Source of the DNA: Heligmosomoides polygyrus polygyrus
Taxonomy: Eukaryota > Nematoda > Chromadorea > Rhabditida > Heligmosomidae
Assembly (NCBI GenBank): GCA_947396885.1
Contig: OX377206.1
Coordinates: 14,879,466-14,943,465, forward strand
DNA: 64,000 nt
Direction of reading: 5' to 3'
How positions within the stretch are numbered: position 1 is the stretch's first letter; each line of letters opens with the position of its first letter. Below are positions 1 to 64,000 of the stretch, one piece after another. Position numbers and translations under genes: made by a program. Below the pieces are notes generated by a model. It was not told where the DNA came from and made no database searches. It saw only the letters and a list, made by a program, of their open reading frames with translations.

Positions 1-2886
1 TGCAATGAATGTGGCCTCTGGAATCATTGATGCTTCGTCTAAAAGCACCGCACTCCATTCCCGTGAGGGGCGACGCCAAAGGCCCTTGCGTATAGTTAAA
101 TTTATGGCGGAGGAAATTGTACAGAGGAACACATTGGGTTTGTAGATCCGAATAAAGGCGCGGGTCAGCTTCTTAATACGTGTGGAGGCATAACGCTCCA
201 GGAATAAAAGGCGCTTGTGCTCCCGCGTAGCGACTCCCCTCTCCTCGCCAGTGAATACGAATTCCCTGAGGGCGTTACGATGTTCCGCAAACTCCTCAAA
301 CATTGCTAGATCATTTTTAGACATAACTTCTCCATGGGTGCTTGGAAGGTTCTCCATGAGGGTAGCCATGTTAAAGGGTTCATTATGAGCGGCGTCCTGC
401 GAGAGTAGCTCGCTGACATAGCGCACAGGACGTATTCTGTCCGAGTTAAGCTCTCCTATTTTTGCGCATATTACATCTAACGCGCTGTTTTGAACCGCGG
501 CTACCAGCACGGTTTGACCCCTTTTTACCACTTCTTCGGCCATGACTGCCGTGCATAAAGACTTGCCGGCCCCGTATGCGCTGTCAATGATTAGGACAGG
601 GCTCTGCCGATTGAACCAGTTTACGGCATTGACTTGGTCTGCGTTGAGCTCTACGTCGTTACCTGAGACGTTGACAGTTATGGAGGTGCGCTCTTCTACC
701 TGCTGGGCCAATATATCAGCGTCTCCTGCCAGTACTGCGCGAGTCGCCAGCCATGACGTCGTGTCCGGCTCGAAGGTGCTAGCCATTCGGCAGTTTTCTA
801 GCATCGCCAACACAGGATTGGCGCGCTCTTCGACGCTGCTGAGTGAAGTCCCGACCGCCATACGACGGTGTGGTGTGCTCAACATGTACGACCGAAACCT
901 GGTGGTGTCCTTGAGAAGGAGTTCCGCAGTGACCCCGACTCTTGTGTCTCCCATGACTAGATGAATTATCCGGGCTTTAAGTATATCAGCCTGGTATGCT
1001 CCTTCAACGAAGCTACCCACCGCCCAACCCGATTTGCTACTAACGGGGATTTGAAACTCCACCTTAGCCGGGAAAGCATTTATATCAAGGAAAGTCCAGA
1101 TTACATTATGTACTCGATGGTCGGACGCTTCTGCGACGCATGCCGCTATGGTCCCACAGGCAGTGCTGTAGAGGGGCTCCAGGAAGTGCATGACCTCCTT
1201 AGGACGAGACTCGAATAATGTGAAATCCGTGAGCTTGGCCTCGATTAAATCCTTATACGACTGCTCTACAAGTCGCATGTGCCCTGGAACGGGAGGGGCG
1301 CTTGGGATGTACTGAATATCGGCTAGGAAAGCGTATATTTCTGCTGAGTTGTCCTTAGGCGTACACGCGAAGCGCATGTAGTCAATCTGTCGTGGTCTAA
1401 ATAAGGCTACGATAAAGGAGTTATCGATGACTTGTTCAAACTCCTTAGGATCGCGAAACCGATTTTTGTTTGCGGTGACCAAGTAACGGTGACCTTGCAT
1501 GCACAATTTGAATGTGCCGTTTTGCCTGGAAACCACCCTGATGACGAATCCAAGGGTATCCTTAAGTTCGCGATATACAAGGCCGAACTGAGCCACGCGC
1601 CATATGGTGGACTTCCGCGATAAAGTAGCTTCCTCCACGTTTGTGGGGGCTACCAGATAGGAGGTTTGGAACTTTACAGTTACGGCGAGGGAATACACCC
1701 AGACTAGATCACCGATAATAAGGCTACGGAGGTCGACTCCTCTTTTACCAGTACGAATATTGATGCCGAACTGGTCGATCTGGATGGTATGGAGGTCCCA
1801 CCGGTCGGGGAAGGGAAGCTCGATATGAGCTGCTTCTAGTCGTGCCCCGGAACCATACAAGGTTTTGACCCTATATAAGACAGGTAGGATACCCTTGTGG
1901 CGTTTTAACCCTCTTACGTAGGTGTGCTGTTCCTGAAGAGAAGCCTGGTCTACTAGGGGCATAGTTGGCAGCTCCCCTTCGCTCCTCTTTATACTTATAA
2001 TGTTGTCGTAACTATTAAAATGACGAAAGTTTTCAATAGCCCTTGGACCAACCGCTTCCAAAATGGGTACCTCGTGACCCACCGTAGGTAATGGCTCTCC
2101 AGATGGGTGCAGGTGTAAGCCGCTGTACCCCGCAGCTGTTACTTTCTCATAGTTGCGAACATCCAGGTCGGAGTGATAATATTCACATTCCTGAATCTGT
2201 ACCCTGGGCTCGAAGAAGGGAGCCCATGGGTGGGATGAAAACCGCTCAAACTTCACCGAAGGAGCGGTTTGCGGAACCTTATGTTTTAGTTCTCTAGAGG
2301 GGGCAACCACGGTTTTTTCTGCTGGTGGTGCCTCCTCGGGAACTGCTTCTTGGGAAAGAGTTGCTTTCTCGATAAGTGATGCCAGCGTCTCAGCCGCTGA
2401 TTCACTATTTTTGAGTCGTTTCACGGCTGGTTGGCTGAAAGCTCCTGAACTAGACCCGGCAACGTTTTCATATTCGGTTTGGGGCGCTGATTCCTCAGAA
2501 GAGGTAATGAGCTGAGACACTGTTTGTATTGCACTGCCAGGTGGCATTTCTTCAAAAACAGTTTTGTTTGGGGCGGCAGATCCCTCCGAAGAGGTGATGA
2601 GCCTCGGTTTCTGCACTAGTTCTAATTTCACACCTTCCTCGTCAGAGTCGTATGAAATGAAGGTGAGAAACTGCTTCGACTCACCGCCCGCCGAAACGGG
2701 AGCGTTTACCGTTGCCGCCGGCGGTGGTGTCTCCTCCCCATCACCAGCATTTGAGAGCACGACGTCCATCGGTTCTTCATGAACGTTGCCGTCAGAAACT
2801 GGCAGAGGAGGGCGGTCTTCTACTGCTAGGGGCGAGAGTCCCTCAGGTGAGGTAACGCTCTGAGCACTGTGAGAATCACTTGACAT
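1..2886 (-). CDS. Superfamily 1 (UPF1-like) helicase, 3' end outside window
   Basis: An uninterrupted frame of 962 codons runs from the ATG at 2886-2884 off the left edge of the window, so the C-terminal half is not seen. About the first 180 residues are rich in Ser, Glu, Pro and Ala and look disordered. They are followed by a long beta-rich region. The helicase core starts with a Q-motif-like ELNADQVNAV, then motif I SAYGAGKS (Lys about 775), a motif Ia-like VLVAAVQNSALDVI, and motif II VLLDEASM (Asp-Glu about 950-951). This order and the DEAS box are typical of the UPF1/DNA2/NAM7 group of SF1 RNA/DNA helicases. Motifs III-VI would lie beyond the window. The first Gly of Walker A is Ser. The frame is on the same strand as the retrotransposon pol, 280 nt after its stop, and has no break although pol has one. 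It could be an accessory gene of the element or a captured host gene; I favour the first because no LTR is visible between them. Confidence 0.85.
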   Translation of the reverse strand, partial: MSSDSHSAQSVTSPEGLSPLAVEDRPPLPVSDGNVHEEPMDVVLSNAGDGEETPPPAATVNAPVSAGGESKQFLTFISYDSDEEGVKLELVQKPRLITSSEGSAAPNKTVFEEMPPGSAIQTVSQLITSSEESAPQTEYENVAGSSSGAFSQPAVKRLKNSESAAETLASLIEKATLSQEAVPEEAPPAEKTVVAPSRELKHKVPQTAPSVKFERFSSHPWAPFFEPRVQIQECEYYHSDLDVRNYEKVTAAGYSGLHLHPSGEPLPTVGHEVPILEAVGPRAIENFRHFNSYDNIISIKRSEGELPTMPLVDQASLQEQHTYVRGLKRHKGILPVLYRVKTLYGSGARLEAAHIELPFPDRWDLHTIQIDQFGINIRTGKRGVDLRSLIIGDLVWVYSLAVTVKFQTSYLVAPTNVEEATLSRKSTIWRVAQFGLVYRELKDTLGFVIRVVSRQNGTFKLCMQGHRYLVTANKNRFRDPKEFEQVIDNSFIVALFRPRQIDYMRFACTPKDNSAEIYAFLADIQYIPSAPPVPGHMRLVEQSYKDLIEAKLTDFTLFESRPKEVMHFLEPLYSTACGTIAACVAEASDHRVHNVIWTFLDINAFPAKVEFQIPVSSKSGWAVGSFVEGAYQADILKARIIHLVMGDTRVGVTAELLLKDTTRFRSYMLSTPHRRMAVGTSLSSVEERANPVLAMLENCRMASTFEPDTTSWLATRAVLAGDADILAQQVEERTSITVNVSGNDVELNADQVNAVNWFNRQSPVLIIDSAYGAGKSLCTAVMAEEVVKRGQTVLVAAVQNSALDVICAKIGELNSDRIRPVRYVSELLSQDAAHNEPFNMATLMENLPSTHGEVMSKNDLAMFEEFAEHRNALREFVFTGEERGVATREHKRLLFLERYASTRIKKLTRAFIRIYKPNVFLCTISSAINLTIRKGLWRRPSREWSAVLLDEASMIPEATFIA

Positions 2887-2898
2887 TTTTCTGAAATA
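2887..2898 (-). promoter_or_regulatory. Splice acceptor 4 nt before the helicase ATG
   Basis: On the minus strand TATTTCAG ends at 2891 and is followed by AAAA and the helicase ATG. This matches the nematode 3' splice-site consensus TTTTCAG, used for both cis- and trans-splicing. It suggests that the helicase is translated from its own spliced mRNA and not as part of the pol polyprotein. The splice itself is inferred. Confidence 0.55.
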
Positions 2899-3113
2899 GG
2901 TGAAAGTTTCTTTTTGGAGAGGCTTCATGAAACAAACGACATATTAGCGATCTATGGCGGTAGGCGGAAATGATGAAATTGGAACTTGATATGAAAGGAA
3001 GATGCGTTTAAGTAATAGAGGAACAGATATCGCCGAAAATGGCGCCCGAGGGAAGCCGAGAATAGGAATTGTAGTCGTCGTGCAGCAAATAGAGAATGCG
3101 TCGTGGGCGCGAA

Positions 3114-3125
3114 CTGAAAATTAAA
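3114..3125 (-). promoter_or_regulatory. Second splice-acceptor-like site after the pol stop
   Basis: TTTAATTTTCAG on the minus strand, 43 nt after the pol stop codon, is an exact match to the nematode acceptor consensus. It could serve a longer helicase leader or be a trans-splice site. No other role is visible in the 280 nt between pol and the helicase. Confidence 0.4.
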
Positions 3126-3166
3126 GTAGTCGCGGAAAGGAAAAAATGTGTGTGAGGTTATGAAAC

Positions 3167-5851
3167 TCATTGACGATTTCGAGGACGGAGATTATAGTGA
3201 TGCGATGGACTCCCTGAGGCTGTATCCGTAGGGGATGCTATAGGTGCTTCCTCCCGTTGGTGGATGTAACCAGGGATATGCTCTTCAGGTAGTGCGTCTA
3301 CGTAATCGTGCTCCTCCGGTACCGAAGGGAGGGTGGATGCTGGACCCGTGAGATCCACGACCTTTTTTATCTGATTTAGGTGAACACGACGGGGCTGGGA
3401 CTGCGGCGACGTTATGCTCACAATCACCGCGTATGGATGGTCGACCTTCAGAACGCGAAATTGACCAATCCAGGGGAAGCATAACTTCCGTGCGAGCCCC
3501 GATTTGCTGGTATAATTGCGGAAAAACACCCGATCACCTTCGCAGATTGTAGAGGGGCGAGCTTTCTGGTCGTACACGCGCTTCATAGACGCCTTATATG
3601 TTCTGGCGTGCTCTGCTGCTTGCTGCCACGCCAGTTGTAAAGCCGATACTAGTTGCGCTTTATAATCGTCCGTTTCCGAGGGACCAGGGATTTGAGGTCG
3701 GGCTTCGGGCAATAGTATGCGATCTATGGTAAAAACAGGATCTCTACCAAACATTAAAAAGTATGGTGATTCACCGGTGGCTTCATTTATGGAGGTGTTG
3801 TAGCAAAATGCTACGCAGGGTATAAATAAATCCCAATCCTCCTGTTTTATATTGATAAATTTGGAGAGAATAGCTTGAAAAGTGCTGAAAGTTCTCTCCG
3901 TAGCGCCGTTTCCCATGGAATGATACGGAGTTGCAAAGCGGTGTTTGATGTGCAAAAGGTTGCAGAACTCCTGGTAAAAATGCGAGGTAAAACTTGAAGC
4001 CTGATCGGAGACTAATTCAGTCATAGTGCCATATTTCAAGACGCATTCCGTCAGAAGTGCGTGGGCGATCGTATTAGCCCTCGCGTCGGGTAAGGGAACG
4101 GAGATTACGTACCGGGTGAACCAACAAACAATATTTAAAATGTATTTATTGCCGCGCTCCGTAGTTTTGAGTGGTCCGCATAAGTCCAGTCCTACTTTGG
4201 CGAACACTGCTTCGCTGTGCACGGGAATGAGGCGTTCGCGGAAATTTGGCTTCGGATTGCGGCGCATTTGACAGGTGAGACAGGAGTCACACCACTTTCG
4301 GATGTCACTGTGCACTGAATGCCAGTAGTATTTACGCAGGATTTTTGCAAGGGTCTTTTTCCATCCCATATGACCGCCGGAAAGAGCGCTGTTGTGATGA
4401 GCATCGAAAATCAGATTCTGCAGGTGCTTGGGGACTAATAAAACGGTGTGCGCGTTATTCTCCTCTTTTAGGAAATAGTGGAGACAATTGTCATTTTTAA
4501 TAATGCACCTAGGCGCCATTTTTGCAGCCTGAGTTTTAATCGGTTCTGGTGTATCTATGGGTAATTCTGAATCGGTTATAATACTTCGGAGACACTGCAG
4601 CAGGTTGTCCCTTTTCTGCTCATCAGCAAAGCTAATAAGGTCAGGGCTTCCGCTTACGTATGTGTTGAGTGAATACACTATGTGGGGCTCATCCGCCTCG
4701 AAAGCCATGGGTAGGCTGAGAGGGAACTCGATGATATCTCGTAGTTCCTTTTCAGGAGGAGAAACACTATCCTGGCTCTCGTATGCTCTAGAGAGTGCGT
4801 CGGCGACCGTGTTTTTTGAGCCTTTAATATGAATTACCTTAATATTATAGCTCTGCAATTCGATGAGCCAACGCGCTAAATTATCGTGGGTCTTGCTTTT
4901 GTTAAGAAGAAACGTCAATGGCTTATGATCGCTATGCAGTGTTACTTGCGCCATGCAAATATAAGGTTTAAACTGTCTAAGGGCGTAGATAATCGCTCCC
5001 AACTCGATTTGAACTGCGGGCCATCGGCGCTCAGTCTCAGTCAATGTTCTACTACAGTAAGCGACGGCATAAAACTGTTTTGAACCGACCTCGCTTTCCT
5101 GCATTAGAGCTCCAGCTTGAGCGACGCTGCTTGCATCGGTAAAGATGTGAAACGGCTTGTCGTAGTTCGGGTAGCCAAGAATAGGCTTCCTTAATAGTGC
5201 GTCTCTCAACTCCTGAAATGCAGCTTCTTGCGCTTCTGTCCACTGGAATTTTGTTTCTTTACGGGTCATTCTAGTTAGGGGTTCTGCTATGTTAGCGAAG
5301 TTGGGAATAAATTTGCGGAAAAAACCTACCATTCCGAGAAAACGCTTTATTTCTTTAGTATTACTAGGTCTAGGGAATTCCCGTACTGATTTCGTATTGG
5401 CTTCGGCTGGTGAGTAGCTGTCTTTACTGATGACATGACCCAGAAAAGTGATTTGCTGTCTTGCAAAAACACACTTTTTAGGGGAAGCTTTTAGGTTAAA
5501 CTGCCGTAGTCGCATAAGAACTTTTTCAATAGACTGAAGGTGACTGCTGAAATCTTTGTTGTATATTAAAATATCGTCAATATACGTGAGGACGTTACCC
5601 TCTAGACCACCAAGGACCTTGGCCATTATGCGAGCAAAGTAGCTACCCGCGGATTTTAAACCAAAGGGGAGATGTGTCATTTGGTAGATTTTATTTTCCG
5701 TGATAACTCCACATTTGTAGCTACTTTCTTCGTCTAGGGGAAGCTGAAGATATCCACTAGCGAGGTCTAGTGTCGTGTAGAATCTATTGCCACCTATTTT
5801 TTCTAGGACGTCATCTATGCGTGGAATAGGGTACGGGTCCGGCAGGGTTTC
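3167..5851 (-). CDS. Ty3/gypsy Pol, C-terminal part: RT, RNase H, integrase
   Basis: The frame is open from 5851 to the stop at 3167-3169; the first ATG is at 5680. Upstream of that ATG it already encodes RT fingers/palm sequence (PYPIPRIDD, then a TTLDL catalytic motif). Counting from the 5680 ATG, RT has YIDD at 34-37, RNase H has FTDAS (Asp 182), Glu 226, HSDHKP (Asp 251) and Asp 294, and integrase has an HHCC zinc finger (about 428-470) and a D,D-35-E core (Asp 499, Asp 559, Glu 595). A GPY/F-like stretch (FPWIGQFRVLKVDHPYAVIV) and a tail ending HYNLRPR follow. RT-RH-IN order identifies Metaviridae (Ty3/gypsy). The frame is displaced by one nucleotide from the upstream gag-env-protease frame, so this copy is probably dead unless the shift is programmed. 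Confidence 0.93.
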   Translation of the reverse strand, partial: ETLPDPYPIPRIDDVLEKIGGNRFYTTLDLASGYLQLPLDEESSYKCGVITENKIYQMTHLPFGLKSAGSYFARIMAKVLGGLEGNVLTYIDDILIYNKDFSSHLQSIEKVLMRLRQFNLKASPKKCVFARQQITFLGHVISKDSYSPAEANTKSVREFPRPSNTKEIKRFLGMVGFFRKFIPNFANIAEPLTRMTRKETKFQWTEAQEAAFQELRDALLRKPILGYPNYDKPFHIFTDASSVAQAGALMQESEVGSKQFYAVAYCSRTLTETERRWPAVQIELGAIIYALRQFKPYICMAQVTLHSDHKPLTFLLNKSKTHDNLARWLIELQSYNIKVIHIKGSKNTVADALSRAYESQDSVSPPEKELRDIIEFPLSLPMAFEADEPHIVYSLNTYVSGSPDLISFADEQKRDNLLQCLRSIITDSELPIDTPEPIKTQAAKMAPRCIIKNDNCLHYFLKEENNAHTVLLVPKHLQNLIFDAHHNSALSGGHMGWKKTLAKILRKYYWHSVHSDIRKWCDSCLTCQMRRNPKPNFRERLIPVHSEAVFAKVGLDLCGPLKTTERGNKYILNIVCWFTRYVISVPLPDARANTIAHALLTECVLKYGTMTELVSDQASSFTSHFYQEFCNLLHIKHRFATPYHSMGNGATERTFSTFQAILSKFINIKQEDWDLFIPCVAFCYNTSINEATGESPYFLMFGRDPVFTIDRILLPEARPQIPGPSETDDYKAQLVSALQLAWQQAAEHARTYKASMKRVYDQKARPSTICEGDRVFFRNYTSKSGLARKLCFPWIGQFRVLKVDHPYAVIVSITSPQSQPRRVHLNQIKKVVDLTGPASTLPSVPEEHDYVDALPEEHIPGYIHQREEAPIASPTDTASGSPSHHYNLRPRNRQ

Positions 5852-5856
5852 AGGTC
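5847..5856 (-). other. Frameshift inside RT
   Basis: The polyprotein frame meets TGA at 5852-5850, just where conserved RT sequence continues in a frame displaced by one nucleotide (open from 5851). A one-base insertion is the simplest explanation. A programmed +1 shift cannot be excluded, but the site lies in the middle of the RT domain, which is unusual for recoding. Confidence 0.75.
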
Positions 5857-8800
5857 ACTTCATTAATTGGGCGTCTCATATCTAAACAAACTCTGAGTGA
5901 GTTGTCCTTCTTCCGAACTACGACCAAATTATGAACCCAGTGGGTGTGCGATTCCTTCATAACACCTGCTTTAAGGAGCATATTTATGTGTTTTTGAATT
6001 TCCTCGCGATATTTGGCGGGGACACGGTAAGGACGAACCTTACTAGGGGGGTCGTTAGTGGTATAGATATGTACCTTGCCAGCGGTGCAACTGCCGATAT
6101 CGTATTGGTGACGCGAAAATACATCGGGATATTCATCGAGAAGCGCGCGTAGCTGACTGCGTTGCTCATTATTGAGGTCGCAATTATCCAGGTTGACTAC
6201 GTAGGTTGGGTCTGTTTCATTCATTTCAGTGACGCAAGCTACGGGAGTATGCGCCGGTAGCGACCCTGCACTTCTACCAGTGGCTTTGTCCTCACGGACC
6301 TCCGACGCGTTCGCAATGCGAGAGCCCGCGTATAAAGTTTGCGGCTGGTTAGTCGGGTTACTCACCAGCAATCGTGGATTGGATGAATTGATTATTGCGG
6401 GAGCTACAATGAGGTCCCTCTGAGATAATTGTGCTGACTGCGAAACCAAGACTAAATCTTTGTCAGGGCTTACATTTTGCACAACACACGAGACGATTTG
6501 CTCCGAGTTAGGAGGAATTTGTAACGTGTCGCTAACGCGCACGGGAAAGTCATCGTCCCTTGAGTAGTTAGAGGAGGAATATATTTGTCCTAGAGGCAGC
6601 GTTACAGAGCCGAAAGAAACCGTTTTCGCCTTAAAGTCCATAATCATTTTCGGTAGTAATGAAAGTACGTCATTTCCTATTATTACTTCATAAGCGGAGT
6701 TGATATTAGGAACACATAGACCTTTTGTAAAGTGAACGACAGGAGTCAACTCAATGTTTGCAATTTTCATTCTTACTACTTTAGATCCGGCCATAGGAAC
6801 TTGGGTGCCAGCCATACCTACTGCTTGTAGAGAAATAGGAGGATCGAGATGGAAAATACCGAGAGCTGAGCAGAGATCCTGGGCTGCTAACGTGATACTG
6901 GAGCCGGTGTCAACTAAAGCTGACACGCTAACTCCGTTGACGGTAATGCGGATATGAGCAGACATAGAGTGATCGGCAAGAGAGAGCGTGTAAACACGTG
7001 GGAATGAGGACCGTGGCTGGAGTTCCATAGATTCCTGGGGTGGGGTACTGTATCCCGTTTGCGATTGGTCGGCGCGTTGCAGGCCACGCCTCCTTGGCCT
7101 GCCTAAGTTAGCCACAAGTTGAAAAAGGGCACCCGGGCTTTGAAAAGAGGCATAAAGGATGATCAGCCGCAATAAAATGTTAAGAGTCACAAAAGAACAA
7201 CATGCAATGACCCAGGGTTTATAAAGGAGTGATGCGACATATGAGAATGAATTGAAAGGGGAAATAAGTGAAGAAAAACCGTCAGGGGTTGAGTAGGCGT
7301 TATTCTGCGTAGTAGCAGCAATGTGCGCCTGAAGAGCCATTTCGTTGCCTTCGAATGCTGACCAAAGTTCCGTAAACTGCTGCTCCGGTACGAATTCGCT
7401 AATGTTAGTGATTACAAGGTTATGAAAGAGAGTAAGGGGTGGACGAAGTTCACTGGGAGGGCGATTAAAGGAATTATGGAGTACGGTAACTCTATCCCGT
7501 GGGACAGATTCATAAACGCCGGTCAACGGGAAGAATTTTGTCACGGTATTGTTAAAGGCGAATTCAAAGAAATTATCGTTAGAACATGGAATTGGAGCCG
7601 CCTCATGTGTGATAATATTAGTTAAAGGGTCGATAAAGGTATTCCAGCGAGATTTGTCCGGAAGAAATATTGAAATAGATGGAAGAGAAAAACAAGAAGA
7701 ATTAAACGTGGTGAGTGCGTACATGGACGGTGAAAGGCTTGCACAGGCCTTTGTGCGCACGATATTACCACCAAGATATTTTGCTTCAATATCGGTGCGT
7801 TGTAGAATATTACGCATGGCCAAAGTTGGATTTGCAGAAATGGAAGAGACCAGAGACGCGCTTAAGGAATTTACGGACTTGCAGAGGGCGGCAATGGCAT
7901 GGTGAAACGAGGCGCCTAAAGAAAGCTGCATGTTATCTTCGACAGCTAAGAGCTGCGCGGCTAACTGGTTTGTGGTTGCAAGTCCCACCTTCTGCCTCAC
8001 TGAGACGCCCGCTTGCCGTTTGGGACGAGGATACGGAAAAGATTCAATAGCATAACCTTGATCGGTAGGAATAAGAGGGTGACCACAATCGGAAACTGGC
8101 GGAGATGAGAGTGCGAACGATAGAGCAAATTCTTTAGAATCACTGAGCCACACCCTGTCGGCGAGCGTACCCTTCATCGAACTAACGTAAACATACTGGC
8201 AAGTCTCCTGCGAGTCGGGCGTCCATATGACCGCAGCTCCAGAGGCCATCGAACATTGCCCGTCCTTGTATAAGCATCCATTCAAGGGTCCGATGGAACT
8301 TTCCATTGATGTTGAGCCGTGGTAGGCGTATACCGTTGCCTGGAAAACAACGCAATTAGATACCGACGTAGTATAATCAGAGCAGCAATGGAAAGGAGCC
8401 GATGGCCAATTAATTTCCAATGTATTCAACGTTTTTAAGACGGTTCCAACCGCAATAAGGTCGCCATGCGCACATGTTCTATGGGATACCATGTGTTTGC
8501 AAGTGTCTGCGGAGACCGTTTCCTCCTGCGTAGTAATTTTCTGCGTGCGGGCGCCGAAAAAGTTTACAGAAAATATGGCTGTTTGCGTGACTATACGACA
8601 GACATGTGCTGGGCTCTTATACCGAATCGTATTTGGGCGGTAGACTTTCACTTTAAGAGGAGCTGCTGCCGCAGTCCAGGACGGAAGAATTCCTGTGCAG
8701 TTAATGTCAGAGGGTACTTTCCAATAGCTTACTGGAGCTTTATTAGAGCATAGAAGGGGTGGAGAAATTTGCGCACTGGAAACCTGAGAAAGAACCGTTA

Positions 8801-10229
8801 AAGCTAACATGCAAATATAGGGCCAACTAGAGGATGAGGAAGGGGGCGACCGACTACGTGACGGACGTTCCTCTTCCTCCTCAGCGTGAATGTTTAGGTT
8901 ACGGGTTGCGAACGCTAAGTCCGCTAACGCGTTATTTCTTTCAATTAAGGCGGCTATGTGAGCATCTTTCTGCTCGTTAGTGAGCGGCTCTTGATGAACA
9001 ATGGGCGTACTGTTACCATATGATTCGAGTGCCAAAACGTTCGAAGTAGTACGGTTATTGCTAGTCCTCGGATTCGTTTCTAATCTGCGCTCTCGCTGGG
9101 GGATCGCGTTGCGCGCATCGCCGTACTGATTATTGCGCAACTGTGGATTTCTGGCTTGGCTAAATGGCGCTGCGTTAGGGCGCCAGCTGTTGCTACGATA
9201 AAATGGCCTTGGAGGAGCTAAATTGGCAGGGGGGAGGGTATAGCGGCAAAATGTCTGAATGTGTCCCATTCTGCCGCATCGGAAACATGTTACGTCAGAA
9301 TTGGGGGCACGTTCATTTACTCGACGACTGAAACGAGAATAAGAATTAGAATTATTATTGCTAAGTGAAAAACTATTACCAAAGCCACCGCGCCTTTGAT
9401 TAGATCTGGAAGTTCTACCGGCGTCGACTCTTGAGGTGCTAATGACATTAACTGGTGGTAAATGAGGTTGAGAACCTGGAAAAATACTCATGCTATTAGC
9501 CGCATCCGCGAGAAGCGACTCGTACGTAATGGCTTTTATTACTGCCTCATCAAAGGTGGCAGGGTTTGCCGCCTTCACATGGAAACGCAGGCTGGGTTTT
9601 AAGCGATCCACGAACTCGTCCAACAATCTTTCGTTTTGGGCAAGCCTGGTTTGTCCCCGAGTTACCTTCTTTACAATATGCTTGAGTCTCTCAGCAAAAG
9701 CACGCGCGCCCTCCGTTTGACTTTGCCTGCAATCGCATAGCTGCTGGCGAGCTAAACTCCGAAAATGTGGAGATTCAAAATGACTACGCATGCGTTCTAC
9801 AATGCTGTCGAAATCGTTCTTGCTTTCCTCCGACATCTCGTCCACTAGATCGCGAGCTTCGCCTTCCAGATACCCCACCAGGGTGTTGGTCTTGAGCTGG
9901 TCCGGTAATGGCGGGTTGACCATTCTTACGGCATCTTCGAAACTGCGGAACCAGGTTTCGAAATCGCGACCATCCGCTCCGGAAAATGGTTTCAAGGTTT
10001 TTGGCGCGAGCTGCCCGAAGGTCAGGACGCTAGGAAACGCTGCTACAGCGTCGCCTTGTATGGGCAACATCTCACTCTCACTTTTACACTCCAAAACTCG
10101 CTCCTTTTTAGCTGAAGGTGAACGTACCTCGTCGATAGTGGGAAGCTTAGGGTCGTTGGGTGATCGCTGCGAAGGGGTTGACCTGGAACGCTTAATGGTA
10201 AAGGCGCGAGAGACGATGGACGTCTGCAA
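5850..10229 (-). CDS. Gag-Env-protease-RT(N) polyprotein of LTR retrotransposon
   Basis: This is one frame of 1,459 codons. Gag spans about 80-245 (WFRSFEDAV region), with a CCHC knuckle at 315-328. A hydrophobic segment at 469-486 (MLALTVLSQVSSAQ from Met 474) looks like a signal peptide. Residues 487-1003 form a Cys-rich ectodomain with several N-glycosylation sequons, a G..VIW.P....C.YV motif near 664-680 and a furin-type RPKR at 735-738. A transmembrane segment lies at 1006-1027 with basic residues after it. The aspartic protease has DTGSS at 1107-1111. The frame ends inside the N-terminal part of RT at a TGA (5852-5850). The annotated start is a TTG; the first in-frame ATG is at 10070, yet the 53 codons before it look protein-like, so the true start may come from splicing. 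Envelope between Gag and protease is a non-retroviral gene order. I could not assign the glycoprotein family firmly; its layout recalls mononegavirus-like (borna/nyami/chu) fusion proteins. Confidence 0.88.
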   Translation of the reverse strand: MQTSIVSRAFTIKRSRSTPSQRSPNDPKLPTIDEVRSPSAKKERVLECKSESEMLPIQGDAVAAFPSVLTFGQLAPKTLKPFSGADGRDFETWFRSFEDAVRMVNPPLPDQLKTNTLVGYLEGEARDLVDEMSEESKNDFDSIVERMRSHFESPHFRSLARQQLCDCRQSQTEGARAFAERLKHIVKKVTRGQTRLAQNERLLDEFVDRLKPSLRFHVKAANPATFDEAVIKAITYESLLADAANSMSIFPGSQPHLPPVNVISTSRVDAGRTSRSNQRRGGFGNSFSLSNNNSNSYSRFSRRVNERAPNSDVTCFRCGRMGHIQTFCRYTLPPANLAPPRPFYRSNSWRPNAAPFSQARNPQLRNNQYGDARNAIPQRERRLETNPRTSNNRTTSNVLALESYGNSTPIVHQEPLTNEQKDAHIAALIERNNALADLAFATRNLNIHAEEEEERPSRSRSPPSSSSSWPYICMLALTVLSQVSSAQISPPLLCSNKAPVSYWKVPSDINCTGILPSWTAAAAPLKVKVYRPNTIRYKSPAHVCRIVTQTAIFSVNFFGARTQKITTQEETVSADTCKHMVSHRTCAHGDLIAVGTVLKTLNTLEINWPSAPFHCCSDYTTSVSNCVVFQATVYAYHGSTSMESSIGPLNGCLYKDGQCSMASGAAVIWTPDSQETCQYVYVSSMKGTLADRVWLSDSKEFALSFALSSPPVSDCGHPLIPTDQGYAIESFPYPRPKRQAGVSVRQKVGLATTNQLAAQLLAVEDNMQLSLGASFHHAIAALCKSVNSLSASLVSSISANPTLAMRNILQRTDIEAKYLGGNIVRTKACASLSPSMYALTTFNSSCFSLPSISIFLPDKSRWNTFIDPLTNIITHEAAPIPCSNDNFFEFAFNNTVTKFFPLTGVYESVPRDRVTVLHNSFNRPPSELRPPLTLFHNLVITNISEFVPEQQFTELWSAFEGNEMALQAHIAATTQNNAYSTPDGFSSLISPFNSFSYVASLLYKPWVIACCSFVTLNILLRLIILYASFQSPGALFQLVANLGRPRRRGLQRADQSQTGYSTPPQESMELQPRSSFPRVYTLSLADHSMSAHIRITVNGVSVSALVDTGSSITLAAQDLCSALGIFHLDPPISLQAVGMAGTQVPMAGSKVVRMKIANIELTPVVHFTKGLCVPNINSAYEVIIGNDVLSLLPKMIMDFKAKTVSFGSVTLPLGQIYSSSNYSRDDDFPVRVSDTLQIPPNSEQIVSCVVQNVSPDKDLVLVSQSAQLSQRDLIVAPAIINSSNPRLLVSNPTNQPQTLYAGSRIANASEVREDKATGRSAGSLPAHTPVACVTEMNETDPTYVVNLDNCDLNNEQRSQLRALLDEYPDVFSRHQYDIGSCTAGKVHIYTTNDPPSKVRPYRVPAKYREEIQKHINMLLKAGVMKESHTHWVHNLVVVRKKDNSLRVCLDMRRPINEVT

Positions 10230-11460
10230 TGTATGCTTTGAGTCCTAGACTACTTTTATAGGGGGGAAGTACGAGACAGGTGCAAGCTGGCCTGGGATAA
10301 CATGTTTTGCTTCGGAACGGCGAATGGTGGAGGGCTTTTTGTGCAGACAAAGAACGATGCCTTACTCATGCGTCCGGTAGACAAAAAAAGGGCACGCGGG
10401 GAGGAAGTGAACTTTCTGGACGGCAGGAGCGAAAACATGCAAAAAGAGGTCTGAGAAACGGGGCTCCGCTGCTGGCAATTCGGGAAGATTCTGCGCAAAC
10501 ACGACGGAAAAGTTCAAATGTGTCCGCAGACAAAGACCTACCCGTGAAAACAGCGAATACTGTAGCCTAGACAGCGGCCGTGCAATACAGTGAATGAGCG
10601 GCTCTGGTGGCGATTGGAGGCGTACGATGCCGTCTGTTCGCGAGGCGGTGTGCTGCAGGACCGAGTGTATCCCGCGGGTGATCGTTTGATAGCGTTCGCG
10701 GGGAGGTACTTAACGAAGTCCGCGAGCATGCCGCTGGGTGGGCTCGATGAGGCACTCGGCTATAAGGATGTTCTCCGTAGCACGTCCCTTCGTGTGGCCG
10801 CATATTCACCAGACAGTTTGGACGCCCTACGGTCTGAATTGCGCAAGGGAGCCACGTGAACCCCGTCTTTGTGTCATTTTCTAGGCGCTACTAGACACAT
10901 AATGGGCGCTGAACCCAGCTGTCAGATGCAGCGGTTGTCAGTACTCTCCACGTCCACCGCGGCCTAATTACGGTATTTCATTTGGATGCGAGGCGATTCC
11001 GTCGTAGTCTTAATATAACTAGCATCAGACTTCATATTTATTTTAGGCAGTGTATGTAGCTCCAGGTCCCCGAGGGTGACGTGGATTTTACGGCCCTTTC
11101 CCTTTTTTGTTGGCGCCAAGACCACTCCAGTGTCTCTTTTTCCAAGTTCCCGTAGGGAGCAGCGTGGATTCCTCTTTAGGACATCCAAACAGTGGATTTT
11201 TCTTTCCATAAATGCGTTCCGGCACTCCACAAGCAGCGCTCCAAAACACTGACTACTGAGGCAGTGAAGGAAGGAGGGAGAGGAGGCGTAGAAGGCGAAA
11301 GGAGCTGCGCAGAATTCCCCATCCGCCTAACCTGGCTATCCCTCCTAAATTCACCTGCCCCCCGGTCGAGGCTTAAACCGGTCATCCCTTTGGGTCGATT
11401 GCTCATCCCCAAAGAGGCTCTACTACACCCCGAGATCGGGGATCGCGGCCTATCCTGAGA
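10230..11460 (-). other. 5' leader of the LTR retrotransposon
   Basis: This 1.23 kb stretch lies between the putative primer binding site and the gag frame. It holds only short frames. The most protein-like is 10964-11230 (88 aa, basic, with KKGKGRKIHV), which I do not recognise. A TATAAAAG sits on the minus strand at about 10,252-10,259, just before the gag frame. No further LTR is visible. Confidence 0.4.
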
Positions 11461-11478
11461 CCGCACTCGCTGCTACCA
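11461..11478 (-). promoter_or_regulatory. Putative primer binding site (initiator tRNA-Met)
   Basis: The minus strand reads TGGTAGCAGCGAGTGCGG. The first 9 nt are the exact complement of the CTGCTACCA 3' end of eukaryotic initiator tRNA-Met, a common primer for LTR elements. It lies immediately downstream of the proposed 5' LTR. Beyond the ninth base I cannot verify the match without the worm's own tRNA sequence. Confidence 0.5.
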
Positions 11479-11479
11479 G

Positions 11480-11928
11480 TAATAATCTTGGTTATCCAGC
11501 CTCTGGTCATGACCCGAAATCAATTCATCTCGCATATTTATCTGCGATAATCCACAAAGCACGGAACGACAAGCCGGAACATGACTCGGCACAAGAGAAA
11601 ACATGTCGACAATACATAACGGGAGATCACTGGGCACCGGAGTGGGGACGAATGCCGGCGTGGTCGGCGGAAGGAGCCGAAGCACCGCGTTGAAGGGCTG
11701 GCCGGGTCCCTGGGTGCAGTCGCGCGTCCCTCCACCGTCCGGGTGGCAGTCCTCGCGAGTCCTTTGTCCTCGCTTATATAGGTCCGTCCTCCTCAAGTCC
11801 GTGCCTGAAACAAGGAAGGGCAAGGGGCCGCGACGTTTCGAAAGATACGGCCAGCAAAGAGAGAGGCAACACGGGGGTAAAATGTCAAAACGGGACTCAC
11901 CACACCGATTCCTCCTTCGTCCCTTACA
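11480..11928 (-). mobile_element. Putative 5' LTR
   Basis: The segment starts TGTAAGGGACG and ends ATTATTAC, giving short inverted ends (GTAA/TTAC), directly followed by the primer binding site. A TATATAAG box lies on the minus strand near 11,773-11,780, at a suitable place for a U3 promoter. The length of about 449 bp is normal for a gypsy LTR. The partner 3' LTR would lie left of the window, so the limits cannot be confirmed by comparison. Confidence 0.4.
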
Positions 11929-12008
11929 ATACAATCTCGATACGAGCAATAGCCCACGAAGCACAGAAGTTATAATAAAAATGCAATTAAAAGGCTATCA
12001 GTGGAATG

Positions 12009-12148
12009 TTAACACTTTTTCGAACGCACGATTTTCGGGTGCCTTGTGCGCGGGACCAATCCATTTTTGCAACGTCGGGACCGTGACGCGGTATCATGTC
12101 ACACGGTCCCATAGTGCAGAAAGGTGTGACACGTCGTCAACGTGTTAA
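12009..12148. mobile_element. piggyBac-like MITE (TTAA-flanked)
   Basis: The 140 bp begins TTAACACTTTTTCGAACG and ends CGTCGTCAACGTGTTAA. The ends are inverted copies (TTAACAC/GTGTTAA), and TTAA is the piggyBac target site. An internal imperfect palindrome around 12,082-12,112 contains GTGACGCGGTATCATG. There is no coding capacity. It sits about 80 bp outside the putative LTR. Confidence 0.5.
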
Positions 12149-12329
12149 CGTTCAGTAAAAGTAGCACTCCTAATTTTTGTTATTAGCGTTTTTATAAAAT
12201 CGTTTAAAATACATCTAGTGGCTGAAAACATTCTCTCCGTCTCGACTGTTTCAGGTGGCAAAAGTATTCTGGGATAAGCAACGCCAAGTGAGGATAGGCA
12301 TATCCTACGAGGAGGTTAGACCAGTATCT

Positions 12330-12700
12330 TGCGGATTCGTTGAGGTGCTTGGAGGATCGGTGAAGAAATTTCTAGCTCCAAAATGCATTAAAGGATGAGG
12401 ATAAAGAACGGCATTAGTCAATCTCTTTTGGGATGCGCCAAGCATTCTACTTCTACGGGATATCGTGGAGGCGATCCGAATGCGCATTTGGCCAAATAAT
12501 GGCTTGTGGTGGCCAGCCGATGAAGCAGTCAGCGCCTTATCCTTCCTAGACAAGTCTGATACCGATTCCCCGACCCAGGAGGGATGGAAGGCTTGGTTGG
12601 CCTAATTTTCAACAGTGTTGCAGGCGAACCAGAAGCCTGGTATCGGGTGCACGTTACAGCAGACACCTCCTACTACGCTACACGCGCCCCAAAATCCATT
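12330..12700 (+). repeat. Dispersed repeat, copy 1 (partner at 53.1-53.4 kb)
   Basis: The stretch contains TCTTTTGGGATGCGCCA, then TAATGGCTTGTGGTGGCC, then GGAAGGCTTGGTTGGCC and GGTATCGGGTGCACGT. The same blocks in the same order lie inverted at about 53,105-53,400, and part recurs at 24,350-24,460. No frame and no inverted ends are visible. It could be a SINE or a degraded non-autonomous element. Confidence 0.5.
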
Positions 12701-14636
12701 TACAAATTCCAAAATTCAAAACAATTTCATAAAAACGTTAAAATATTCTTGCTGATTTCAATAGTTTTTTCAGGAACAGTCTTAATTGGGAGGATAATCC
12801 TGCATCGTTAGTGAAGAGAAAGGGTAAATGTGATAAACGCACTGAGAAAAACGTCCTTTAAAAATTCCGTTAAATTTCTAAAAGTTTCCGCTAAGTCGTT
12901 AAGCCAGATTTTAACGAAAAATGCCGTTAATTCGTTAAATTCGTTAACCGTTAAATGTGCACCCCTGCTTCCGATGCGAGAGTGCGGACGTTATAAGTGC
13001 AGATCGTCGTTCTAGTCCTCAATTTGCGCAGCCTGGTTAGGTCCTGAGATTTTAGCAGCCTCTTCCTACTCGTTATTCCCATCGCTGCAGAAATGGGGCT
13101 CTTTCGGAGTCAGGGAAATGAGGCCCTTTAGTGCTGCTGTGTTTGAATGCAATACACTCGGGTAGCTAGCCAGGCTCTGTCGTGTGGGCGAAGAACTCTG
13201 TGCAGCCAGCCAGACTGCCCGAAGGGACGGGGCAAGACTTTTGAGGTGGCTTCGAATCGCATTACGATGTACTCCTAGTCTACCGAGTACAAGCTTTTGG
13301 CCGGGCTGAACAGGTACAATCTGCGCAGACGCTAACAGATCCACGCAGACTGTGCATGAATATATCGTACCCACACACGAGGAACGAGTCGACCAGACAC
13401 AGCTGGAGCAAGTAGTCCATCCCCTGCATCTCACCTCCGTCTTTGAGCAGTACACGGTCCCATTTGGTTCGCGTTTCATTCCCCTATCCACCACCCGGGG
13501 ACGCGACACGTGGCACTGCGACAAGCGGCCCGAGATCCCTCTTAAAAAGAAAGCCCGAAGGTTCTCTATTGAGGGGGACTCGTGAAAGAATTATTCTGAA
13601 CTTTACAAAATATAGCACCTTCCCAGCTAATGTGTATTATAGCTCGCTTTCGCTGATTTCCTCAATGTTCGAGAGTGCTACTTAAAAACTTCATACATTG
13701 GGTGGGGGGGGGGGTGGGGGGCAGCAGCGATACTCATTTTGATGCATGCGGTCGCGCGCGCATGTCGCCCAAGGCGGAGTCCTCGCTGCCCCCGCGGCGG
13801 ATAGGACGAGTTTTGCGCTAATGTTCTGAGGCTGGGCCAGTTGGAGTGCGAGAATGCCTGCAGACTAATGCACTGGTGGGCAAAACGTGGGTGTAAAACG
13901 GTAGAATGACGAAACACCATCTTGTAGAATGGTTTAATGTGATAGAATGCTAGTGATACTCAATCGAGTGGCATTAAGTCACGTAATATAGTGGGCGAGG
14001 GGAACCTGGTGAACGATAAATGATGAGGAAGATCCAAACAGAGAATGTAAGTAATGAGCTAATGTTTAAAATTGGGTGTTAAAGGTAGAAAAATATTCAA
14101 TTACTATTAGATTAGATTGTTCTTTTAAAGAGTGGAAATAGTACATTTTGAGTGTTGCCTGCAATTAATACATTTAATAAAGTATATTGTGCGTTCCGAG
14201 GCCGAGTGCATAAGCGAGCCTACAAAAATTGAACCAGAACCACCAAAAACTGGAGAAACGGGACCAGAAACTGCTGAAAAACAGTTGACAGATCTGCGAA
14301 CAAATAAAGGGACGGTAAATTTGAGAACAAAGCTCTAGTTAGGTCGCACTGCAATGTACAGGGCGCGTCACACTTTACAAAACAAACCCTCTTACTATGC
14401 TTCACCAAATAATGCCAGAGCGGTTTCTAAAGAGGTTTGGGGTTTTGTACTACATGCTAACCGAAACAATAAGGAGTACCCAAGATCCGGTTCTCGTGTA
14501 TCGATATTGATCGATAATCTGATAGGAGAAATGAATGGAATGAAACCATCGTTTAATCCTACTCATTGGTGTAACAATGCTCTCAAAATGGTAGGGTTGT
14601 GTGATGTAGGACTGACTACCCCAATTACAGAGTTAA
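12701..14636. other. No recognisable gene
   Basis: Only short overlapping frames are seen, none with a recognisable motif. The stretch includes an AT-rich block at 12,830-12,960 with repeated GTTAA motifs and a G-rich run at 13,701-13,721. Confidence 0.5.
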
Positions 14637-14797
14637 GGCCAATGTTATACTCCCGCGGGAGCATCCGCGGAACGTCCGCGGACTAGGGGTGCACCGCGGA
14701 CGGCGGGGGTGGCGGGGCGCGGCGATTGGCCAGGTGAGGGATCTCGGCGCGATTCCCGCCCTTCCGCGGGCGCTCCCGCGGGAGTATAACTCAGGCC
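14637..14797. mobile_element. PIF/Harbinger-like MITE, GC-rich
   Basis: The 161 bp has GGCC termini and long inverted ends (GTTATACTCCCGCGGGAGC and its complement), flanked on both sides by TAA (14,634-14,636 and 14,798-14,800). A 3 bp TWA duplication with GG termini is characteristic of PIF/Harbinger elements. Related ends recur at 44.6-45.8 and 52.1-52.8 kb. Confidence 0.7.
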
Positions 14798-14800
14798 TAA

Positions 14801-16439
14801 GGGATCATCTAGCTTACTGTTGGACTTCTGCGATATCTACGAAGTACACAATGAGAAAACAGAAGAGGCAATGGTACGGGGATCTGCTGTAACCACTGTC
14901 CTGATAACGAGCTAACTAACCATGTGGAGACATACCTAACAGCTGTCACTGCTTCAAAGAAACGTCTCATATGTGATATACCATCTAACCATAAGGCAAG
15001 AATATACAGTGCTACATCCAACTGAAACGAAGTTAACTAAGGCAAACATACAACAAACCTTTCAAAGAAATACCAGACCAACTCACTGAACATCGGTATA
15101 AACCGTATTCACATGGGCAGTGGGAACCTCGCACTTGGTTACGCTCATCGACGCAGGTGCGATGAACTTCTTACAGTAATTAGCCATTCTTACAGAACGT
15201 CGTCTGTCACACAACATCCAACTATGTCAGGGTTAACTGCTGAAATAGCCTAACGTTAGTACCCCCAGATAACTGAAATACTGCATTGACTTGCTTCACT
15301 ATTGGAGCTTCTATACCTCTTTTACCGTAATGTGCAGTAGTATGAGACATCGACAAGGATTAGGCAATTTTAACGATCAATACCTTCCAGTGTTACAGCC
15401 CCCGCCCGATAATGCCTGCTCTGTTTAAGAGACACTTAGAAACACTAAAAACTTACTCCGAACCGCGCGACGCTCCTCAAAACTTGTCTTCTGCAGTAAG
15501 AGAAAAATTCGCTCCTCGAACAACCCGTACATCGCAACAAGCCGCAGTAAGATACGGACTCTTGTCTGAAAACTGTACTGTTCAAATCGTGACTGAACAG
15601 GACACCTCTTATACTCAGACTCACTCAGACATCGCAACCAATGTAGCCTGTTGGGCATGTACACACATAGATGGCATTGTCCGTCGATGCAAGTGGAACG
15701 CCATTTAGATACGGCACCGTCGTGCAAGGAGAGAACAAGGCGGGAAGCACTCATAATGGATCAATATATCCACTACATCAACGGAAATTCCGTTTCGAAT
15801 GTTGCACTAAAATGATAAAAGTGATCAGCTACCATACTATGGTGTTCATACAGCACAGGGAAACCAGTATCTCATGCACTGTGAGCGTAACGCTAGTTTA
15901 CAGTGCGCGGCGACAGCGAATCGATGGCCCGGGAAGTAGTGAAATCGAGTAGAGGTTGTTCATACTTCGCCACGGCAGCCACAGAAGCAGCGACAGCGGC
16001 GGCGGCGACTGCGGAGCGGAGTGGAGGTAACACCAATCAATGCCCCAACATCCTAACATATGGCTAGATATCGGGCTACTATATACAACCCTTGAGTGAA
16101 CAGAGCTGGTGCAGTAGTTTTCAGGAGCATCAGCAACTTCCGAATTAGGGTTCGTAGGCGCGTCTGGAAAAGGAGGCAGCATCGTACTGATAGATGAGTA
16201 CAGCACAATGGTAGGCCGGCCCAGCTACTACTCCAGATCAAGTCATCCCTATTTGCTGTTGCGAATCTCTACGATCGTGACGCTCGTAGTCAATAAGCAC
16301 ACTCTGAGGTAAGCGGTACACTTTGGTATCAACATAGAAACAATCACACATAGATGTAGCTGTTGGAGAGGTTCGGATAAAAGTTCGTAAATGAGTTCCA
16401 TAATATGACCTCGGACTGAAACGACAAGGACGCCACGTC
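14801..16439. other. No recognisable gene
   Basis: Only short unrelated frames are seen. The longest, 15,425-15,754 on the minus strand and 15,898-16,206 on the minus strand, have no recognisable motif. Nothing else stands out. Confidence 0.5.
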
Positions 16440-16444
16440 TTCTA

Positions 16445-16650
16445 TGACATTTGATTTCAGAAAAAAACCGAAGCGGCAACCGAACTTCACTTTCAACTCT
16501 TGACAAAGGTGCATCAGTACGGCCACTGGAAATGCCAAATTCATTCAACGATCAACAATTCCTCTTCAGATTTATTGACAAATGTTTTACATGTTATTGT
16601 TGCATCTTCTGCTACATTTCAAATATAATTGTTCACGACATGAACAGAAG
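16445..16650 (+). pseudogene. Decayed copy A of an unknown coding segment
   Basis: Translation gives a broken form of a segment that recurs at 25.65, 44.2 and 47.3 kb. Recognisable pieces are LEMPN, a glutamine-leucine stretch and FIDK. The best-preserved copy (47,322-47,531) reads LDIPN...QLLQKFIDKL...LLHFKRESL. I do not recognise the family. Confidence 0.4.
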
Positions 16651-16889
16651 AACAAAACTACACACAAATACCGATTAGGCGAGAAACGATCAATAATGCG
16701 CGCCTTCAGCACCTACCGCCACCTGGTGAAGGGAGCATGAATGCCGCGAAAAATGGATGTAAATGGAACAAGAGCTTTCGTCAAGATTCCCACTGAAGCT
16801 GAAAAGATGTTCCTTCGACGTCGCTTTCAATACTGCAGTCGTTGATGTTGTTGTTGTATTAGCCTGCACCTGTTCCTGATTCTGGATAT

Positions 16890-17113
16890 TTATAATAGCA
16901 ATGTACTCTATATTCCTTTAAAATTTCGAGGTTAGTAAATCAATAAAGGTCTTCGAATTGCACTACTAGCAAAACAGTAGAATTGCAGCTGGGTTTACCT
17001 GTTATCCATATAAATGCAGCTGTTTGGCGGTTTGCAAAGCGGATAAACGGTCACTGCTGCAGGACGAAAACAAAAGCGTTTATTATGGCCACTTTCGTTC
17101 CACACATTGCTTT
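16890..17113 (+). repeat. Dispersed repeat (partner at 48.73-48.95 kb)
   Basis: Aligned by eye, this stretch and 48,730-48,950 share AATGTACTCTATATTCC-like, AGCAAAACAGTAGAA, CCTGTTATCCA, GGCGGTTTGCAAAGCGGA and AAAGCGTTTATTATGG blocks in the same order and orientation. At both loci it follows, at some distance, the unknown coding segment, so both may belong to one larger element. Confidence 0.55.
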
Positions 17114-17750
17114 AGGCTGCCGCTTTGGTTTTCGGTCTCGGAACATCACGATCTCCAACATTAGGGGATGACGTTGTTTCTCCGCTGGTGTTCCTACCGC
17201 CCTGGTTACCTCAGGGTGTTGACTGTGACCGTCGAGGTCATAGCGATGCTCGATAGTTGACATGGCTTGCAGAATACACATGGAAAGCATAGTATAGGTG
17301 GAATATCACTTCCGTCTGTTTCGCAGTTACCTGCCGATCGCATAGGTGATGTACTCGCGACAAAACCTGCCGTAGTAGCGACGAGTTTTCCGCGGAAATT
17401 ACCTAGTTTTCCATACCGTATGGCGGCTGTCGTTCCAGGAACGCGCGAACGCTCATTGACCACCGTACACTCCGGGTTCGACCAGTGAACCAACGACAGA
17501 TAAAATGTGACAAAGATCTGGCCAAAATCGTTGTGGTCCTTACACATCACATGCGGCACATAGAAATGATATAACGTCACGTTTGTGTGCTGTGAAGGGT
17601 GCTTTCAACAATCTGGTGTTGTTCACATGCTTCGCAATGGAATCAAAGTTTTCTGCAGCTAGCTACAACCGTCCTAGCACGGATGCCTTGCCTCGTCGCG
17701 GTGTTCACGTATTCAGAAATAGTTTTGGCACGTCGTCATTATAACAGTAT
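17114..17750. repeat. Foldback element, left arm, outer part
   Basis: Read in reverse complement, this matches 25,011-25,645 nearly base for base. It is interrupted at 17,750/17,751 by a CR1-like retrotransposon and resumes at 22,721. The outer end begins AGGCTGCCGCTTTGG. Short frames in it (for example 17,206-17,580 minus) are mirrored in the right arm and are not recognised. Confidence 0.75.
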
Positions 17751-17774
17751 ATTTATTTATTTATTTATTTATTG

Positions 17775-18939
17775 AATACGTCACATAGACGTGCCATAGT
17801 CAAAAAACATCAGACAGGCAGAAAGTTAGAACAGAACACGTAACGCAGCTGTCTAATTGCAGACAAAATTAGTCAAGAATGGGAGAGAAAAAAAACAAAA
17901 TGGAAAACTAAGGATAAAACGTAGGCAGAAAAGGGGAGGATAGAACGCTAAGACATCCCAGAGGTGAAGATCATCATCGGAACCGAGCATAATTCCTACC
18001 ACTAAAATGCACCGTTTGGATAACCTGATTGGGTGCCATTACCAGACGTGGCACCGGGAGACAGGCCCAACATTACTAAACCGAATTGCAATATTATGTT
18101 AGAGAGAGAGGTAGGAAGGTTTAAGCAATCTAGCCTGTATCTGGTACGAGCTCACGAGTGTCCTGACAGCACGACTCCGCGGAAGGTGCCAACGAAGAAG
18201 CACGTCCAGAAGCAGTCCTAAAGCGGGTAACATCCAAAGAGAAGAAAACAATTTCTATAGCTATATATTGGACATAAATGAGTGAGACGTGCTGCCTGTG
18301 GCCCTTGAAAAATTAGCGAAGTGTGATACCCGCAACGTATATTCGGACTAAAGGAAATCGTGGAAATTCCAGAGACGGCCCTGGATTCCCTAGAATAAAC
18401 TGCCAGACACATTTATGCTCTAAAAAAAACCAGATAGGCTGCAAGGAATAGAAATGTAACGTCATCAGCTGTAATTTTGAACGGACGCTTATCCCACAGG
18501 TGATCGTCTGGAAGTGGCATCCAAGTGTTGTGAAATCTTAATACTGTGAATATAAAGATACTTGGGAACGCTCAGTTCCATTGATGAATCACAAAGAGCA
18601 ACAAGAGGTTACCTTATGTGAAAGAGAGGCAAAGTTACAAACAAAAAGAACCAAAATAAACAATGACGATTACACTAACGTGCCCGTACAAAAAAAAGGT
18701 TATGCTTTCACAAATCAGAAAGCTGCTCCATCCTCAACACTATTGCCCAATTTAAAAGGTTATGAAACTATTAATTAGCCCAGGGACCCCTAAAAGCCTC
18801 AAAAATAAACTGATCCACTAATCATCGAGAAGTGAGGTAGTGTTTCGAGGCACCACCAGATGATTGAACAAACACAGTCCAGGCCGGCGCCTGCAATATG
18901 CAAAGGTGAATATATGAAGAAAAAAAAACAGAAGAAAAA
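17775..18939 (-). other. 3' region of CR1-like element
   Basis: There is no recognisable gene. The part nearest the tail is T-rich on the minus strand and ends GTGACGTATTC before the (AAAT)n tail. The second CR1-like copy has only about 150 bp between stop and tail, so about 1 kb here may be foreign, but I see no inverted ends or duplication to prove it. Confidence 0.4.
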
Positions 18940-21788
18940 TCAAACTGTATCAATAAGGCCAAGAATCTCGAGAACGTCATGCTTTCCAAGTTTCTTCTTG
19001 AAGGTCAGTCCGTCTTGCGCACTGAGAACGTCTATCGGTAACCGGTTCAACCATCGCGCTACTCTGACGAAAAGAAAGTTATACATTTGATTAAAATTCC
19101 TTCTGAAAATTTTTTTATACTGCAGCTGGAACCCACCTGTTCTGGAGCTAGTTGGTATAAAGACCCAGTATCTGCTTGCAGGAAGACAAACTTCTTTGCG
19201 GAGTATACGAAAGCAGAAAACTAGGTCCGCCACAACCCTTCTGTAGTGTAATGTCTTAAGCTGGAGTCTTCTTAAGCGCTCTTTGTAACACGGTATTACC
19301 TCACCAGTATCTACCTGCCTATCTCTATAAGCTCTAAGAAATGCAAGCCTTGTAAAAGTTTCTTGAACTTTTTCGAGAAGCAGAATGTGCTTCTTTAGAG
19401 TGGGGTTCCAAACAGGCGAGCCGAATTCTAAGTGAGGCAAAACGTAAGTTTTATACAGGCGCGTCAAAATTCTAAGATCACTAACATGAATGTTACGAAA
19501 AATGCAGAAGAGGGCGGAGTATGCACTATCAACGGCGTTTTTGATGTGCTCAGAGAAGTTCAATCTAGAGTCAACTAGAATACCAAGATCTTTGGCTTCT
19601 GTACAGTGACTCAGATTTATGCCACTCACCGTATACACAGGAGCTTCTGTATTACCAAGATGCAGCATATGACATTTTTTCGGATTAATTACTAAATTCA
19701 AAGGAGTAACATAGGCGATCAGTCTATCTAGTGAAGCCTGTAACGATGTGGTGACAGTAAGTGAATCTTCATGGTTATAGATCCCGTATAGCTTTATATC
19801 GTCAGCGTACAACTGTATTTTAATATGGTGGGAAGACTTCACCGATTCCGCTAAATCTATTACGTATATCAGGAACAGCAATGGTGACAACACACCTCCT
19901 TGTGGCACTCCACTGCAACAGTGATGCCTACCAGAATACCCATCACCTACCCTGACTGTCATGTGCCTTCCAGCAAGGTATGAGACCAGCCAGTTTAGCA
20001 AATTACCACGAACTCCTAGGGAAATAATTTTATCGATTAGTATAGAGTGGTTTACTCTATCAAACGCTTTGGAGAGATCCACGTAGATAATATCCACAGA
20101 TTTACCCTGGTTCAGTGCTGTCTTCCAGTCAAACACGCTGTCAACTAAATTAGTAATTGTAGAATACCCTGGTAGGAAACCATGCTGCGAGTGAGTGTCA
20201 CCATACTGTCTTTGTAGTAATGAAAGCAGTTTGTTCCTGATCATTTTTTCCATAATCTTTATGGGAGTAGGAGTTATACTTATAGGTCGATACTCCGATA
20301 CTAGTTGTGTTCCGGGAACCTTAGGGATGCCAGTCACTAGTGCTTCCTTCCACAGATCAGGTACCTCACCTAGCATGAGAGAGGTGGTGAAAATGGCTGC
20401 CAGAGGTTTGGAAAGTGACTTGGCACATTTTTGAAAAACAACAGCGGGGATGCCATCGTAAGGTTCAGTTGAGGAGGGTTTAATTTGCCTAAGCAGTTTG
20501 TGTACAGTAGAAGGGTGGAAGTAAAGTTCCTGGCATTGCCGAGGGTGCCCGAATATATTGGGTGGAAAACAAGGTGGATATGTATTAACAGAAAAAATTT
20601 TGGAAAAGTGTTCAGCGAGAACACATGCCTTGGAAGAGTTGCTCGAGTACAACCGCCCATTTTCATCCCTGAGAACAGAGCAATTACTTTTGGACTTAAT
20701 TCGGCTACGAATGAAGGCATGAAGCTGCTTCATAGACCCAGAAGAAGCTAGATGACGTTCTTTGTAAGCCCAGAATTTTTGTACGTGATAATCTATGTCG
20801 CGACAAACTTTCTTGTATAAGGCGTTGGTCAAGGGATTTGGAAGGGAATAGAAGAGTCGTTCCTTTTGGCTAAGAAGATTCTGGATATGGACGGGAAATC
20901 GTTTACTCGTAGGGTACTTCACAGCAAAAGGGACGGATCCAGCGAGCACTCTGTAAACAACATTGCAAAATCTGCGATACATGTCTGACGCTGAAGAGTA
21001 ACCAGAGAAAACTTCCATCCAGTTGATGTTGTTGAACTGAGTGTCAAGGTTTGTATAATCTACCCTAGTAAAATCAGGCAAAGGGATAAGTCCAGATTTC
21101 GTATCATTGAGCCTAAATCCAAAATGAATAATTGTATGATCGGAGGTAGAGAGCGGTGGAAGGTAATCAAATATCTTAACAAGAGGGGTGGATGTAAGAA
21201 TAATGTCGAGGATATTAGCACCTCGTGTTGAGTGGTCCACTACCTGGTGCAAGCTAAGATTCTTGAACAGGGTAAAAAACTGTTCCGAGGCGGAATTAAT
21301 AGGTTTAGAAGAGCACCAGTCGATCTTAAGGTTGAAATCTCCAAGTAACACCATTTCTTTACCTGAGGATAGGGCCGTAATGAATTCAATTAAATCGTCG
21401 TCGTCCTTCTTGTGCGAGTTAGGAGGCCGATAAACGACAACGAACCTTACAGAGGAGCTAGTGTTGTATTGATGAAGTTCAACACATAGGACATCCGCTT
21501 TCCCTAAGAAGTTGTGCTTGACAACAGGCAAAGAAATAGTATCACTAAATACACAGCACACTCCTCCACCCCTCCGTCCCTTCCGATCCATGCGACATAT
21601 GTTGTACGGTAGACCTCCAACGATCTCAGAATCTTTAACTCGACAGGAGAGCCATGTTTCCGTGACAAAAACAATGTCTGGTTTATTGGTAGCAAGAAAG
21701 TATTGAAAGTGGAGCAGTTTATTAGCAAGGCTTCGAGCGTTGAGCAAGAAACAAGAAAGAGATCCCCGTGAACCGTGCAATTTTATGC
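18940..21788 (-). CDS. CR1-like ORF2: endonuclease-reverse transcriptase
   Basis: The listed frame (946 codons) starts at a TTG at 21,780; there is no ATG before the endonuclease domain. An APE-type endonuclease spans residues 10-220 with LNARSL (Asn 14), TETW (Glu 41), LGDFN (Asp 148, Asn 150) and SDH (213-215). RT spans about 484-735 with EYRPIS, SKAFDRVNH, GVPQGGVLSPLLF and LYADD (658-661). A C-terminal domain with paired aromatic and basic blocks follows (LRRLQLKTLHYRRVVADLVF). This is the CR1/L2/Jockey-group layout. The frame appears intact to the stop at 18,940. Its reading frame is -1 relative to ORF1 and can be entered directly by a -1 slip at the heptamer 21,795-21,789. Confidence 0.92.
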
Positions 21789-22460
21789 GTTTTCCGATGA
21801 CCTAACAGGAAGTTCCGATATATGTTTGAGCTCACCCCTATAAACGACCCATTCCCTCTGAGGCTTACCCTTATTACGCTCTCTGGCTGCCTGTCTCAGC
21901 TCATACTCCCTTTTCCGTTCATCTCCTGTCATGCTTCTTCGCACAAAGACATGACTGAAGCCAGGAGCCGCGCGCAATAGACGAGCATTAGCCAACGCGG
22001 TTCTCCAATGAGATCGCGTAGGCAATACAATTTTGACTAGTCTAGGGCGAGAGGAGTCCGCTCTTCCCATCCGGAAAACCTCCACAGGTTCGCAATCAAC
22101 CTTCAAAGCGTCGAGTAGATTGCTGACCTTCTCCCTGAGTTCTGCACGCTGAAGCGACGGCGGAAGATGCTCGCCATTGGGCTCACTAACCCCTGACACA
22201 ACCAGACTCCGTGAGCGCTTCTCCTCCTCAATGCCATCAGCAACTGCTGAGGATGCCTTATCAATCGCAACAGTAAGCATCTGTGCCAAGATGGGATCAG
22301 TGTTCCGTGCGGCGATGCTCTTCAGCAGTTCACATAGGCTCAGCCTTTGGAGATTAGACACCTCCACATCGACGGTTCCTGAAATCGGTGACTGTTGGGC
22401 AGTAGAAACCGACGGAAGACTATTATTGTTACTAGTAAATCTACGAGTGGTTCGAGCCAT
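21783..22460 (-). CDS. CR1-like ORF1 protein
   Basis: 225 codons start at an ATG (22,460). An N-terminal Ser/Thr-rich tail is followed by a helical region (about 35-80), a beta strand SLVVSGVSEP, a helix with LRDALKVDCEPVEVFRMG-like content, and RLVKIVLP with a basic helix (DERKREYELRQAARERN). This resembles the RRM-like/CTD ORF1 proteins of CR1 and L1-type elements, which bind the element RNA and act as chaperones. The stop TAA lies 2 nt before the first listed ORF2 codon. Confidence 0.8.
   Translation of the reverse strand: MARTTRRFTSNNNSLPSVSTAQQSPISGTVDVEVSNLQRLSLCELLKSIAARNTDPILAQMLTVAIDKASSAVADGIEEEKRSRSLVVSGVSEPNGEHLPPSLQRAELREKVSNLLDALKVDCEPVEVFRMGRADSSRPRLVKIVLPTRSHWRTALANARLLRAAPGFSHVFVRRSMTGDERKREYELRQAARERNKGKPQREWVVYRGELKHISELPVRSSENA
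21789..21795 (-). promoter_or_regulatory. Candidate -1 frameshift site, ORF1/ORF2
   Basis: The minus strand reads TCG GAA AAC GCA TAA in the ORF1 frame. A -1 slip after AAC enters the ORF2 frame exactly (CGC ATA AAA TTG). The heptamer GGAAAAC is one base off the canonical G GGA AAC that occupies the same place in the second CR1-like copy (40,424-40,430). Confidence 0.5.
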
Positions 22461-22720
22461 CTAGACCTATTTGAACTATTTGACCTACCCTGTGGACGGA
22501 GAACCGCTATTGATCGCAACCCCTTAAACAAAACACGAACTCTTCAAATCAGGAAAAATTACCGAGAACCTCAAGAGAACGGGCACAGAGGTGAAGCTGA
22601 GACAGATGGGCAAACAAGAAAGGACAACGAACCCTGAGTATCCAAAATTTCAACGGAAGTAGAAACAAAGTGCGGAGCAAAAGAGAAACCTGCCGCCCTG
22701 CGTCAGGACACGTAGAAGTT

Positions 22721-23250
22721 AGCGTCATTTTAAACACCATGGAGGCTAGCACCCTTTGACTGCTTTCAGTGAAACCAGTGGTGGGGTGACCTTGTGGGAA
22801 ACCTTGCTTAGACTCTGCTCTTTGAATTTCCCTCCTTGGCATCCAATTGCTCGCGACCAAAGTCTAGAGGAAAAGCGTAGAATGACTAGAAAAAGAAACA
22901 ACGGCTTCTATATCGGCACGACTGAGTTAGACGAGGGAAGGCATCAGCAGCACCGGGTTTCATTGACGTTCTCGACGTTCACGGATCAGAGGCGCTCTCG
23001 TACTGGGCCAACTCGATGGAAATTAGGTGAGCTGGCTATTTAATCTGCGTGGTTAACGACTGTTAAGCAAGAGCGGCAGTTGACGGGTGAGGGCGGTCAT
23101 GAATGACTTTATCCACGGTTATTTGGATATAAATAGAAATAGAAGCATTACCTGGGGGTGGGTGAATGGCTTGGTGGAATTAGATCATTCGCCGGCATAT
23201 ATCACTTATAATAAATTGTATCATATGAATACCAAACTTGCCATCTGCCC
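22721..23250. repeat. Foldback element, left arm, inner part
   Basis: This is the reverse complement of about 24,480-25,010. It carries a 95-codon plus-strand frame (22,756-23,043) mirrored by a 91-codon minus-strand frame at 24,685-24,960 (shared RDQSLEEKRRMTRKRNNGFY). I do not recognise this product. The match fades near AATACCAAACTTGCCATC. Confidence 0.75.
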
Positions 23251-24479
23251 ACTATCACCTGTTGGTGAGCCCATCCACTATCATTTATTCATTATCTTAC
23301 CAGTCGTGAATCCGGTCTCAGGACAACCACACACGCGCTAACCGGAAATTCTTGAACGAGATGTATGGCGTTCTTAGTGTCCCTAGACGGAGGATGATCA
23401 CGTTGGCACTGAACAGGGACGAACGAACACGTTTCTGGCGACCGCTCGAACAATTCTGGGATCGTAAAGGGAAGACAGGTAAGCGGTCACAGGTATACCT
23501 ACTTCGTGATTTTCCGTATGCTGCTTGAAGTGCCTGTTTTCTGTTCATGCCACATCAAACTGATATCTGTCGAGTCAACAAATCTCAGCACTGGAGCCAA
23601 CACAGCTTTTCTATTTAGAAATATACTTTTTGGATTAGTACTTCAGATTTGCATGATAATTTTTCTCCTGCAGCCGTTTCACTCAATTTGGTGGGATGGG
23701 CTGCAACAAAGTTGCTACACCTCAGAATGCATGATAAGAGCTTAGCAAAGACAATGCATCGTAATCGGCATCAAATGTACTAAAAAGACCTCATATGGTC
23801 GTGGTGCGAGGTTACATCGTGGACTGCGACTAAAAGGTGGAGGAGGAAACAAGGTCACGACAAATCAGCGGTGGAACAGCTTCTATCGGCTGCTCTATCG
23901 AGTACGACATACGCAGAGCACCTTACAAGGAGAGCCTCCAAAATGGCGGTGAACTATAGCGATGTAATTTTCACAGGATGCAGAGTCCCATGTGGGGAGT
24001 TCAAAACTATGCTAATTTTTTTCGGAGTGCTCTTCTGTGCTCGAAAAAAGGCGTGTAAGAACGTGAGCGCGATGTTCATTACGCCCTGCTGCCACCCCAC
24101 CGAATATGCTCGGTTGGCGGAGTAGATACTGTCCTCGTTTCACTGGGACGTGGTCGTGGGTTTGACTCCTCCTTACGCTGGCGTTTTTGCATTTTGCGAT
24201 ATATCGTCAGTGAGACCCAATATCCCCATTTACAACACATTTTTGAACTAAAACAGTGCAATAAAATGTCGTTTGCCATGCATGTTATGCAGCAAAAGAA
24301 GTTAATGAATCGATACAATTGATAAAAGAATTCTCATCGTAGCCCACGTTGATCAGTCCTTCTTGGGATGCGCTATACGTTGTACTTCTGAGATTATGTA
24401 ATATTCGTACACATTCTGGATGTGAATTTGCTCTTTATAACTGTATGCGGTAGCCAGCCGATGATGGCAAGTTTGATAT
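23251..24479. other. Foldback element, central unique segment
   Basis: About 1.23 kb separates the two arms. It has no frame with recognisable transposase motifs. A tRNA-like promoter pair lies at 24,108-24,165, and 24,350-24,460 resembles the repeat at 12.4 kb. Confidence 0.5.
24108..24165 (+). repeat. tRNA-derived SINE-like promoter
   Basis: TGGCGGAGTAGA matches the pol III A box (TGGCNNAGTNGG) at 11 of 12 positions, and GGTTTGACTCC downstream matches the B box (GGTTCGANNCC) with one change. No cloverleaf can be drawn, so this is a SINE head or tRNA relic and not a working tRNA gene. Confidence 0.4.
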
Positions 24480-25645
24480 TCAGATGGCAAGTTTGGTATT
24501 CATATGATACAACTTAGTATAAATGATAACGGCGAATGATTTAATTCCACCAAGCCATTCACCCACCCCCAGGTAATGCTTCTTTTCTATTCTTTTTCTA
24601 TCCAAATAACCGTGGATAAAGTCATTCATGACCGCCCTCCCCCGTCAACTGCCGCTCTTGCTTAACAGGTGTTAACCACGCAGATTAAATAGCCAACTCA
24701 CCTAATTTCCATCGAGTTGGCCTAGTACGAGAGCGCCTCTGCTCCGTGAACGTCGAGAACGTCGATGAGGCCCGGTGCTGCTGATGCCTTCCCTCGTCTA
24801 ATTCTGTTGCGCCGATATAGAAGCCGTTGTTTCTTTTTCTAGTCATTCTACGCTTTTCCTCTAGACTTTGGTCGCGAGCAATTGGATGCCAAGAAGGGAA
24901 ATTCAAAGAGCAGAGTCTAAGCAAGGTTTCCCACAAGGTCTCCCCCACCACTGGTTTCACTGAAAGCAGTCAAAGGGTGCTAGCCTCTATGGTGTTTAAA
25001 ATGACGCTATACTGTTATAATGACGACGTGCCAAAACTATTTCTGAATACGTGAACACCGCGACGAGGCAAGGCATCCGTGCTAGGACGGTTGTAGCTAG
25101 CTGAAGAAAACTTTGATTTCATTGCGAAGCATGTGAACAACACCAGATTGTTGAAAGCACCCTTCAAAGCACACAAACGTGACGTTATATCATTTCTATG
25201 TGCCGCATGTGATGTGTAAGGACCACAACGATTTTGGCCAGATCTTTGTCACATTTTATCTGACGTTGGTTCACTGATCGAGCCCGGAGTGTACGGTGGT
25301 CAATGAGCGCTCGCGCGTTCCTGGAACGACAGCCTCCATACGGTATGGAAAACTAGGTAATTTCCGCGGAAAACTCGTCGCTACTACGGCAGGTTTTGTC
25401 GCGAGTACAGCACCTATGCGATCGCCAGGTAACTGCGAACGAGACGGAAGTGATATTCCACCTATACTATGCTTTCCATGTGTATTCTGCAAGCCATGTC
25501 AACTATCGAGCATCGCTATGACCTCGACGCTCACAGTCAACACCCTGAGGTAACCGGGGCGGAAGGAACACCAGCGGAGAAACAACGTCATCCCCTAATG
25601 TTGAAGATCGTGAGGTTCCGAGACCGAAAACCAAAGCGGCAGCCT
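24480..25645. repeat. Foldback element, right arm (uninterrupted)
   Basis: This arm of about 1,165 bp is the inverted partner of 17,114-17,750 plus 22,721-23,250. Differences seen by eye are scattered single bases. It ends AAGCGGCAGCCT. It provides the empty site for the CR1-like insertion. It runs straight into the unknown coding segment at 25,646, whereas the left arm does not, so the duplicated unit ends here. Confidence 0.75.
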
Positions 25646-25837
25646 ACCTTCATCTCTCAACAAAAGTGCAGAAGTAGGGCTATTGGATATTCCAAATCCA
25701 ACCATCATTCAACAACTGCTGTACAGATTCATTTAGATACTTTACAAGCTAAATTGCTAGATCTACCACTACATTTCAAACAAGAATCTCAAACAGTAAG
25801 GACAACACTCATATGTTTCAGTACGACCTACAGTTGA
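25646..25837 (+). pseudogene. Decayed copy B of the unknown coding segment
   Basis: LLDIPN, QQLLYRFI and HYISNK-like remains match the 47.3 kb copy but are split by stops. The frame 25,469-25,837 crosses from the foldback arm into this segment, which suggests that the arm and the segment were once one transcription unit. Confidence 0.4.
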
Positions 25838-26267
25838 AAAGCTACATACAGTGAGCAAAACACTAACCGAACATAGAAGCATGACAAATAATATGGGGTT
25901 AGGCGTATGTTGTGGCATACAGCCTCAAGTGTTGATTCTAAATATGTGTCCCATATCTGCAACGGACATCGGCGAGCGGAGTGACCGACGATTTTCACGT
26001 TCCCTTGACCGCGCTCTGCCAAAGTAGGCCGCAAATATTGTTGGCAGCAGCAGCAGAGGCGGTAGAGTGGATAGGGAAGCGGTAGGACTGCAGTCCAGGT
26101 GATGATGTTAGGCTCCTCCGTACGTCGCTCTTTGGCACTTCCTGCAAAAGGTTCGACACGATCAATCAATGCTCTCGGTGCGACATCGCACCGAAGAATT
26201 TCGCCAGGAAGGAGACGCGACTCAACGATTGCACCCTCACGAATCCCAACAGCACATTTTTGGTACA

Positions 26268-26425
26268 TAGCGGGCTGATGCCTGCATAGCACCGGCATCT
26301 TAAAACGAGTAAGTTAGATCAGAAGTTCCGCGGAGTTTCTTTCCTTTCATAGATCCGCGCTCTCCTCCGTATTTGTGGAGAACAGCACAGTAACCGTGTT
26401 GTACGAGTGATCTACGAGCATGTGC
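26268..26425. mobile_element. Decayed MITE related to 44.37-44.56 kb
   Basis: AGCGGGCTGATGCCTGC, CACCGGCA, TTAAAACGAGTAAGTTAGATCAG and CTCCGTATTTGTGGAG match, with changes, the left half and central hairpin of the MITE at 44,367-44,562. The right inverted end is not preserved. Confidence 0.45.
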
Positions 26426-27329
26426 AGTCTTGGTGATGGCATCAGCCGTTAAGTGCCAAAGTTTTTGCCTTAGTTTCGTCCCAGGGTGTTATTTGAAGTG
26501 CTGGTCACAATTACGGCATTCGCTTTTAGAATCTCGGCTGATAGGACATGTTACGGCAGGTGAGAGATACTGAGGTTGGCGGAGTCAGAACTCGCCCAAA
26601 ATGTCATCCAAGGGGATTGACTGAGGTACCGATTAGAATACGGTATCAACCATCAAATCTTAGCCTATTAAACACGTATACTACATACATCTCGGCGAAT
26701 AATGGGTAAGGGCGGTGAGGTCAGGATCATCGAGATCACCCAATTTTTACCTTAAAGGTTTATTTAAGGCGTTGATCACGAATATGATTCATAGCGCAGA
26801 AGAATCACACCTGTTTCGTCAACATGCCCAGGATTCGTAAACACCGTGCTGTTTCTCGTAGCTACTTCACCCGTACATCACAATGCCAAAACGGGTCCAA
26901 TATTCGTGATTAAGTATCCGCGCCCAGGCAAATTTGGGTCGAACAACCGAACAACTCTACTTTCCCATAACCCACCATAGCATACCGTAATCGGTCCAAA
27001 GCATGATGACTAACGCCACATTCTTCATCAGCACCTCAATTAACCTCACTAGGCGAAATCTGTTCGACATTTTTTGTTCGTCTCTAATGGTGATGGTGTA
27101 AATATTATACATCCCGTAATCGGAAGTGATTTTAAAACAAATGCCGTATCTATGATTACCACCGCAAGTGAACCTTTAGAACAATTATCAAGCTTATGCG
27201 AATAAATCTTTTTCAAGCTCGGGATACGTGAGAGTACAATTGTGCCCATGAATCGAGTCTCCATACTGGGGAAGTTTTTCACATGCAGAGGTTGGATTGA
27301 CCTTTTCAGATCTTTCTTAACTGCAAAAA
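26426..27329. repeat. Diverged GGTGCTGATCAC-type repeat remnants
   Basis: The pieces GGCGTTGATCACGAATATG (about 26,772), CATCAGCACCTCAATTAACC (about 27,027) and TAGGCGAAATCTG match the family seen better at 37, 41.5 and 63.5 kb. There are no genes. Confidence 0.4.
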
Positions 27330-27412
27330 AACCTCTTCAGGAAAACGAAATACAAACTCCTTGCCTTCCGCAACTCTACTTCCTTACCCACTGTGCCACC
27401 ACTACACGGCGG
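27330..27412 (-). repeat. tRNA-derived SINE-like sequence
   Basis: On the minus strand TGGCACAGTGGG is a full match to the pol III A-box consensus TGGCNNAGTNGG. The expected B box downstream is degraded (AGTTTGTATTTC). No cloverleaf is possible. Confidence 0.35.
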
Positions 27413-27769
27413 ACCTAGTTGCTTGTGAACTTCTTCAGCAGAGCGCGACCAAGGCAACGCGAAAACATTCCGTTACTTCGTTCCCTGATGTCTGCTGCAA
27501 ACAAGGAACACAAGTCTAAAATCAGCGTTTGAAGCTGCACAAATACATATATCTCAACTCAAGGTGTAACTGCGACCTCGCATCCATCGCTTGTAAGTCC
27601 GCTGGTCTTGTTCCTTCCTTGACACTGAAGACACCGCAGGTGTAGTCGTGTAAATAAACGCAAAACTGACGACGTTGGCAGGGAAACGTGTTTGAATGGA
27701 GCACATCTGAAATGCCTCCTGGTTGCGAAAAGCACTGACGAATTGGTTGAGCTGATAGGCGCACAAATA

Positions 27770-28639
27770 CAGTCCCCTCCCGTTATAACGACTCCGGATA
27801 AGGCGCGACTCTCGATATAACGTAGATTTTCTCCGGCCCTGGCCAGCTTACCTTTACACCAGTACAAATCAACTCCGCTTAAGACGCGTCGGATGCAGGG
27901 ATGGGCGGAAATGGCGCTTCTTCTATCGGTAATGAGAGATGATGTGCAGACAAACTCAGATTGTTCCAAAACATTCTCTACACATTTGTTTTAAGCCTAA
28001 ATCAGCTGGTATAGATTATACGTACTGCTATAGGATGTCTTTTTGCGATCAGAACTCTCGCACCATGCTGACATCTGTCTGTACCATCTGCTTTGGGCAG
28101 GATAACAGAAGCTACGCTGCTTGATCACACGCGGCATCCCCATATCTTGGGAGAGTACTGATAAGCCATCAGCAATGAGGATATCGCGGATGTGGCGCGC
28201 GATTCAGTAGCATGGATAGTGTAGGGGGCTAGTAATATTCCCGGAAGGCAGGGAGTGGGCTTCGAGTCCCGCCTGGCACGACGGTTTGATCACAATAAAA
28301 GATCTTGCAACATTGGGTTGCACAGTTGTGCTGCTGATTACGTCTAACTACCCTTCCTACTCGGTTATTCCTCATACACGTTTGACATGCTTATGCATAT
28401 AACAGAGAGTATCTTTATGGACAGGGCTTCCTTTATAACTTAAAGTTGTTTTACGCCTTCATACTTCCTTCATGGTCATATGTTACTGCTATAGTCACAG
28501 TCGTATTTAGTCATTGAATGTGACTTGAGATAAATTTGTGTATGAAAAAAACTACAAAAAGATCAGCTCCTGTTAGAACGCGACTTCCGTTATAACGCGG
28601 ATTTTCTCCCTTCAAACGCGTTGTAAGGAGGGGGGACTG
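27770..28639. mobile_element. pogo/Tigger-like non-autonomous DNA transposon
   Basis: The ends are CAGTCCCCTCCCGTTATAACG and the complement of a closely similar sequence, flanked by TA on both sides (27,768-27,769 and 28,640-28,641). Both ends repeat AACG-type motifs and share AAAATC(C/T)(A/G)CGTTATA-like inner blocks. TA targets and CAGT termini fit the pogo branch of Tc1/mariner. The 870 bp interior has no transposase. Confidence 0.6.
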
Positions 28640-28641
28640 TA

Positions 28642-30760
28642 TATCAATTTACGCGCGTCCAACAATCGATACACAATACTGATTAAATCAAACTAAGGAG
28701 TCTAAACTTACAATCACAATGCGTTCCGCAGTACTCGCCAGTACTCTGGAACAAGGGTACCCTATTCTAAAACGTCGCACACGGATGAGGATCAGGCTTA
28801 CCTGGGTAAACATGGTAATGGCAGAGGTAACCAGGTGATCGTTGTAAAAGACTGATTGATCTCTCATGCAGGTCCTGTGTAAACAGAGCCACATTAACAC
28901 ATGTGTCCCGAGCTGATCTCGACAGCACAGCTGAAGTCCTGAATGTATATCTCTAATAAGGGAACGTCAAATAATTAAATCCATAGGCTAGACCACCAAG
29001 ATGGCGGTACTCACAAGGGGATCAGTGAACTCGCTCCGGAGATTCTAAACCAGACCTATATGGTATTTTAGGGCGCTGGACGAGGATCACAGTGCTGCTG
29101 CTCTTCGTTTCTACTGAATGCCTTTGGGTGGTCCAAAAACGGCAAAAACTCTATCACTTCAGCGCGCGCTGACAAGGCAAAACTGACGCCTGGAATGGTC
29201 TCGTCGTGATGAAAAATTCATCTAGAAAAGGTTTGAAGGGAGGACTGGAAACTTACTTTCGCTCAAACTATGGAACATAGTTGTGGACATGCAGAATCGG
29301 ACCAGATGGACCGTTAAATACTCTGCATAATCAATCCACTACATTCGGTAATCTGTCATAATAACGCAAACGAACTCAGCTCACTGCGATCTGACCAGCT
29401 GAGTGCTACAGCCCGCTACAGCTGGCTACGGCTCCATAACTAACATAGAACACTAGAAGCAACAACCCTTCGACGGCGAAGTTGTATGGATTAGTTGTGC
29501 GATTCAAAAGAATGAGAAAGCGCGATGAAATTCGGCAGCACTCAATACCCTGCTCGCTTGCGAGATGCATTCCTCGATGCAATCCCTATCGGGGGGGGGG
29601 GGGGGGGGTGGGGGGCAGTCCATTATGAATTGTTAACGATAGCTACGCATCTGTACACACAACATGTAATGCAACATATCAATACCTTAACTTACCTGGT
29701 ACCCCCCTTAAAAATCTCCCAGCGTTACGCTGAAAAATTAAAAAGATTTCATTATGGGACTATGCACGGCGGCACGGTTGTGATCCAAAAGTGTATTTGC
29801 TTTGGAACGAAATCGCCAAACCGCTATGCACTAAATGATTAATGTAATAAGGTTGCCTTAACGAGTTTTTGCTGTTTTATAGTACTGTAATTGTTCCAGG
29901 GTTCTGTTCAATTTACTGTGTTTCCATTACTTCCTCACCCCCCCCCCCCCCGATTGGGAAAGCGAACAAGAAAGCCGATTTTGATAATGGAAAGACAGCG
30001 TTTTAGAAGGTAAGCATATTTATACATATTTATACGCCCTAGGATAGAAACACTCGAATAGTTTACTTCCTCTTGAATAGGGAGAACGACACATATTTCG
30101 TTGCTCCAATATTGCCAGACACACATCGCAGACGGAAAAGAGATCTAGTTGAGCTGAAAGCGAAATCACAGTGGAAATCTTTTCGTTGTCCCACACAATC
30201 AATCCCTGATGACCGGGTAATGTGAAGTCGATCCAAAATTTGTGGTTAGATGTTCTTTAGGTGGACGCATCTGGTATGCGACAAAAAGCGCCGAAAGTCA
30301 CTGCTTCTTCTCACATCCTGGAGTCGTGGTTGCGATGGGTGCATGCATGTGTGCAACGTTGACAGCCAGCCACCATCGTTAATGGATTGCACCAAATGGA
30401 CCGTTTAAACGTGATACGCCAGTAGAAATGCACGCGAAGGGCTTGTTCATTGTCGGCGTCGGCAGGAGCGGCTGGTTGTCTGTGCAGATGATACAAATCG
30501 ATTAAAATCGAGCGATCACCATGAAAAACTGTTCACAGACCGTTGCTGGGGGATGTGCGACCTGACCCTCTGCGATTTGTCCGAAGTTTTGTAGAACTCG
30601 CCCCATAGCTCCATAAAAACAATACATTTTTTGTCATAATAGGCAACACATACAGCAGAAGTCTTCCAGTTCGTTGTTGCATTGCATACGATCGGGAAAG
30701 TAATAGCGTTCTTCAACTGCTACTCACCTGGTCAGACGCATCCATTATACTTGTGCTTTT
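28642..30760. other. No recognisable gene
   Basis: Short frames only. There is a run of G at 29,591-29,609 and of C at 29,938-29,951. The sequences next to the two runs are weakly inverted (CCTATCGGGG and CCCCGATTGG), which may mark a small decayed element. Confidence 0.45.
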
Positions 30761-30767
30761 TTAAAAT

Positions 30768-31035
30768 TTTTCGAATGAACGAATAATCGAATAACCCCAT
30801 TTTTTCGGTTATTCGAATTTCCGAATAATCGAATAACCCCATTTTTCGAAAATTCGAATGAGCGAATAATCGAATAACATCGTTTTTTTAGTTATTCGAA
30901 TTTCCGAATAATCGAATAACCCCATTTTTTGGTTATTCGAATTTCCGAATAATCGAATAACCCCATTTTTTGATTACTCGAATTTCCGAATAATCGAATA
31001 TTCGAAAAAATCGAATAATCGAATAAACTTTATTA
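30768..31035. repeat. Satellite block 1, CGAATAATCGAATAACC units
   Basis: This is a tandem array of about 36-40 bp units built from TTATTCGAATTTCCGAAT and CGAATAACCCCATTTTT. The TTCGAA core is palindromic. The related block at 35,215-35,595 uses the same core with different spacers. Confidence 0.8.
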
Positions 31036-31316
31036 TAACATAATACACTCGGTGCAAAATAGGTTCACCACTGGTTTGTCCATTGGTACCCGAAGAACCC
31101 GCTGCCGAGGTCCAGTAATGTTACCATCGTGTTCCCCACTATGGTAATCTTCTATAGGAGAATTCTAAGCAGTTTATCTTATCAGTGCAGGATACCACGA
31201 ACTTTAACTGAAAATTTAAGAAATGGGGACCGGTGCAAAATATAAGTTCGCTTCATAGATAATCTGATTAAACACAAAAGTACCTACAAACAAGGTAAGA
31301 TTAATACTTCGTCACA

Positions 31317-31805
31317 TCACCTTTGTTGCAGCCATATCGAAAATTCTATTTTGCATGCTACTGATAAGTTATCAATAACAGTTCGCTCAAAATGGTCCCA
31401 TGCATGAAGTATGGCGTTCTTCAGATCAGAAACCGATGTCGCAGCGGTTCCATTTTTGTACACTGTGTAAGAATGTCCTACTAGCTTTCTAGTTTTCGGG
31501 TTGAGATCTGAAGAACGGCTAGGCCACTTCAAATGTTGAGTTCTGTTGGAGTTGAGCCAACCTGTAGTTGACTGCGATGCGTTTATGGATGCATTATCTT
31601 GTTGGAAAATAAGGTTGTGCCTACGAAATCTTCTAAAATATGGCAGAAGGTAATCTCCGAGCAATTTCTGGTAGTCTTCACTGTTCTTCCTACGCGAGAC
31701 GAACTCCAAGGCAACAAGTTCGTATCCAGAAAACGCAGCCGAAACCATGAGACTTCCACCGACAAAGTAGCACCTGTAGAATACTCGCTTCTCTCTCTCC
31801 TCAAA
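31317..31805 (-). pseudogene. Tc1-like transposase C-terminal half, left copy
   Basis: A 143-codon frame (31,317-31,748) plus upstream homologous sequence. It contains LIFQQDNASIN (second catalytic Asp) and SSDLNPKT (third catalytic Asp position, followed in active Tc1 proteins by ENLW, here damaged). The first catalytic Asp and the N-terminal helix-turn-helix are absent. Not functional. Confidence 0.8.
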
Positions 31806-31869
31806 TCTCTCGAATAGTGTCTGTACCCGTCGGGCCCATCAAGATTCCACTTCTTTTACACTACTGGAG

Positions 31870-32746
31870 AGATCTGAGAAAAGAGGTCGAGTATCTTCTA
31901 GGCGCAACTTTTACGGTGAAAGTCTCATGGTTGGGCTGCGTTTTCTGGATGCGGACTTGTCTCGTTCGCTTCGGAAGTTCGTCATCGTGTAGGATGAACA
32001 GTGAAGACTACCAGAAATTGCTCCGAGATCACCTTTTGATTTAAGGAGACTTCGTAGGCACAACCTCATTTTCCAACAAGATAATGCATCCACACACGTA
32101 TCGCAGTCAACTGCAGGTTTATTTTATTTATTTATTTATTCAATACGTTCGCGATAAGCGCAAGCGGGAGAAAAAAGTATTACAACAACACAACAACATA
32201 AAGACACACCTAGAACGAGTCAAACCAATGTCCTATGAGGAGAAAGGGCCACCTTCAGCTTACTCCTAGGTCGACTGATAGGAAGCTTCTCAGGCTCCCC
32301 TTTTGCTTGAGGCGCACGCAGATCAAAGAATTTGGAGCCTACAAAGCGCGAAAAGTGGATTAACTTATAAACCCGACAAATATCAAAGAACTTCCTGCGA
32401 GAAGCCAATGTGTGAAGACCCAGGTATTTGTTCCTTATCGATGCTTTAAGTACCATAGAGTAAAGGAACCCGCCAATGCGAATAAGAACCTTGTAGTTAG
32501 TTATTCTGTACCTTTTCCACAAGGTTTATAAGAGGTTGGCTCAACTCCAATACAATTCAACTTTTGCAGTGGTCTAGTTTTCCTCCAGATCTCACCGCTG
32601 ATAGAGAACTTGTGGGGCATTCTTGTATACAAAGTGTGCAAAAATGGAATCACTTACGAGCCAATGTTGAGCGAACTGTTATTGATAACCTAATCAGTAG
32701 CACGAAAAACAGAATTTTCGATATGGTTGCAACAAAGGTGATGTGA
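31870..32746 (+). pseudogene. Tc1-like transposase C-terminal half, right copy
   Basis: This is homologous to the left copy in opposite orientation: NSEDYQKLLRDHLL, then in another frame LIFQQDNASTHVSQST, then after the insertion PPDLTADRELVGHS and ERTVIDNLISSTKN. It carries frameshifts and a retrotransposon insertion. The histidine after the second catalytic Asp is kept here but lost in the left copy. Confidence 0.75.
32120..32532 (-). mobile_element. 5'-truncated non-LTR (CR1-like) insertion
   Basis: The tail on the minus strand is (AAAT)n at about 32,120-32,141. It is flanked by a 5 bp duplication AGGTT (32,115-32,119 and 32,533-32,537). The left transposase half shows the uninterrupted sequence. 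A 100-codon minus-strand frame (32,220-32,522) matches the extreme C-terminus of CR1-like ORF2 (LGLHTLASRRKFFDICRVYK, compare 37,561-40,056). Confidence 0.75.
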
Positions 32747-33539
32747 CGAAGTACTAATCTTACTTTGTCTGTAGGGACTTTTGTGATTAATCAGGTTTTT
32801 TACGAAGGGAACTTATATTTTGCACCGGTCTCCATTCGTTAAATTTTCAATAAAAGTTCGTAGTATCCTGCACTGATGAGATAACCTGCTTAAAATTCTT
32901 CTATAGAGGCTTTCGATAGTGAGGAATACGACGGTAATCGCTGAGCATAGGCAGCGGATCCTTCGGGTACTAATGGAAAAATCGGGGGTATCTATAATTT
33001 TGCACCGGGATGTATTAATAAGGACGATGCGATTTTTGTGCTAGCCAATTTCGTTTGATACGTTTACTTACTCCAAAAGCGCATTGTGTAGGCTCAAGTA
33101 AATGTAGTAAAGTAAGTTCAACGACACCAGGGACAAAATAAAAGATTTGGATTCTTAAAAAAAGCAAATAATGAAGATATTCAATATCTTCTCAGAACCG
33201 TTGACAATACTCGTTAAATGGCAAGACATGAGAACTTTTTTCCTGCAAACAAAATCCTACAAAAAAATTCCTACAGAAATACGTGTGCAAAACATCTACG
33301 CACAAGTGCAAACCTTTGCGAAAAAAACCGTTCACTCCATTTGTTCATTTCATTATCTCACAGGAATCGTCAGCCAATCAAATTGTAGAGTTATACGGCA
33401 TTTTCAGTCGAAATTCAACGTTTTTGAAATAAATTTCAACCTTCTTCTGGAATCTTCCCCTTGTAACAACGTTGAATTTGATTTGAAAAACTTTGAATTT
33501 CAACTGAAAATGGTATATAGTCGTGTCATATGTCCAAAC

Positions 33540-34020
33540 TGTGAGCTTCAGTCCCGAAGTTATAGAGGTCGCTGAACACGAATCTTAAGTTAGTTTCTGC
33601 AGTAACGGTTGCCATCAAGAGATATTAATCAAATTATCGATTTTTCGTAAATATCACTCAACAAGATCGAAACTTCAGGCCTGAGGTAATCGAGGTCACT
33701 GAACACGAATCTGAATTCATTTTTAATTTTCCGTCAAAATTTGTGTTTATTGTGCAAATTCCGTAGAGGATTCAAGTGTATGACATCGATGACAGTCGTG
33801 GTCGCAGAGAACGCAAATGTGAAGTTAGATTTTGAAAATATCGACGAAGACCGGTCATACAATTGATTCGCTTCAACGAATTCTCCATAGAAAATCAATA
33901 GCTCGATCAACTTCAACCGATAATTTCGAAAACAAACTTCAAATTTGTGTTCAGCGAGATCGACGAGACCCCAACGGCTGAAGCTTCGGACCGCAGTCGA
34001 TCGCCATCAACTGCGGCCAG
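33540..34020. repeat. Degenerate repeat with inverted copy, next to the (CA)n tract
   Basis: GAGGTCGCTGAACACGAATCT (about 33,566) and GAGGTCACTGAACACGAATCT (about 33,690) are direct copies. The complement of a third (AAATTTGTGTTCAGCGAGATC, about 33,940) faces them. No gene is seen; the frame at 33,171-33,575 has no recognisable motif. Confidence 0.55.
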
Positions 34021-34065
34021 TATCGCCAATACGCCATTTCCCCACGCCAGTTGTGATGGACTGAT

Positions 34066-35122
<1,057 letters not shown>

Positions 35123-35214
35123 ATGCGTTTTCGTTACGGTGAGCTCCTCGACAGTGTGCTATCGAAAACAATCGTCACCGAAATGAACGCCGCTCACAAA
35201 AATCATCATTATGC

Positions 35215-35595
35215 CACATTCGAAACAACCACGTATTCGAAATTCGAATATTATTCGAATTTTCGCACCTCGAATATTCGAATTCGAATAATTATTCGAA
35301 TTTTCAAGCCTCGAATAATCGAATTCGAATAATTATTCGAAATTGGAAACCTCGAATAATCGAATTCGAATAATTATTCGAATTCGCTAAACTCGAATAA
35401 TCGAACTCGAATAATTATTCGAATTTACGGAACTCGAATAATCAAATAATCGAATTCGAATAAATTATTCTAATAATTATTCGAATTCGCTAAACTCGAA
35501 TAATTATTCGAATTTACGGAACTCGAATAATCAAATAATCGAATTCGAATAAATTATTCGAATAATTATTCGAAATCGATTATTCGAGCACAAGC
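35215..35595. repeat. Satellite block 2, TTCGAATAATTATTCGAA units
   Basis: A tandem array of about 45-50 bp units, each with CGAATAATTATTCGAA and a short variable spacer such as CGCTAAACT or TACGGAACT. A larger unit of roughly 90 bp is repeated at 35,385-35,460 and 35,480-35,570. Confidence 0.8.
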
Positions 35596-35779
35596 ATAGC
35601 ATCCATGTAAGGTTCATGCATCGGCTCTGCCGGTATCCGTTGGGTGAGACACGTGGGATATGCAACCCTTGTGAAGCCATGCCAGGGATGCATAGCGCAA
35701 ATATAGAGAGGAGAGATAGCCCACTTTCACATCACAACGTTCAGAGAAGGTGATCGAAAACATTTGAAAACGTTAGGCA

Positions 35780-36625
35780 CGAAAGTATGTGTCCCACAAC
35801 TTTAGAGGAACACCTGAGTTTGAAGCGGTAAATTTAAAGCTGCCAATTGTGAAAGGGATACAGAGTGGACTTTCTCTTCTTTTAAAGTTGGACACAAACT
35901 TAAATCTGGATTTGACGCATCCTTTCCAAAATCGAAGTTGTAAGGAGATTTTTGCAAAGAGATTGAGACATTTTTCCTTCATCCAGAAATCGACAGGTGT
36001 CCACATCTTTGTGCACATCTTAAGAAAACTTTACCCGGCAGTATTGACTTTTAGGTCTCCAGAGGTCGAGGAGAGGTCGAAAAAATTTTCGCCCATACTT
36101 CGCCTAGGAGGTTATTTATGGTGCTGGTCACGGGTGACTAAGGTCATGGTCACCGTAACCTACCGTAATCGGCCTAAATTTTAAAAACGGATGACAGATT
36201 CGTATTAGCACCGCAAATAACCTCTTTGAGGCGAAATTTGGGCGAAAAATTAAAAAATTTCGACCTTTTCTCAACCTCTGGAGGTCTGAAGCACAACAGT
36301 GAGTGCCCCTCACGGTCTTCAAAACAAGGACATGCAACGCCAACGCATCCACGTTGGTTAATTAGGATCTCACCTGAAAGGGTATCCAATGCTCCAGAAG
36401 TGGCTGCGATAGGTGTGCTATGGCACGGCGTTCGGGATGCTCAGGTTCATATGTTACAACATAAACATATGAGCCTGAGCTTCCCAAACGCCAAAAGCCT
36501 AACTTTGACATTGCGAAGACAAGAATAGTAGAACACATGGTCAATGGTGTCCACCTCTGTCACAGACGGAAGCCGCAAACATCCCTGGAAATTTTGTCGT
36601 TTTCCGGTATCTAAACAAATATACC
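35780..36625. repeat. Dispersed repeat family, copy 1
   Basis: It shares in order, with 46,780-47,290 and 62,980-63,260, a GACGCATCC..AAAATC block, a GTGTCCACATCTTTG..CATCTTA block, a CTCACCTGA..CATC block and a CAGGTTCATATGTTACAAC..CATATGAGCCTG block. Read on the minus strand, 36,447-36,629 gives a Cys/His pattern (C..PSVTEVDTIDHVFYYSC) like the terminal zinc finger of some retrotransposon proteins, but no RT remains. Confidence 0.6.
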
Positions 36626-36984
36626 ACACGATAGCGCACTAAAATAGACGTTCTTCGACAAAAGAATGGAATGAATTCTGCAATGCAGTCGCTTAAAGTT
36701 TGACATTTGTGTGCTACAGATTTGGACAGTGATTCAGTAGTAGACGTTGGTGGGAAATGCAAAGTACTGGTATCCATCGGCTGGCCACGGAGGACGAGCA
36801 GTCTGTGCACAGTCCTACCCGCTTCCCTGTGTTCGCCTTGACGGCGCGCAAACCGCGCTACGGGCTGCAAAATTGTTGCATGGAGTGACGTCGTCCAAAA
36901 ACCGAGCAACGTGTGCTTCGCAAGGCCGTCAATGTACGAACCGGAACAAGGATGAGGAGGTGGGATTTCGAGATTCGGGCAAAA

Positions 36985-37370
36985 AGAGTGGTGGATAATT
37001 GTAAGATAGGTGTTCTCGGCACTATTGTACTTCACGGACTCCAGAGGACGAGGAGGGGTCGAAAAAAAAATTTTCGCCCAAACTTCGCCTAGGGGGGTTA
37101 TTTGGGGTGCTGATCACGAATGTGACACCCGTCTTTGAAATTTCGGCCGATTACGGAAGGTTACGGTAGGTACCGGTAACTAAGGCTGTCGAGGTCATAA
37201 TCACCGATTTCGCCCAAACTTCGTCTAGGAAGGTTATTTGGGGTGCTGATCACGAATCTTACATCCGTTTTTCGTTTTACGCTGGAGCACGGTAGGTTAC
37301 GGTAAGTGCGGGTGACTAAGGCTGCCAAGGTCATAATCACCGATTGCGAGCAATCCCATCCTTCTAAGTC
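36985..37370. repeat. GGTGCTGATCAC repeat array
   Basis: Two direct units of about 160 bp. Each has CGCCCAAACTTCG, CTAGG, TTATTTGGGGTGCTGATC, ACGCTGGAGTACGG-like and GGTTACGGTA blocks and ends with GGTGACTAAGG. It abuts the tail of the second CR1-like element. Confidence 0.75.
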
Positions 37371-37560
37371 ATTCCTGGAAATCGGTTGCGTCCTTTTTTA
37401 TTTATTTGTTTATTTATTGGACGCATATATTACATATGCATGTAAGAGAACAACAAAAAAAACCGCGGAACAACATTCAGTGACTCACAATGGGGCAAAA
37501 CACAACAGCTGCTAAATATAAGAAGTGAAAAGAAAAGAAACTGAACAAGGTGGAAGGAGA

Positions 37561-40388
37561 CTAAGGGGAGAGATTGGAGCTATTGGAGCTATTGAGCACC
37601 GTGCGGGAAACAAGATTTTTAAACGACGTGAGTTTTAACCGTAGTCCGCCCTTTGCCAAGAGTGGGTTGAGCAGGGAGACAACCCTCTGAGAAAAGAACT
37701 GCGACCGAAGCCTAGTTTTTGCTAGCGACCGTCTAAGTTTGCAATGACCACCTCTTGTGCGGGAGTTAGCAAATTGAAAGAAATTGTGAAGCGTAACTGT
37801 GGTCAAGCCCGTGATGATTTTGTATGCTAGGATCAAATCATTTCTCACCCGTCTACTATGGAGACTGGGCAAATTAAATAACTTATTTCTTTGGGTGCCG
37901 TTAGGTATGAAACGGTCATCAATTCCACTGCACCGCAAGACAAGCTTCCTTGTAAAGTTGTTTTGAACACGTTCAAGTAATCGGATATCCTTTTTCAACT
38001 GAGGGCAAAAAACTGAAGTTCCACTTTCAACAATGGGACGGATATAAGTTTTGTAAGCCCTAATGAGCGTAGCACAATCACGTGTCTTAAGCGCCTTAAA
38101 GAGGTCAAACGTGCGTGACATCGCCTTGGAGAAAATATGTCTGAGGTGAGGAAGGAAGGACAGCTTGTTGTCATAGAAGAACCCTAGATCACGAACCTGA
38201 TCAACACCTTCCAATTCGGTATCACCAATGGAATACGAGGCAGAAGGGATTGGTTGGCCCAGACAAAGAACCTTTGTCTTATGAGGTGCAAGTGGTAACC
38301 CATTAAGCGATGACCAGGCGTGGACACAGTTAACAGCAGCCTGAAGAAGCGATGTGTCACATGGGTTTTCGATAGTTCTATAGATTTTTAGATCATCGGC
38401 GTACATCAGGCACCTCACATTATTCGAAGAAACCAAAGATGGAAGATCTGCAGTGTACACAAGGAACAGTAAGGGAGATAAAACACCACCCTGTGGGAGG
38501 CCGCTAACACAGGGGTAGATGTTGGAAAGGCAGTCTCCAACTCTGACCTGGAATGTACGGCCCATCAAGAAGCTTTCAATCCAGCGTACGAAATCGGAAT
38601 GAATCCCAATGGAGTGCAGCTTATTGATTAACCTAGAATGAGGGACCTTATCGAACGCACTCGAAAAGTCAAAGTAAATTACGTGTACAGGTTTATTCTG
38701 CTCAACAGCTTGAGTCCAGTCGTTCATAGAGGCCAACAGTGCCGTCTCACATGATTTTCCTTTGCAGAATCCATGTTGAGATTGAGGTATGATACTGTGT
38801 TCTTCCAAATGATGCAGTATCAGCTTCCTCAAAAGTTTCTCGAACATCCTGGCAAAAATTGATGCGATGCTAATGGGTCTGTAATTTGCGGCCAGATTAT
38901 AGGGAGCCTTTTTGGGAACTAGAGTGACAAATGAGTGCCTCCATCTGTACGGCACGTTACCAGTCGCAAAGGAGAGGTTGAATATATATTCCAGAGGAAA
39001 GACAATAAGGTGCAAGATCCGTTTGAAAAACGCCATAGGAATGAGATCAGGTGTGATCGTATACGATGAGGGATATTTCATGAGTTCTTGGAAGATGTCA
39101 CCCCCTGAAAACCGGAAGCTGTTGCGCATGGGTGGAAAGCAAGCCTCAGGTGATTCTGTTTCGGAATGGGAAGCTGTCGCGCTGAAAGCCGTGGAGAAGT
39201 GTTGAGCAAAGAGTTCAGCTTTATCAAAGTCCTTGAACACAAAGTTATCATCGTTGTCAATCCGAAGGCTGGGAATAGATGGTCGGTCCTTTAATCTGCA
39301 CTTTATATATCTATGAAAATTTCTCCCGTCCCTGGATTCAACTATCTTGCGCTCTAAATAGGAAAGAAATTTGGAAGTAGCCTTTTCTAGTTTAGAACAA
39401 ACTGCCTTGTATTTCTCCACGGAGTCACTAGCAACCGTACTCGAAGCAGAGGCCCATAAACGGTCCTTTTTCCAGGCAAATCTTTCTAAATAGGAGGGGA
39501 GTCTAACTCTATTCTTTTGAATCAACCTCACCGGTACGTAAGTAACTATGACATGTTGAATTATGCTAAGGAAGAGCTCATAAGCGTCATTTGCAGCTGT
39601 AACCGTGGAGAAGGACCCAATCCAGTCAACTCCCTTCAGGTAGTTTTCAACCGCAGGGTAGTTTGCGCTTCTGTAATCCCTACTCCATGTCTCAGAAGTG
39701 GGCGCATAACTAAAATTTATGGAGAACACCACGCTATCATGATCACTGCTGCCTATAGGCGGAGTAATTTCAGTACCCGTAATGAGGTTAAAAGAATTAC
39801 AAAATATTAGGTCAAGAAAGGATCCAGCTCTAGTAGCTCGAGGGACCAACTGCCGAAACGAGTGAGAGTTAAACAACTCCGCAAAATGTGCCGATATTTG
39901 GGAGGCTTGTGAGGTGTCTGTGGTACTCCAGAAAGTGACCGGAAGGTTGAAGTCACCCAAAACAACAACAGGAAAGTCACTGGATGAGAAATCACTAATG
40001 ACCTTAATAAGCTGGACAGACTGGGAAGTTACACAGGCTGGGGCTCTATAAATCAAAATAAACCTAGTGACGCGATCTGTAATAATGACATCGACAATGA
40101 GTACTTCATACGAGCTGTCGACGGATTCAGAAAAAACTTCATTGACACTAATAAAATTCTTGTAAAAAATGACTACACCCCGCCTCTTTTATTGCGCCTG
40201 TCGCACCTAACAGCCTGGTAACAGGAGGTGGCGGGGCCAAGCAGTGGTGCAAGTTCATTTTTACTTTTCAACCAAGTTTCACAAATGAAGGCAAGATCAT
40301 AGTTCTCATCCAAAAGAGTGACCCCAAGAGCATCCCCATTCTTGACTAAAGAGCGGACATTAGAAAGAAGACATTTAACTTTGAATTT
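37561..40388 (-). pseudogene. CR1-like ORF2 with one frameshift in endonuclease
   Basis: The 831-codon frame 37,561-40,056 starts inside the endonuclease (IYRAPAC, LGDFN, SSDHDS) and contains a full RT: NYRPIS, SSAFDKVPH, GLPQGGVLSPLLF and MYADDLKIY. The endonuclease start (LLSNVRSL, CETWL) lies upstream at about 40,190-40,380 in another frame. The shift is at about 40,178-40,185 in a G run (GGCGGGGTG), consistent with loss of one G. No in-frame ATG precedes the endonuclease; the frame joins ORF1 through GGGAAAC at 40,430-40,424. Confidence 0.88.
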
Positions 40389-40420
40389 ACCACGGAAGTT
40401 ATGAAACCTGCGACTACAAT

Positions 40421-41173
40421 CTAGTTTCCCTGCGGAGCTCTGTAGCTAGCATTAAAAGACCGATCAGAACAATCAACGAAACTAACACGAGCCTTACGTT
40501 GTTGCATCCTTTCTTCCAAGGTGAGAGAAGGTCGGATAAAGACTCCTCTCTCCGGAAAGGATCGACGCTTAGGGGCACTCCTAATCGCAAGACGTTGAAA
40601 AAAAGTACAAGGAAATACAACTTTTAACAATCTAGACCTTCCATTGACTTTTTTGCCTAATCTGTAGACACTACAGGAAGGCAGTCAACGCCTATGTGGA
40701 AAAGGATATTATGCACGCTGAGTATGTCATAACGTACTCTACGATCAAGTAGCTGAACTCAACTCAGGGACTCCACTTATCACAATGGAACGAAGCTGTT
40801 CTCCTTCACGTTCCATATCCGGCAGATGGGCAGGTGTCGTTGGCTCAGGCTTCGATCGATTGTGATCATCGACAACGTTGTGGCTATCGTTCTCATCGCT
40901 CACCGGTGCGTCCAAGGAAATGCCAATCTTCTTGCGAAGAATCAGATTCTCTCTAAATAGTCGGTCACGTTCCTGCTTCACAGTCGTCAGCTCGTCCAGA
41001 ATGCTATTGAAAGCGTTTTTAATGCACAACGGTACCACTGACGAATCGTTGACCTCGCGTAGCGCATCAATCAAAGACACAGGAGTCGACCGCGGCGAGG
41101 AACCAGGAGAAGTATCGGGGCAGAAGCGTTTGACAGGCCCTTTAGACCGAACAGCAGCAGTAGAATTGGACAT
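40421..41173 (-). pseudogene. CR1-like ORF1, interrupted
   Basis: The ATG at 41,173 is followed by a Ser/Pro-rich tail, a coiled coil (LDELTTVKQERDRLFRENLI) and SIVISGVPEL, which matches SLVVSGVSEP in the first copy. A stop at 40,745 breaks the frame. The C-terminal part (RLLKVVFPCTFFQRL, then RPSLTLEERMQQRKAR) continues in 40,421-40,630 and ends APQGN-stop. At least two lesions separate the parts. Confidence 0.7.
40424..40430 (-). promoter_or_regulatory. Canonical -1 slippery heptamer GGGAAAC at ORF1 end
   Basis: The ORF1 frame reads CAG GGA AAC TAG. G GGA AAC is a classic X XXY YYZ slippery sequence. A -1 slip after AAC gives CTA GAT TGT, the ORF2 frame. The site lies immediately before the ORF1 stop. 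Confidence 0.6.
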
Positions 41174-41539
41174 AGTGGTAGTCGTGAAAATAGGAATAAG
41201 ACGGCAGACGTGGAAGTCAGGTGAATGGTCGAACCACAGCAACGGAATCGAGCGGAAAATACGACCGACCGCTCAGCGTCAGTGCACAGCTAGAATTCGA
41301 GTGCACAGCTAGAATTCCTTTTTTTTAGCTTGCCAAAGACGTCCTTCAGCTTGAAGTCGAGCAGTTCTTCCTGACGGCGGTTGTGGAACAGTGCCTGGAG
41401 GGCCATAATGCTTAGATTGCTATCTCTCAATTAAGCCTTCGCCTATCGAAAAGTTTCCTGCAAAAATGGTTTCCCGCTGGTTTGCGACTTTCCGCGCGAT
41501 CGCTGCGGGACCAGTTGCATGCTGTGCTCACCCGTAGCA

Positions 41540-42205
41540 CCACGGATAACCCCTATAGCCGAAGTTTGGGCGAAATCGGTGACCATGACCTTAATCACCC
41601 GTACCTACCGTAACCTACCGTACTTCAGCGTAAAACGAAAAACGGACGTCAGATTCGTGATCAGCACCCCAAATAACCCCCTAGGCGAAATTTGGGCGTA
41701 ATTTTTTTCGACATCTCCTCGTCCTCTGTGGTCCCGAAAGTACAATAGTGTCACCAATTTTCCCCAAACTTTGCCTAGGGGAGGGGATGGGCAGGGGGTT
41801 ATTTGGGGTGCTGATCATGAATCTGCCATCTGCTTTTCGTTTTACGCTGGAGTGCCGTAGGTTACGGTAGGTAGGGTAACTAAGGTAATGGTCACCGATT
41901 TCGCCTAAACTCCAGCGTAAAACGAAAAACCTTAAACTCCAGTGTAAAACGAAAAACAAGTGTCAGAATCGTTATCAGCACCCACCCCCTAGGCGAAGTA
42001 TGGGCGAAATCGGTGATTACGACCTCGGCCACATTAGTTACCCGTATCTACCGTAACCTACCGTAATCGGCCGAATTTTCAAAAACGGATGGTCAGATTC
42101 GTGATCAGCACCCCAAATAACCCCCACTCCTGGGTAAAGTTTGTGCGATTTTTTTTTCGACTTCTCCTCGACCTCTGGAGTCCCGAAAGTACAATAGTGC
42201 CGGTG
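41540..42205. repeat. GGTGCTGATCAC repeat array in both orientations
   Basis: At least four units (about 41,560-41,700, 41,755-41,905, 41,935-42,010 and 42,040-42,160), some direct and some inverted. They share CGGTGACCATGACC, CCGTAACCTACCGTA and GATCAGCACCCCAAATAACC. No coding potential. Confidence 0.75.
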
Positions 42206-42209
42206 GTTC

Positions 42210-43765
42210 CCCCCAACTACCATAGCGCCGATGAATCTCCCTAGATGCGAAAAATAAGCCAGATCCTATTGATTCCGCTCCTCCAAAATTGTGAGCAAGT
42301 ACTAGAGCGCCAGGCACGTCTCCGAATACATTTAAACTCCATTGTTTCTCCTAGGACAGCGAATTTTTTTTCAGTTCCACGGCTCGCTGAGCAGTTTTAA
42401 TTAAACCAGATTCGCTAATATAACCATTCCTATGAACGATGTGCAGATGAAAGCATCACGAGCTTCGTAAGTGTCACCGATGCCTCCGATAAAATCTTCG
42501 ATGGGTCTAGAATATATTCCTTTGCAAAAAGCCCATACTACCATATCAAATAAACACGTTCCCTAATCATATAATTACATAAAAATCAGTAGAGATAGCT
42601 ATTTTCGAGAAACTGGTCGAGTACGTCGTAATGTTGTGCGCCCCAGTGAGAATAGAGCACGCCCAAATTGGCAGTCGGGTTCCGACGTTTAATAGGCTTC
42701 CTACAGACGTTTCCTGCACAGCATTAAATCGCACCCTTAAAAGAGTCATTTGGCTTGAGATTATCTCGTCTAGACAGCAGTACACATGAACAATCCGGAA
42801 AAGGAAAACTTTCACATTCCTCTCCTATTTATGCTGACACCACTACTACTAAGATGGAATGAGAACCCCAAAACATCAAATGGCCTACAGTAGCTTTACA
42901 CACAATACAAGCGTTGCGCACATCAGCACCTAAGAAGTAGAAAATAATACGAAACTAAAGCAGAAGGAATGGAATACTATGACGGACGCACAAGCAAGAG
43001 ACGTTATCTCGGAGTATTCGACGAATATTCACCACACATGAAAGAAAACTGGCATGTGCGTTCGAGAAAAGACGCAAAAATTCAAATACTGAACATTTCA
43101 TGAAACACTCAGAACTGCTGCAGTCGAGCCACACTAAACCGGCAGTCTTTGGCAAACGTCCAGACCGGCTCGTGGGCGTATTTCTCCGTCGTCCAACACC
43201 GCGCGTTAGAGCGCGATTTCAGGGAAAGCAGCTCCAGAAGCAATCCTCCAAAGGCTTCAGGATTGGAGGAGTTGTATCGCCTCCAAGACTTCTATACATC
43301 CCGAGGTTCTTGGCATCATGAAATTCTAATCCTTTTGGAGATAACTGCTTTTTTACTTCACATGGTTGGACACGTTCTGCGGCAGTAGTTAAGACCGTCA
43401 AGTTTCATTTCAGATGAGCTGTATTCTAAGAATCTGTCTAAGCATATTACGGAACTGATGTCCACATAAAATCTTTACCAAACTGGAGGACTCTGGAAGG
43501 CTTTCTCTCCGTCGTTGTACATAAGTATGATAGCATGTTGTAGACCTTTCCCCTCACCATTATTCCTTTCGAGAAATTGATTGCAATGATAGATCACACG
43601 CGTCTGCACTCGTGATCCTAGTTAAAGTGAAGAATAGGTGAAGAAATAGCGTCACCATTCTTTCTAAATAAATGCGGAAGAAGACGTTTGGATAAAAAAT
43701 TTTATGTGAGTCGAGTCAGAGGAGAGATCTATCTGATCCACTTCGATCAATAAGTCCTCCTGTGC
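42210..43765. other. No recognisable gene
   Basis: Short frames without motifs. The plus-strand frames at 43,100-43,388 overlap and look like chance. Confidence 0.5.
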
Positions 43766-44107
43766 TTACTGCCTATTATCAGGTTCCTTGTGCGTCTCCT
43801 GACCCAGACGAGTGCACCTCGATAGGCGATAGGCGGAGTTGATCGAGTTTGTTCCAGGGTTTGTTTCATTCTGCAGTGCTTCCACCTCTCTCCTCTCAAG
43901 TAGGAATGCTGTTTTGTGCATCACCATTTGATCTATTATCAGCATTGGAGAGCATAGATTAGCTTGGTTGCACTTTACGTTGCATGATTCTCTATTTCTA
44001 CTATACCTTAGAGGAGATATCAGGTGAAAACTCGATTTGAACCAATATTCCACTACCTGCTGAGGCCCTTTAACCATGCAATCTGATCCTAATACTTGAA
44101 GAGGCAA
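43766..44107 (-). pseudogene. Unknown coding-like repeat, copy 1
   Basis: 113 codons, unrecognised. The stretch RREVEALQNETNPGTNSINS and an upstream ISPLRYSRNRES segment have a degraded partner at 55,785-56,310 (GKGKKNSGTKPGTDLNNSTY). Similarity at the protein level in the same frame suggests remnants of a once coding element. Confidence 0.4.
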
Positions 44108-44204
44108 TTATGCTACTGAATCTTGTTACGGCATTCATTAGTTAAAAATAAAATAAAAAGACGCCAACCGACAAAACGAATCGGTTGCGTCTTGACTCAG
44201 GTAC

Positions 44205-44350
44205 GCCAGTAGAGATATTCAACACGCCATATTTCGTGACATCTAACAACTGCTCTACAGTTTTATTGCCAACGTTGAAGAGGAAATCTGTTGTATTTGT
44301 TGTTACATTTCAAATGTGAATCTCTACAATGTGATCAAGCAGTTATGATT
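44205..44350 (+). pseudogene. Decayed copy D of the unknown coding segment
   Basis: LLLHFKCESLQCDQAV (about 44,294-44,345) parallels LLLHFKRESLCKVEAV in the 47.3 kb copy, with ACAACTGCTCTACA upstream in both DNA sequences. The frame is broken upstream. Confidence 0.4.
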
Positions 44351-44366
44351 ACAAATATAGGTACTG

Positions 44367-44562
44367 AGCGGGCTGGTGCCCGCTGTACACCGGCAAGGTA
44401 TCCTAAAACGGGTAAATTAGATCAGCCACGCCCCGGATACGGTTCCTTGCCTAGTTCTGTGCTCTCCGCCGCGTCACTGGCGGAGAGCACAGAACTAGGC
44501 AAGAAACCGTGTTTATTTTAGTGTTTCACGACCATGGTCTCACAGTGGAGCGGGCACCAGCC
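44367..44562. mobile_element. MITE with long central hairpin
   Basis: The inverted ends GGCTGGTGCCCGCT and AGCGGGCACCAGCC enclose about 196 bp. The centre is a 31 bp stem with one mismatch (44,440-44,470 with 44,479-44,509) and an 8 nt loop. A decayed relative lies at 26.27-26.42 kb. The superfamily is not clear. Confidence 0.6.
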
Positions 44563-44654
44563 TACTTAGTACTCACATATAAATGGATTAGCATGAATTA
44601 TGGTTGCAGCCCAAAGCGGAATTTATACTTCAGTCGCGGAACGGCGCAGCGTTA

Positions 44655-44803
44655 GGACCTGTTCATACTTCGCGACAGCAGCGACTTGTCACCGGCGCAA
44701 ATCATACGTATTGACTTGTACTGGGCGATCGCCCGGCATCAGTCGATCTGTGTGCACTGCATTAGCGACTCAGTCGCTGCTGTCGCGAAGTATGAACAGG
44801 TCT
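44655..44803. mobile_element. PIF/Harbinger-like MITE, CCTGTTCATACTTCGCG family
   Basis: 149 bp with inverted ends GGACCTGTTCATACTTCGCG extending through CGACAGCAGCGACT, flanked by TTA on both sides (44,652-44,654 and 44,804-44,806). GG/CC termini and a 3 bp TWA duplication fit PIF/Harbinger. Confidence 0.7.
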
Positions 44804-44950
44804 TTAGGCCAGAGGGAGCGATCAGTGTGCACGCGATGAGCGACCGATGTAACGGTAAGCTCCTATATCGATCGCGCAACGCGATGAATCGATATCGGTG
44901 GATATCACTGCATCGCGTCGCGCGTCACGTGCACACTAAACGCTCTCTGA

Positions 44951-45441
44951 GGTATACTCCCGCGAACACTCTGCGGCACGTCCGTCGATGCAGACAGCCA
45001 TACCCCTAAGGCCTCGTGCATACTTCCCGTCGCCGCGATTGAATCGCGGCGATGAGTTTTGCAGAGCGACGCGAAAGAATTTGAATTTCTCTGTGCTCGT
45101 CGCATCGCCCATCGCTCTGCAAGGGAGCGCGACGGCGATCCGTCCAGGATCAGCGCTAAACACCGCGCGCGGCGCGAAAAAGTATGCCATGCCCGCGATG
45201 GGCGCGGGAAGCCATCGCGCATGCCGACCGCCACTGTTGCGGCGGACGCGGCGAGGTTTTCTTTGACTATTCGACCGCGTGCGGCGGATTGGCCATGAAC
45301 TGAGCGCCGCGATGGCATCGCGGCGATGGAAGTATGCCCCCGGCCTAATGCGCGGACAGCCTGCCACGGGCGTGGCGGTCTGCGACGACGGGACCTGACA
45401 CGATTCTTGCCAGCCCACGGGAGTGTCCGCGAGAGTATACC
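44951..45441. mobile_element. Harbinger-like MITE, outer, split by another MITE
   Basis: The inverted ends GGTATACTCCCGCGAACACTC and its near complement at 45,421-45,441 enclose 491 bp, of which 336 bp is the MITE at 45,010-45,345. Without it the element is about 152 bp. The right flank is TTA; the left is TGA, so the duplication is imperfect. Confidence 0.65.
45010..45345. mobile_element. Harbinger-like MITE nested in 44,951-45,441
   Basis: 336 bp with inverted ends GGCCTCGTGCATACTTCC and GGAAGTATGCCCCCGGCC, flanked by TAA on both sides (45,007-45,009 and 45,346-45,348). CGCCGCGAT palindromes follow the ends. The GC-rich interior produces several long chance frames. Confidence 0.75.
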
Positions 45442-45444
45442 TTA

Positions 45445-45803
45445 GGGCCTGTTCATACATCGAGCGACAAGAGCGACAGGAGCGAAAAGAGAGACTGGGG
45501 CGAGGGACAGGTGTAGAGTACGTAATTGATTACGTACTCCACACTACGTTCATCGCGGACGGAATGTGGGGTACGTAATCATCTACGTGCACCACACTAC
45601 GTCCGTCGTCCAGGTCGCCTCAGTCGCTCTTGTCGCTCTTGTCGCTCGAAAAATGAACAGGCAGTTCATTCTACGCGACAGGAGCGACAGAGCAAAGCAT
45701 ACGTATCGGTTTTTCTCAGACCATAGCTCGCCATTAGTCTCGTATGGTTTGTGCGAGCTACTTAGTCGCTTTCGAGGCTGTTGTCGCGGAGTATGAACAG
45801 GCT
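45445..45803. mobile_element. Composite of two Harbinger-like MITEs
   Basis: The first (45,445 to about 45,662) has GGGCCTGTTCATAC and ATGAACAGGC ends and a central palindrome GTACGTAATTGATTACGTAC. The second (about 45,660-45,803) shares the junction and ends GTATGAACAGGC. The left TTA (45,442-45,444) is shared with the neighbouring MITE. The same paired layout occurs at 52,202-52,556. Confidence 0.6.
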
Positions 45804-46700
45804 TCTCTTATGAAAGTATGACTATCCATCGTCTGCGCTGCTCAGTCGATGGCTGGTAGGTTTCATAGCGTCACGCCGGTCTAGGTGACTGAAGTGTAGA
45901 TCCCGTCTAGCACGTCTAGTAAACAGCACAGGAACAGCATCCTCGCATCACGAGGGATACCTTAGAACCTGCCATGCCTGGTAATGTTTTGAATCAAATC
46001 AGCTCGGATGTCATGCTTACTGAGACGTGCTACATTGTTCGTAGACGAGAATACATGCGCACAATGGCAACGACACGTGAAGTGATGAGGGGGAAACAGT
46101 GATGATGTAGTAAAGAGAACTCCCAAAAATGAACGTAATCAGGACAGCAGAGAAAAGCTGTAATGTGGCAAACAGATACGCGGTAGTTACCCTCTACACA
46201 TAATAGGATGGAGATAACTACAAAAGCTTGCCAAAATCTACCGGAGTTTCTATGCAAGACGTTCTTACTAGCATACCACGTTTTCAAAGCGTTACCGTAA
46301 GAACGATCGTTGCGGAATCACCATTGTTTTCGGATTAGTGGCATCGTGCTAGCTCCAGGGTTAATCAATAATGGAGCTTCACTTTTTTGCACTTTTTTTG
46401 AGAGCTTCTCACAGTGTGAACGACAGAAAAAACGCCTCCGCACGCTTCTAAAGCGGCGGTCCTCTCCTTGACCATGGGGCAGGGACGCAAAACTTGCCTC
46501 CCGCTGCGAACGGCGACGACCGCTGCCGTGCCGCAGCCGCACATTAAAGCGGCAAGATTTTGGGCGGCGGCGGTGGTGCCGCAAATGCGGCAGCGGCAAA
46601 CATGATTCACGTCATTATTGCAGCAAGCCCTGTCTGTCCGTGAGCGGCGCGCTTCACGGGTTTTACCGCGTGCCGCTTGCCGCAAAAGTGTACGGAGGTC
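45804..46700. other. No recognisable gene
   Basis: A GC-rich patch at 46,425-46,700 (GCGGCAGCGGCAAAC, GCCGCAGCCGCAC) resembles pieces at 54.6 and 60.3 kb. The rest shows nothing. Confidence 0.45.
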
Positions 46701-46704
46701 TTAA

Positions 46705-47290
46705 ATCATAGAACGAAGGGTATGCGGCACTATTGTACTTTCACAACTCCACGGGTCGAGGAGAGGTCCAAAAAAAATTAAAGATAAATGCAGTGGTAAG
46801 TTAAAACCTTTCAGTATCAATAAATACAGAGAGGACCTTCTCTCTTTTAAAGCTGGGCTTAAATCTGAATTTGGTTCTGACGCATCCCTTCCAAGATCAA
46901 TGATGCAAAGTTGAGACATTCTTTTCATTAAAAAAAACGCCAGGCGCCCACATTTTTGTGTACATCTTAGGAAAGACTTAACGCTCTTCAACAAGAACAT
47001 GCTAAGCCAATGCAAACGCGTTAATTCATAAGGATCTCACCTGAGAGGGCATCCATTGCTCCAGAAGTGGGTGTGATAGGTGTGCTCCGGCACGGTGTTC
47101 GGGATGCTCAGGTTCATATGTTACAACATAAACATATGAGCCTGAGCTTCCCAAACGCCAAAAGCCTAGATCTGACATCATGAGGACGAGCATAAAAGAA
47201 CGCGTGGTCGATAGTGTCCACCTGTGTCACAGAGGCAAGCCGCAAATATTCCTGGAAATTTCGGTCGTTTTCCAGTATTCAAGCCTAAAA
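46705..47290. repeat. Dispersed repeat family, copy 2
   Basis: This is collinear with 35,840-36,620, including GGCACTATTGTACTTTC at the left, the GTGTACATCTTAGG block and CAGGTTCATATGTTACAAC. The orientation is the same as copies 1 and 3. Confidence 0.6.
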
Positions 47291-47304
47291 TGACAATATA
47301 CATC

Positions 47305-47531
47305 TTCACTTCTTTACAAAAGTGCAACAGAAGCACGTACTGGATATTCCAAATGCAAGCGACATTGAACAACTGCTCCAAAAATTTATTGACAAATTAG
47401 AAGAAGAAACCGATGATATTTATGGTTTACTGCTGCATTTCAAACGTGAATCTTTATGCAAGGTAGAAGCAGTGAGTACTAAACATTTTGCACAATATTG
47501 TTCATTACATGCACTTAACGAGCAAATGTGA
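47305..47531 (+). pseudogene. Best copy (C) of the unknown coding segment
   Basis: 70 codons from an ATG at 47,322: LDIPNASDIEQLLQKFIDKL, a short acidic stretch, then LLLHFKRESLCKVEAV, ending in a stop at 47,531. Predicted to be largely helical. I do not recognise the family. It is the least damaged of four copies in the window. It may be an exon or the C-terminus of an element protein. Confidence 0.45.
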
Positions 47532-47724
47532 CAGCTAGACGAAAATACTGGATATGACAGAGTGAAACAGACAACAATATAAGACAAGAGCTTTCTAAAA
47601 ATAAAGATCACAAGAATTGGACGTATACAGACTGGTCAATTGTAAAGAGTATGAAAAATGGATTTGGAAGTTATTTTGTTCAACCTTTGGTGTTCAAAAC
47701 CCGCCCTATAAATAAGGACATTTG

Positions 47725-48104
47725 TCGGTAACACTAGGAAAAGATGTGATCTAATCACTATCTATAAGCTAATCAATGGTATGTTGGATCTTCCTCTTCA
47801 GGAATTTTATTCACTATCTAACTCAAACACTAGAGGTGGTCAGATGAAGATTCAAATTCCAAAAGCCAGAAGTAATATAAGGTCGACATTTTTTTACAAA
47901 CCGAGCTGGAACCGAATTTCAACCAAAAGACTTGTTGACAGGTATCTTCAGGATGTTCCTTAATAGTTTACTTCCTACTGTTACTGTTGTCTGTCGTCTG
48001 TGGCTAACAATATATGTTTTATTCGTTCTGTTCTGTTTTTAATGGTCATGTTTTGTTGTGCCATTTTTTGCGTGGACCTCCACGTATAGATAAATAAATA
48101 AATG
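47725..48104 (+). pseudogene. 5'-truncated CR1-like retrotransposon, C-terminus and tail
   Basis: RCDLITIYKLINGM leads into the frame 47,781-47,963 with NSNTRGGQMKIQIPKARSN, matching ANSRTRGGHCKLRRSLAKTR at the end of the ORF2 at 37.6 kb. A 3' region with GGACCTCCACGTATAG and a short (AAAT)n tail at 48,090-48,103 follows. The 5' truncation point is uncertain. Confidence 0.7.
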
Positions 48105-48724
48105 AACTAGGATCTATGTGCAGAAAAGTGGATGAGAAGGCGAGAGAAAAGAGAAGCCACACTTCCATCTATACCTGAGCAGAGGACTTCCGGTTTTCAT
48201 TCTCATCAATAATTATCATGTACTGATATCACCCTTCAACACAAGGAGATTAAAAAAGCTTGGGCTCGCTCTGGAATCCAGCTAGGCAGTACATCGCTTT
48301 CGTATCCTACACGACTGTCTCAATTAACCCTCACTTCTAGACTTTGTTGAATCCCTAAGGCGAAAATCCTGGAAAAAGAGGCGGTGTGGTGCTATCCCTT
48401 CATCGTTCTAGAACTGTGGATGTAGAACCAATGTCTTTCGTGTACATCACGTGTATTCGTTCCCTAAAGAAGACTAATATTTCGTCTTCCGCTAACAACG
48501 AGACAGTTGCATATCCTCTTAGGAACTCCTTAGCCTAGACATTCCTGACGACATCAACAACCGCGTCAACTCATGATATATTTGTTGGTATAAATGGAGA
48601 TTCTTTACACATGTTGCTATTTTTTCTTCATTTCTGTGATTTTCCACAATGCTGAACAGTCATGTTGTCCTTTTTGCGGTTCGCCCACGTCATCATTTGA
48701 AAACTAGACTGTGACAAAGTGGGA

Positions 48725-48950
48725 ATGTTTAAAATAACAATGTCCTCTCTATTCCTTTAATATTTAGATGACAATAAATCAACAAAGATCTTCAATTTGC
48801 ATGACTAGCAAAACAGTAGAAGCGCAGCTGGCCATACCTGTTATCCAAATAAATGCAGCTCTCGCAGTTTGGCGGTTTGCAAAGCGGACAAACGGCCATT
48901 GCCGCAGGATGAGGACGAAAGCGTTTATTATGGTCAACTCAATTTCACAA
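48725..48950 (+). repeat. Dispersed repeat (partner at 16.89-17.11 kb)
   Basis: This is the direct copy described at 16,890. It includes GGCGGTTTGCAAAGCGGA and AAAGCGTTTATTATGG. No frame is conserved between the copies. Confidence 0.55.
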
Positions 48951-48999
48951 ATAGTTTCAAAGATGGTCTTGCTTTACCTGTTTGTTTGTTCATAGTACA

Positions 49000-50965
49000 A
49001 AAAACTCATAACCCTCGAGCCAGCATGTCATATAGCACTAGAGTGAACTCAGATTCTTTAGTTGAAAATGTAGGTTCTTAGAGAAAGACACTGTAGAGTT
49101 GTTCGACGATTGCCACACATACCTTTCGTCATCTGACTTGGCTTATAAGGGCATCAAACGTTTCTAGATACTCAAAATATTCCCACTGACTATCAATGCA
49201 TAGGGTATTGGCGAGCAAAACAAACAGCAGTGAACATGAATGCACAAGCGGAGTCTCGCATACCTGACCAGCATGCCGCTCGCGACCTGGTTCGATGCGG
49301 AACAAATGCTGAAAATCGTAATTTCACCGCTGAATATGGAGTGTTAGAAGCGTCGTACATTTTCAACCTTATATAAGAGATTTCTTATTGATACAGCTAA
49401 TGGCAGTGCTTAGTCCAGCGCTCCCTAAGTATGGATGAACATAGTGCGCGCATACAAAGTCGTAAATAGTCTCTTTCCTGAATGGCAATGTGTGTAGGGT
49501 GTGGCTTTTCTGCAAGAACTGTAAGGCCGATGTGAAAATTTTCGCATTGCAAATAGTGTTCCGAACAGGTTCGGTTGGCAACCAAAATCCCTTGTAGGAT
49601 TTATCTGAACGAACTCTGTTACATCCGTGGTTCTCCCGTGCTTGCAAAGGAGTATTGGTTTAGAAACTGGCGGACCATCGATATGGATACGGTAGTAGCA
49701 GCGAGCGTCATCGCAGTTTACTTTCGAAGAAGTCGTTCTTCAGCAGAGCGAGAGATCTTCATGAATAACTAATAGTGTAGTAAAGTTCTGCGTTTTTCCT
49801 TTCTTCGTAAAATCTTATTTTCAAGCTTGGTCGACCCATCATCTCCCATGTTGTGATCCCAACGAATAACCCGGCTACTTTATTGTGATCGCGAGAGCTT
49901 CTCTTTTTAGAGCGATGAGCATCAAGCTCTCTGAAAGCTGAAAATGGTCGCTGATGGCCAGAAGCACGGGGTCATGCGACGTCCTTCTCCAGAAGGGACA
50001 TCATTAATCAGCACATAGATACTTTCACGCTACCTTCTTCAATTAACGCGTTTTACTATGATGGTACATCCTTGCTTAGCGATCCATTTTTCCATTTATT
50101 TTTATTCACTCAATTTCGGTTAAACTGAGATTTGCTAGACGGACACTGCCATAGAAGAGCAGTTATGTTAAAATTAAGCGTTGTTGGCACTCCGAAGGCT
50201 ACTAAGCCTCATCAGTATGTGAACAAATTAGCAGTACTTAGTAGCGTATCTCATGAAATCCACTGCATCCTTAATCGCCGTCTAACAAAAAGTTAGAAAG
50301 TCGCAATAGGTTAGACTGAACGATTACGATACTGCTATTGGCTCACTGGATCATAACAACAAAGAAGTATTAGTTGTGCGGGTCGCAAATGTTTTATAAC
50401 AACTGTATTTAGGAAAAATATGGTTAAGAAAATGAGATCTTTGCTAAAACATTATATCAAGTTTGCGATCCCATTAAACAGAAATAGGAGTGCCTTAAAA
50501 ATGAGGACCTTCAAGGCGTAAAGAAAATAGCATGAACTTTGGGAGAAGCTCAGTGCGAATCACCAAAAGAGCGTTTATTACCGTGCTCCCCATAGCATCC
50601 AGACTAATAAATATTCACTGCTGGTATTGGAATTTTTTTAACAGCTGGTTGTTCTAAAAGATTGGTTCAAAGGACCTGCCACTCCATCGGGCAGCTTCTT
50701 GCTCCACTACGTGTGCTCCGTCGTCGCCCGTTGCTGGTGTTGCCATCAAATTCGACATTATATCCCCGCTTCCTCCAGCAACTGTAATTGCAGGTAACGA
50801 TGACATGTTCTCACAAGTTGCAACAGCTCTGACCAACAGGTTTGGTTTGAAACAGTTTTGCAACCCATGTCCTCCTATGACTGGTGGTTTTAGCCCAATA
50901 ACAAGCAAGTGAGATGTTTCTCAACAGAAATGAAGAAGTTGTATGCACGCATACTTGACGCCATC
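49000..50965. other. No recognisable gene
   Basis: Short frames only. The 84-codon minus-strand frame at 50,654-50,908 has protein-like composition (TPATGDDGAHVVEQEAARW), but no motif and no partner in the window. Confidence 0.45.
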
Positions 50966-50971
50966 TTTTTA

Positions 50972-51115
50972 AGCCTCGTGCATACATCCCGCTGCTACGA
51001 TGAAATGGCAAGGTGAGTTTTGCAGAGCGAAGTGAAAGGAGGTGGAATTCCCAGCGCTCTTCGCATCGCAAGTGCCCTCGCATTTGCGGGCTTCGCGGGA
51101 AGTAGTGGTATCACT
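50972..51115. mobile_element. Fragment of the 45,010-type Harbinger-like MITE
   Basis: TAAGCCTCGTGCATACATCCCG followed by GAGTTTTGCAGAGCGAAG and CTCTTCGCATCGC parallels the left half of 45,010-45,345. The right terminus is missing. Confidence 0.55.
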
Positions 51116-51189
51116 AAGCTAAGAACGATCACATTAAGCACGGAGGATCCCCACCACTCCTAACAATATGTAGAACAGAAATCTTTTCC

Positions 51190-51610
51190 ATGCAGGACCC
51201 TGCCACAGCAACGACGAAATGTCTAACCGTCATCGACAGACAGAGAGAGGAACGTCGCTTTCAAGCTAAAATCAACAATGTCGCTCGATATTTCCTTCTG
51301 ATCGAAAAGTTCCACCTGCTAACTTATTTTGCCGCACAGCATTCTCCGCGTATTCAGTGCCGAAATTTAGACATCGGAGCTGTTACGATCGTGGTACCAA
51401 ACAAGCCGGTAACCGGCCGTTGAGCTTGAACTTGAACTTTGACAGAGTCATGCATTTGCATCCTTTAGCGCCAGAGACGATAATGTCATGGTGATAACAT
51501 TCAGCCCACAAAAATCTCAAGTAGTGATGTTGAGAAGAGGTCCTTCAACTCTTTCTGCCTGTCAATCACCTCCGTTTCCTCATGTGTGAATAAATAAATA
51601 AATAAATAAA
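51190..51610 (+). repeat. Probable 3' end of a non-LTR retrotransposon
   Basis: A 77-codon frame (51,190-51,423) of unknown similarity is followed by about 160 bp of untranslated-looking sequence and an (AAAT)n tail at 51,588-51,611, as at the other non-LTR tails in the window. Confidence 0.4.
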
Positions 51611-51672
51611 TGTTTCACCGTCTGATGACTACTCGAAAGATACTGTACGTTGAACACAGAAAAGAGAAGTAT

Positions 51673-51730
51673 GAAGAAGAAGAAGAAGAAGAAGAAGAAG
51701 AAGAAGAAGAAAGAAGAAAGAAGAAAGAAA
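51673..51730. repeat. (GAA)n microsatellite
   Basis: About 13 perfect GAA units, then imperfect units. The long Glu-rich frame across it is a product of the repeat. Confidence 0.85.
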
Positions 51731-51843
51731 TCGTCTTCTTCGTTTGGGCTATCCGTAATGATTCCAGAGGTGGGTCGAAAATGTCTAGATTAGCTGAGGC
51801 GCATGGTGGGGTAGAGCGCAAACATAAACCTGTGCTCCACTTT

Positions 51844-51884
51844 AAGGCCTCTGAAGACGACGGAAAGTCGAAACGTCAGGGCGC
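51844..51884 (+). ncRNA. Hammerhead-ribozyme-like motif (Penelope type)
   Basis: CTGAAGA fits the hammerhead core CUGANGA. It is followed by CGAC-GGAAA-GTCG as a stem-loop, then AAACGTC. The outer segments GGCCT and AGGGC can pair at most positions as stem I. The junction after stem II is not fully canonical. Such motifs are known from the terminal repeats of Penelope-like elements; no protein part is seen nearby. Confidence 0.4.
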
Positions 51885-52119
51885 CAATAAAGATCCACGT
51901 ACAAACCTCGTGTGGCACAAAATACTGACACATGTAATATAATTCTTGAAAGTACAGGATGGCGCTTACAAAGATTTCAGTATCGTTCGATGAGATTCAA
52001 GTTCTCCCAAATTCTTGTAAAAACATTCTGACGTAGAAAGCACGGATTTACGGTGCTTGCACTTATCAGTTTTAAACAGGCACTGTAACCACGCAAATAA
52101 CAGAGAATTAGGGTTGTTA

Positions 52120-52752
52120 GGGCATATGTTATACTTCGTCACCCTGTCGGCCAAGCGGCAACCCATCGCCGACAGCACAGGATCGCCAGCATGACGGGCT
52201 AGGCCCTGTTCATGCTTTGCAACGGCAATGATAAGAGCGACTAGAGAGCACGAAAGGTACGAGCAGGCGACAGAAGTGATGGGAGCAATGAGAGCAATTG
52301 GAGCGACAGACGCAGGTGGTGTACGTAATTAATTACGTACTCCACATTCCGTCCGTGCCCCAATCGTTCCCATTGCCGGCGCGAGTATGAACAAGCGACA
52401 ACAGCGACGAGAGCATCCGAAGCAACAAGATCGACGGGAGCAAAAGCGACAGCGCTTGGGTATGATCAGGTTTCGGCAGCGATGGCTCGGTTTTAATCGA
52501 TTTGCAGGTTCTGCACGGACGATGAATCGCTCTCGTCGCGAAGTATGAACAGGCCCCTACAGAGTGCACGCGAGAGCGCACGGACGATGTGCACCCTACA
52601 CGGCCAAAGATCTAAACTTGTCGCAGCGCCCCACACTGCGACAAGGTGTCGCCGAAGTTGTCGGCGACGGTGAGTATAACACCCCCTGCTACGCACTGCG
52701 AAGCACCCGTCTAGCACTGTCGCCTACAGAGCGACCAAGTATAGCATATGTC
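52120..52752. mobile_element. Harbinger-like MITE, outer, with nested composite
   Basis: The inverted ends GGGCATATGTTATACTTCG and its near complement enclose 633 bp, flanked by TTA (left) and TAA (right). The inner 52,202-52,556 is a second element with its own duplication. GTCGGC..GCCGACA blocks lie in the remaining outer sequence. Confidence 0.65.
52202..52556. mobile_element. Composite Harbinger-like MITE nested in 52,120-52,752
   Basis: The ends GGCCCTGTTCATGC and GTATGAACAGGCCC are flanked by CTA on both sides (52,199-52,201 and 52,557-52,559). A central palindrome GTACGTAATTAATTACGTAC lies at 52,321-52,340. An internal GAGTATGAACAAGC at about 52,382-52,395 marks the end of the first of two joined elements, as at 45,445-45,803. 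Confidence 0.7.
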
Positions 52753-53104
52753 TAAGCTGATTTTGGACAAATACAGCAAAAGCGCGGAGAAGATTTCACA
52801 TCAGTTACCTTATAGATATGCTTCTTCAATTACAGAGAAGTCGTGAAGGGGCGGCAGGCACTGACGAATTTATTATGAAGGACACAGCGGTGATAAGCGT
52901 CATGACAGACTACAGGTAAAATAGAGGAAGAAACACGCTTCCAGTTGCATATGTCCAGTTGTATATTCAAGCATTCTGCTAGGAATAGAGAGCAGAAAAA
53001 CCCGTTCAACCGTGACCTTCGTGACTTGGCCGACAAAAAAAAACAGCACCGATGCCATCTCCTTCACAATTGCAGGTAGCCATTTCTTTTGCTGTATTGT
53101 TACC

Positions 53105-53400
53105 TAAGGGCGCATGTGGCGCACTCGGATGAGATGCCAGCTGTCACGAGCACCCGATATCACACTCCTGGTTCGGATTTCCCGCCCGGGCCAACCAAGG
53201 CTTCCATCCCTCCGAGGTCGGTGAATTGGTACCGGACCTGTACGGAAAGGATAAAGCGCTGACCTTCCATCAGCGGCCACCACAAGTTATTGTATGGTCA
53301 AATACGCAGTGAAATCGGGCTCCACAACATCCTGTAGAAGCAGAAATCGTGGCGTATCCCAAAGGGATTGAATAAAGCCGTCCTTTTATCCTTTATTGCT
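53105..53400 (-). repeat. Dispersed repeat, copy 2 (inverted to 12.33-12.70 kb)
   Basis: The reverse complement contains GGAAGCCTTGGTTGGCC, TATCGGGTGCTCGTGAC and TCCCTTTGGGATACGCCA in the order seen at 12.4-12.7 kb. No gene is seen. Confidence 0.5.
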
Positions 53401-54339
53401 ACCTACTATTAGAGTAAGAAGGAAAGGGCTACAACAGGAATCGCTCCGGAGAGCAAGTTGGTTTGCGAGTTTCACAACCAATTTCCAAATGAGAGTTGGT
53501 GCACGAAGTGGGGGTGGTCGCTGTTTAAGCGCAATGCACTCTTAGAAAATACCGAAGTCTCATGATACAACTGTTGTAGCGCATAACATCCTCAAGCAGG
53601 CAAAGGTTTGCCAGTCGTGGAAAGTCTAGTGGAGTGGAAAGAATGGTCAGGAGGTGTGGAAAGGTTCAATGATCCTATGAAGCTCGACCACATGTTTGTT
53701 TAAAAAAACAGCTAGACTACGAGCAGAGATTTTAAATTAAATGGCTACTCAAATCTGATCTTGTTTTGAACAGCCTTTACATTAGAGGTAAGAAGAGTTC
53801 GATACACATTTGCCCTTTTTTGGAAACTTTTTTTTCGGTGAGTATACGCCTACTCCTATAATAATCTCATAATGCAAGATAACGCGCTAAGAGCAATCGG
53901 TAGCTTGTCATAAATTAGCGGAAAATACACCCCGGTCGTAACAACCATGGGTGCGCATAATTGCGACTGACGATTTTGAAATGCACAGCTATTTTTGGAT
54001 CCGTCCGCTGTCGACACGGACGGCTAGTGATGCCATACGCGTGTGGTCGCCGCGCTGAAGGGCGCGCTAGAGCGCGAAACTGTGCGCCGGCGACTGCCGA
54101 CTGCGTTGTTTCAGCCAGCGCTGAAGAAGGAGAGCAGTTTAATAAGATGCACTGTTGGCAGAGATGCTTATTCTTGAACAGTGAAGAAGTGTGTTCGTTA
54201 CTAAGTACGAATGGAATGAGACTCAATCTGTTTCAAATGAGGGGAAAGTTGCAAAGTTCTTGTTGCGCGACGTAGGGGACTTGTACTCTGATTCCAAAAG
54301 CTCAGAAGCGCACATTTGCCGTTTCAAACAGGAAGAGGC
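53401..54339. other. No recognisable gene
   Basis: Short frames; the pair 53,915-54,226 (minus) and 53,961-54,275 (plus) are mutual shadows in a GC-rich patch. A GCGCGC-rich imperfect palindrome lies at about 54,055-54,080. Confidence 0.45.
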
Positions 54340-54369
54340 TGCGAACATGGTAGAATACTTATTCCCCGT

Positions 54370-54715
54370 ATTAATTCCTATTATACCTCCCTTCTTTCTC
54401 GTTCTTCGTCCAGGTTCCACGTCCAGCTTCCTCCTTCGTGGTAGCTCTCCCGGTCCTCCCCACCCGTCTTCCACTCTCGTGGTCGCCCTTACTACTCCTA
54501 TCCCTTTAGTGATCATGGCACTAAGTCGGCGGCACGGCTTCTGAATCTCAACGCTCAGAAACGTGCACAGTAGCCGTTGTGTCACGGAGTAAAACGCCGC
54601 GCTTCCGCTGCCGCAGCGACAAACCACGTTAAGTAGCAAATTTTGCCCGCGCCGTCGATGATGAGGCTTATCTCACGCAGGCTAGACCACTCAAACGCCA
54701 TCGACCGCTCTCTTT
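54370..54715. repeat. Pyrimidine-rich tract plus TCAGAAACG unit
   Basis: A C/T-rich stretch (54,380-54,500) is followed by CTGAATCTCAACGCTCAGAAACG. The same succession occurs at 59,990-60,420, where the second part starts a tandem array. This suggests that both loci derive from one element. Confidence 0.5.
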
Positions 54716-54816
54716 TATATGAAGGTTGTGATTTTTAGTCTAGATATCCCTCCAGATGTAAAAGAGAAGGGTTTTCGTTTGTACGTAATTCTTGAGACCT
54801 TCGTAACTAACTTGAG

Positions 54817-54866
54817 AACTTGGGTGATTAAACCATCGCTGGCTCGATGGTTTAATCACCCAAGTT
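54817..54866. repeat. Perfect 22 bp hairpin
   Basis: The arms at 54,817-54,838 and 54,845-54,866 are exact reverse complements with a 6 nt loop. No T-run or gene end is adjacent. No inverted ends of a larger element are visible. Confidence 0.75.
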
Positions 54867-55284
54867 TGAGGCACGACCTCGCCTTCTCTCTCCGAAGGGG
54901 AGCGCCGGGAGGTGAGCAATCGCCGCTGCCGAGGAGGACACGTGAGACATTGCGCAATAGGCCGGTGCCGCGGCTCTGTCCGAGCACGTGTTGGGTGGCT
55001 ACTTCGTCGAACTGTCCCCCTTGAAGGCCCCTGTCCTCGTTACCGTTCAATTAGTGGACCTGCAGTATCCTGCGGTGTTCCTGCAGGTGTGTTACCGCGG
55101 GGTACGGCTGTGCCACCTGTATGCACCGGCCGAGGTCACAGCTCATTCCTGTTGCTGCTATTCCCCTATGTGCACCCGTAGGTGGTTCAGTGGTTTTTCC
55201 ATGTTTTTCTGCAGGACAACTATTTCCGCAGAAACCTTTTATCGTTGATGCTCGTTCAAGGTCTGACATTGGTGCTCGCCCTCT

Positions 55285-55668
55285 TGCATGGCGCGATCTC
55301 ATATTTTATTGCGCTATATGCTTAGCTGTGGGCTGTAAGTAGATTCCCATTTATCGCTTGGGCCCCCTTCCAAGACGTTCGATTTTTATTCGATTGATAG
55401 CAGAAGTTGAGCAATAAATGCAACAGTAAGGAACACATATCCCCACTTTGGTGGCTCATGTAAGTGACACTTACACCACCAATGGAATAAAAGCTTCGAT
55501 GAACTTTTAGGGTGCATGGCGCGATCTCATTTTTTATTGCGCTATATGCTTGCTTCTTAGCTGTGGGCTGTAAGTAGATTCCCATTTATCTCTTGGGCCC
55601 TCTTCCAAGACGTTCGATTTTTATTCGAATTCCCATTTATCGATTGGGCCCTCTTCCAGGACGTTCGG
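55285..55668 (+). repeat. Direct duplication with GGGCTGTAAGTAGATTCCC
   Basis: Copy 1 (55,289-55,391) and copy 2 (55,516-55,629) share GGCGCGATCTCAT, TATTGCGCTATATGCTT, GGGCTGTAAGTAGATTCCC and AAGACGTTCGATTTTTATT. A third partial copy begins at 55,629 (ATTCCCATTTATCGATTGGG). Copy 2 has a 7 bp CTTGCTT-type insertion. Confidence 0.75.
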
Positions 55669-55784
55669 AATACAGCAGAAGGGTGATTCTCCTCCAGGCT
55701 ATTGAAATAAAGGTCACGACGAAGATCTAATCCAGTAGAGACACCAGTACCACACTCAACACACGTGCCACGTTGAAAATAGAT

Positions 55785-56310
55785 TCACAAAATAACGGAA
55801 ATGCAGTCACACCTACCTGAATTCTGCTGCGCACCTGGGGTTGCAACCGGCCTGCCGTAAACGGCTGCCCCACTCAGCTGTTGACTATCGTTGGTGCTGG
55901 TTGACGGTGTCACCTGTTTCTTGTCCACAATAGTTCGACCAAAACAGCACATACACCTAGGTGCAAGTCTACTGGGGAAATGTGGGTTCACCTGATGCTC
56001 CCATAAAAAACAATAGATCCCCGTACGCTTTCGCGTTAACATGCTCCCTTTTCTCATGTCATGACACAAGCCTCTTTTGACCAGACGACCGCGCGTCAAC
56101 CGCTTGACTTGGCGATAGGTAGAGTTGTTCAAATCTGTACCGGGTTTTGTTCCACTGTTTTTCTTACCTTTCCCCTTCAATTAGGAGTACTGTTTTAGAC
56201 ATCCGTTCGACCGATTATCAGAGCTAGAAGAAATAAGGTTAGCAAGGCTCACTCCATGTTGCTTGTTTTTGTTTCTACAATGATTTTTATGAGAATATCA
56301 GGCGGACTCT
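55785..56310 (-). pseudogene. Unknown coding-like repeat, copy 2
   Basis: Partner of 43,766-44,107. The frame at 55,785-56,180 contains GTKPGTDLNNSTYRQVKR, corresponding to ETNPGTNSINSAYRLSR in copy 1. Upstream similarity (56,180-56,310) is broken by stops. Confidence 0.4.
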
Positions 56311-56319
56311 GCCACTAGA

Positions 56320-57309
56320 CTTGCACATACACCTACATACGAAACTCATAAACGAAAAACTGCGATAGAACATACATCAAGATGAACTGCAACGTGCCGG
56401 TTCTCAGTGAATGCATCACTCGTAAGGACTTCATTCCCTCTGTGACCTCTGGATGCTAGAACATTAAGACAATCGAACAAACGTTCACAAGTCGTTTCCG
56501 TGGTGCAGAAACCACGTATTCCAATATAGACAAGATGATGGGCAATTTAAGGGCGCATTTGGATTACAACTTGTAACCATCGGATGCACAAATCGGTAAA
56601 GTCTGGCACCAATTCTGCAATCTCGGAGGAATGTGAGGTTTGGTTGATCCTGGCGAAACCCAACCCTCGAACAGATTTGGAAGATTTTGAGTGAACGAGA
56701 CAAGCGACGATTCCACCGAACGCGTCACACGCGCTCCTTCGCTCGAGCGCTTCATTACAAAACGGCTTCAAGTTCGAAGAACATTTTTACCCTCAGGCTC
56801 TATGCCTTTTATAATACCCTTAACCACACCAACCACTGTTACAGTGTAACACATCAACTACTCTGGCTTGAGTGAACACAGACGGTAAAAGACTGGCAGC
56901 ACAACCAACCTGGTGTTTGTTGCGAATTAGTAGACGCCTCGACATGAGAATTTGCATTCCGTGGATCTCGCTAAAAAAAAATCCCCATTCAAGAAAGAGA
57001 GACCATAATTCTGCTGCTTATTTAAATTCTTCAGTTCACAAAGGCAAGGAAAGTTATGAAAAAACAACCTCAGGTACTGCAACATCTGCAACTTGCACAT
57101 TGCCAGTACGGATATGCCACGGTAGCTGTCTGGGCGAAGACTCTGAAGTACTTCGATGTACTGAGAGCTTGGAATAAGTCAGGAAATAGAAGGAGAACCC
57201 TGATGGCAAACGCCATGTATGAAGGATGAATTCGATTTACTTAATGCTAGTCTTTAGGTCCTAGTTAGTCTGTTTTGCTTTGCTTCTGGTTTTTAAAAGA
57301 AAGTTTTTA
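56320..57309. other. No recognisable gene
   Basis: Short overlapping frames only. Nothing in 56,485-56,771 or 56,872-57,177 carries a recognisable motif. Confidence 0.45.
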
Positions 57310-57310
57310 T

Positions 57311-57434
57311 ATGACTGCTTGAAACTTGAAGTTGATGTTTATTGGTGACAACGTTTCGGGCATAAGCCCTTCTTCAGGTCTAAATACAATAATGCTACTT
57401 GACACATACACACAGTAAAGCGGCAAGAAATACG
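57311..57434 (-). repeat. Penelope-type terminal repeat, inverted copy
   Basis: The reverse complement matches 58,017-58,144 over its whole length. It contains CTGAAGAAGGGCTTATGCCC followed by GAAACGTTGTC, a hammerhead-like core. The inverted placement relative to the protein frame is typical of Penelope-like elements. Confidence 0.7.
57345..57385 (-). ncRNA. Hammerhead-ribozyme-like motif, well-preserved core
   Basis: CTGAAGA (minus strand, 57,378-57,372) satisfies CUGANGA. GGGC-TTAT-GCCC forms stem II, and GAAAC follows with a minimal stem III AC..GT and a GTC cleavage-site candidate. Stem I pairs poorly, so activity is doubtful. Confidence 0.5.
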
Positions 57435-57849
57435 ACGCTTACTCACAACGTCACATCCATACGAGAATCAATGTGAAAGAAGGAATTGCATGATCTGCGA
57501 AGGAGACAACAACGTGTGTGAGATGAAGTGTGTGGTCTACAAGGTGGTCTGTGTGTCCTGCGAAGAATTTTATATAGGTGAAACAGCGAGACCACTATGG
57601 AAGAGAATGGATGAGGACGTGAGAGCTCTGCGCAATCCTCAGAGCTACCCGGACAATCCATTCTCGAAGCACCGCACCCTGAGACACACGCGTGAGCCAC
57701 CGCCGCAATTGCGGATTTCCATCCTCCACAAAAATCTGGCAGACCCAGTAGAGAGGAAGATCAAGGAAGCGCTAGAAATAAAACACTGGGAGCCACCGAT
57801 TAACAATAGGGAAGAAATGAAGTATGCGATGAGTCTTATCACTCTATAG
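57430..57849 (+). pseudogene. Penelope-like element: C-terminal GIY-YIG endonuclease
   Basis: The frame is open upstream of the ATG at 57,490 and includes a Cys pattern QCERRNCMIC, as in the linker of Penelope proteins. Then comes VVYKVVC...YIGETARPLWKR (GIY-YIG core: Tyr, YIG and Arg), a SKHRTLRHTREPP His segment and EALEIKHWEPPINNREE (catalytic Glu and Asn region), ending at 57,849. RT is absent, so the copy is 5'-truncated at the inverted terminal repeat. The frame looks intact. Confidence 0.85.
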
Positions 57850-58016
57850 GGGCTAGCGACATGACCGCTGAAGACCATCGTGACATATAAATGACTAGTC
57901 ACGACTCGACCATATATAAAGAGTCCGAGCACCCCTGCACTTCATTTCCGGCCAACCAACGTCCAAGAAGACCTTGGCCCTTCCCTCACCCATTTAATCC
58001 GTCGTGGATCCCAGGT

Positions 58017-58144
58017 CCGTATTTCTTTCCGCTTTACTGTGTGTATGTGTCAAGTAGCATTATTGTATTTAGACCTGAAGAAGGGCTTATGCCCGGAACG
58101 TTGTCACCAATAAACATCAACTTCGAGTTTCAAGCAGTCACATA
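58017..58144 (+). repeat. Penelope-type terminal repeat, 3' copy
   Basis: It follows the endonuclease frame by 170 bp. It contains CTGAAGA at 58,075-58,081 and GGGCTTATGCCC, but GGAACG replaces the GAAAC of the other copy, which damages the hammerhead-like core. It ends CAAGCAGTCACATA. Confidence 0.7.
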
Positions 58145-58149
58145 AATCG

Positions 58150-58690
58150 AAGAGAGAATATGAAGCTCAGGGAACCATCCATTTTGAACAAAGTTTTTAT
58201 AGGAAAACCACCGCCTTGAGAAAAAAAAATAGCTACACTGTTTAAATAAGAACTAAAAATATTTTCACTTGACCTCATACAATATTTCTAATCTTTATTT
58301 TGACCTGCTGAGAGCAGTGAATTTGCTGGGGTTGTAGGGAGAACCGCGCAGCGCAAACATTCTATTCATTGCTTAACGTCTATTCGAATGATAGCGCAAG
58401 TGGTGTTTACATGAATGTAGAAACATCAAAAGTAATAATAGAGGAAAAAATCCTCGATTCATAACTCTCTGTAGACAGCGCCTACGCAATCAATCGAATG
58501 AACGCTGCAATGTACTAGACGAATGTGCAGCGCAATCCTTGCACACGAACAATTTGCGCCGGAGCCGTTTAGAATGCATATAAAACTGTTTTGCAAAACG
58601 GATAGAAATTCTATGCTCATTTAAAGGGACTTTTTAAGACACGCCGTATAAGAGTTTGTTCACAGAAATTTTCTGAAAACACAAGATTGT
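58150..58690. other. No recognisable gene
   Basis: AT-rich, short frames only. Confidence 0.5.
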
Positions 58691-58693
58691 TTA

Positions 58694-58904
58694 GGCTTTG
58701 CATTGTAGTGTATGCAAGTGCTCCGACACGCCTAACGGCGTGTCTCAGACTTGCGCGCTTTGCGCGAGCTTGCAATGTCAATAATCGCTCATCACGAGCG
58801 ACGCCCAATGATATGCACCCATATCGATTCCATCGCGCCGCCCGATCGATGTGCGAGCATATCATTATGCGTCGCTCGGTGTGAGCGATGGTATGACAAA
58901 GGCC
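58694..58904. mobile_element. PIF/Harbinger-like MITE
   Basis: 211 bp with GGCTTTGCAT and ATGACAAAGGCC ends, flanked by TTA on both sides (58,691-58,693 and 58,905-58,907). The interior holds a 55 bp block with the palindrome GACACGCCTAACGGCGTGTC and GCGCGCTTTGCGCGAGC, which recurs at 59,716-59,772, and a second region of CGCTC palindromes. Confidence 0.65.
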
Positions 58905-59057
58905 TTATATTCGTTCTTCTCATGGCAGATTACCCCTGGTAAACCTATTTTTTACAAGATTAGGTGGGATACCATAAGTACAATAGTATCAAGATATTTT
59001 TGCCCAGAAATGGCCGGATAACGGAAAAACGGATATCCTACCATATATAAAGGAGCA

Positions 59058-59181
<124 letters not shown>

Positions 59182-59715
59182 TTTCCGTCACACTTGAATT
59201 GGCGCGCGGCAGCCGAACACGTCGGCAACCCTGCAGACTACAGGGCAGCTCGGCCCCGAGCATGCTGAATCATCGCAGCGAGGCAGATTCCAGACGGAAG
59301 AGTGCCTGCGCCGACACTACATCTCTAGCCGCACGTGCAATTCATGCGAATGCTTTCCCACGATGGAGAGACTTCATATGAGATCCAAAAGAAAGAAGAT
59401 GTGGCGGGATTTGGAAGTACCGTTGTTGGGAAATGGCGTCGTTCGAACCGGTTCGAGTGATGTTTGTTCCCTCACAGCAAAGGGGTAGAAATATCGCGGT
59501 ATATATCCTATCTCGAGATCATCAGCTGTGCTATGAGTGGGCGTGCAGGGAGACACTCTCAGACGGAGAGTCCAGCACCTTTGTGTGCTGTGGATGCCGA
59601 TCGCTTAAGGATCGAGAGCGCGAGGTGTACAATCAGCGTCTGCCTTACTGCAAAGTCAGAAGCGGACACTTCATAACAGATCCTCCGCTACTCGAGCAGC
59701 AATATTATGGAACAA

Positions 59716-59772
59716 GTGCTCGGACACGCCTAACGGCGTGCCTCGCACTTGCGCGCTTCGCGCGACTTTGTA
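59716..59772. repeat. Isolated copy of the CACGCCTAACGGCGTG block
   Basis: CAAGTGCTCGGACACGCC, AACGGCGTGCCTCGCACTTG and GCGCGCTTCGCGCGA match 58,710-58,765 with few changes. Both copies fold into two successive GC-rich hairpins. No flanking MITE ends are visible here. Confidence 0.6.
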
Positions 59773-59984
59773 CCATCACTGACCTAAAGAAAGTAGCTTT
59801 TGTCAAACTTAAAATTCGCTAACATCTAGGACCAGCTGCGTACTTCATCGGAAGCCGTTCACCACTTCGGTACCTTTCATCATAGCCATTTTCTCTACAC
59901 GGTCCAGAAACATCATTGGTTTGTGCTGCGCAGTACTTCGGCCACTCCACTGTTGACACGTCTTTCGAATCCGGGCGCCAGCTT

Positions 59985-60240
59985 CCCCCTCACTCGTTTC
60001 TTCTTTCTAGAACTAATTGCTGGTCCGCCTTTACTGATCTCCCCCCCCCCACCTTCCTCGTCCCATCCCCTGGCCCACTTCCTTGTTTTCACTATTGACC
60101 CCCTACTGGTCTCTTCTTGCTGGCTTTCCTGCCCTGGTCCCTCCTTCAGGTTGTTCCTTTCCTTCCTTTACGCTCACCTGCCCCTCTAAAGGCCACTTGC
60201 TTCCCTTCTCCACCACCCTAGTGGTCCTCCCATGCTCAAG
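59985..60240. repeat. Pyrimidine-rich tract
   Basis: A C/T-rich plus strand (CCCCTGGCCCACTTCC, TCCACCACCCTAGTGG) resembling 54,380-54,500, leading directly into the tandem array. The frames in it are low complexity. Confidence 0.5.
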
Positions 60241-60244
60241 GCAG

Positions 60245-61190
60245 ACGTCAGTGACACGTATTCAGAATCAAACGCTCAGAAACGCGTGTAGTTGCCGCTC
60301 AGTCAAGCAGGAGGAGGCTACACGTCCTCTCCTGTAACAACATCCCATGTTAACGGCAAACATTGCCCGTGAGAGGTACGCAAAGGCGTATCTCGCGCGG
60401 GTAAAATTTTAGGTTCAACGTGAGACAATGCTGAATTCTGAATGTCATCCACTCGTCACACGACGTCGGCGAACCGCTTCTTGCTCTAGACGATTGTTGC
60501 GCGACAAATGGGACCCGTATTCTGAATCCATAAGCTCAGAAACGCGCGCAGATGCCGCTGTGTCAATAGAGAGGAGGCTGTGCTTCCTCGGCTGGAAGGG
60601 CATCCCATGTTGAATTCTGGATGCGGCCGCTCGTCGTACGACGACGGTGCTTTGACTTCAGATGCTTGTTGCGCGACAAAGGGGACCTGTCTTCTGGATT
60701 CAGACGCTCAGAAGCGCGCGCAGATGTCGCTGCGTCAAGCAGGAGGAGGTTGTGCTTCCTCTGCTGCAGCAGTAAAGTTCGCGGCCGGTCGTCGTACGAC
60801 GACGATGTGGCCTTTGCTTCCTTTATTTTCGCTTCTTCTGAATACAGACGGTTGTGGTGCGACGAAGGGAACCCGCCTTCTAGATTCAGGCACTCAGAAA
60901 CGCGCGCAGACGCCGTTGTGTCAAGCAGGAGGGTGCGCTTCCTCCGCTGCAGCGGCATCTCATGCTCAATTCTGAATGCGATCCCTCGTCGTAGGACGAC
61001 GGTGTCTCCTCTTCTGACTCCAGAAGGTTGCGGTGTGACGAAGGGAACCCGTCTTCTGGATTCAGGCACTCAGAAACGCACGCAGATGCCGTGTCAAGCA
61101 GGAGGAGGCTACGCGTCCTCTGCTGTAACAACATCCCATGTTGAACGGCAGACGTTGCCCGCGCGAGGTACGCGGAGGCGTCGCAAGTGG
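60245..61190. repeat. Tandem array, about 185 bp units
   Basis: Five units are marked by TCAGAAACGCGCGCAGATGCCG or close variants starting near 60,275, 60,536, 60,706, 60,895 and 61,070. Each is followed by GTCAAGCAGGAGGAGGCT-like and CATCCCATGTTGAA-like blocks. CpG-rich CGTCGTACGACGACG palindromes lie between units. Long frames on both strands arise from the repeat and conflict with one another. Confidence 0.75.
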
Positions 61191-61269
61191 TTCCATGAGA
61201 TTGGGCGTGGTTCCACGAGGCGTATCTCAGCCAGGTTTCCAACCTGAGTGAAATACGTCTCACCATCAA

Positions 61270-62002
61270 CAGGGTGCGTAAAAAGTATTGACGCACCTAC
61301 GTTTTGATTCAGCTCCAGCTTTTTCTTTCTACCCCTCTAGGTTTTTGTGTGTTATTTTTGTTGTCTTTATTGTGCTCAAAAAACACTCACGAAAAAACTG
61401 AAGAAACATGATCGTCGTCGTTACGGTGGCCCTTTTTTTGTCTGTTACCCTAAGAGCCGAATACTTCCTTAACAAGAGATTTAGGCGCTGTTCGAAACGG
61501 TAGGTGAGGAAAGATGTCAGCAACCCAAACGTCAGCCACGGCTCTGTCATAACAGATGATGATTACAAGAGGTTCACGCACGTTAACGTTCAAATCCGAA
61601 ATTATCAACCTCTGTCCGATAACGGTAAACAGATAACGCGCGCAGGTGTAGACAGCTTCTCAGACGAGCACAGCTTAAACAAGAATCCGCTGGATTACTC
61701 TTTTTAGGCGATTTTGGAGAATGAGGTCTGGGCTACTTTCAACAGAAGTGACCAGTCGCACAAGGCTACCCTGTTCAAAGCACGGAACGAAATGCAAGCA
61801 AGTGTTTGCGGCGCGTGCTCATGAATTTTTCCGTCGTTTTCGCTCCTGTATTCACAGTAAAGGAGCCAATGTCAATTACGAGTTATTCCATCGTGTTTGC
61901 AAAATCATTTTCCATATTTCTCAAGTGAACATTTTAAAACTTACTGCGCAATACTATTTCCACAACCGTCATTTAGTGCGTCAATACTTTTTACGCACCC
62001 TG
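61270..62002. mobile_element. mariner-like non-autonomous element
   Basis: Perfect inverted ends of 27 bp (61,270-61,296 and 61,976-62,002) begin CAGGGTGCGTAAAAAGTA. The right flank is TA; the left is AA, so one copy of the target is altered. The 733 bp interior has only short frames and no DDE motifs. Confidence 0.65.
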
Positions 62003-62069
62003 TACAGGGCAGGGAGCTAACTCAATTATATAGTGGTAGATATCCTAGGCACTTTTCCCACCGATAGTG

Positions 62070-62460
62070 CCCGTCGTAACCACAGAAGGAAACCTTTCGC
62101 TGCGCCAGTTTATGCGCTACTGGCATGACACGTGGGGTGCTGCTGGTCGCTTCGTGTGCGACCATTCTGATAACTTCGGAACGCGGACAACGAACTTCAT
62201 TGAGGGGTTCCACAGTAAACTTTGAGAGGCGTTTCCTAGTGGCACCCTGCTATGGCGGTTATATTACAGTTTTTCGCCTCACAGTTAACTATGGCCAAAT
62301 CTCAGCTCCTGTCTATAGAAAATGGGGAATGGCGACAAGATATATCCAAAGTCGCCAAGCCTGCAGGCCAAATGATATACACGATGAGATGAGACGCTTC
62401 AGACAGTTCCTCCAGGCGGATGGTCGTCCACCTACACAAGAGAGTGTAAGAATCACCTCG
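62070..62460 (+). pseudogene. MULE transposase C-terminal remnant
   Basis: MRYWHDTWGAAGRF and RTTNFIEGFHSKL (62,112-62,222) match the conserved region after the DDE core of Mutator-like transposases, where a TTN..E..H pattern is usual. A TGA at 62,223-62,225 and later frame changes break it. No inverted ends were found. Confidence 0.6.
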
Positions 62461-62794
62461 GTACCTTAGGCAGCAACCTTGGTCACTAGTTAGCTCTCAA
62501 TGTGTCTCCGTCTCCTGGTAAAGAGTGTTCTAAAATATTTATCTAAAAAAAAGAAGAAAAGTCTCAAACATGCTTCTAAACATCCTGCAGAAACTCAGCG
62601 ACTGTTGTGGCTGGATTAGTGTATTTCCTCAGTGATGTCACCAAGAGTACGAATGGTGTGGAAACATATCACGCTATGAGACACCGGTCGTGCAAATCGC
62701 TCAAGAAACAGCACGTCCCCACGCGAGACGGCACTGCGCGCGAAATAGCGGGGAGGAAGCGAGGTGGCAGGCGCGCTGCAAATCGACGTGACTC

Positions 62795-62840
62795 AGCATG
62801 GTAAACGAAACCAATAAAAATTGGTTTCGTTTACCATGCT
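62795..62840. repeat. Perfect 21 bp hairpin
   Basis: The arms at 62,795-62,815 and 62,820-62,840 are exact reverse complements with a 4 nt AAAA loop. They are not followed by a T-run and no element ends are visible. Confidence 0.8.
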
Positions 62841-62979
62841 TGTTAGAGCGTCTAAAGATGATGTACACATAGCAACTAGAAAAATAAATTGCAGGACAGA
62901 ATCAAAACTTCATATCACATGGTCCTACTCAGCCGAAAGGGTGAGGCATGGCGCCGTATCACACGGTCGTGAAAGGGTT

Positions 62980-63260
62980 ACATTTGGATCTGACGTATCC
63001 TTTTCATAATCAAATTTGCAAAGCGTACTGAGACATTTTCTCCTTCTTCAAAAAATCGCTAAGTGTCCACATCTTTGTATACATCTAAGGAAACATTCTA
63101 CGCTCTTCATCAAAAACATGCAACGCCAATGCATCCGTGATGATTAGTCATAAGAATCTCACCTCCTAAAGGGCCTCCGTTGCTCCAGGAGCGGCAGCTG
63201 TAGGCATGAGCCTTCGGGAAGCTCCGGCTCATATGTTACTAAACAGACAAGAATAACATT
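62980..63260. repeat. Dispersed repeat family, copy 3
   Basis: This is collinear with 35,900-36,460 and 46,870-47,120: GACGTATCC, GTGTCCACATCTTTG, CATGCAACGCCAATGCATCC, AATCTCACCTC and GGCTCATATGTTAC. Confidence 0.6.
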
Positions 63261-63394
63261 CTCCGTGTATGTCAAACTCGCTAGGGTAGTCGATAGAAGC
63301 TGTTTCACTGCTGATTTGTCATGATCTTTTTTCATCCTTTATCTTTTAGTCGCAGTCCGCGAAGTAACCTTGCACTCACGACTACACGAGGGCT

Positions 63395-64000
63395 TTTGGC
63401 ACTATTGTACTTTCACAACTCCACGCGTCGAGGAGAGGTCGAAAAAAATTTTCGCCCAAACATCGGCTAGGGGGTATTTGGGGTGCTGATCATCTGTCAT
63501 CCGTCCTTCGTTTTACGCTGGAGTACGGTAGGTACGGGTGACTAAGGCTGCCAAGGTCATGGTCACCGAGTTCGCCCAAACTTATGCTAGGAGGGTTATT
63601 TGAGGTGCTGATCACGAATATGACATCCGTTTTTCGTTTTACGCTGGAGTACGGTAGGTTGCGGGTAAGGCGCCTTTTATACTTGCGCCGCCCCGTGGCG
63701 CGGCGTTATGGTCGGCATGGCTATCGATTTTTCAAAACACCACACTTGACGGAATTTTGGGTTACGGTATTCAGCGAATCGCGCCGCTTAGAGGAAGAGC
63801 GCGGCGCGGCGCGACCAGCCGCCGACTCGGTGTAGGGTGGGAGATTTCACCATTTCGACCAAACTTCTCCTATTGGGAAGGAGGAGGAGTATTTAGGGTG
63901 CTGATCACGAATCTGCCATCGTTTTTTGAAGTTACAGGCGATTACTAGGTTTGGATGATTGTGGAGTTTGGGCGAAATCGGTGACCATGACCTTAGCCCG
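63395..64000. repeat. GGTGCTGATCAC repeat array at window end
   Basis: At least three direct units begin with CGCCCAAAC or CGACCAAAC and continue TATTTGGGGTGCTGATCA or close variants. A GC-rich insert (63,668 to about 63,835) starting TAAGGCGCCTTTTATACTTGCGCC resembles one end of the Harbinger-like MITEs. The array runs off the window. Confidence 0.7.

What the first reader, a model, noticed from the sequence alone, without database searches (positions are those of the whole stretch)
7100..8830. Envelope-like glycoprotein placed between Gag and protease in one reading frame
Seen: in a single frame, Gag with a CCHC knuckle is followed by a signal peptide, a Cys-rich ectodomain with an RPKR site, a transmembrane helix, then DTGSS protease and RT. 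Known: retroviruses and env-bearing gypsy or BEL elements place env after pol. Inference: this element acquired a glycoprotein at an unusual position and needs polyprotein cleavage or internal initiation (Met 474 starts the signal peptide) to make it.
Basis: partly seen in the sequence, partly recalled or inferred. Interest (0 to 1): 0.88.

Follow-up and report, generated by a model that had tools for sequence, protein, structure and literature searches.

The report
Nematode retroelement with envelope inside Gag-Pol
A recently inserted, retrovirus-like element in a nematode genome carries its envelope-type membrane protein in the middle of its main gene, between the capsid and protease parts instead of at the end, and also carries an extra helicase gene; relatives in other nematodes show the same gene order.

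Summary
On the minus strand one 1464-codon frame (10244-5850) encodes Gag with a CCHC knuckle, a coiled linker, a signal peptide, a Cys-rich ectodomain with RPKR, a transmembrane helix, DTGSS protease and the start of RT. The ectodomain is predicted to have a class III fusion-glycoprotein fold. The order is not a local accident. The window's genome holds at least 76 env matches, 9 in an identical 1464-codon frame, with pN/pS 0.27 over 18 copies. Gene models of strongylid and Caenorhabditis nematodes show gag-env or env-pro in one protein; weak traces occur in Meloidogyne and Steinernema. A divergent family keeps gag-env-pro-RT-IN in one 2399-codon frame. The element is a 13.2-kb LTR provirus with identical LTRs, a 5-bp target duplication and a UPF1-like SF1 helicase ORF inside the LTRs. 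A stop inside RT, at the same residue in three other species' models, separates ORF1 from ORF2. Best explanation: a Gag-Env-Pro polyprotein with an internal signal sequence. Internal initiation at Met 474 is disfavoured. There is no RNA or protein evidence.

The parts
11479..11928 (-). 5' LTR, 450 bp (TGTAAGG...ATTATTAC); the 3' LTR lies left of the window at C60:14878195-14878644
   Evidence: 452-bp 100% match between window 11477-11928 and locus L031; of trims by 0-3 bases, trimming two gives the longest junction repeat, 5 bp TGTAT
11461..11478 (-). primer binding site candidate TGGTAGCAGCGAGTGCGG directly after the trimmed 5' LTR
   Evidence: sequence; the tRNA was not identified
8814..10070 (-). 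Gag (capsid-like part, CCHC knuckle) from the first in-frame ATG
   Evidence: PF03732 1e-7, CCHC sub-threshold; ATG positions
8910..8969 (-). conserved linker KDAHIAALIERNNALADLAF between Gag knuckle and Env, coiled-coil-like
   Evidence: alignment A1; geminin matches of the profile at E 0.22-0.45, weak
8769..8813 (-). internal signal peptide (CMLALTVLSQVSSA)
   Evidence: hydrophobic 11-mer, mean KD 1.91; 19 of 20 models that cover this part reach 1.79 or more, P0031 has 0.65
7224..8768 (-). Env ectodomain, predicted class III fusion glycoprotein
   Evidence: AF2 model, Foldseek, VIA-align, Pfam PF24664/PF00974 sub-threshold
8016..8027 (-). furin-like site RPKR
   Evidence: both outer Arg (R249, R252 of A1) invariant in its 20 rows
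7155..7211 (-). transmembrane helix of Env
   Evidence: hydropathy; helix 505-541 in model
6660..6953 (-). aspartic protease (DTGSS)
   Evidence: PF13650 3.4e-8, PF13975 1.2e-7
5850..5852 (-). TGA ending ORF1 inside RT after RVCLDMRRPINEVT; ORF2 continues in the +1 frame
   Evidence: same end residue in P0009, P0010, P0011; TGA in all 19 own-genome loci, of 30 searched, where the preceding motif was found
3167..5851 (-). ORF2: rest of RT, RNase H, integrase
   Evidence: PF00078, PF17917/17919, PF17921, PF00665 on 3167-5680
2891..2896 (-). TTTCAG, 3' splice-site consensus four bases before the helicase ATG
   Evidence: function inferred
1..2886 (-). UPF1-like SF1 helicase ORF (first part); a further 262 codons and the stop lie left of the window, before the 3' LTR
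   Evidence: PF13086 5.5e-7; C-terminal part read in L031

Best explanation
This is a recently inserted Ty3-type LTR retroelement of a nematode whose lineage carries a predicted class III viral fusion glycoprotein in frame between Gag and protease. Most likely it is translated as one Gag-Env-Pro polyprotein. Gag stays in the cytosol; the internal signal peptide takes the ribosome to the ER; the ectodomain enters the lumen and is cut by signal peptidase (from Gag) and a furin-like enzyme (RPKR); the transmembrane helix leaves protease and RT on the cytosolic side, where the protease can release them. In this clade a conserved stop inside RT limits how much RT-RNase H-integrase is made, probably through +1 recoding at ACC-UGA. 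The 3' helicase ORF is probably expressed from its own spliced or trans-spliced message. Shown: gene order, frame, LTRs, copies, conservation, helicase inside the LTRs. Predicted: the fold. Inferred: topology, cleavages, recoding, splicing and any infectious role.
Against: No transcript or protein data. A fixed 1:1:1 Gag:Env:Pro ratio is unusual for a retroelement (recalled). TTTCTCAG and TTTCCAG lie inside the signal peptide (8784, 8776), so a spliced env message is possible. A C. japonica model (P0098) goes from Gag to protease without Env, by loss, intron or model error; 10 of 24 proteins with 60 or more residues before the protease show no env match. In an older subfamily (L026, L027) the frame after the RT stop is -1, not +1; no RNA structure was found at the site (z 0.53); L034 has its frame break between protease and RT, and L033 has an extra one there. 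Most of the 19 loci with the stop are near-identical recent copies, so not independent. The AF2 model has pTM 0.40 and low-confidence stretches; Foldseek TM-scores of the listed rows are only 0.13-0.41 and overall rmsd is large.
Confidence: 0.62

Rival explanations
1. Env is made from a spliced subgenomic RNA that joins a leader or gag exon to an acceptor in or near the signal peptide, as in insect endogenous retroviruses, and the in-frame fusion to Gag is incidental.
For: Insect iERVs splice env from a short upstream exon, an AU dinucleotide or within gag (PMC12992720, passages). Acceptor-like TTTCTCAG/TTTCCAG at 8784 and 8776. Cer1 uses a multi-exon message for CERV (PMC10309623, passages).
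Against: The only donors matching the strict patterns in the scanned 12.5 kb are at 11900 (inside the 5' LTR), 6365 and 2684, none in the leader after the LTR or in gag. A spliced env would still read on into protease, since no stop separates them in the window or in L032.
Confidence: 0.2
2. Internal translation initiation at Met 474 makes a free Env(-Pro) protein.
For: In the window a Met starts the signal peptide.
Against: Poor context, six earlier in-frame AUGs, and no Met within 40 residues before mature Env in 5 of 20 models.
Confidence: 0.05
3. The glycoprotein no longer mediates entry: it is kept as a membrane anchor or assembly module that tethers Gag and protease-RT to membranes of the germ line.
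For: The fusion to both Gag and Pro would anchor them; pN/pS 0.27 shows constraint but not which function. Copy number can grow by intracellular retrotransposition alone (recalled).
Against: The furin-like Arg pair and the cysteine pattern of a fusion protein are kept across the aligned family.
Confidence: 0.12
4. Chimaeric assembly, or a late insertion of a foreign glycoprotein into one copy.
For: The order is unusual.
Against: 76 matches on several contigs of the same genome, the same open frame in 9, gag-env or env-pro in models of many species, and gag-env-pro in divergent families.
Confidence: 0.01

Closest known systems
Insect endogenous retroviruses (ZAM/gypsy errantivirus group; PMC12992720, passages read)
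   Same: Ty3-type pol plus a viral fusion glycoprotein with signal peptide, furin site and TM
   Different: [quoted passage not shown] its place after pol is recalled. Here Env is in frame between Gag and protease and class III-like
Anakin BEL-Pao elements with chuvirus glycoprotein (PMC7642597, passages read)
   Same: Retroelement that captured a glycoprotein of a chuvirus, the Monjiviricetes type (class name recalled)
   Different: Mosquito Pao family; the passages that I saw describe no in-frame gag-env-pro
Nematode Tas (Ascaris) and Atlas virus (hookworm) BEL-type elements (PMC9094657, passages read)
   Same: Nematode env-bearing retroelements; Tas env has weak similarity to herpesvirus gB according to PMC9094657
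   Different: Belpaoviridae; Tas and Cer-7 have env downstream of the polyprotein (PMC7642597 passage, which words the donors differently); Atlas Env is class II
Cer1 of C. elegans (PMC10309623, passages read)
   Same: Nematode Ty3-type Gag-Pol element
   Different: [quoted passage not shown]
TelKA LTR elements of bdelloid rotifers (PMC5408684, passages read)
   Same: LTR retroelement with a fusion glycoprotein from a negative-strand RNA virus
   Different: Paramyxovirus F-like (class I), discussed there as ORF3 downstream of pol
TRAS and Jockey LINEs with SF1 helicase domains (PMC5563155, abstract read)
   Same: Retroelement carrying an SF1 RNA helicase
   Different: Non-LTR; helicase of plus-strand RNA virus type inside ORF1 or ORF2; here UPF1-like and a separate 3' ORF of an LTR element
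Alphavirus and flavivirus structural polyproteins (recalled, no call)
   Same: Works like: cytosolic capsid, internal signal sequence, glycoprotein cut out by signal peptidase and furin
   Different: Not a member: unrelated genome and replication

Membership tests
Ty3/gypsy (Metaviridae) LTR retroelement | Pol order protease-RT-RNase H-integrase | tested here: met
   Pfam order on P0003/P0004
Ty3/gypsy (Metaviridae) LTR retroelement | Retrotransposon-type capsid and CCHC Gag | tested here: met
   PF03732 1e-7 above cut-off; PF19259 Ty3_capsid 1.9e-4 and CCHC 0.0075 below theirs; C..C....H....C pattern in the sequence
Ty3/gypsy (Metaviridae) LTR retroelement | LTR pair, target duplication, PBS and PPT | tested here: met
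   the primer tRNA was not identified
Ty3/gypsy (Metaviridae) LTR retroelement | Pol groups with reference Ty3 elements in a tree | tested here: inconclusive
   Quick tree of 49 hand-picked rows places it in a 41-row group (support 100) against 8 distant rows, with long-branch warnings; no curated reference set was used
Errantivirus / env-bearing gypsy | env as a separate ORF after pol | tested here: not met
   Env lies between Gag and protease in one frame; the ORF after pol is a helicase
Class III viral fusion glycoprotein | gB/G-type fold | tested here: met
   [not shown]
Class III viral fusion glycoprotein | Sequence profile above curated cut-off | tested here: inconclusive
   PF24664 0.0053 in the window and 2.4e-5 to 0.0098 in 6 of 7 relatives, all below cut-off; the database's own precomputed Pfam gives PF24664 to 7 of 23 hits; PF00974 0.002 in P0027, below cut-off
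Class III viral fusion glycoprotein | Membrane fusion activity | not testable with these tools
   needs an experiment
UPF1-like SF1 helicase | AAA_11/AAA_12 core with Walker motifs | tested here: met
   PF13086 above cut-off in the window part; PF13087 down to 3.1e-35 in relatives; UPF1 best PDB match 1.4e-21 for P0033

The most novel reading that the evidence does not exclude
A widespread nematode retroelement lineage makes its capsid, class III fusion envelope and protease as one membrane-threaded polyprotein, in the manner of alphavirus structural proteins, and carries its own UPF1-like helicase inside the LTRs, perhaps against RNA silencing or for RNA handling. This would be a genome plan that I have not seen described for retroviruses or env-bearing retrotransposons.
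Probability: 0.5. Interest if true: 0.88.

Novelty: new variant of a known kind. Interest (0 to 1): 0.8.

Why it matters
The usual order gag-pol-env, with env from a spliced message, is treated as general for retroviruses and env-bearing retroelements. A nematode lineage, present in important parasites and in Caenorhabditis, keeps a fusion-type glycoprotein inside Gag-Pol across divergent families. It shows another way for a retroelement to use a captured glycoprotein and puts three questions within reach of existing nematode material: how Gag:Env:Pol ratios are set, whether signal peptidase can split Gag from Env, and what a helicase does for an LTR element. The identical LTRs and near-identical copies suggest recent activity, so RNA evidence should be obtainable.

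Tried and rejected
Late insertion or artefact: rejected by the copies and relatives. Met 474 initiation: disfavoured. The RT stop as a simple lesion: unlikely, since three other species' models end at the same residue (these are gene models, P0009 labelled partial) and TGA is present in 19 of 19 loci where the preceding motif was found; 11 of 30 loci did not match the motif and are not counted. By a frame count from the env end, 13 of the first 21 loci have their first stop exactly there. A structured frameshift stimulator: none found. Helicase as a neighbouring host gene: rejected, it lies between the LTRs and follows 17 of the 21 env rows of 93% identity or more on the same strand within 9 kb (16 at 3.97-4.42 kb, one at 8.95 kb); 4 of 21 have none in the rows given. 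For that count I gave the script 26 of 76 env rows and 28 of 63 helicase rows; 19 of the 26 had one. In L032 no helicase matched, but only about 1 kb after its ORF was fetched. LTR search inside the window alone failed because the 3' LTR lies outside. Helicase fold: the model was too poor to use (pLDDT 38.8) and was not searched. No Rfam family at gathering threshold. Viral contig scans for env and pol gave no relatives. Own-genome searches with the Gag piece and the Pro/RT piece, meant to look for env-less copies, never answered, so env-less copies in this genome remain untested. An earlier count said 16 of 30 loci for the RT stop; the count is 19 of 30.
Full report
OBSERVATION. The finding is correct. 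The frame 10244-5850 on the minus strand is open for 1464 codons (shuffles reach at most 215) and runs Gag, CCHC, coiled linker, signal peptide, Cys-rich ectodomain with RPKR, transmembrane helix, DTGSS protease and the first part of RT. ORF2 (5851-3167) holds the rest of RT, RNase H and integrase.

THE WHOLE ELEMENT. Within the window no LTR pair was found. The window's own genome, reached late, solved this: 7 kb around the left edge (L031) contains a copy of window 11477-11928 at 100% over 452 bp. Of trims by 0 to 3 bases, two gives the longest direct repeat at the outer junctions, 5 bp TGTAT, hence 450-bp LTRs and an element of 13,199 bp. A PBS-like TGGTAGCAGCGAGTGCGG follows the 5' LTR and a purine tract GAAAAGGGGGAGA precedes the 3' LTR. 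Identical LTRs mean a recent insertion (inference). After integrase comes a third ORF, from an ATG at 2886, that runs off the window and ends 262 codons later, before the 3' LTR. It is a UPF1-like SF1 helicase (PF13086; PF13087 in relatives; UPF1 is the best PDB match of relative P0033). TTTCAG stands four bases before its ATG, which fits cis or SL trans-splicing (inference).

COPIES. The env piece has 76 matches in the 656-Mb genome, a lower bound; 9 rows have a 1464-codon open frame, and the first 21 rows are 93-100% identical. Among 18 full-length env copies pN/pS is 0.27 over all pairs (pairs are not independent), mean pS 0.034. Against the window copy alone the ratios range from 0.19 to 1.25, the highest resting on five differences. 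The helicase has 63 matches. Of the 21 env rows, 17 have a helicase downstream on the same strand within 9 kb, 16 of them at 3.97-4.42 kb; two of five rows at 44-48% also do (which took 26 of 76 env and 28 of 63 helicase rows).

RELATIVES. The env search gave 23 proteins among 8000 scored candidates; those whose source names a species are strongylid or Caenorhabditis nematodes. Of 19 relatives' models that reach the start of Env, 14 also carry a CCHC knuckle upstream. Among 24 proteins with at least 60 residues before the protease, 11 have strong env matches, three weak ones (P0073, P0050 Meloidogyne enterolobii, P0070 Steinernema; 11.3-17.6 bits against at most 3.5 in 480 shuffles) and 10 none, some of these being distant rows or models that start late. 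Three divergent copies in the same genome were examined with pieces. L032 (38% in env) has gag, env, pro, RT, RNase H and IN in a single 2399-codon frame; no helicase matched in the roughly 1 kb fetched after it. L033 (48%) has gag-env-pro in one 1243-codon ORF, a further frame break between protease and RT, then ORF2 opening in another frame just where the first RT piece ends, and a helicase downstream. L034 (39%) has gag-env-pro in a 1474-codon ORF, RT unsplit but in another frame after protease, and weak helicase matches downstream. A quick, hand-picked pol tree puts the window in a 41-row group (support 100) next to H. contortus P0040 (98). The env tree separates Caenorhabditis from two strongylid groups, as the pol tree does, but only the window and P0028 are in both trees, so the agreement is loose. 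I take it that env has long stayed with this pol (inference). Against this, one C. japonica model (P0098) has Gag, protease, RT and helicase but no Env.

HELICASE IN RELATIVES. Helicase sequence is fused to element parts in gene models of A. caninum (P0029), A. ceylanicum (P0130) and Teladorsagia (P0075) and of C. japonica (P0061, P0098: AAA_12). In H. contortus, V3C99_012519 (env-pro) and V3C99_012517 (helicase) lie on contigs of the same listed length, with tags two apart.

HOW IT IS EXPRESSED. Env has no stop of its own and, in five of 20 models, no Met nearby, so its source must be the Gag-fused protein or a spliced RNA. The internal signal peptide (19 of 20 models), the conserved furin-like Arg pair and the TM helix fit a polyprotein threaded through the ER membrane, as in alphaviruses (recalled). 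No donor consensus was found in the leader or gag, but only strict patterns were scanned. In the clade of the window ORF1 ends within RT at RVCLDMRRPINEVT. Of 29 proteins with this RT motif, 4 (window, H. contortus, A. ceylanicum, N. brasiliensis) end exactly there and 25 read on. In the genome TGA follows in all 19 loci, of 30 searched, where the motif was found. Downstream coding continues in the +1 frame in the window family, but in the -1 frame in L026 and L027, so +1 recoding is a proposal, not a result.

WHAT IS KNOWN. Nine searches of the held library showed me no retroelement with a glycoprotein between Gag and protease; I saw listings, not the papers, for most hits, and the library lacks most subscription papers and all preprints. 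I read passages of PMC12992720 (spliced env-F), PMC7642597 (Anakin; env downstream of the polyprotein in Roo, Tas, Cer-7), PMC9094657 (Atlas, Tas), PMC10309623 (Cer1), PMC5408684 (TelKA, ORF3), PMC7264820 (plant additional ORFs, mostly between pol and 3' LTR), PMC12440569 (Troyka, no envelope), PMC3118150 and PMC13195028 (nothing on env position in what I saw), and the abstract of PMC5563155 (helicases in LINEs).

VERDICT. This is a new variant of a known kind, with a layout that a retrovirologist would find surprising. The mechanism remains unproved without RNA and protein data.

Noticed in passing
window 34068-35118: A perfect (AC)n array of 525.5 copies, 1051 bp at 100%; it explains the long ORFs in several frames there.
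   Followed up: no
window 18940-22460 and 37561-40056, minus strand: Two non-LTR retrotransposon copies with endonuclease-RT ORFs of 946 and 831 codons; the first is preceded by a 225-aa ORF without Pfam match at E 0.1.
   Followed up: no
window 17113-17751 and 25008-25646: A 639-bp inverted repeat pair at 97%.
   Followed up: no
window 5850-7034, P0003 residues 163-245: Weak dUTPase-like matches between protease and RT (PF04797 0.016, PF00692 0.048; PF00692 4.7e-4 in P0050), all below cut-off; none in the eight relatives. Perhaps a degenerate dUTPase fold.
   Followed up: partly
window 1-2943, P0005 residues 30 and 146: A repeated short motif such as VTSPEGLSP / ITSSEESAP in the N-terminal part of the helicase, found in 8 of the 12 proteins scanned.
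   Followed up: partly
L034 about 4574-4638: ORF1 (gag-env-pro) and the RT ORF overlap by about 60 bases in different frames, so this family may place a frameshift between protease and RT.
   Followed up: no
window 59063-59181: A GTGC tetranucleotide array of 30 copies at 99%.
   Followed up: no
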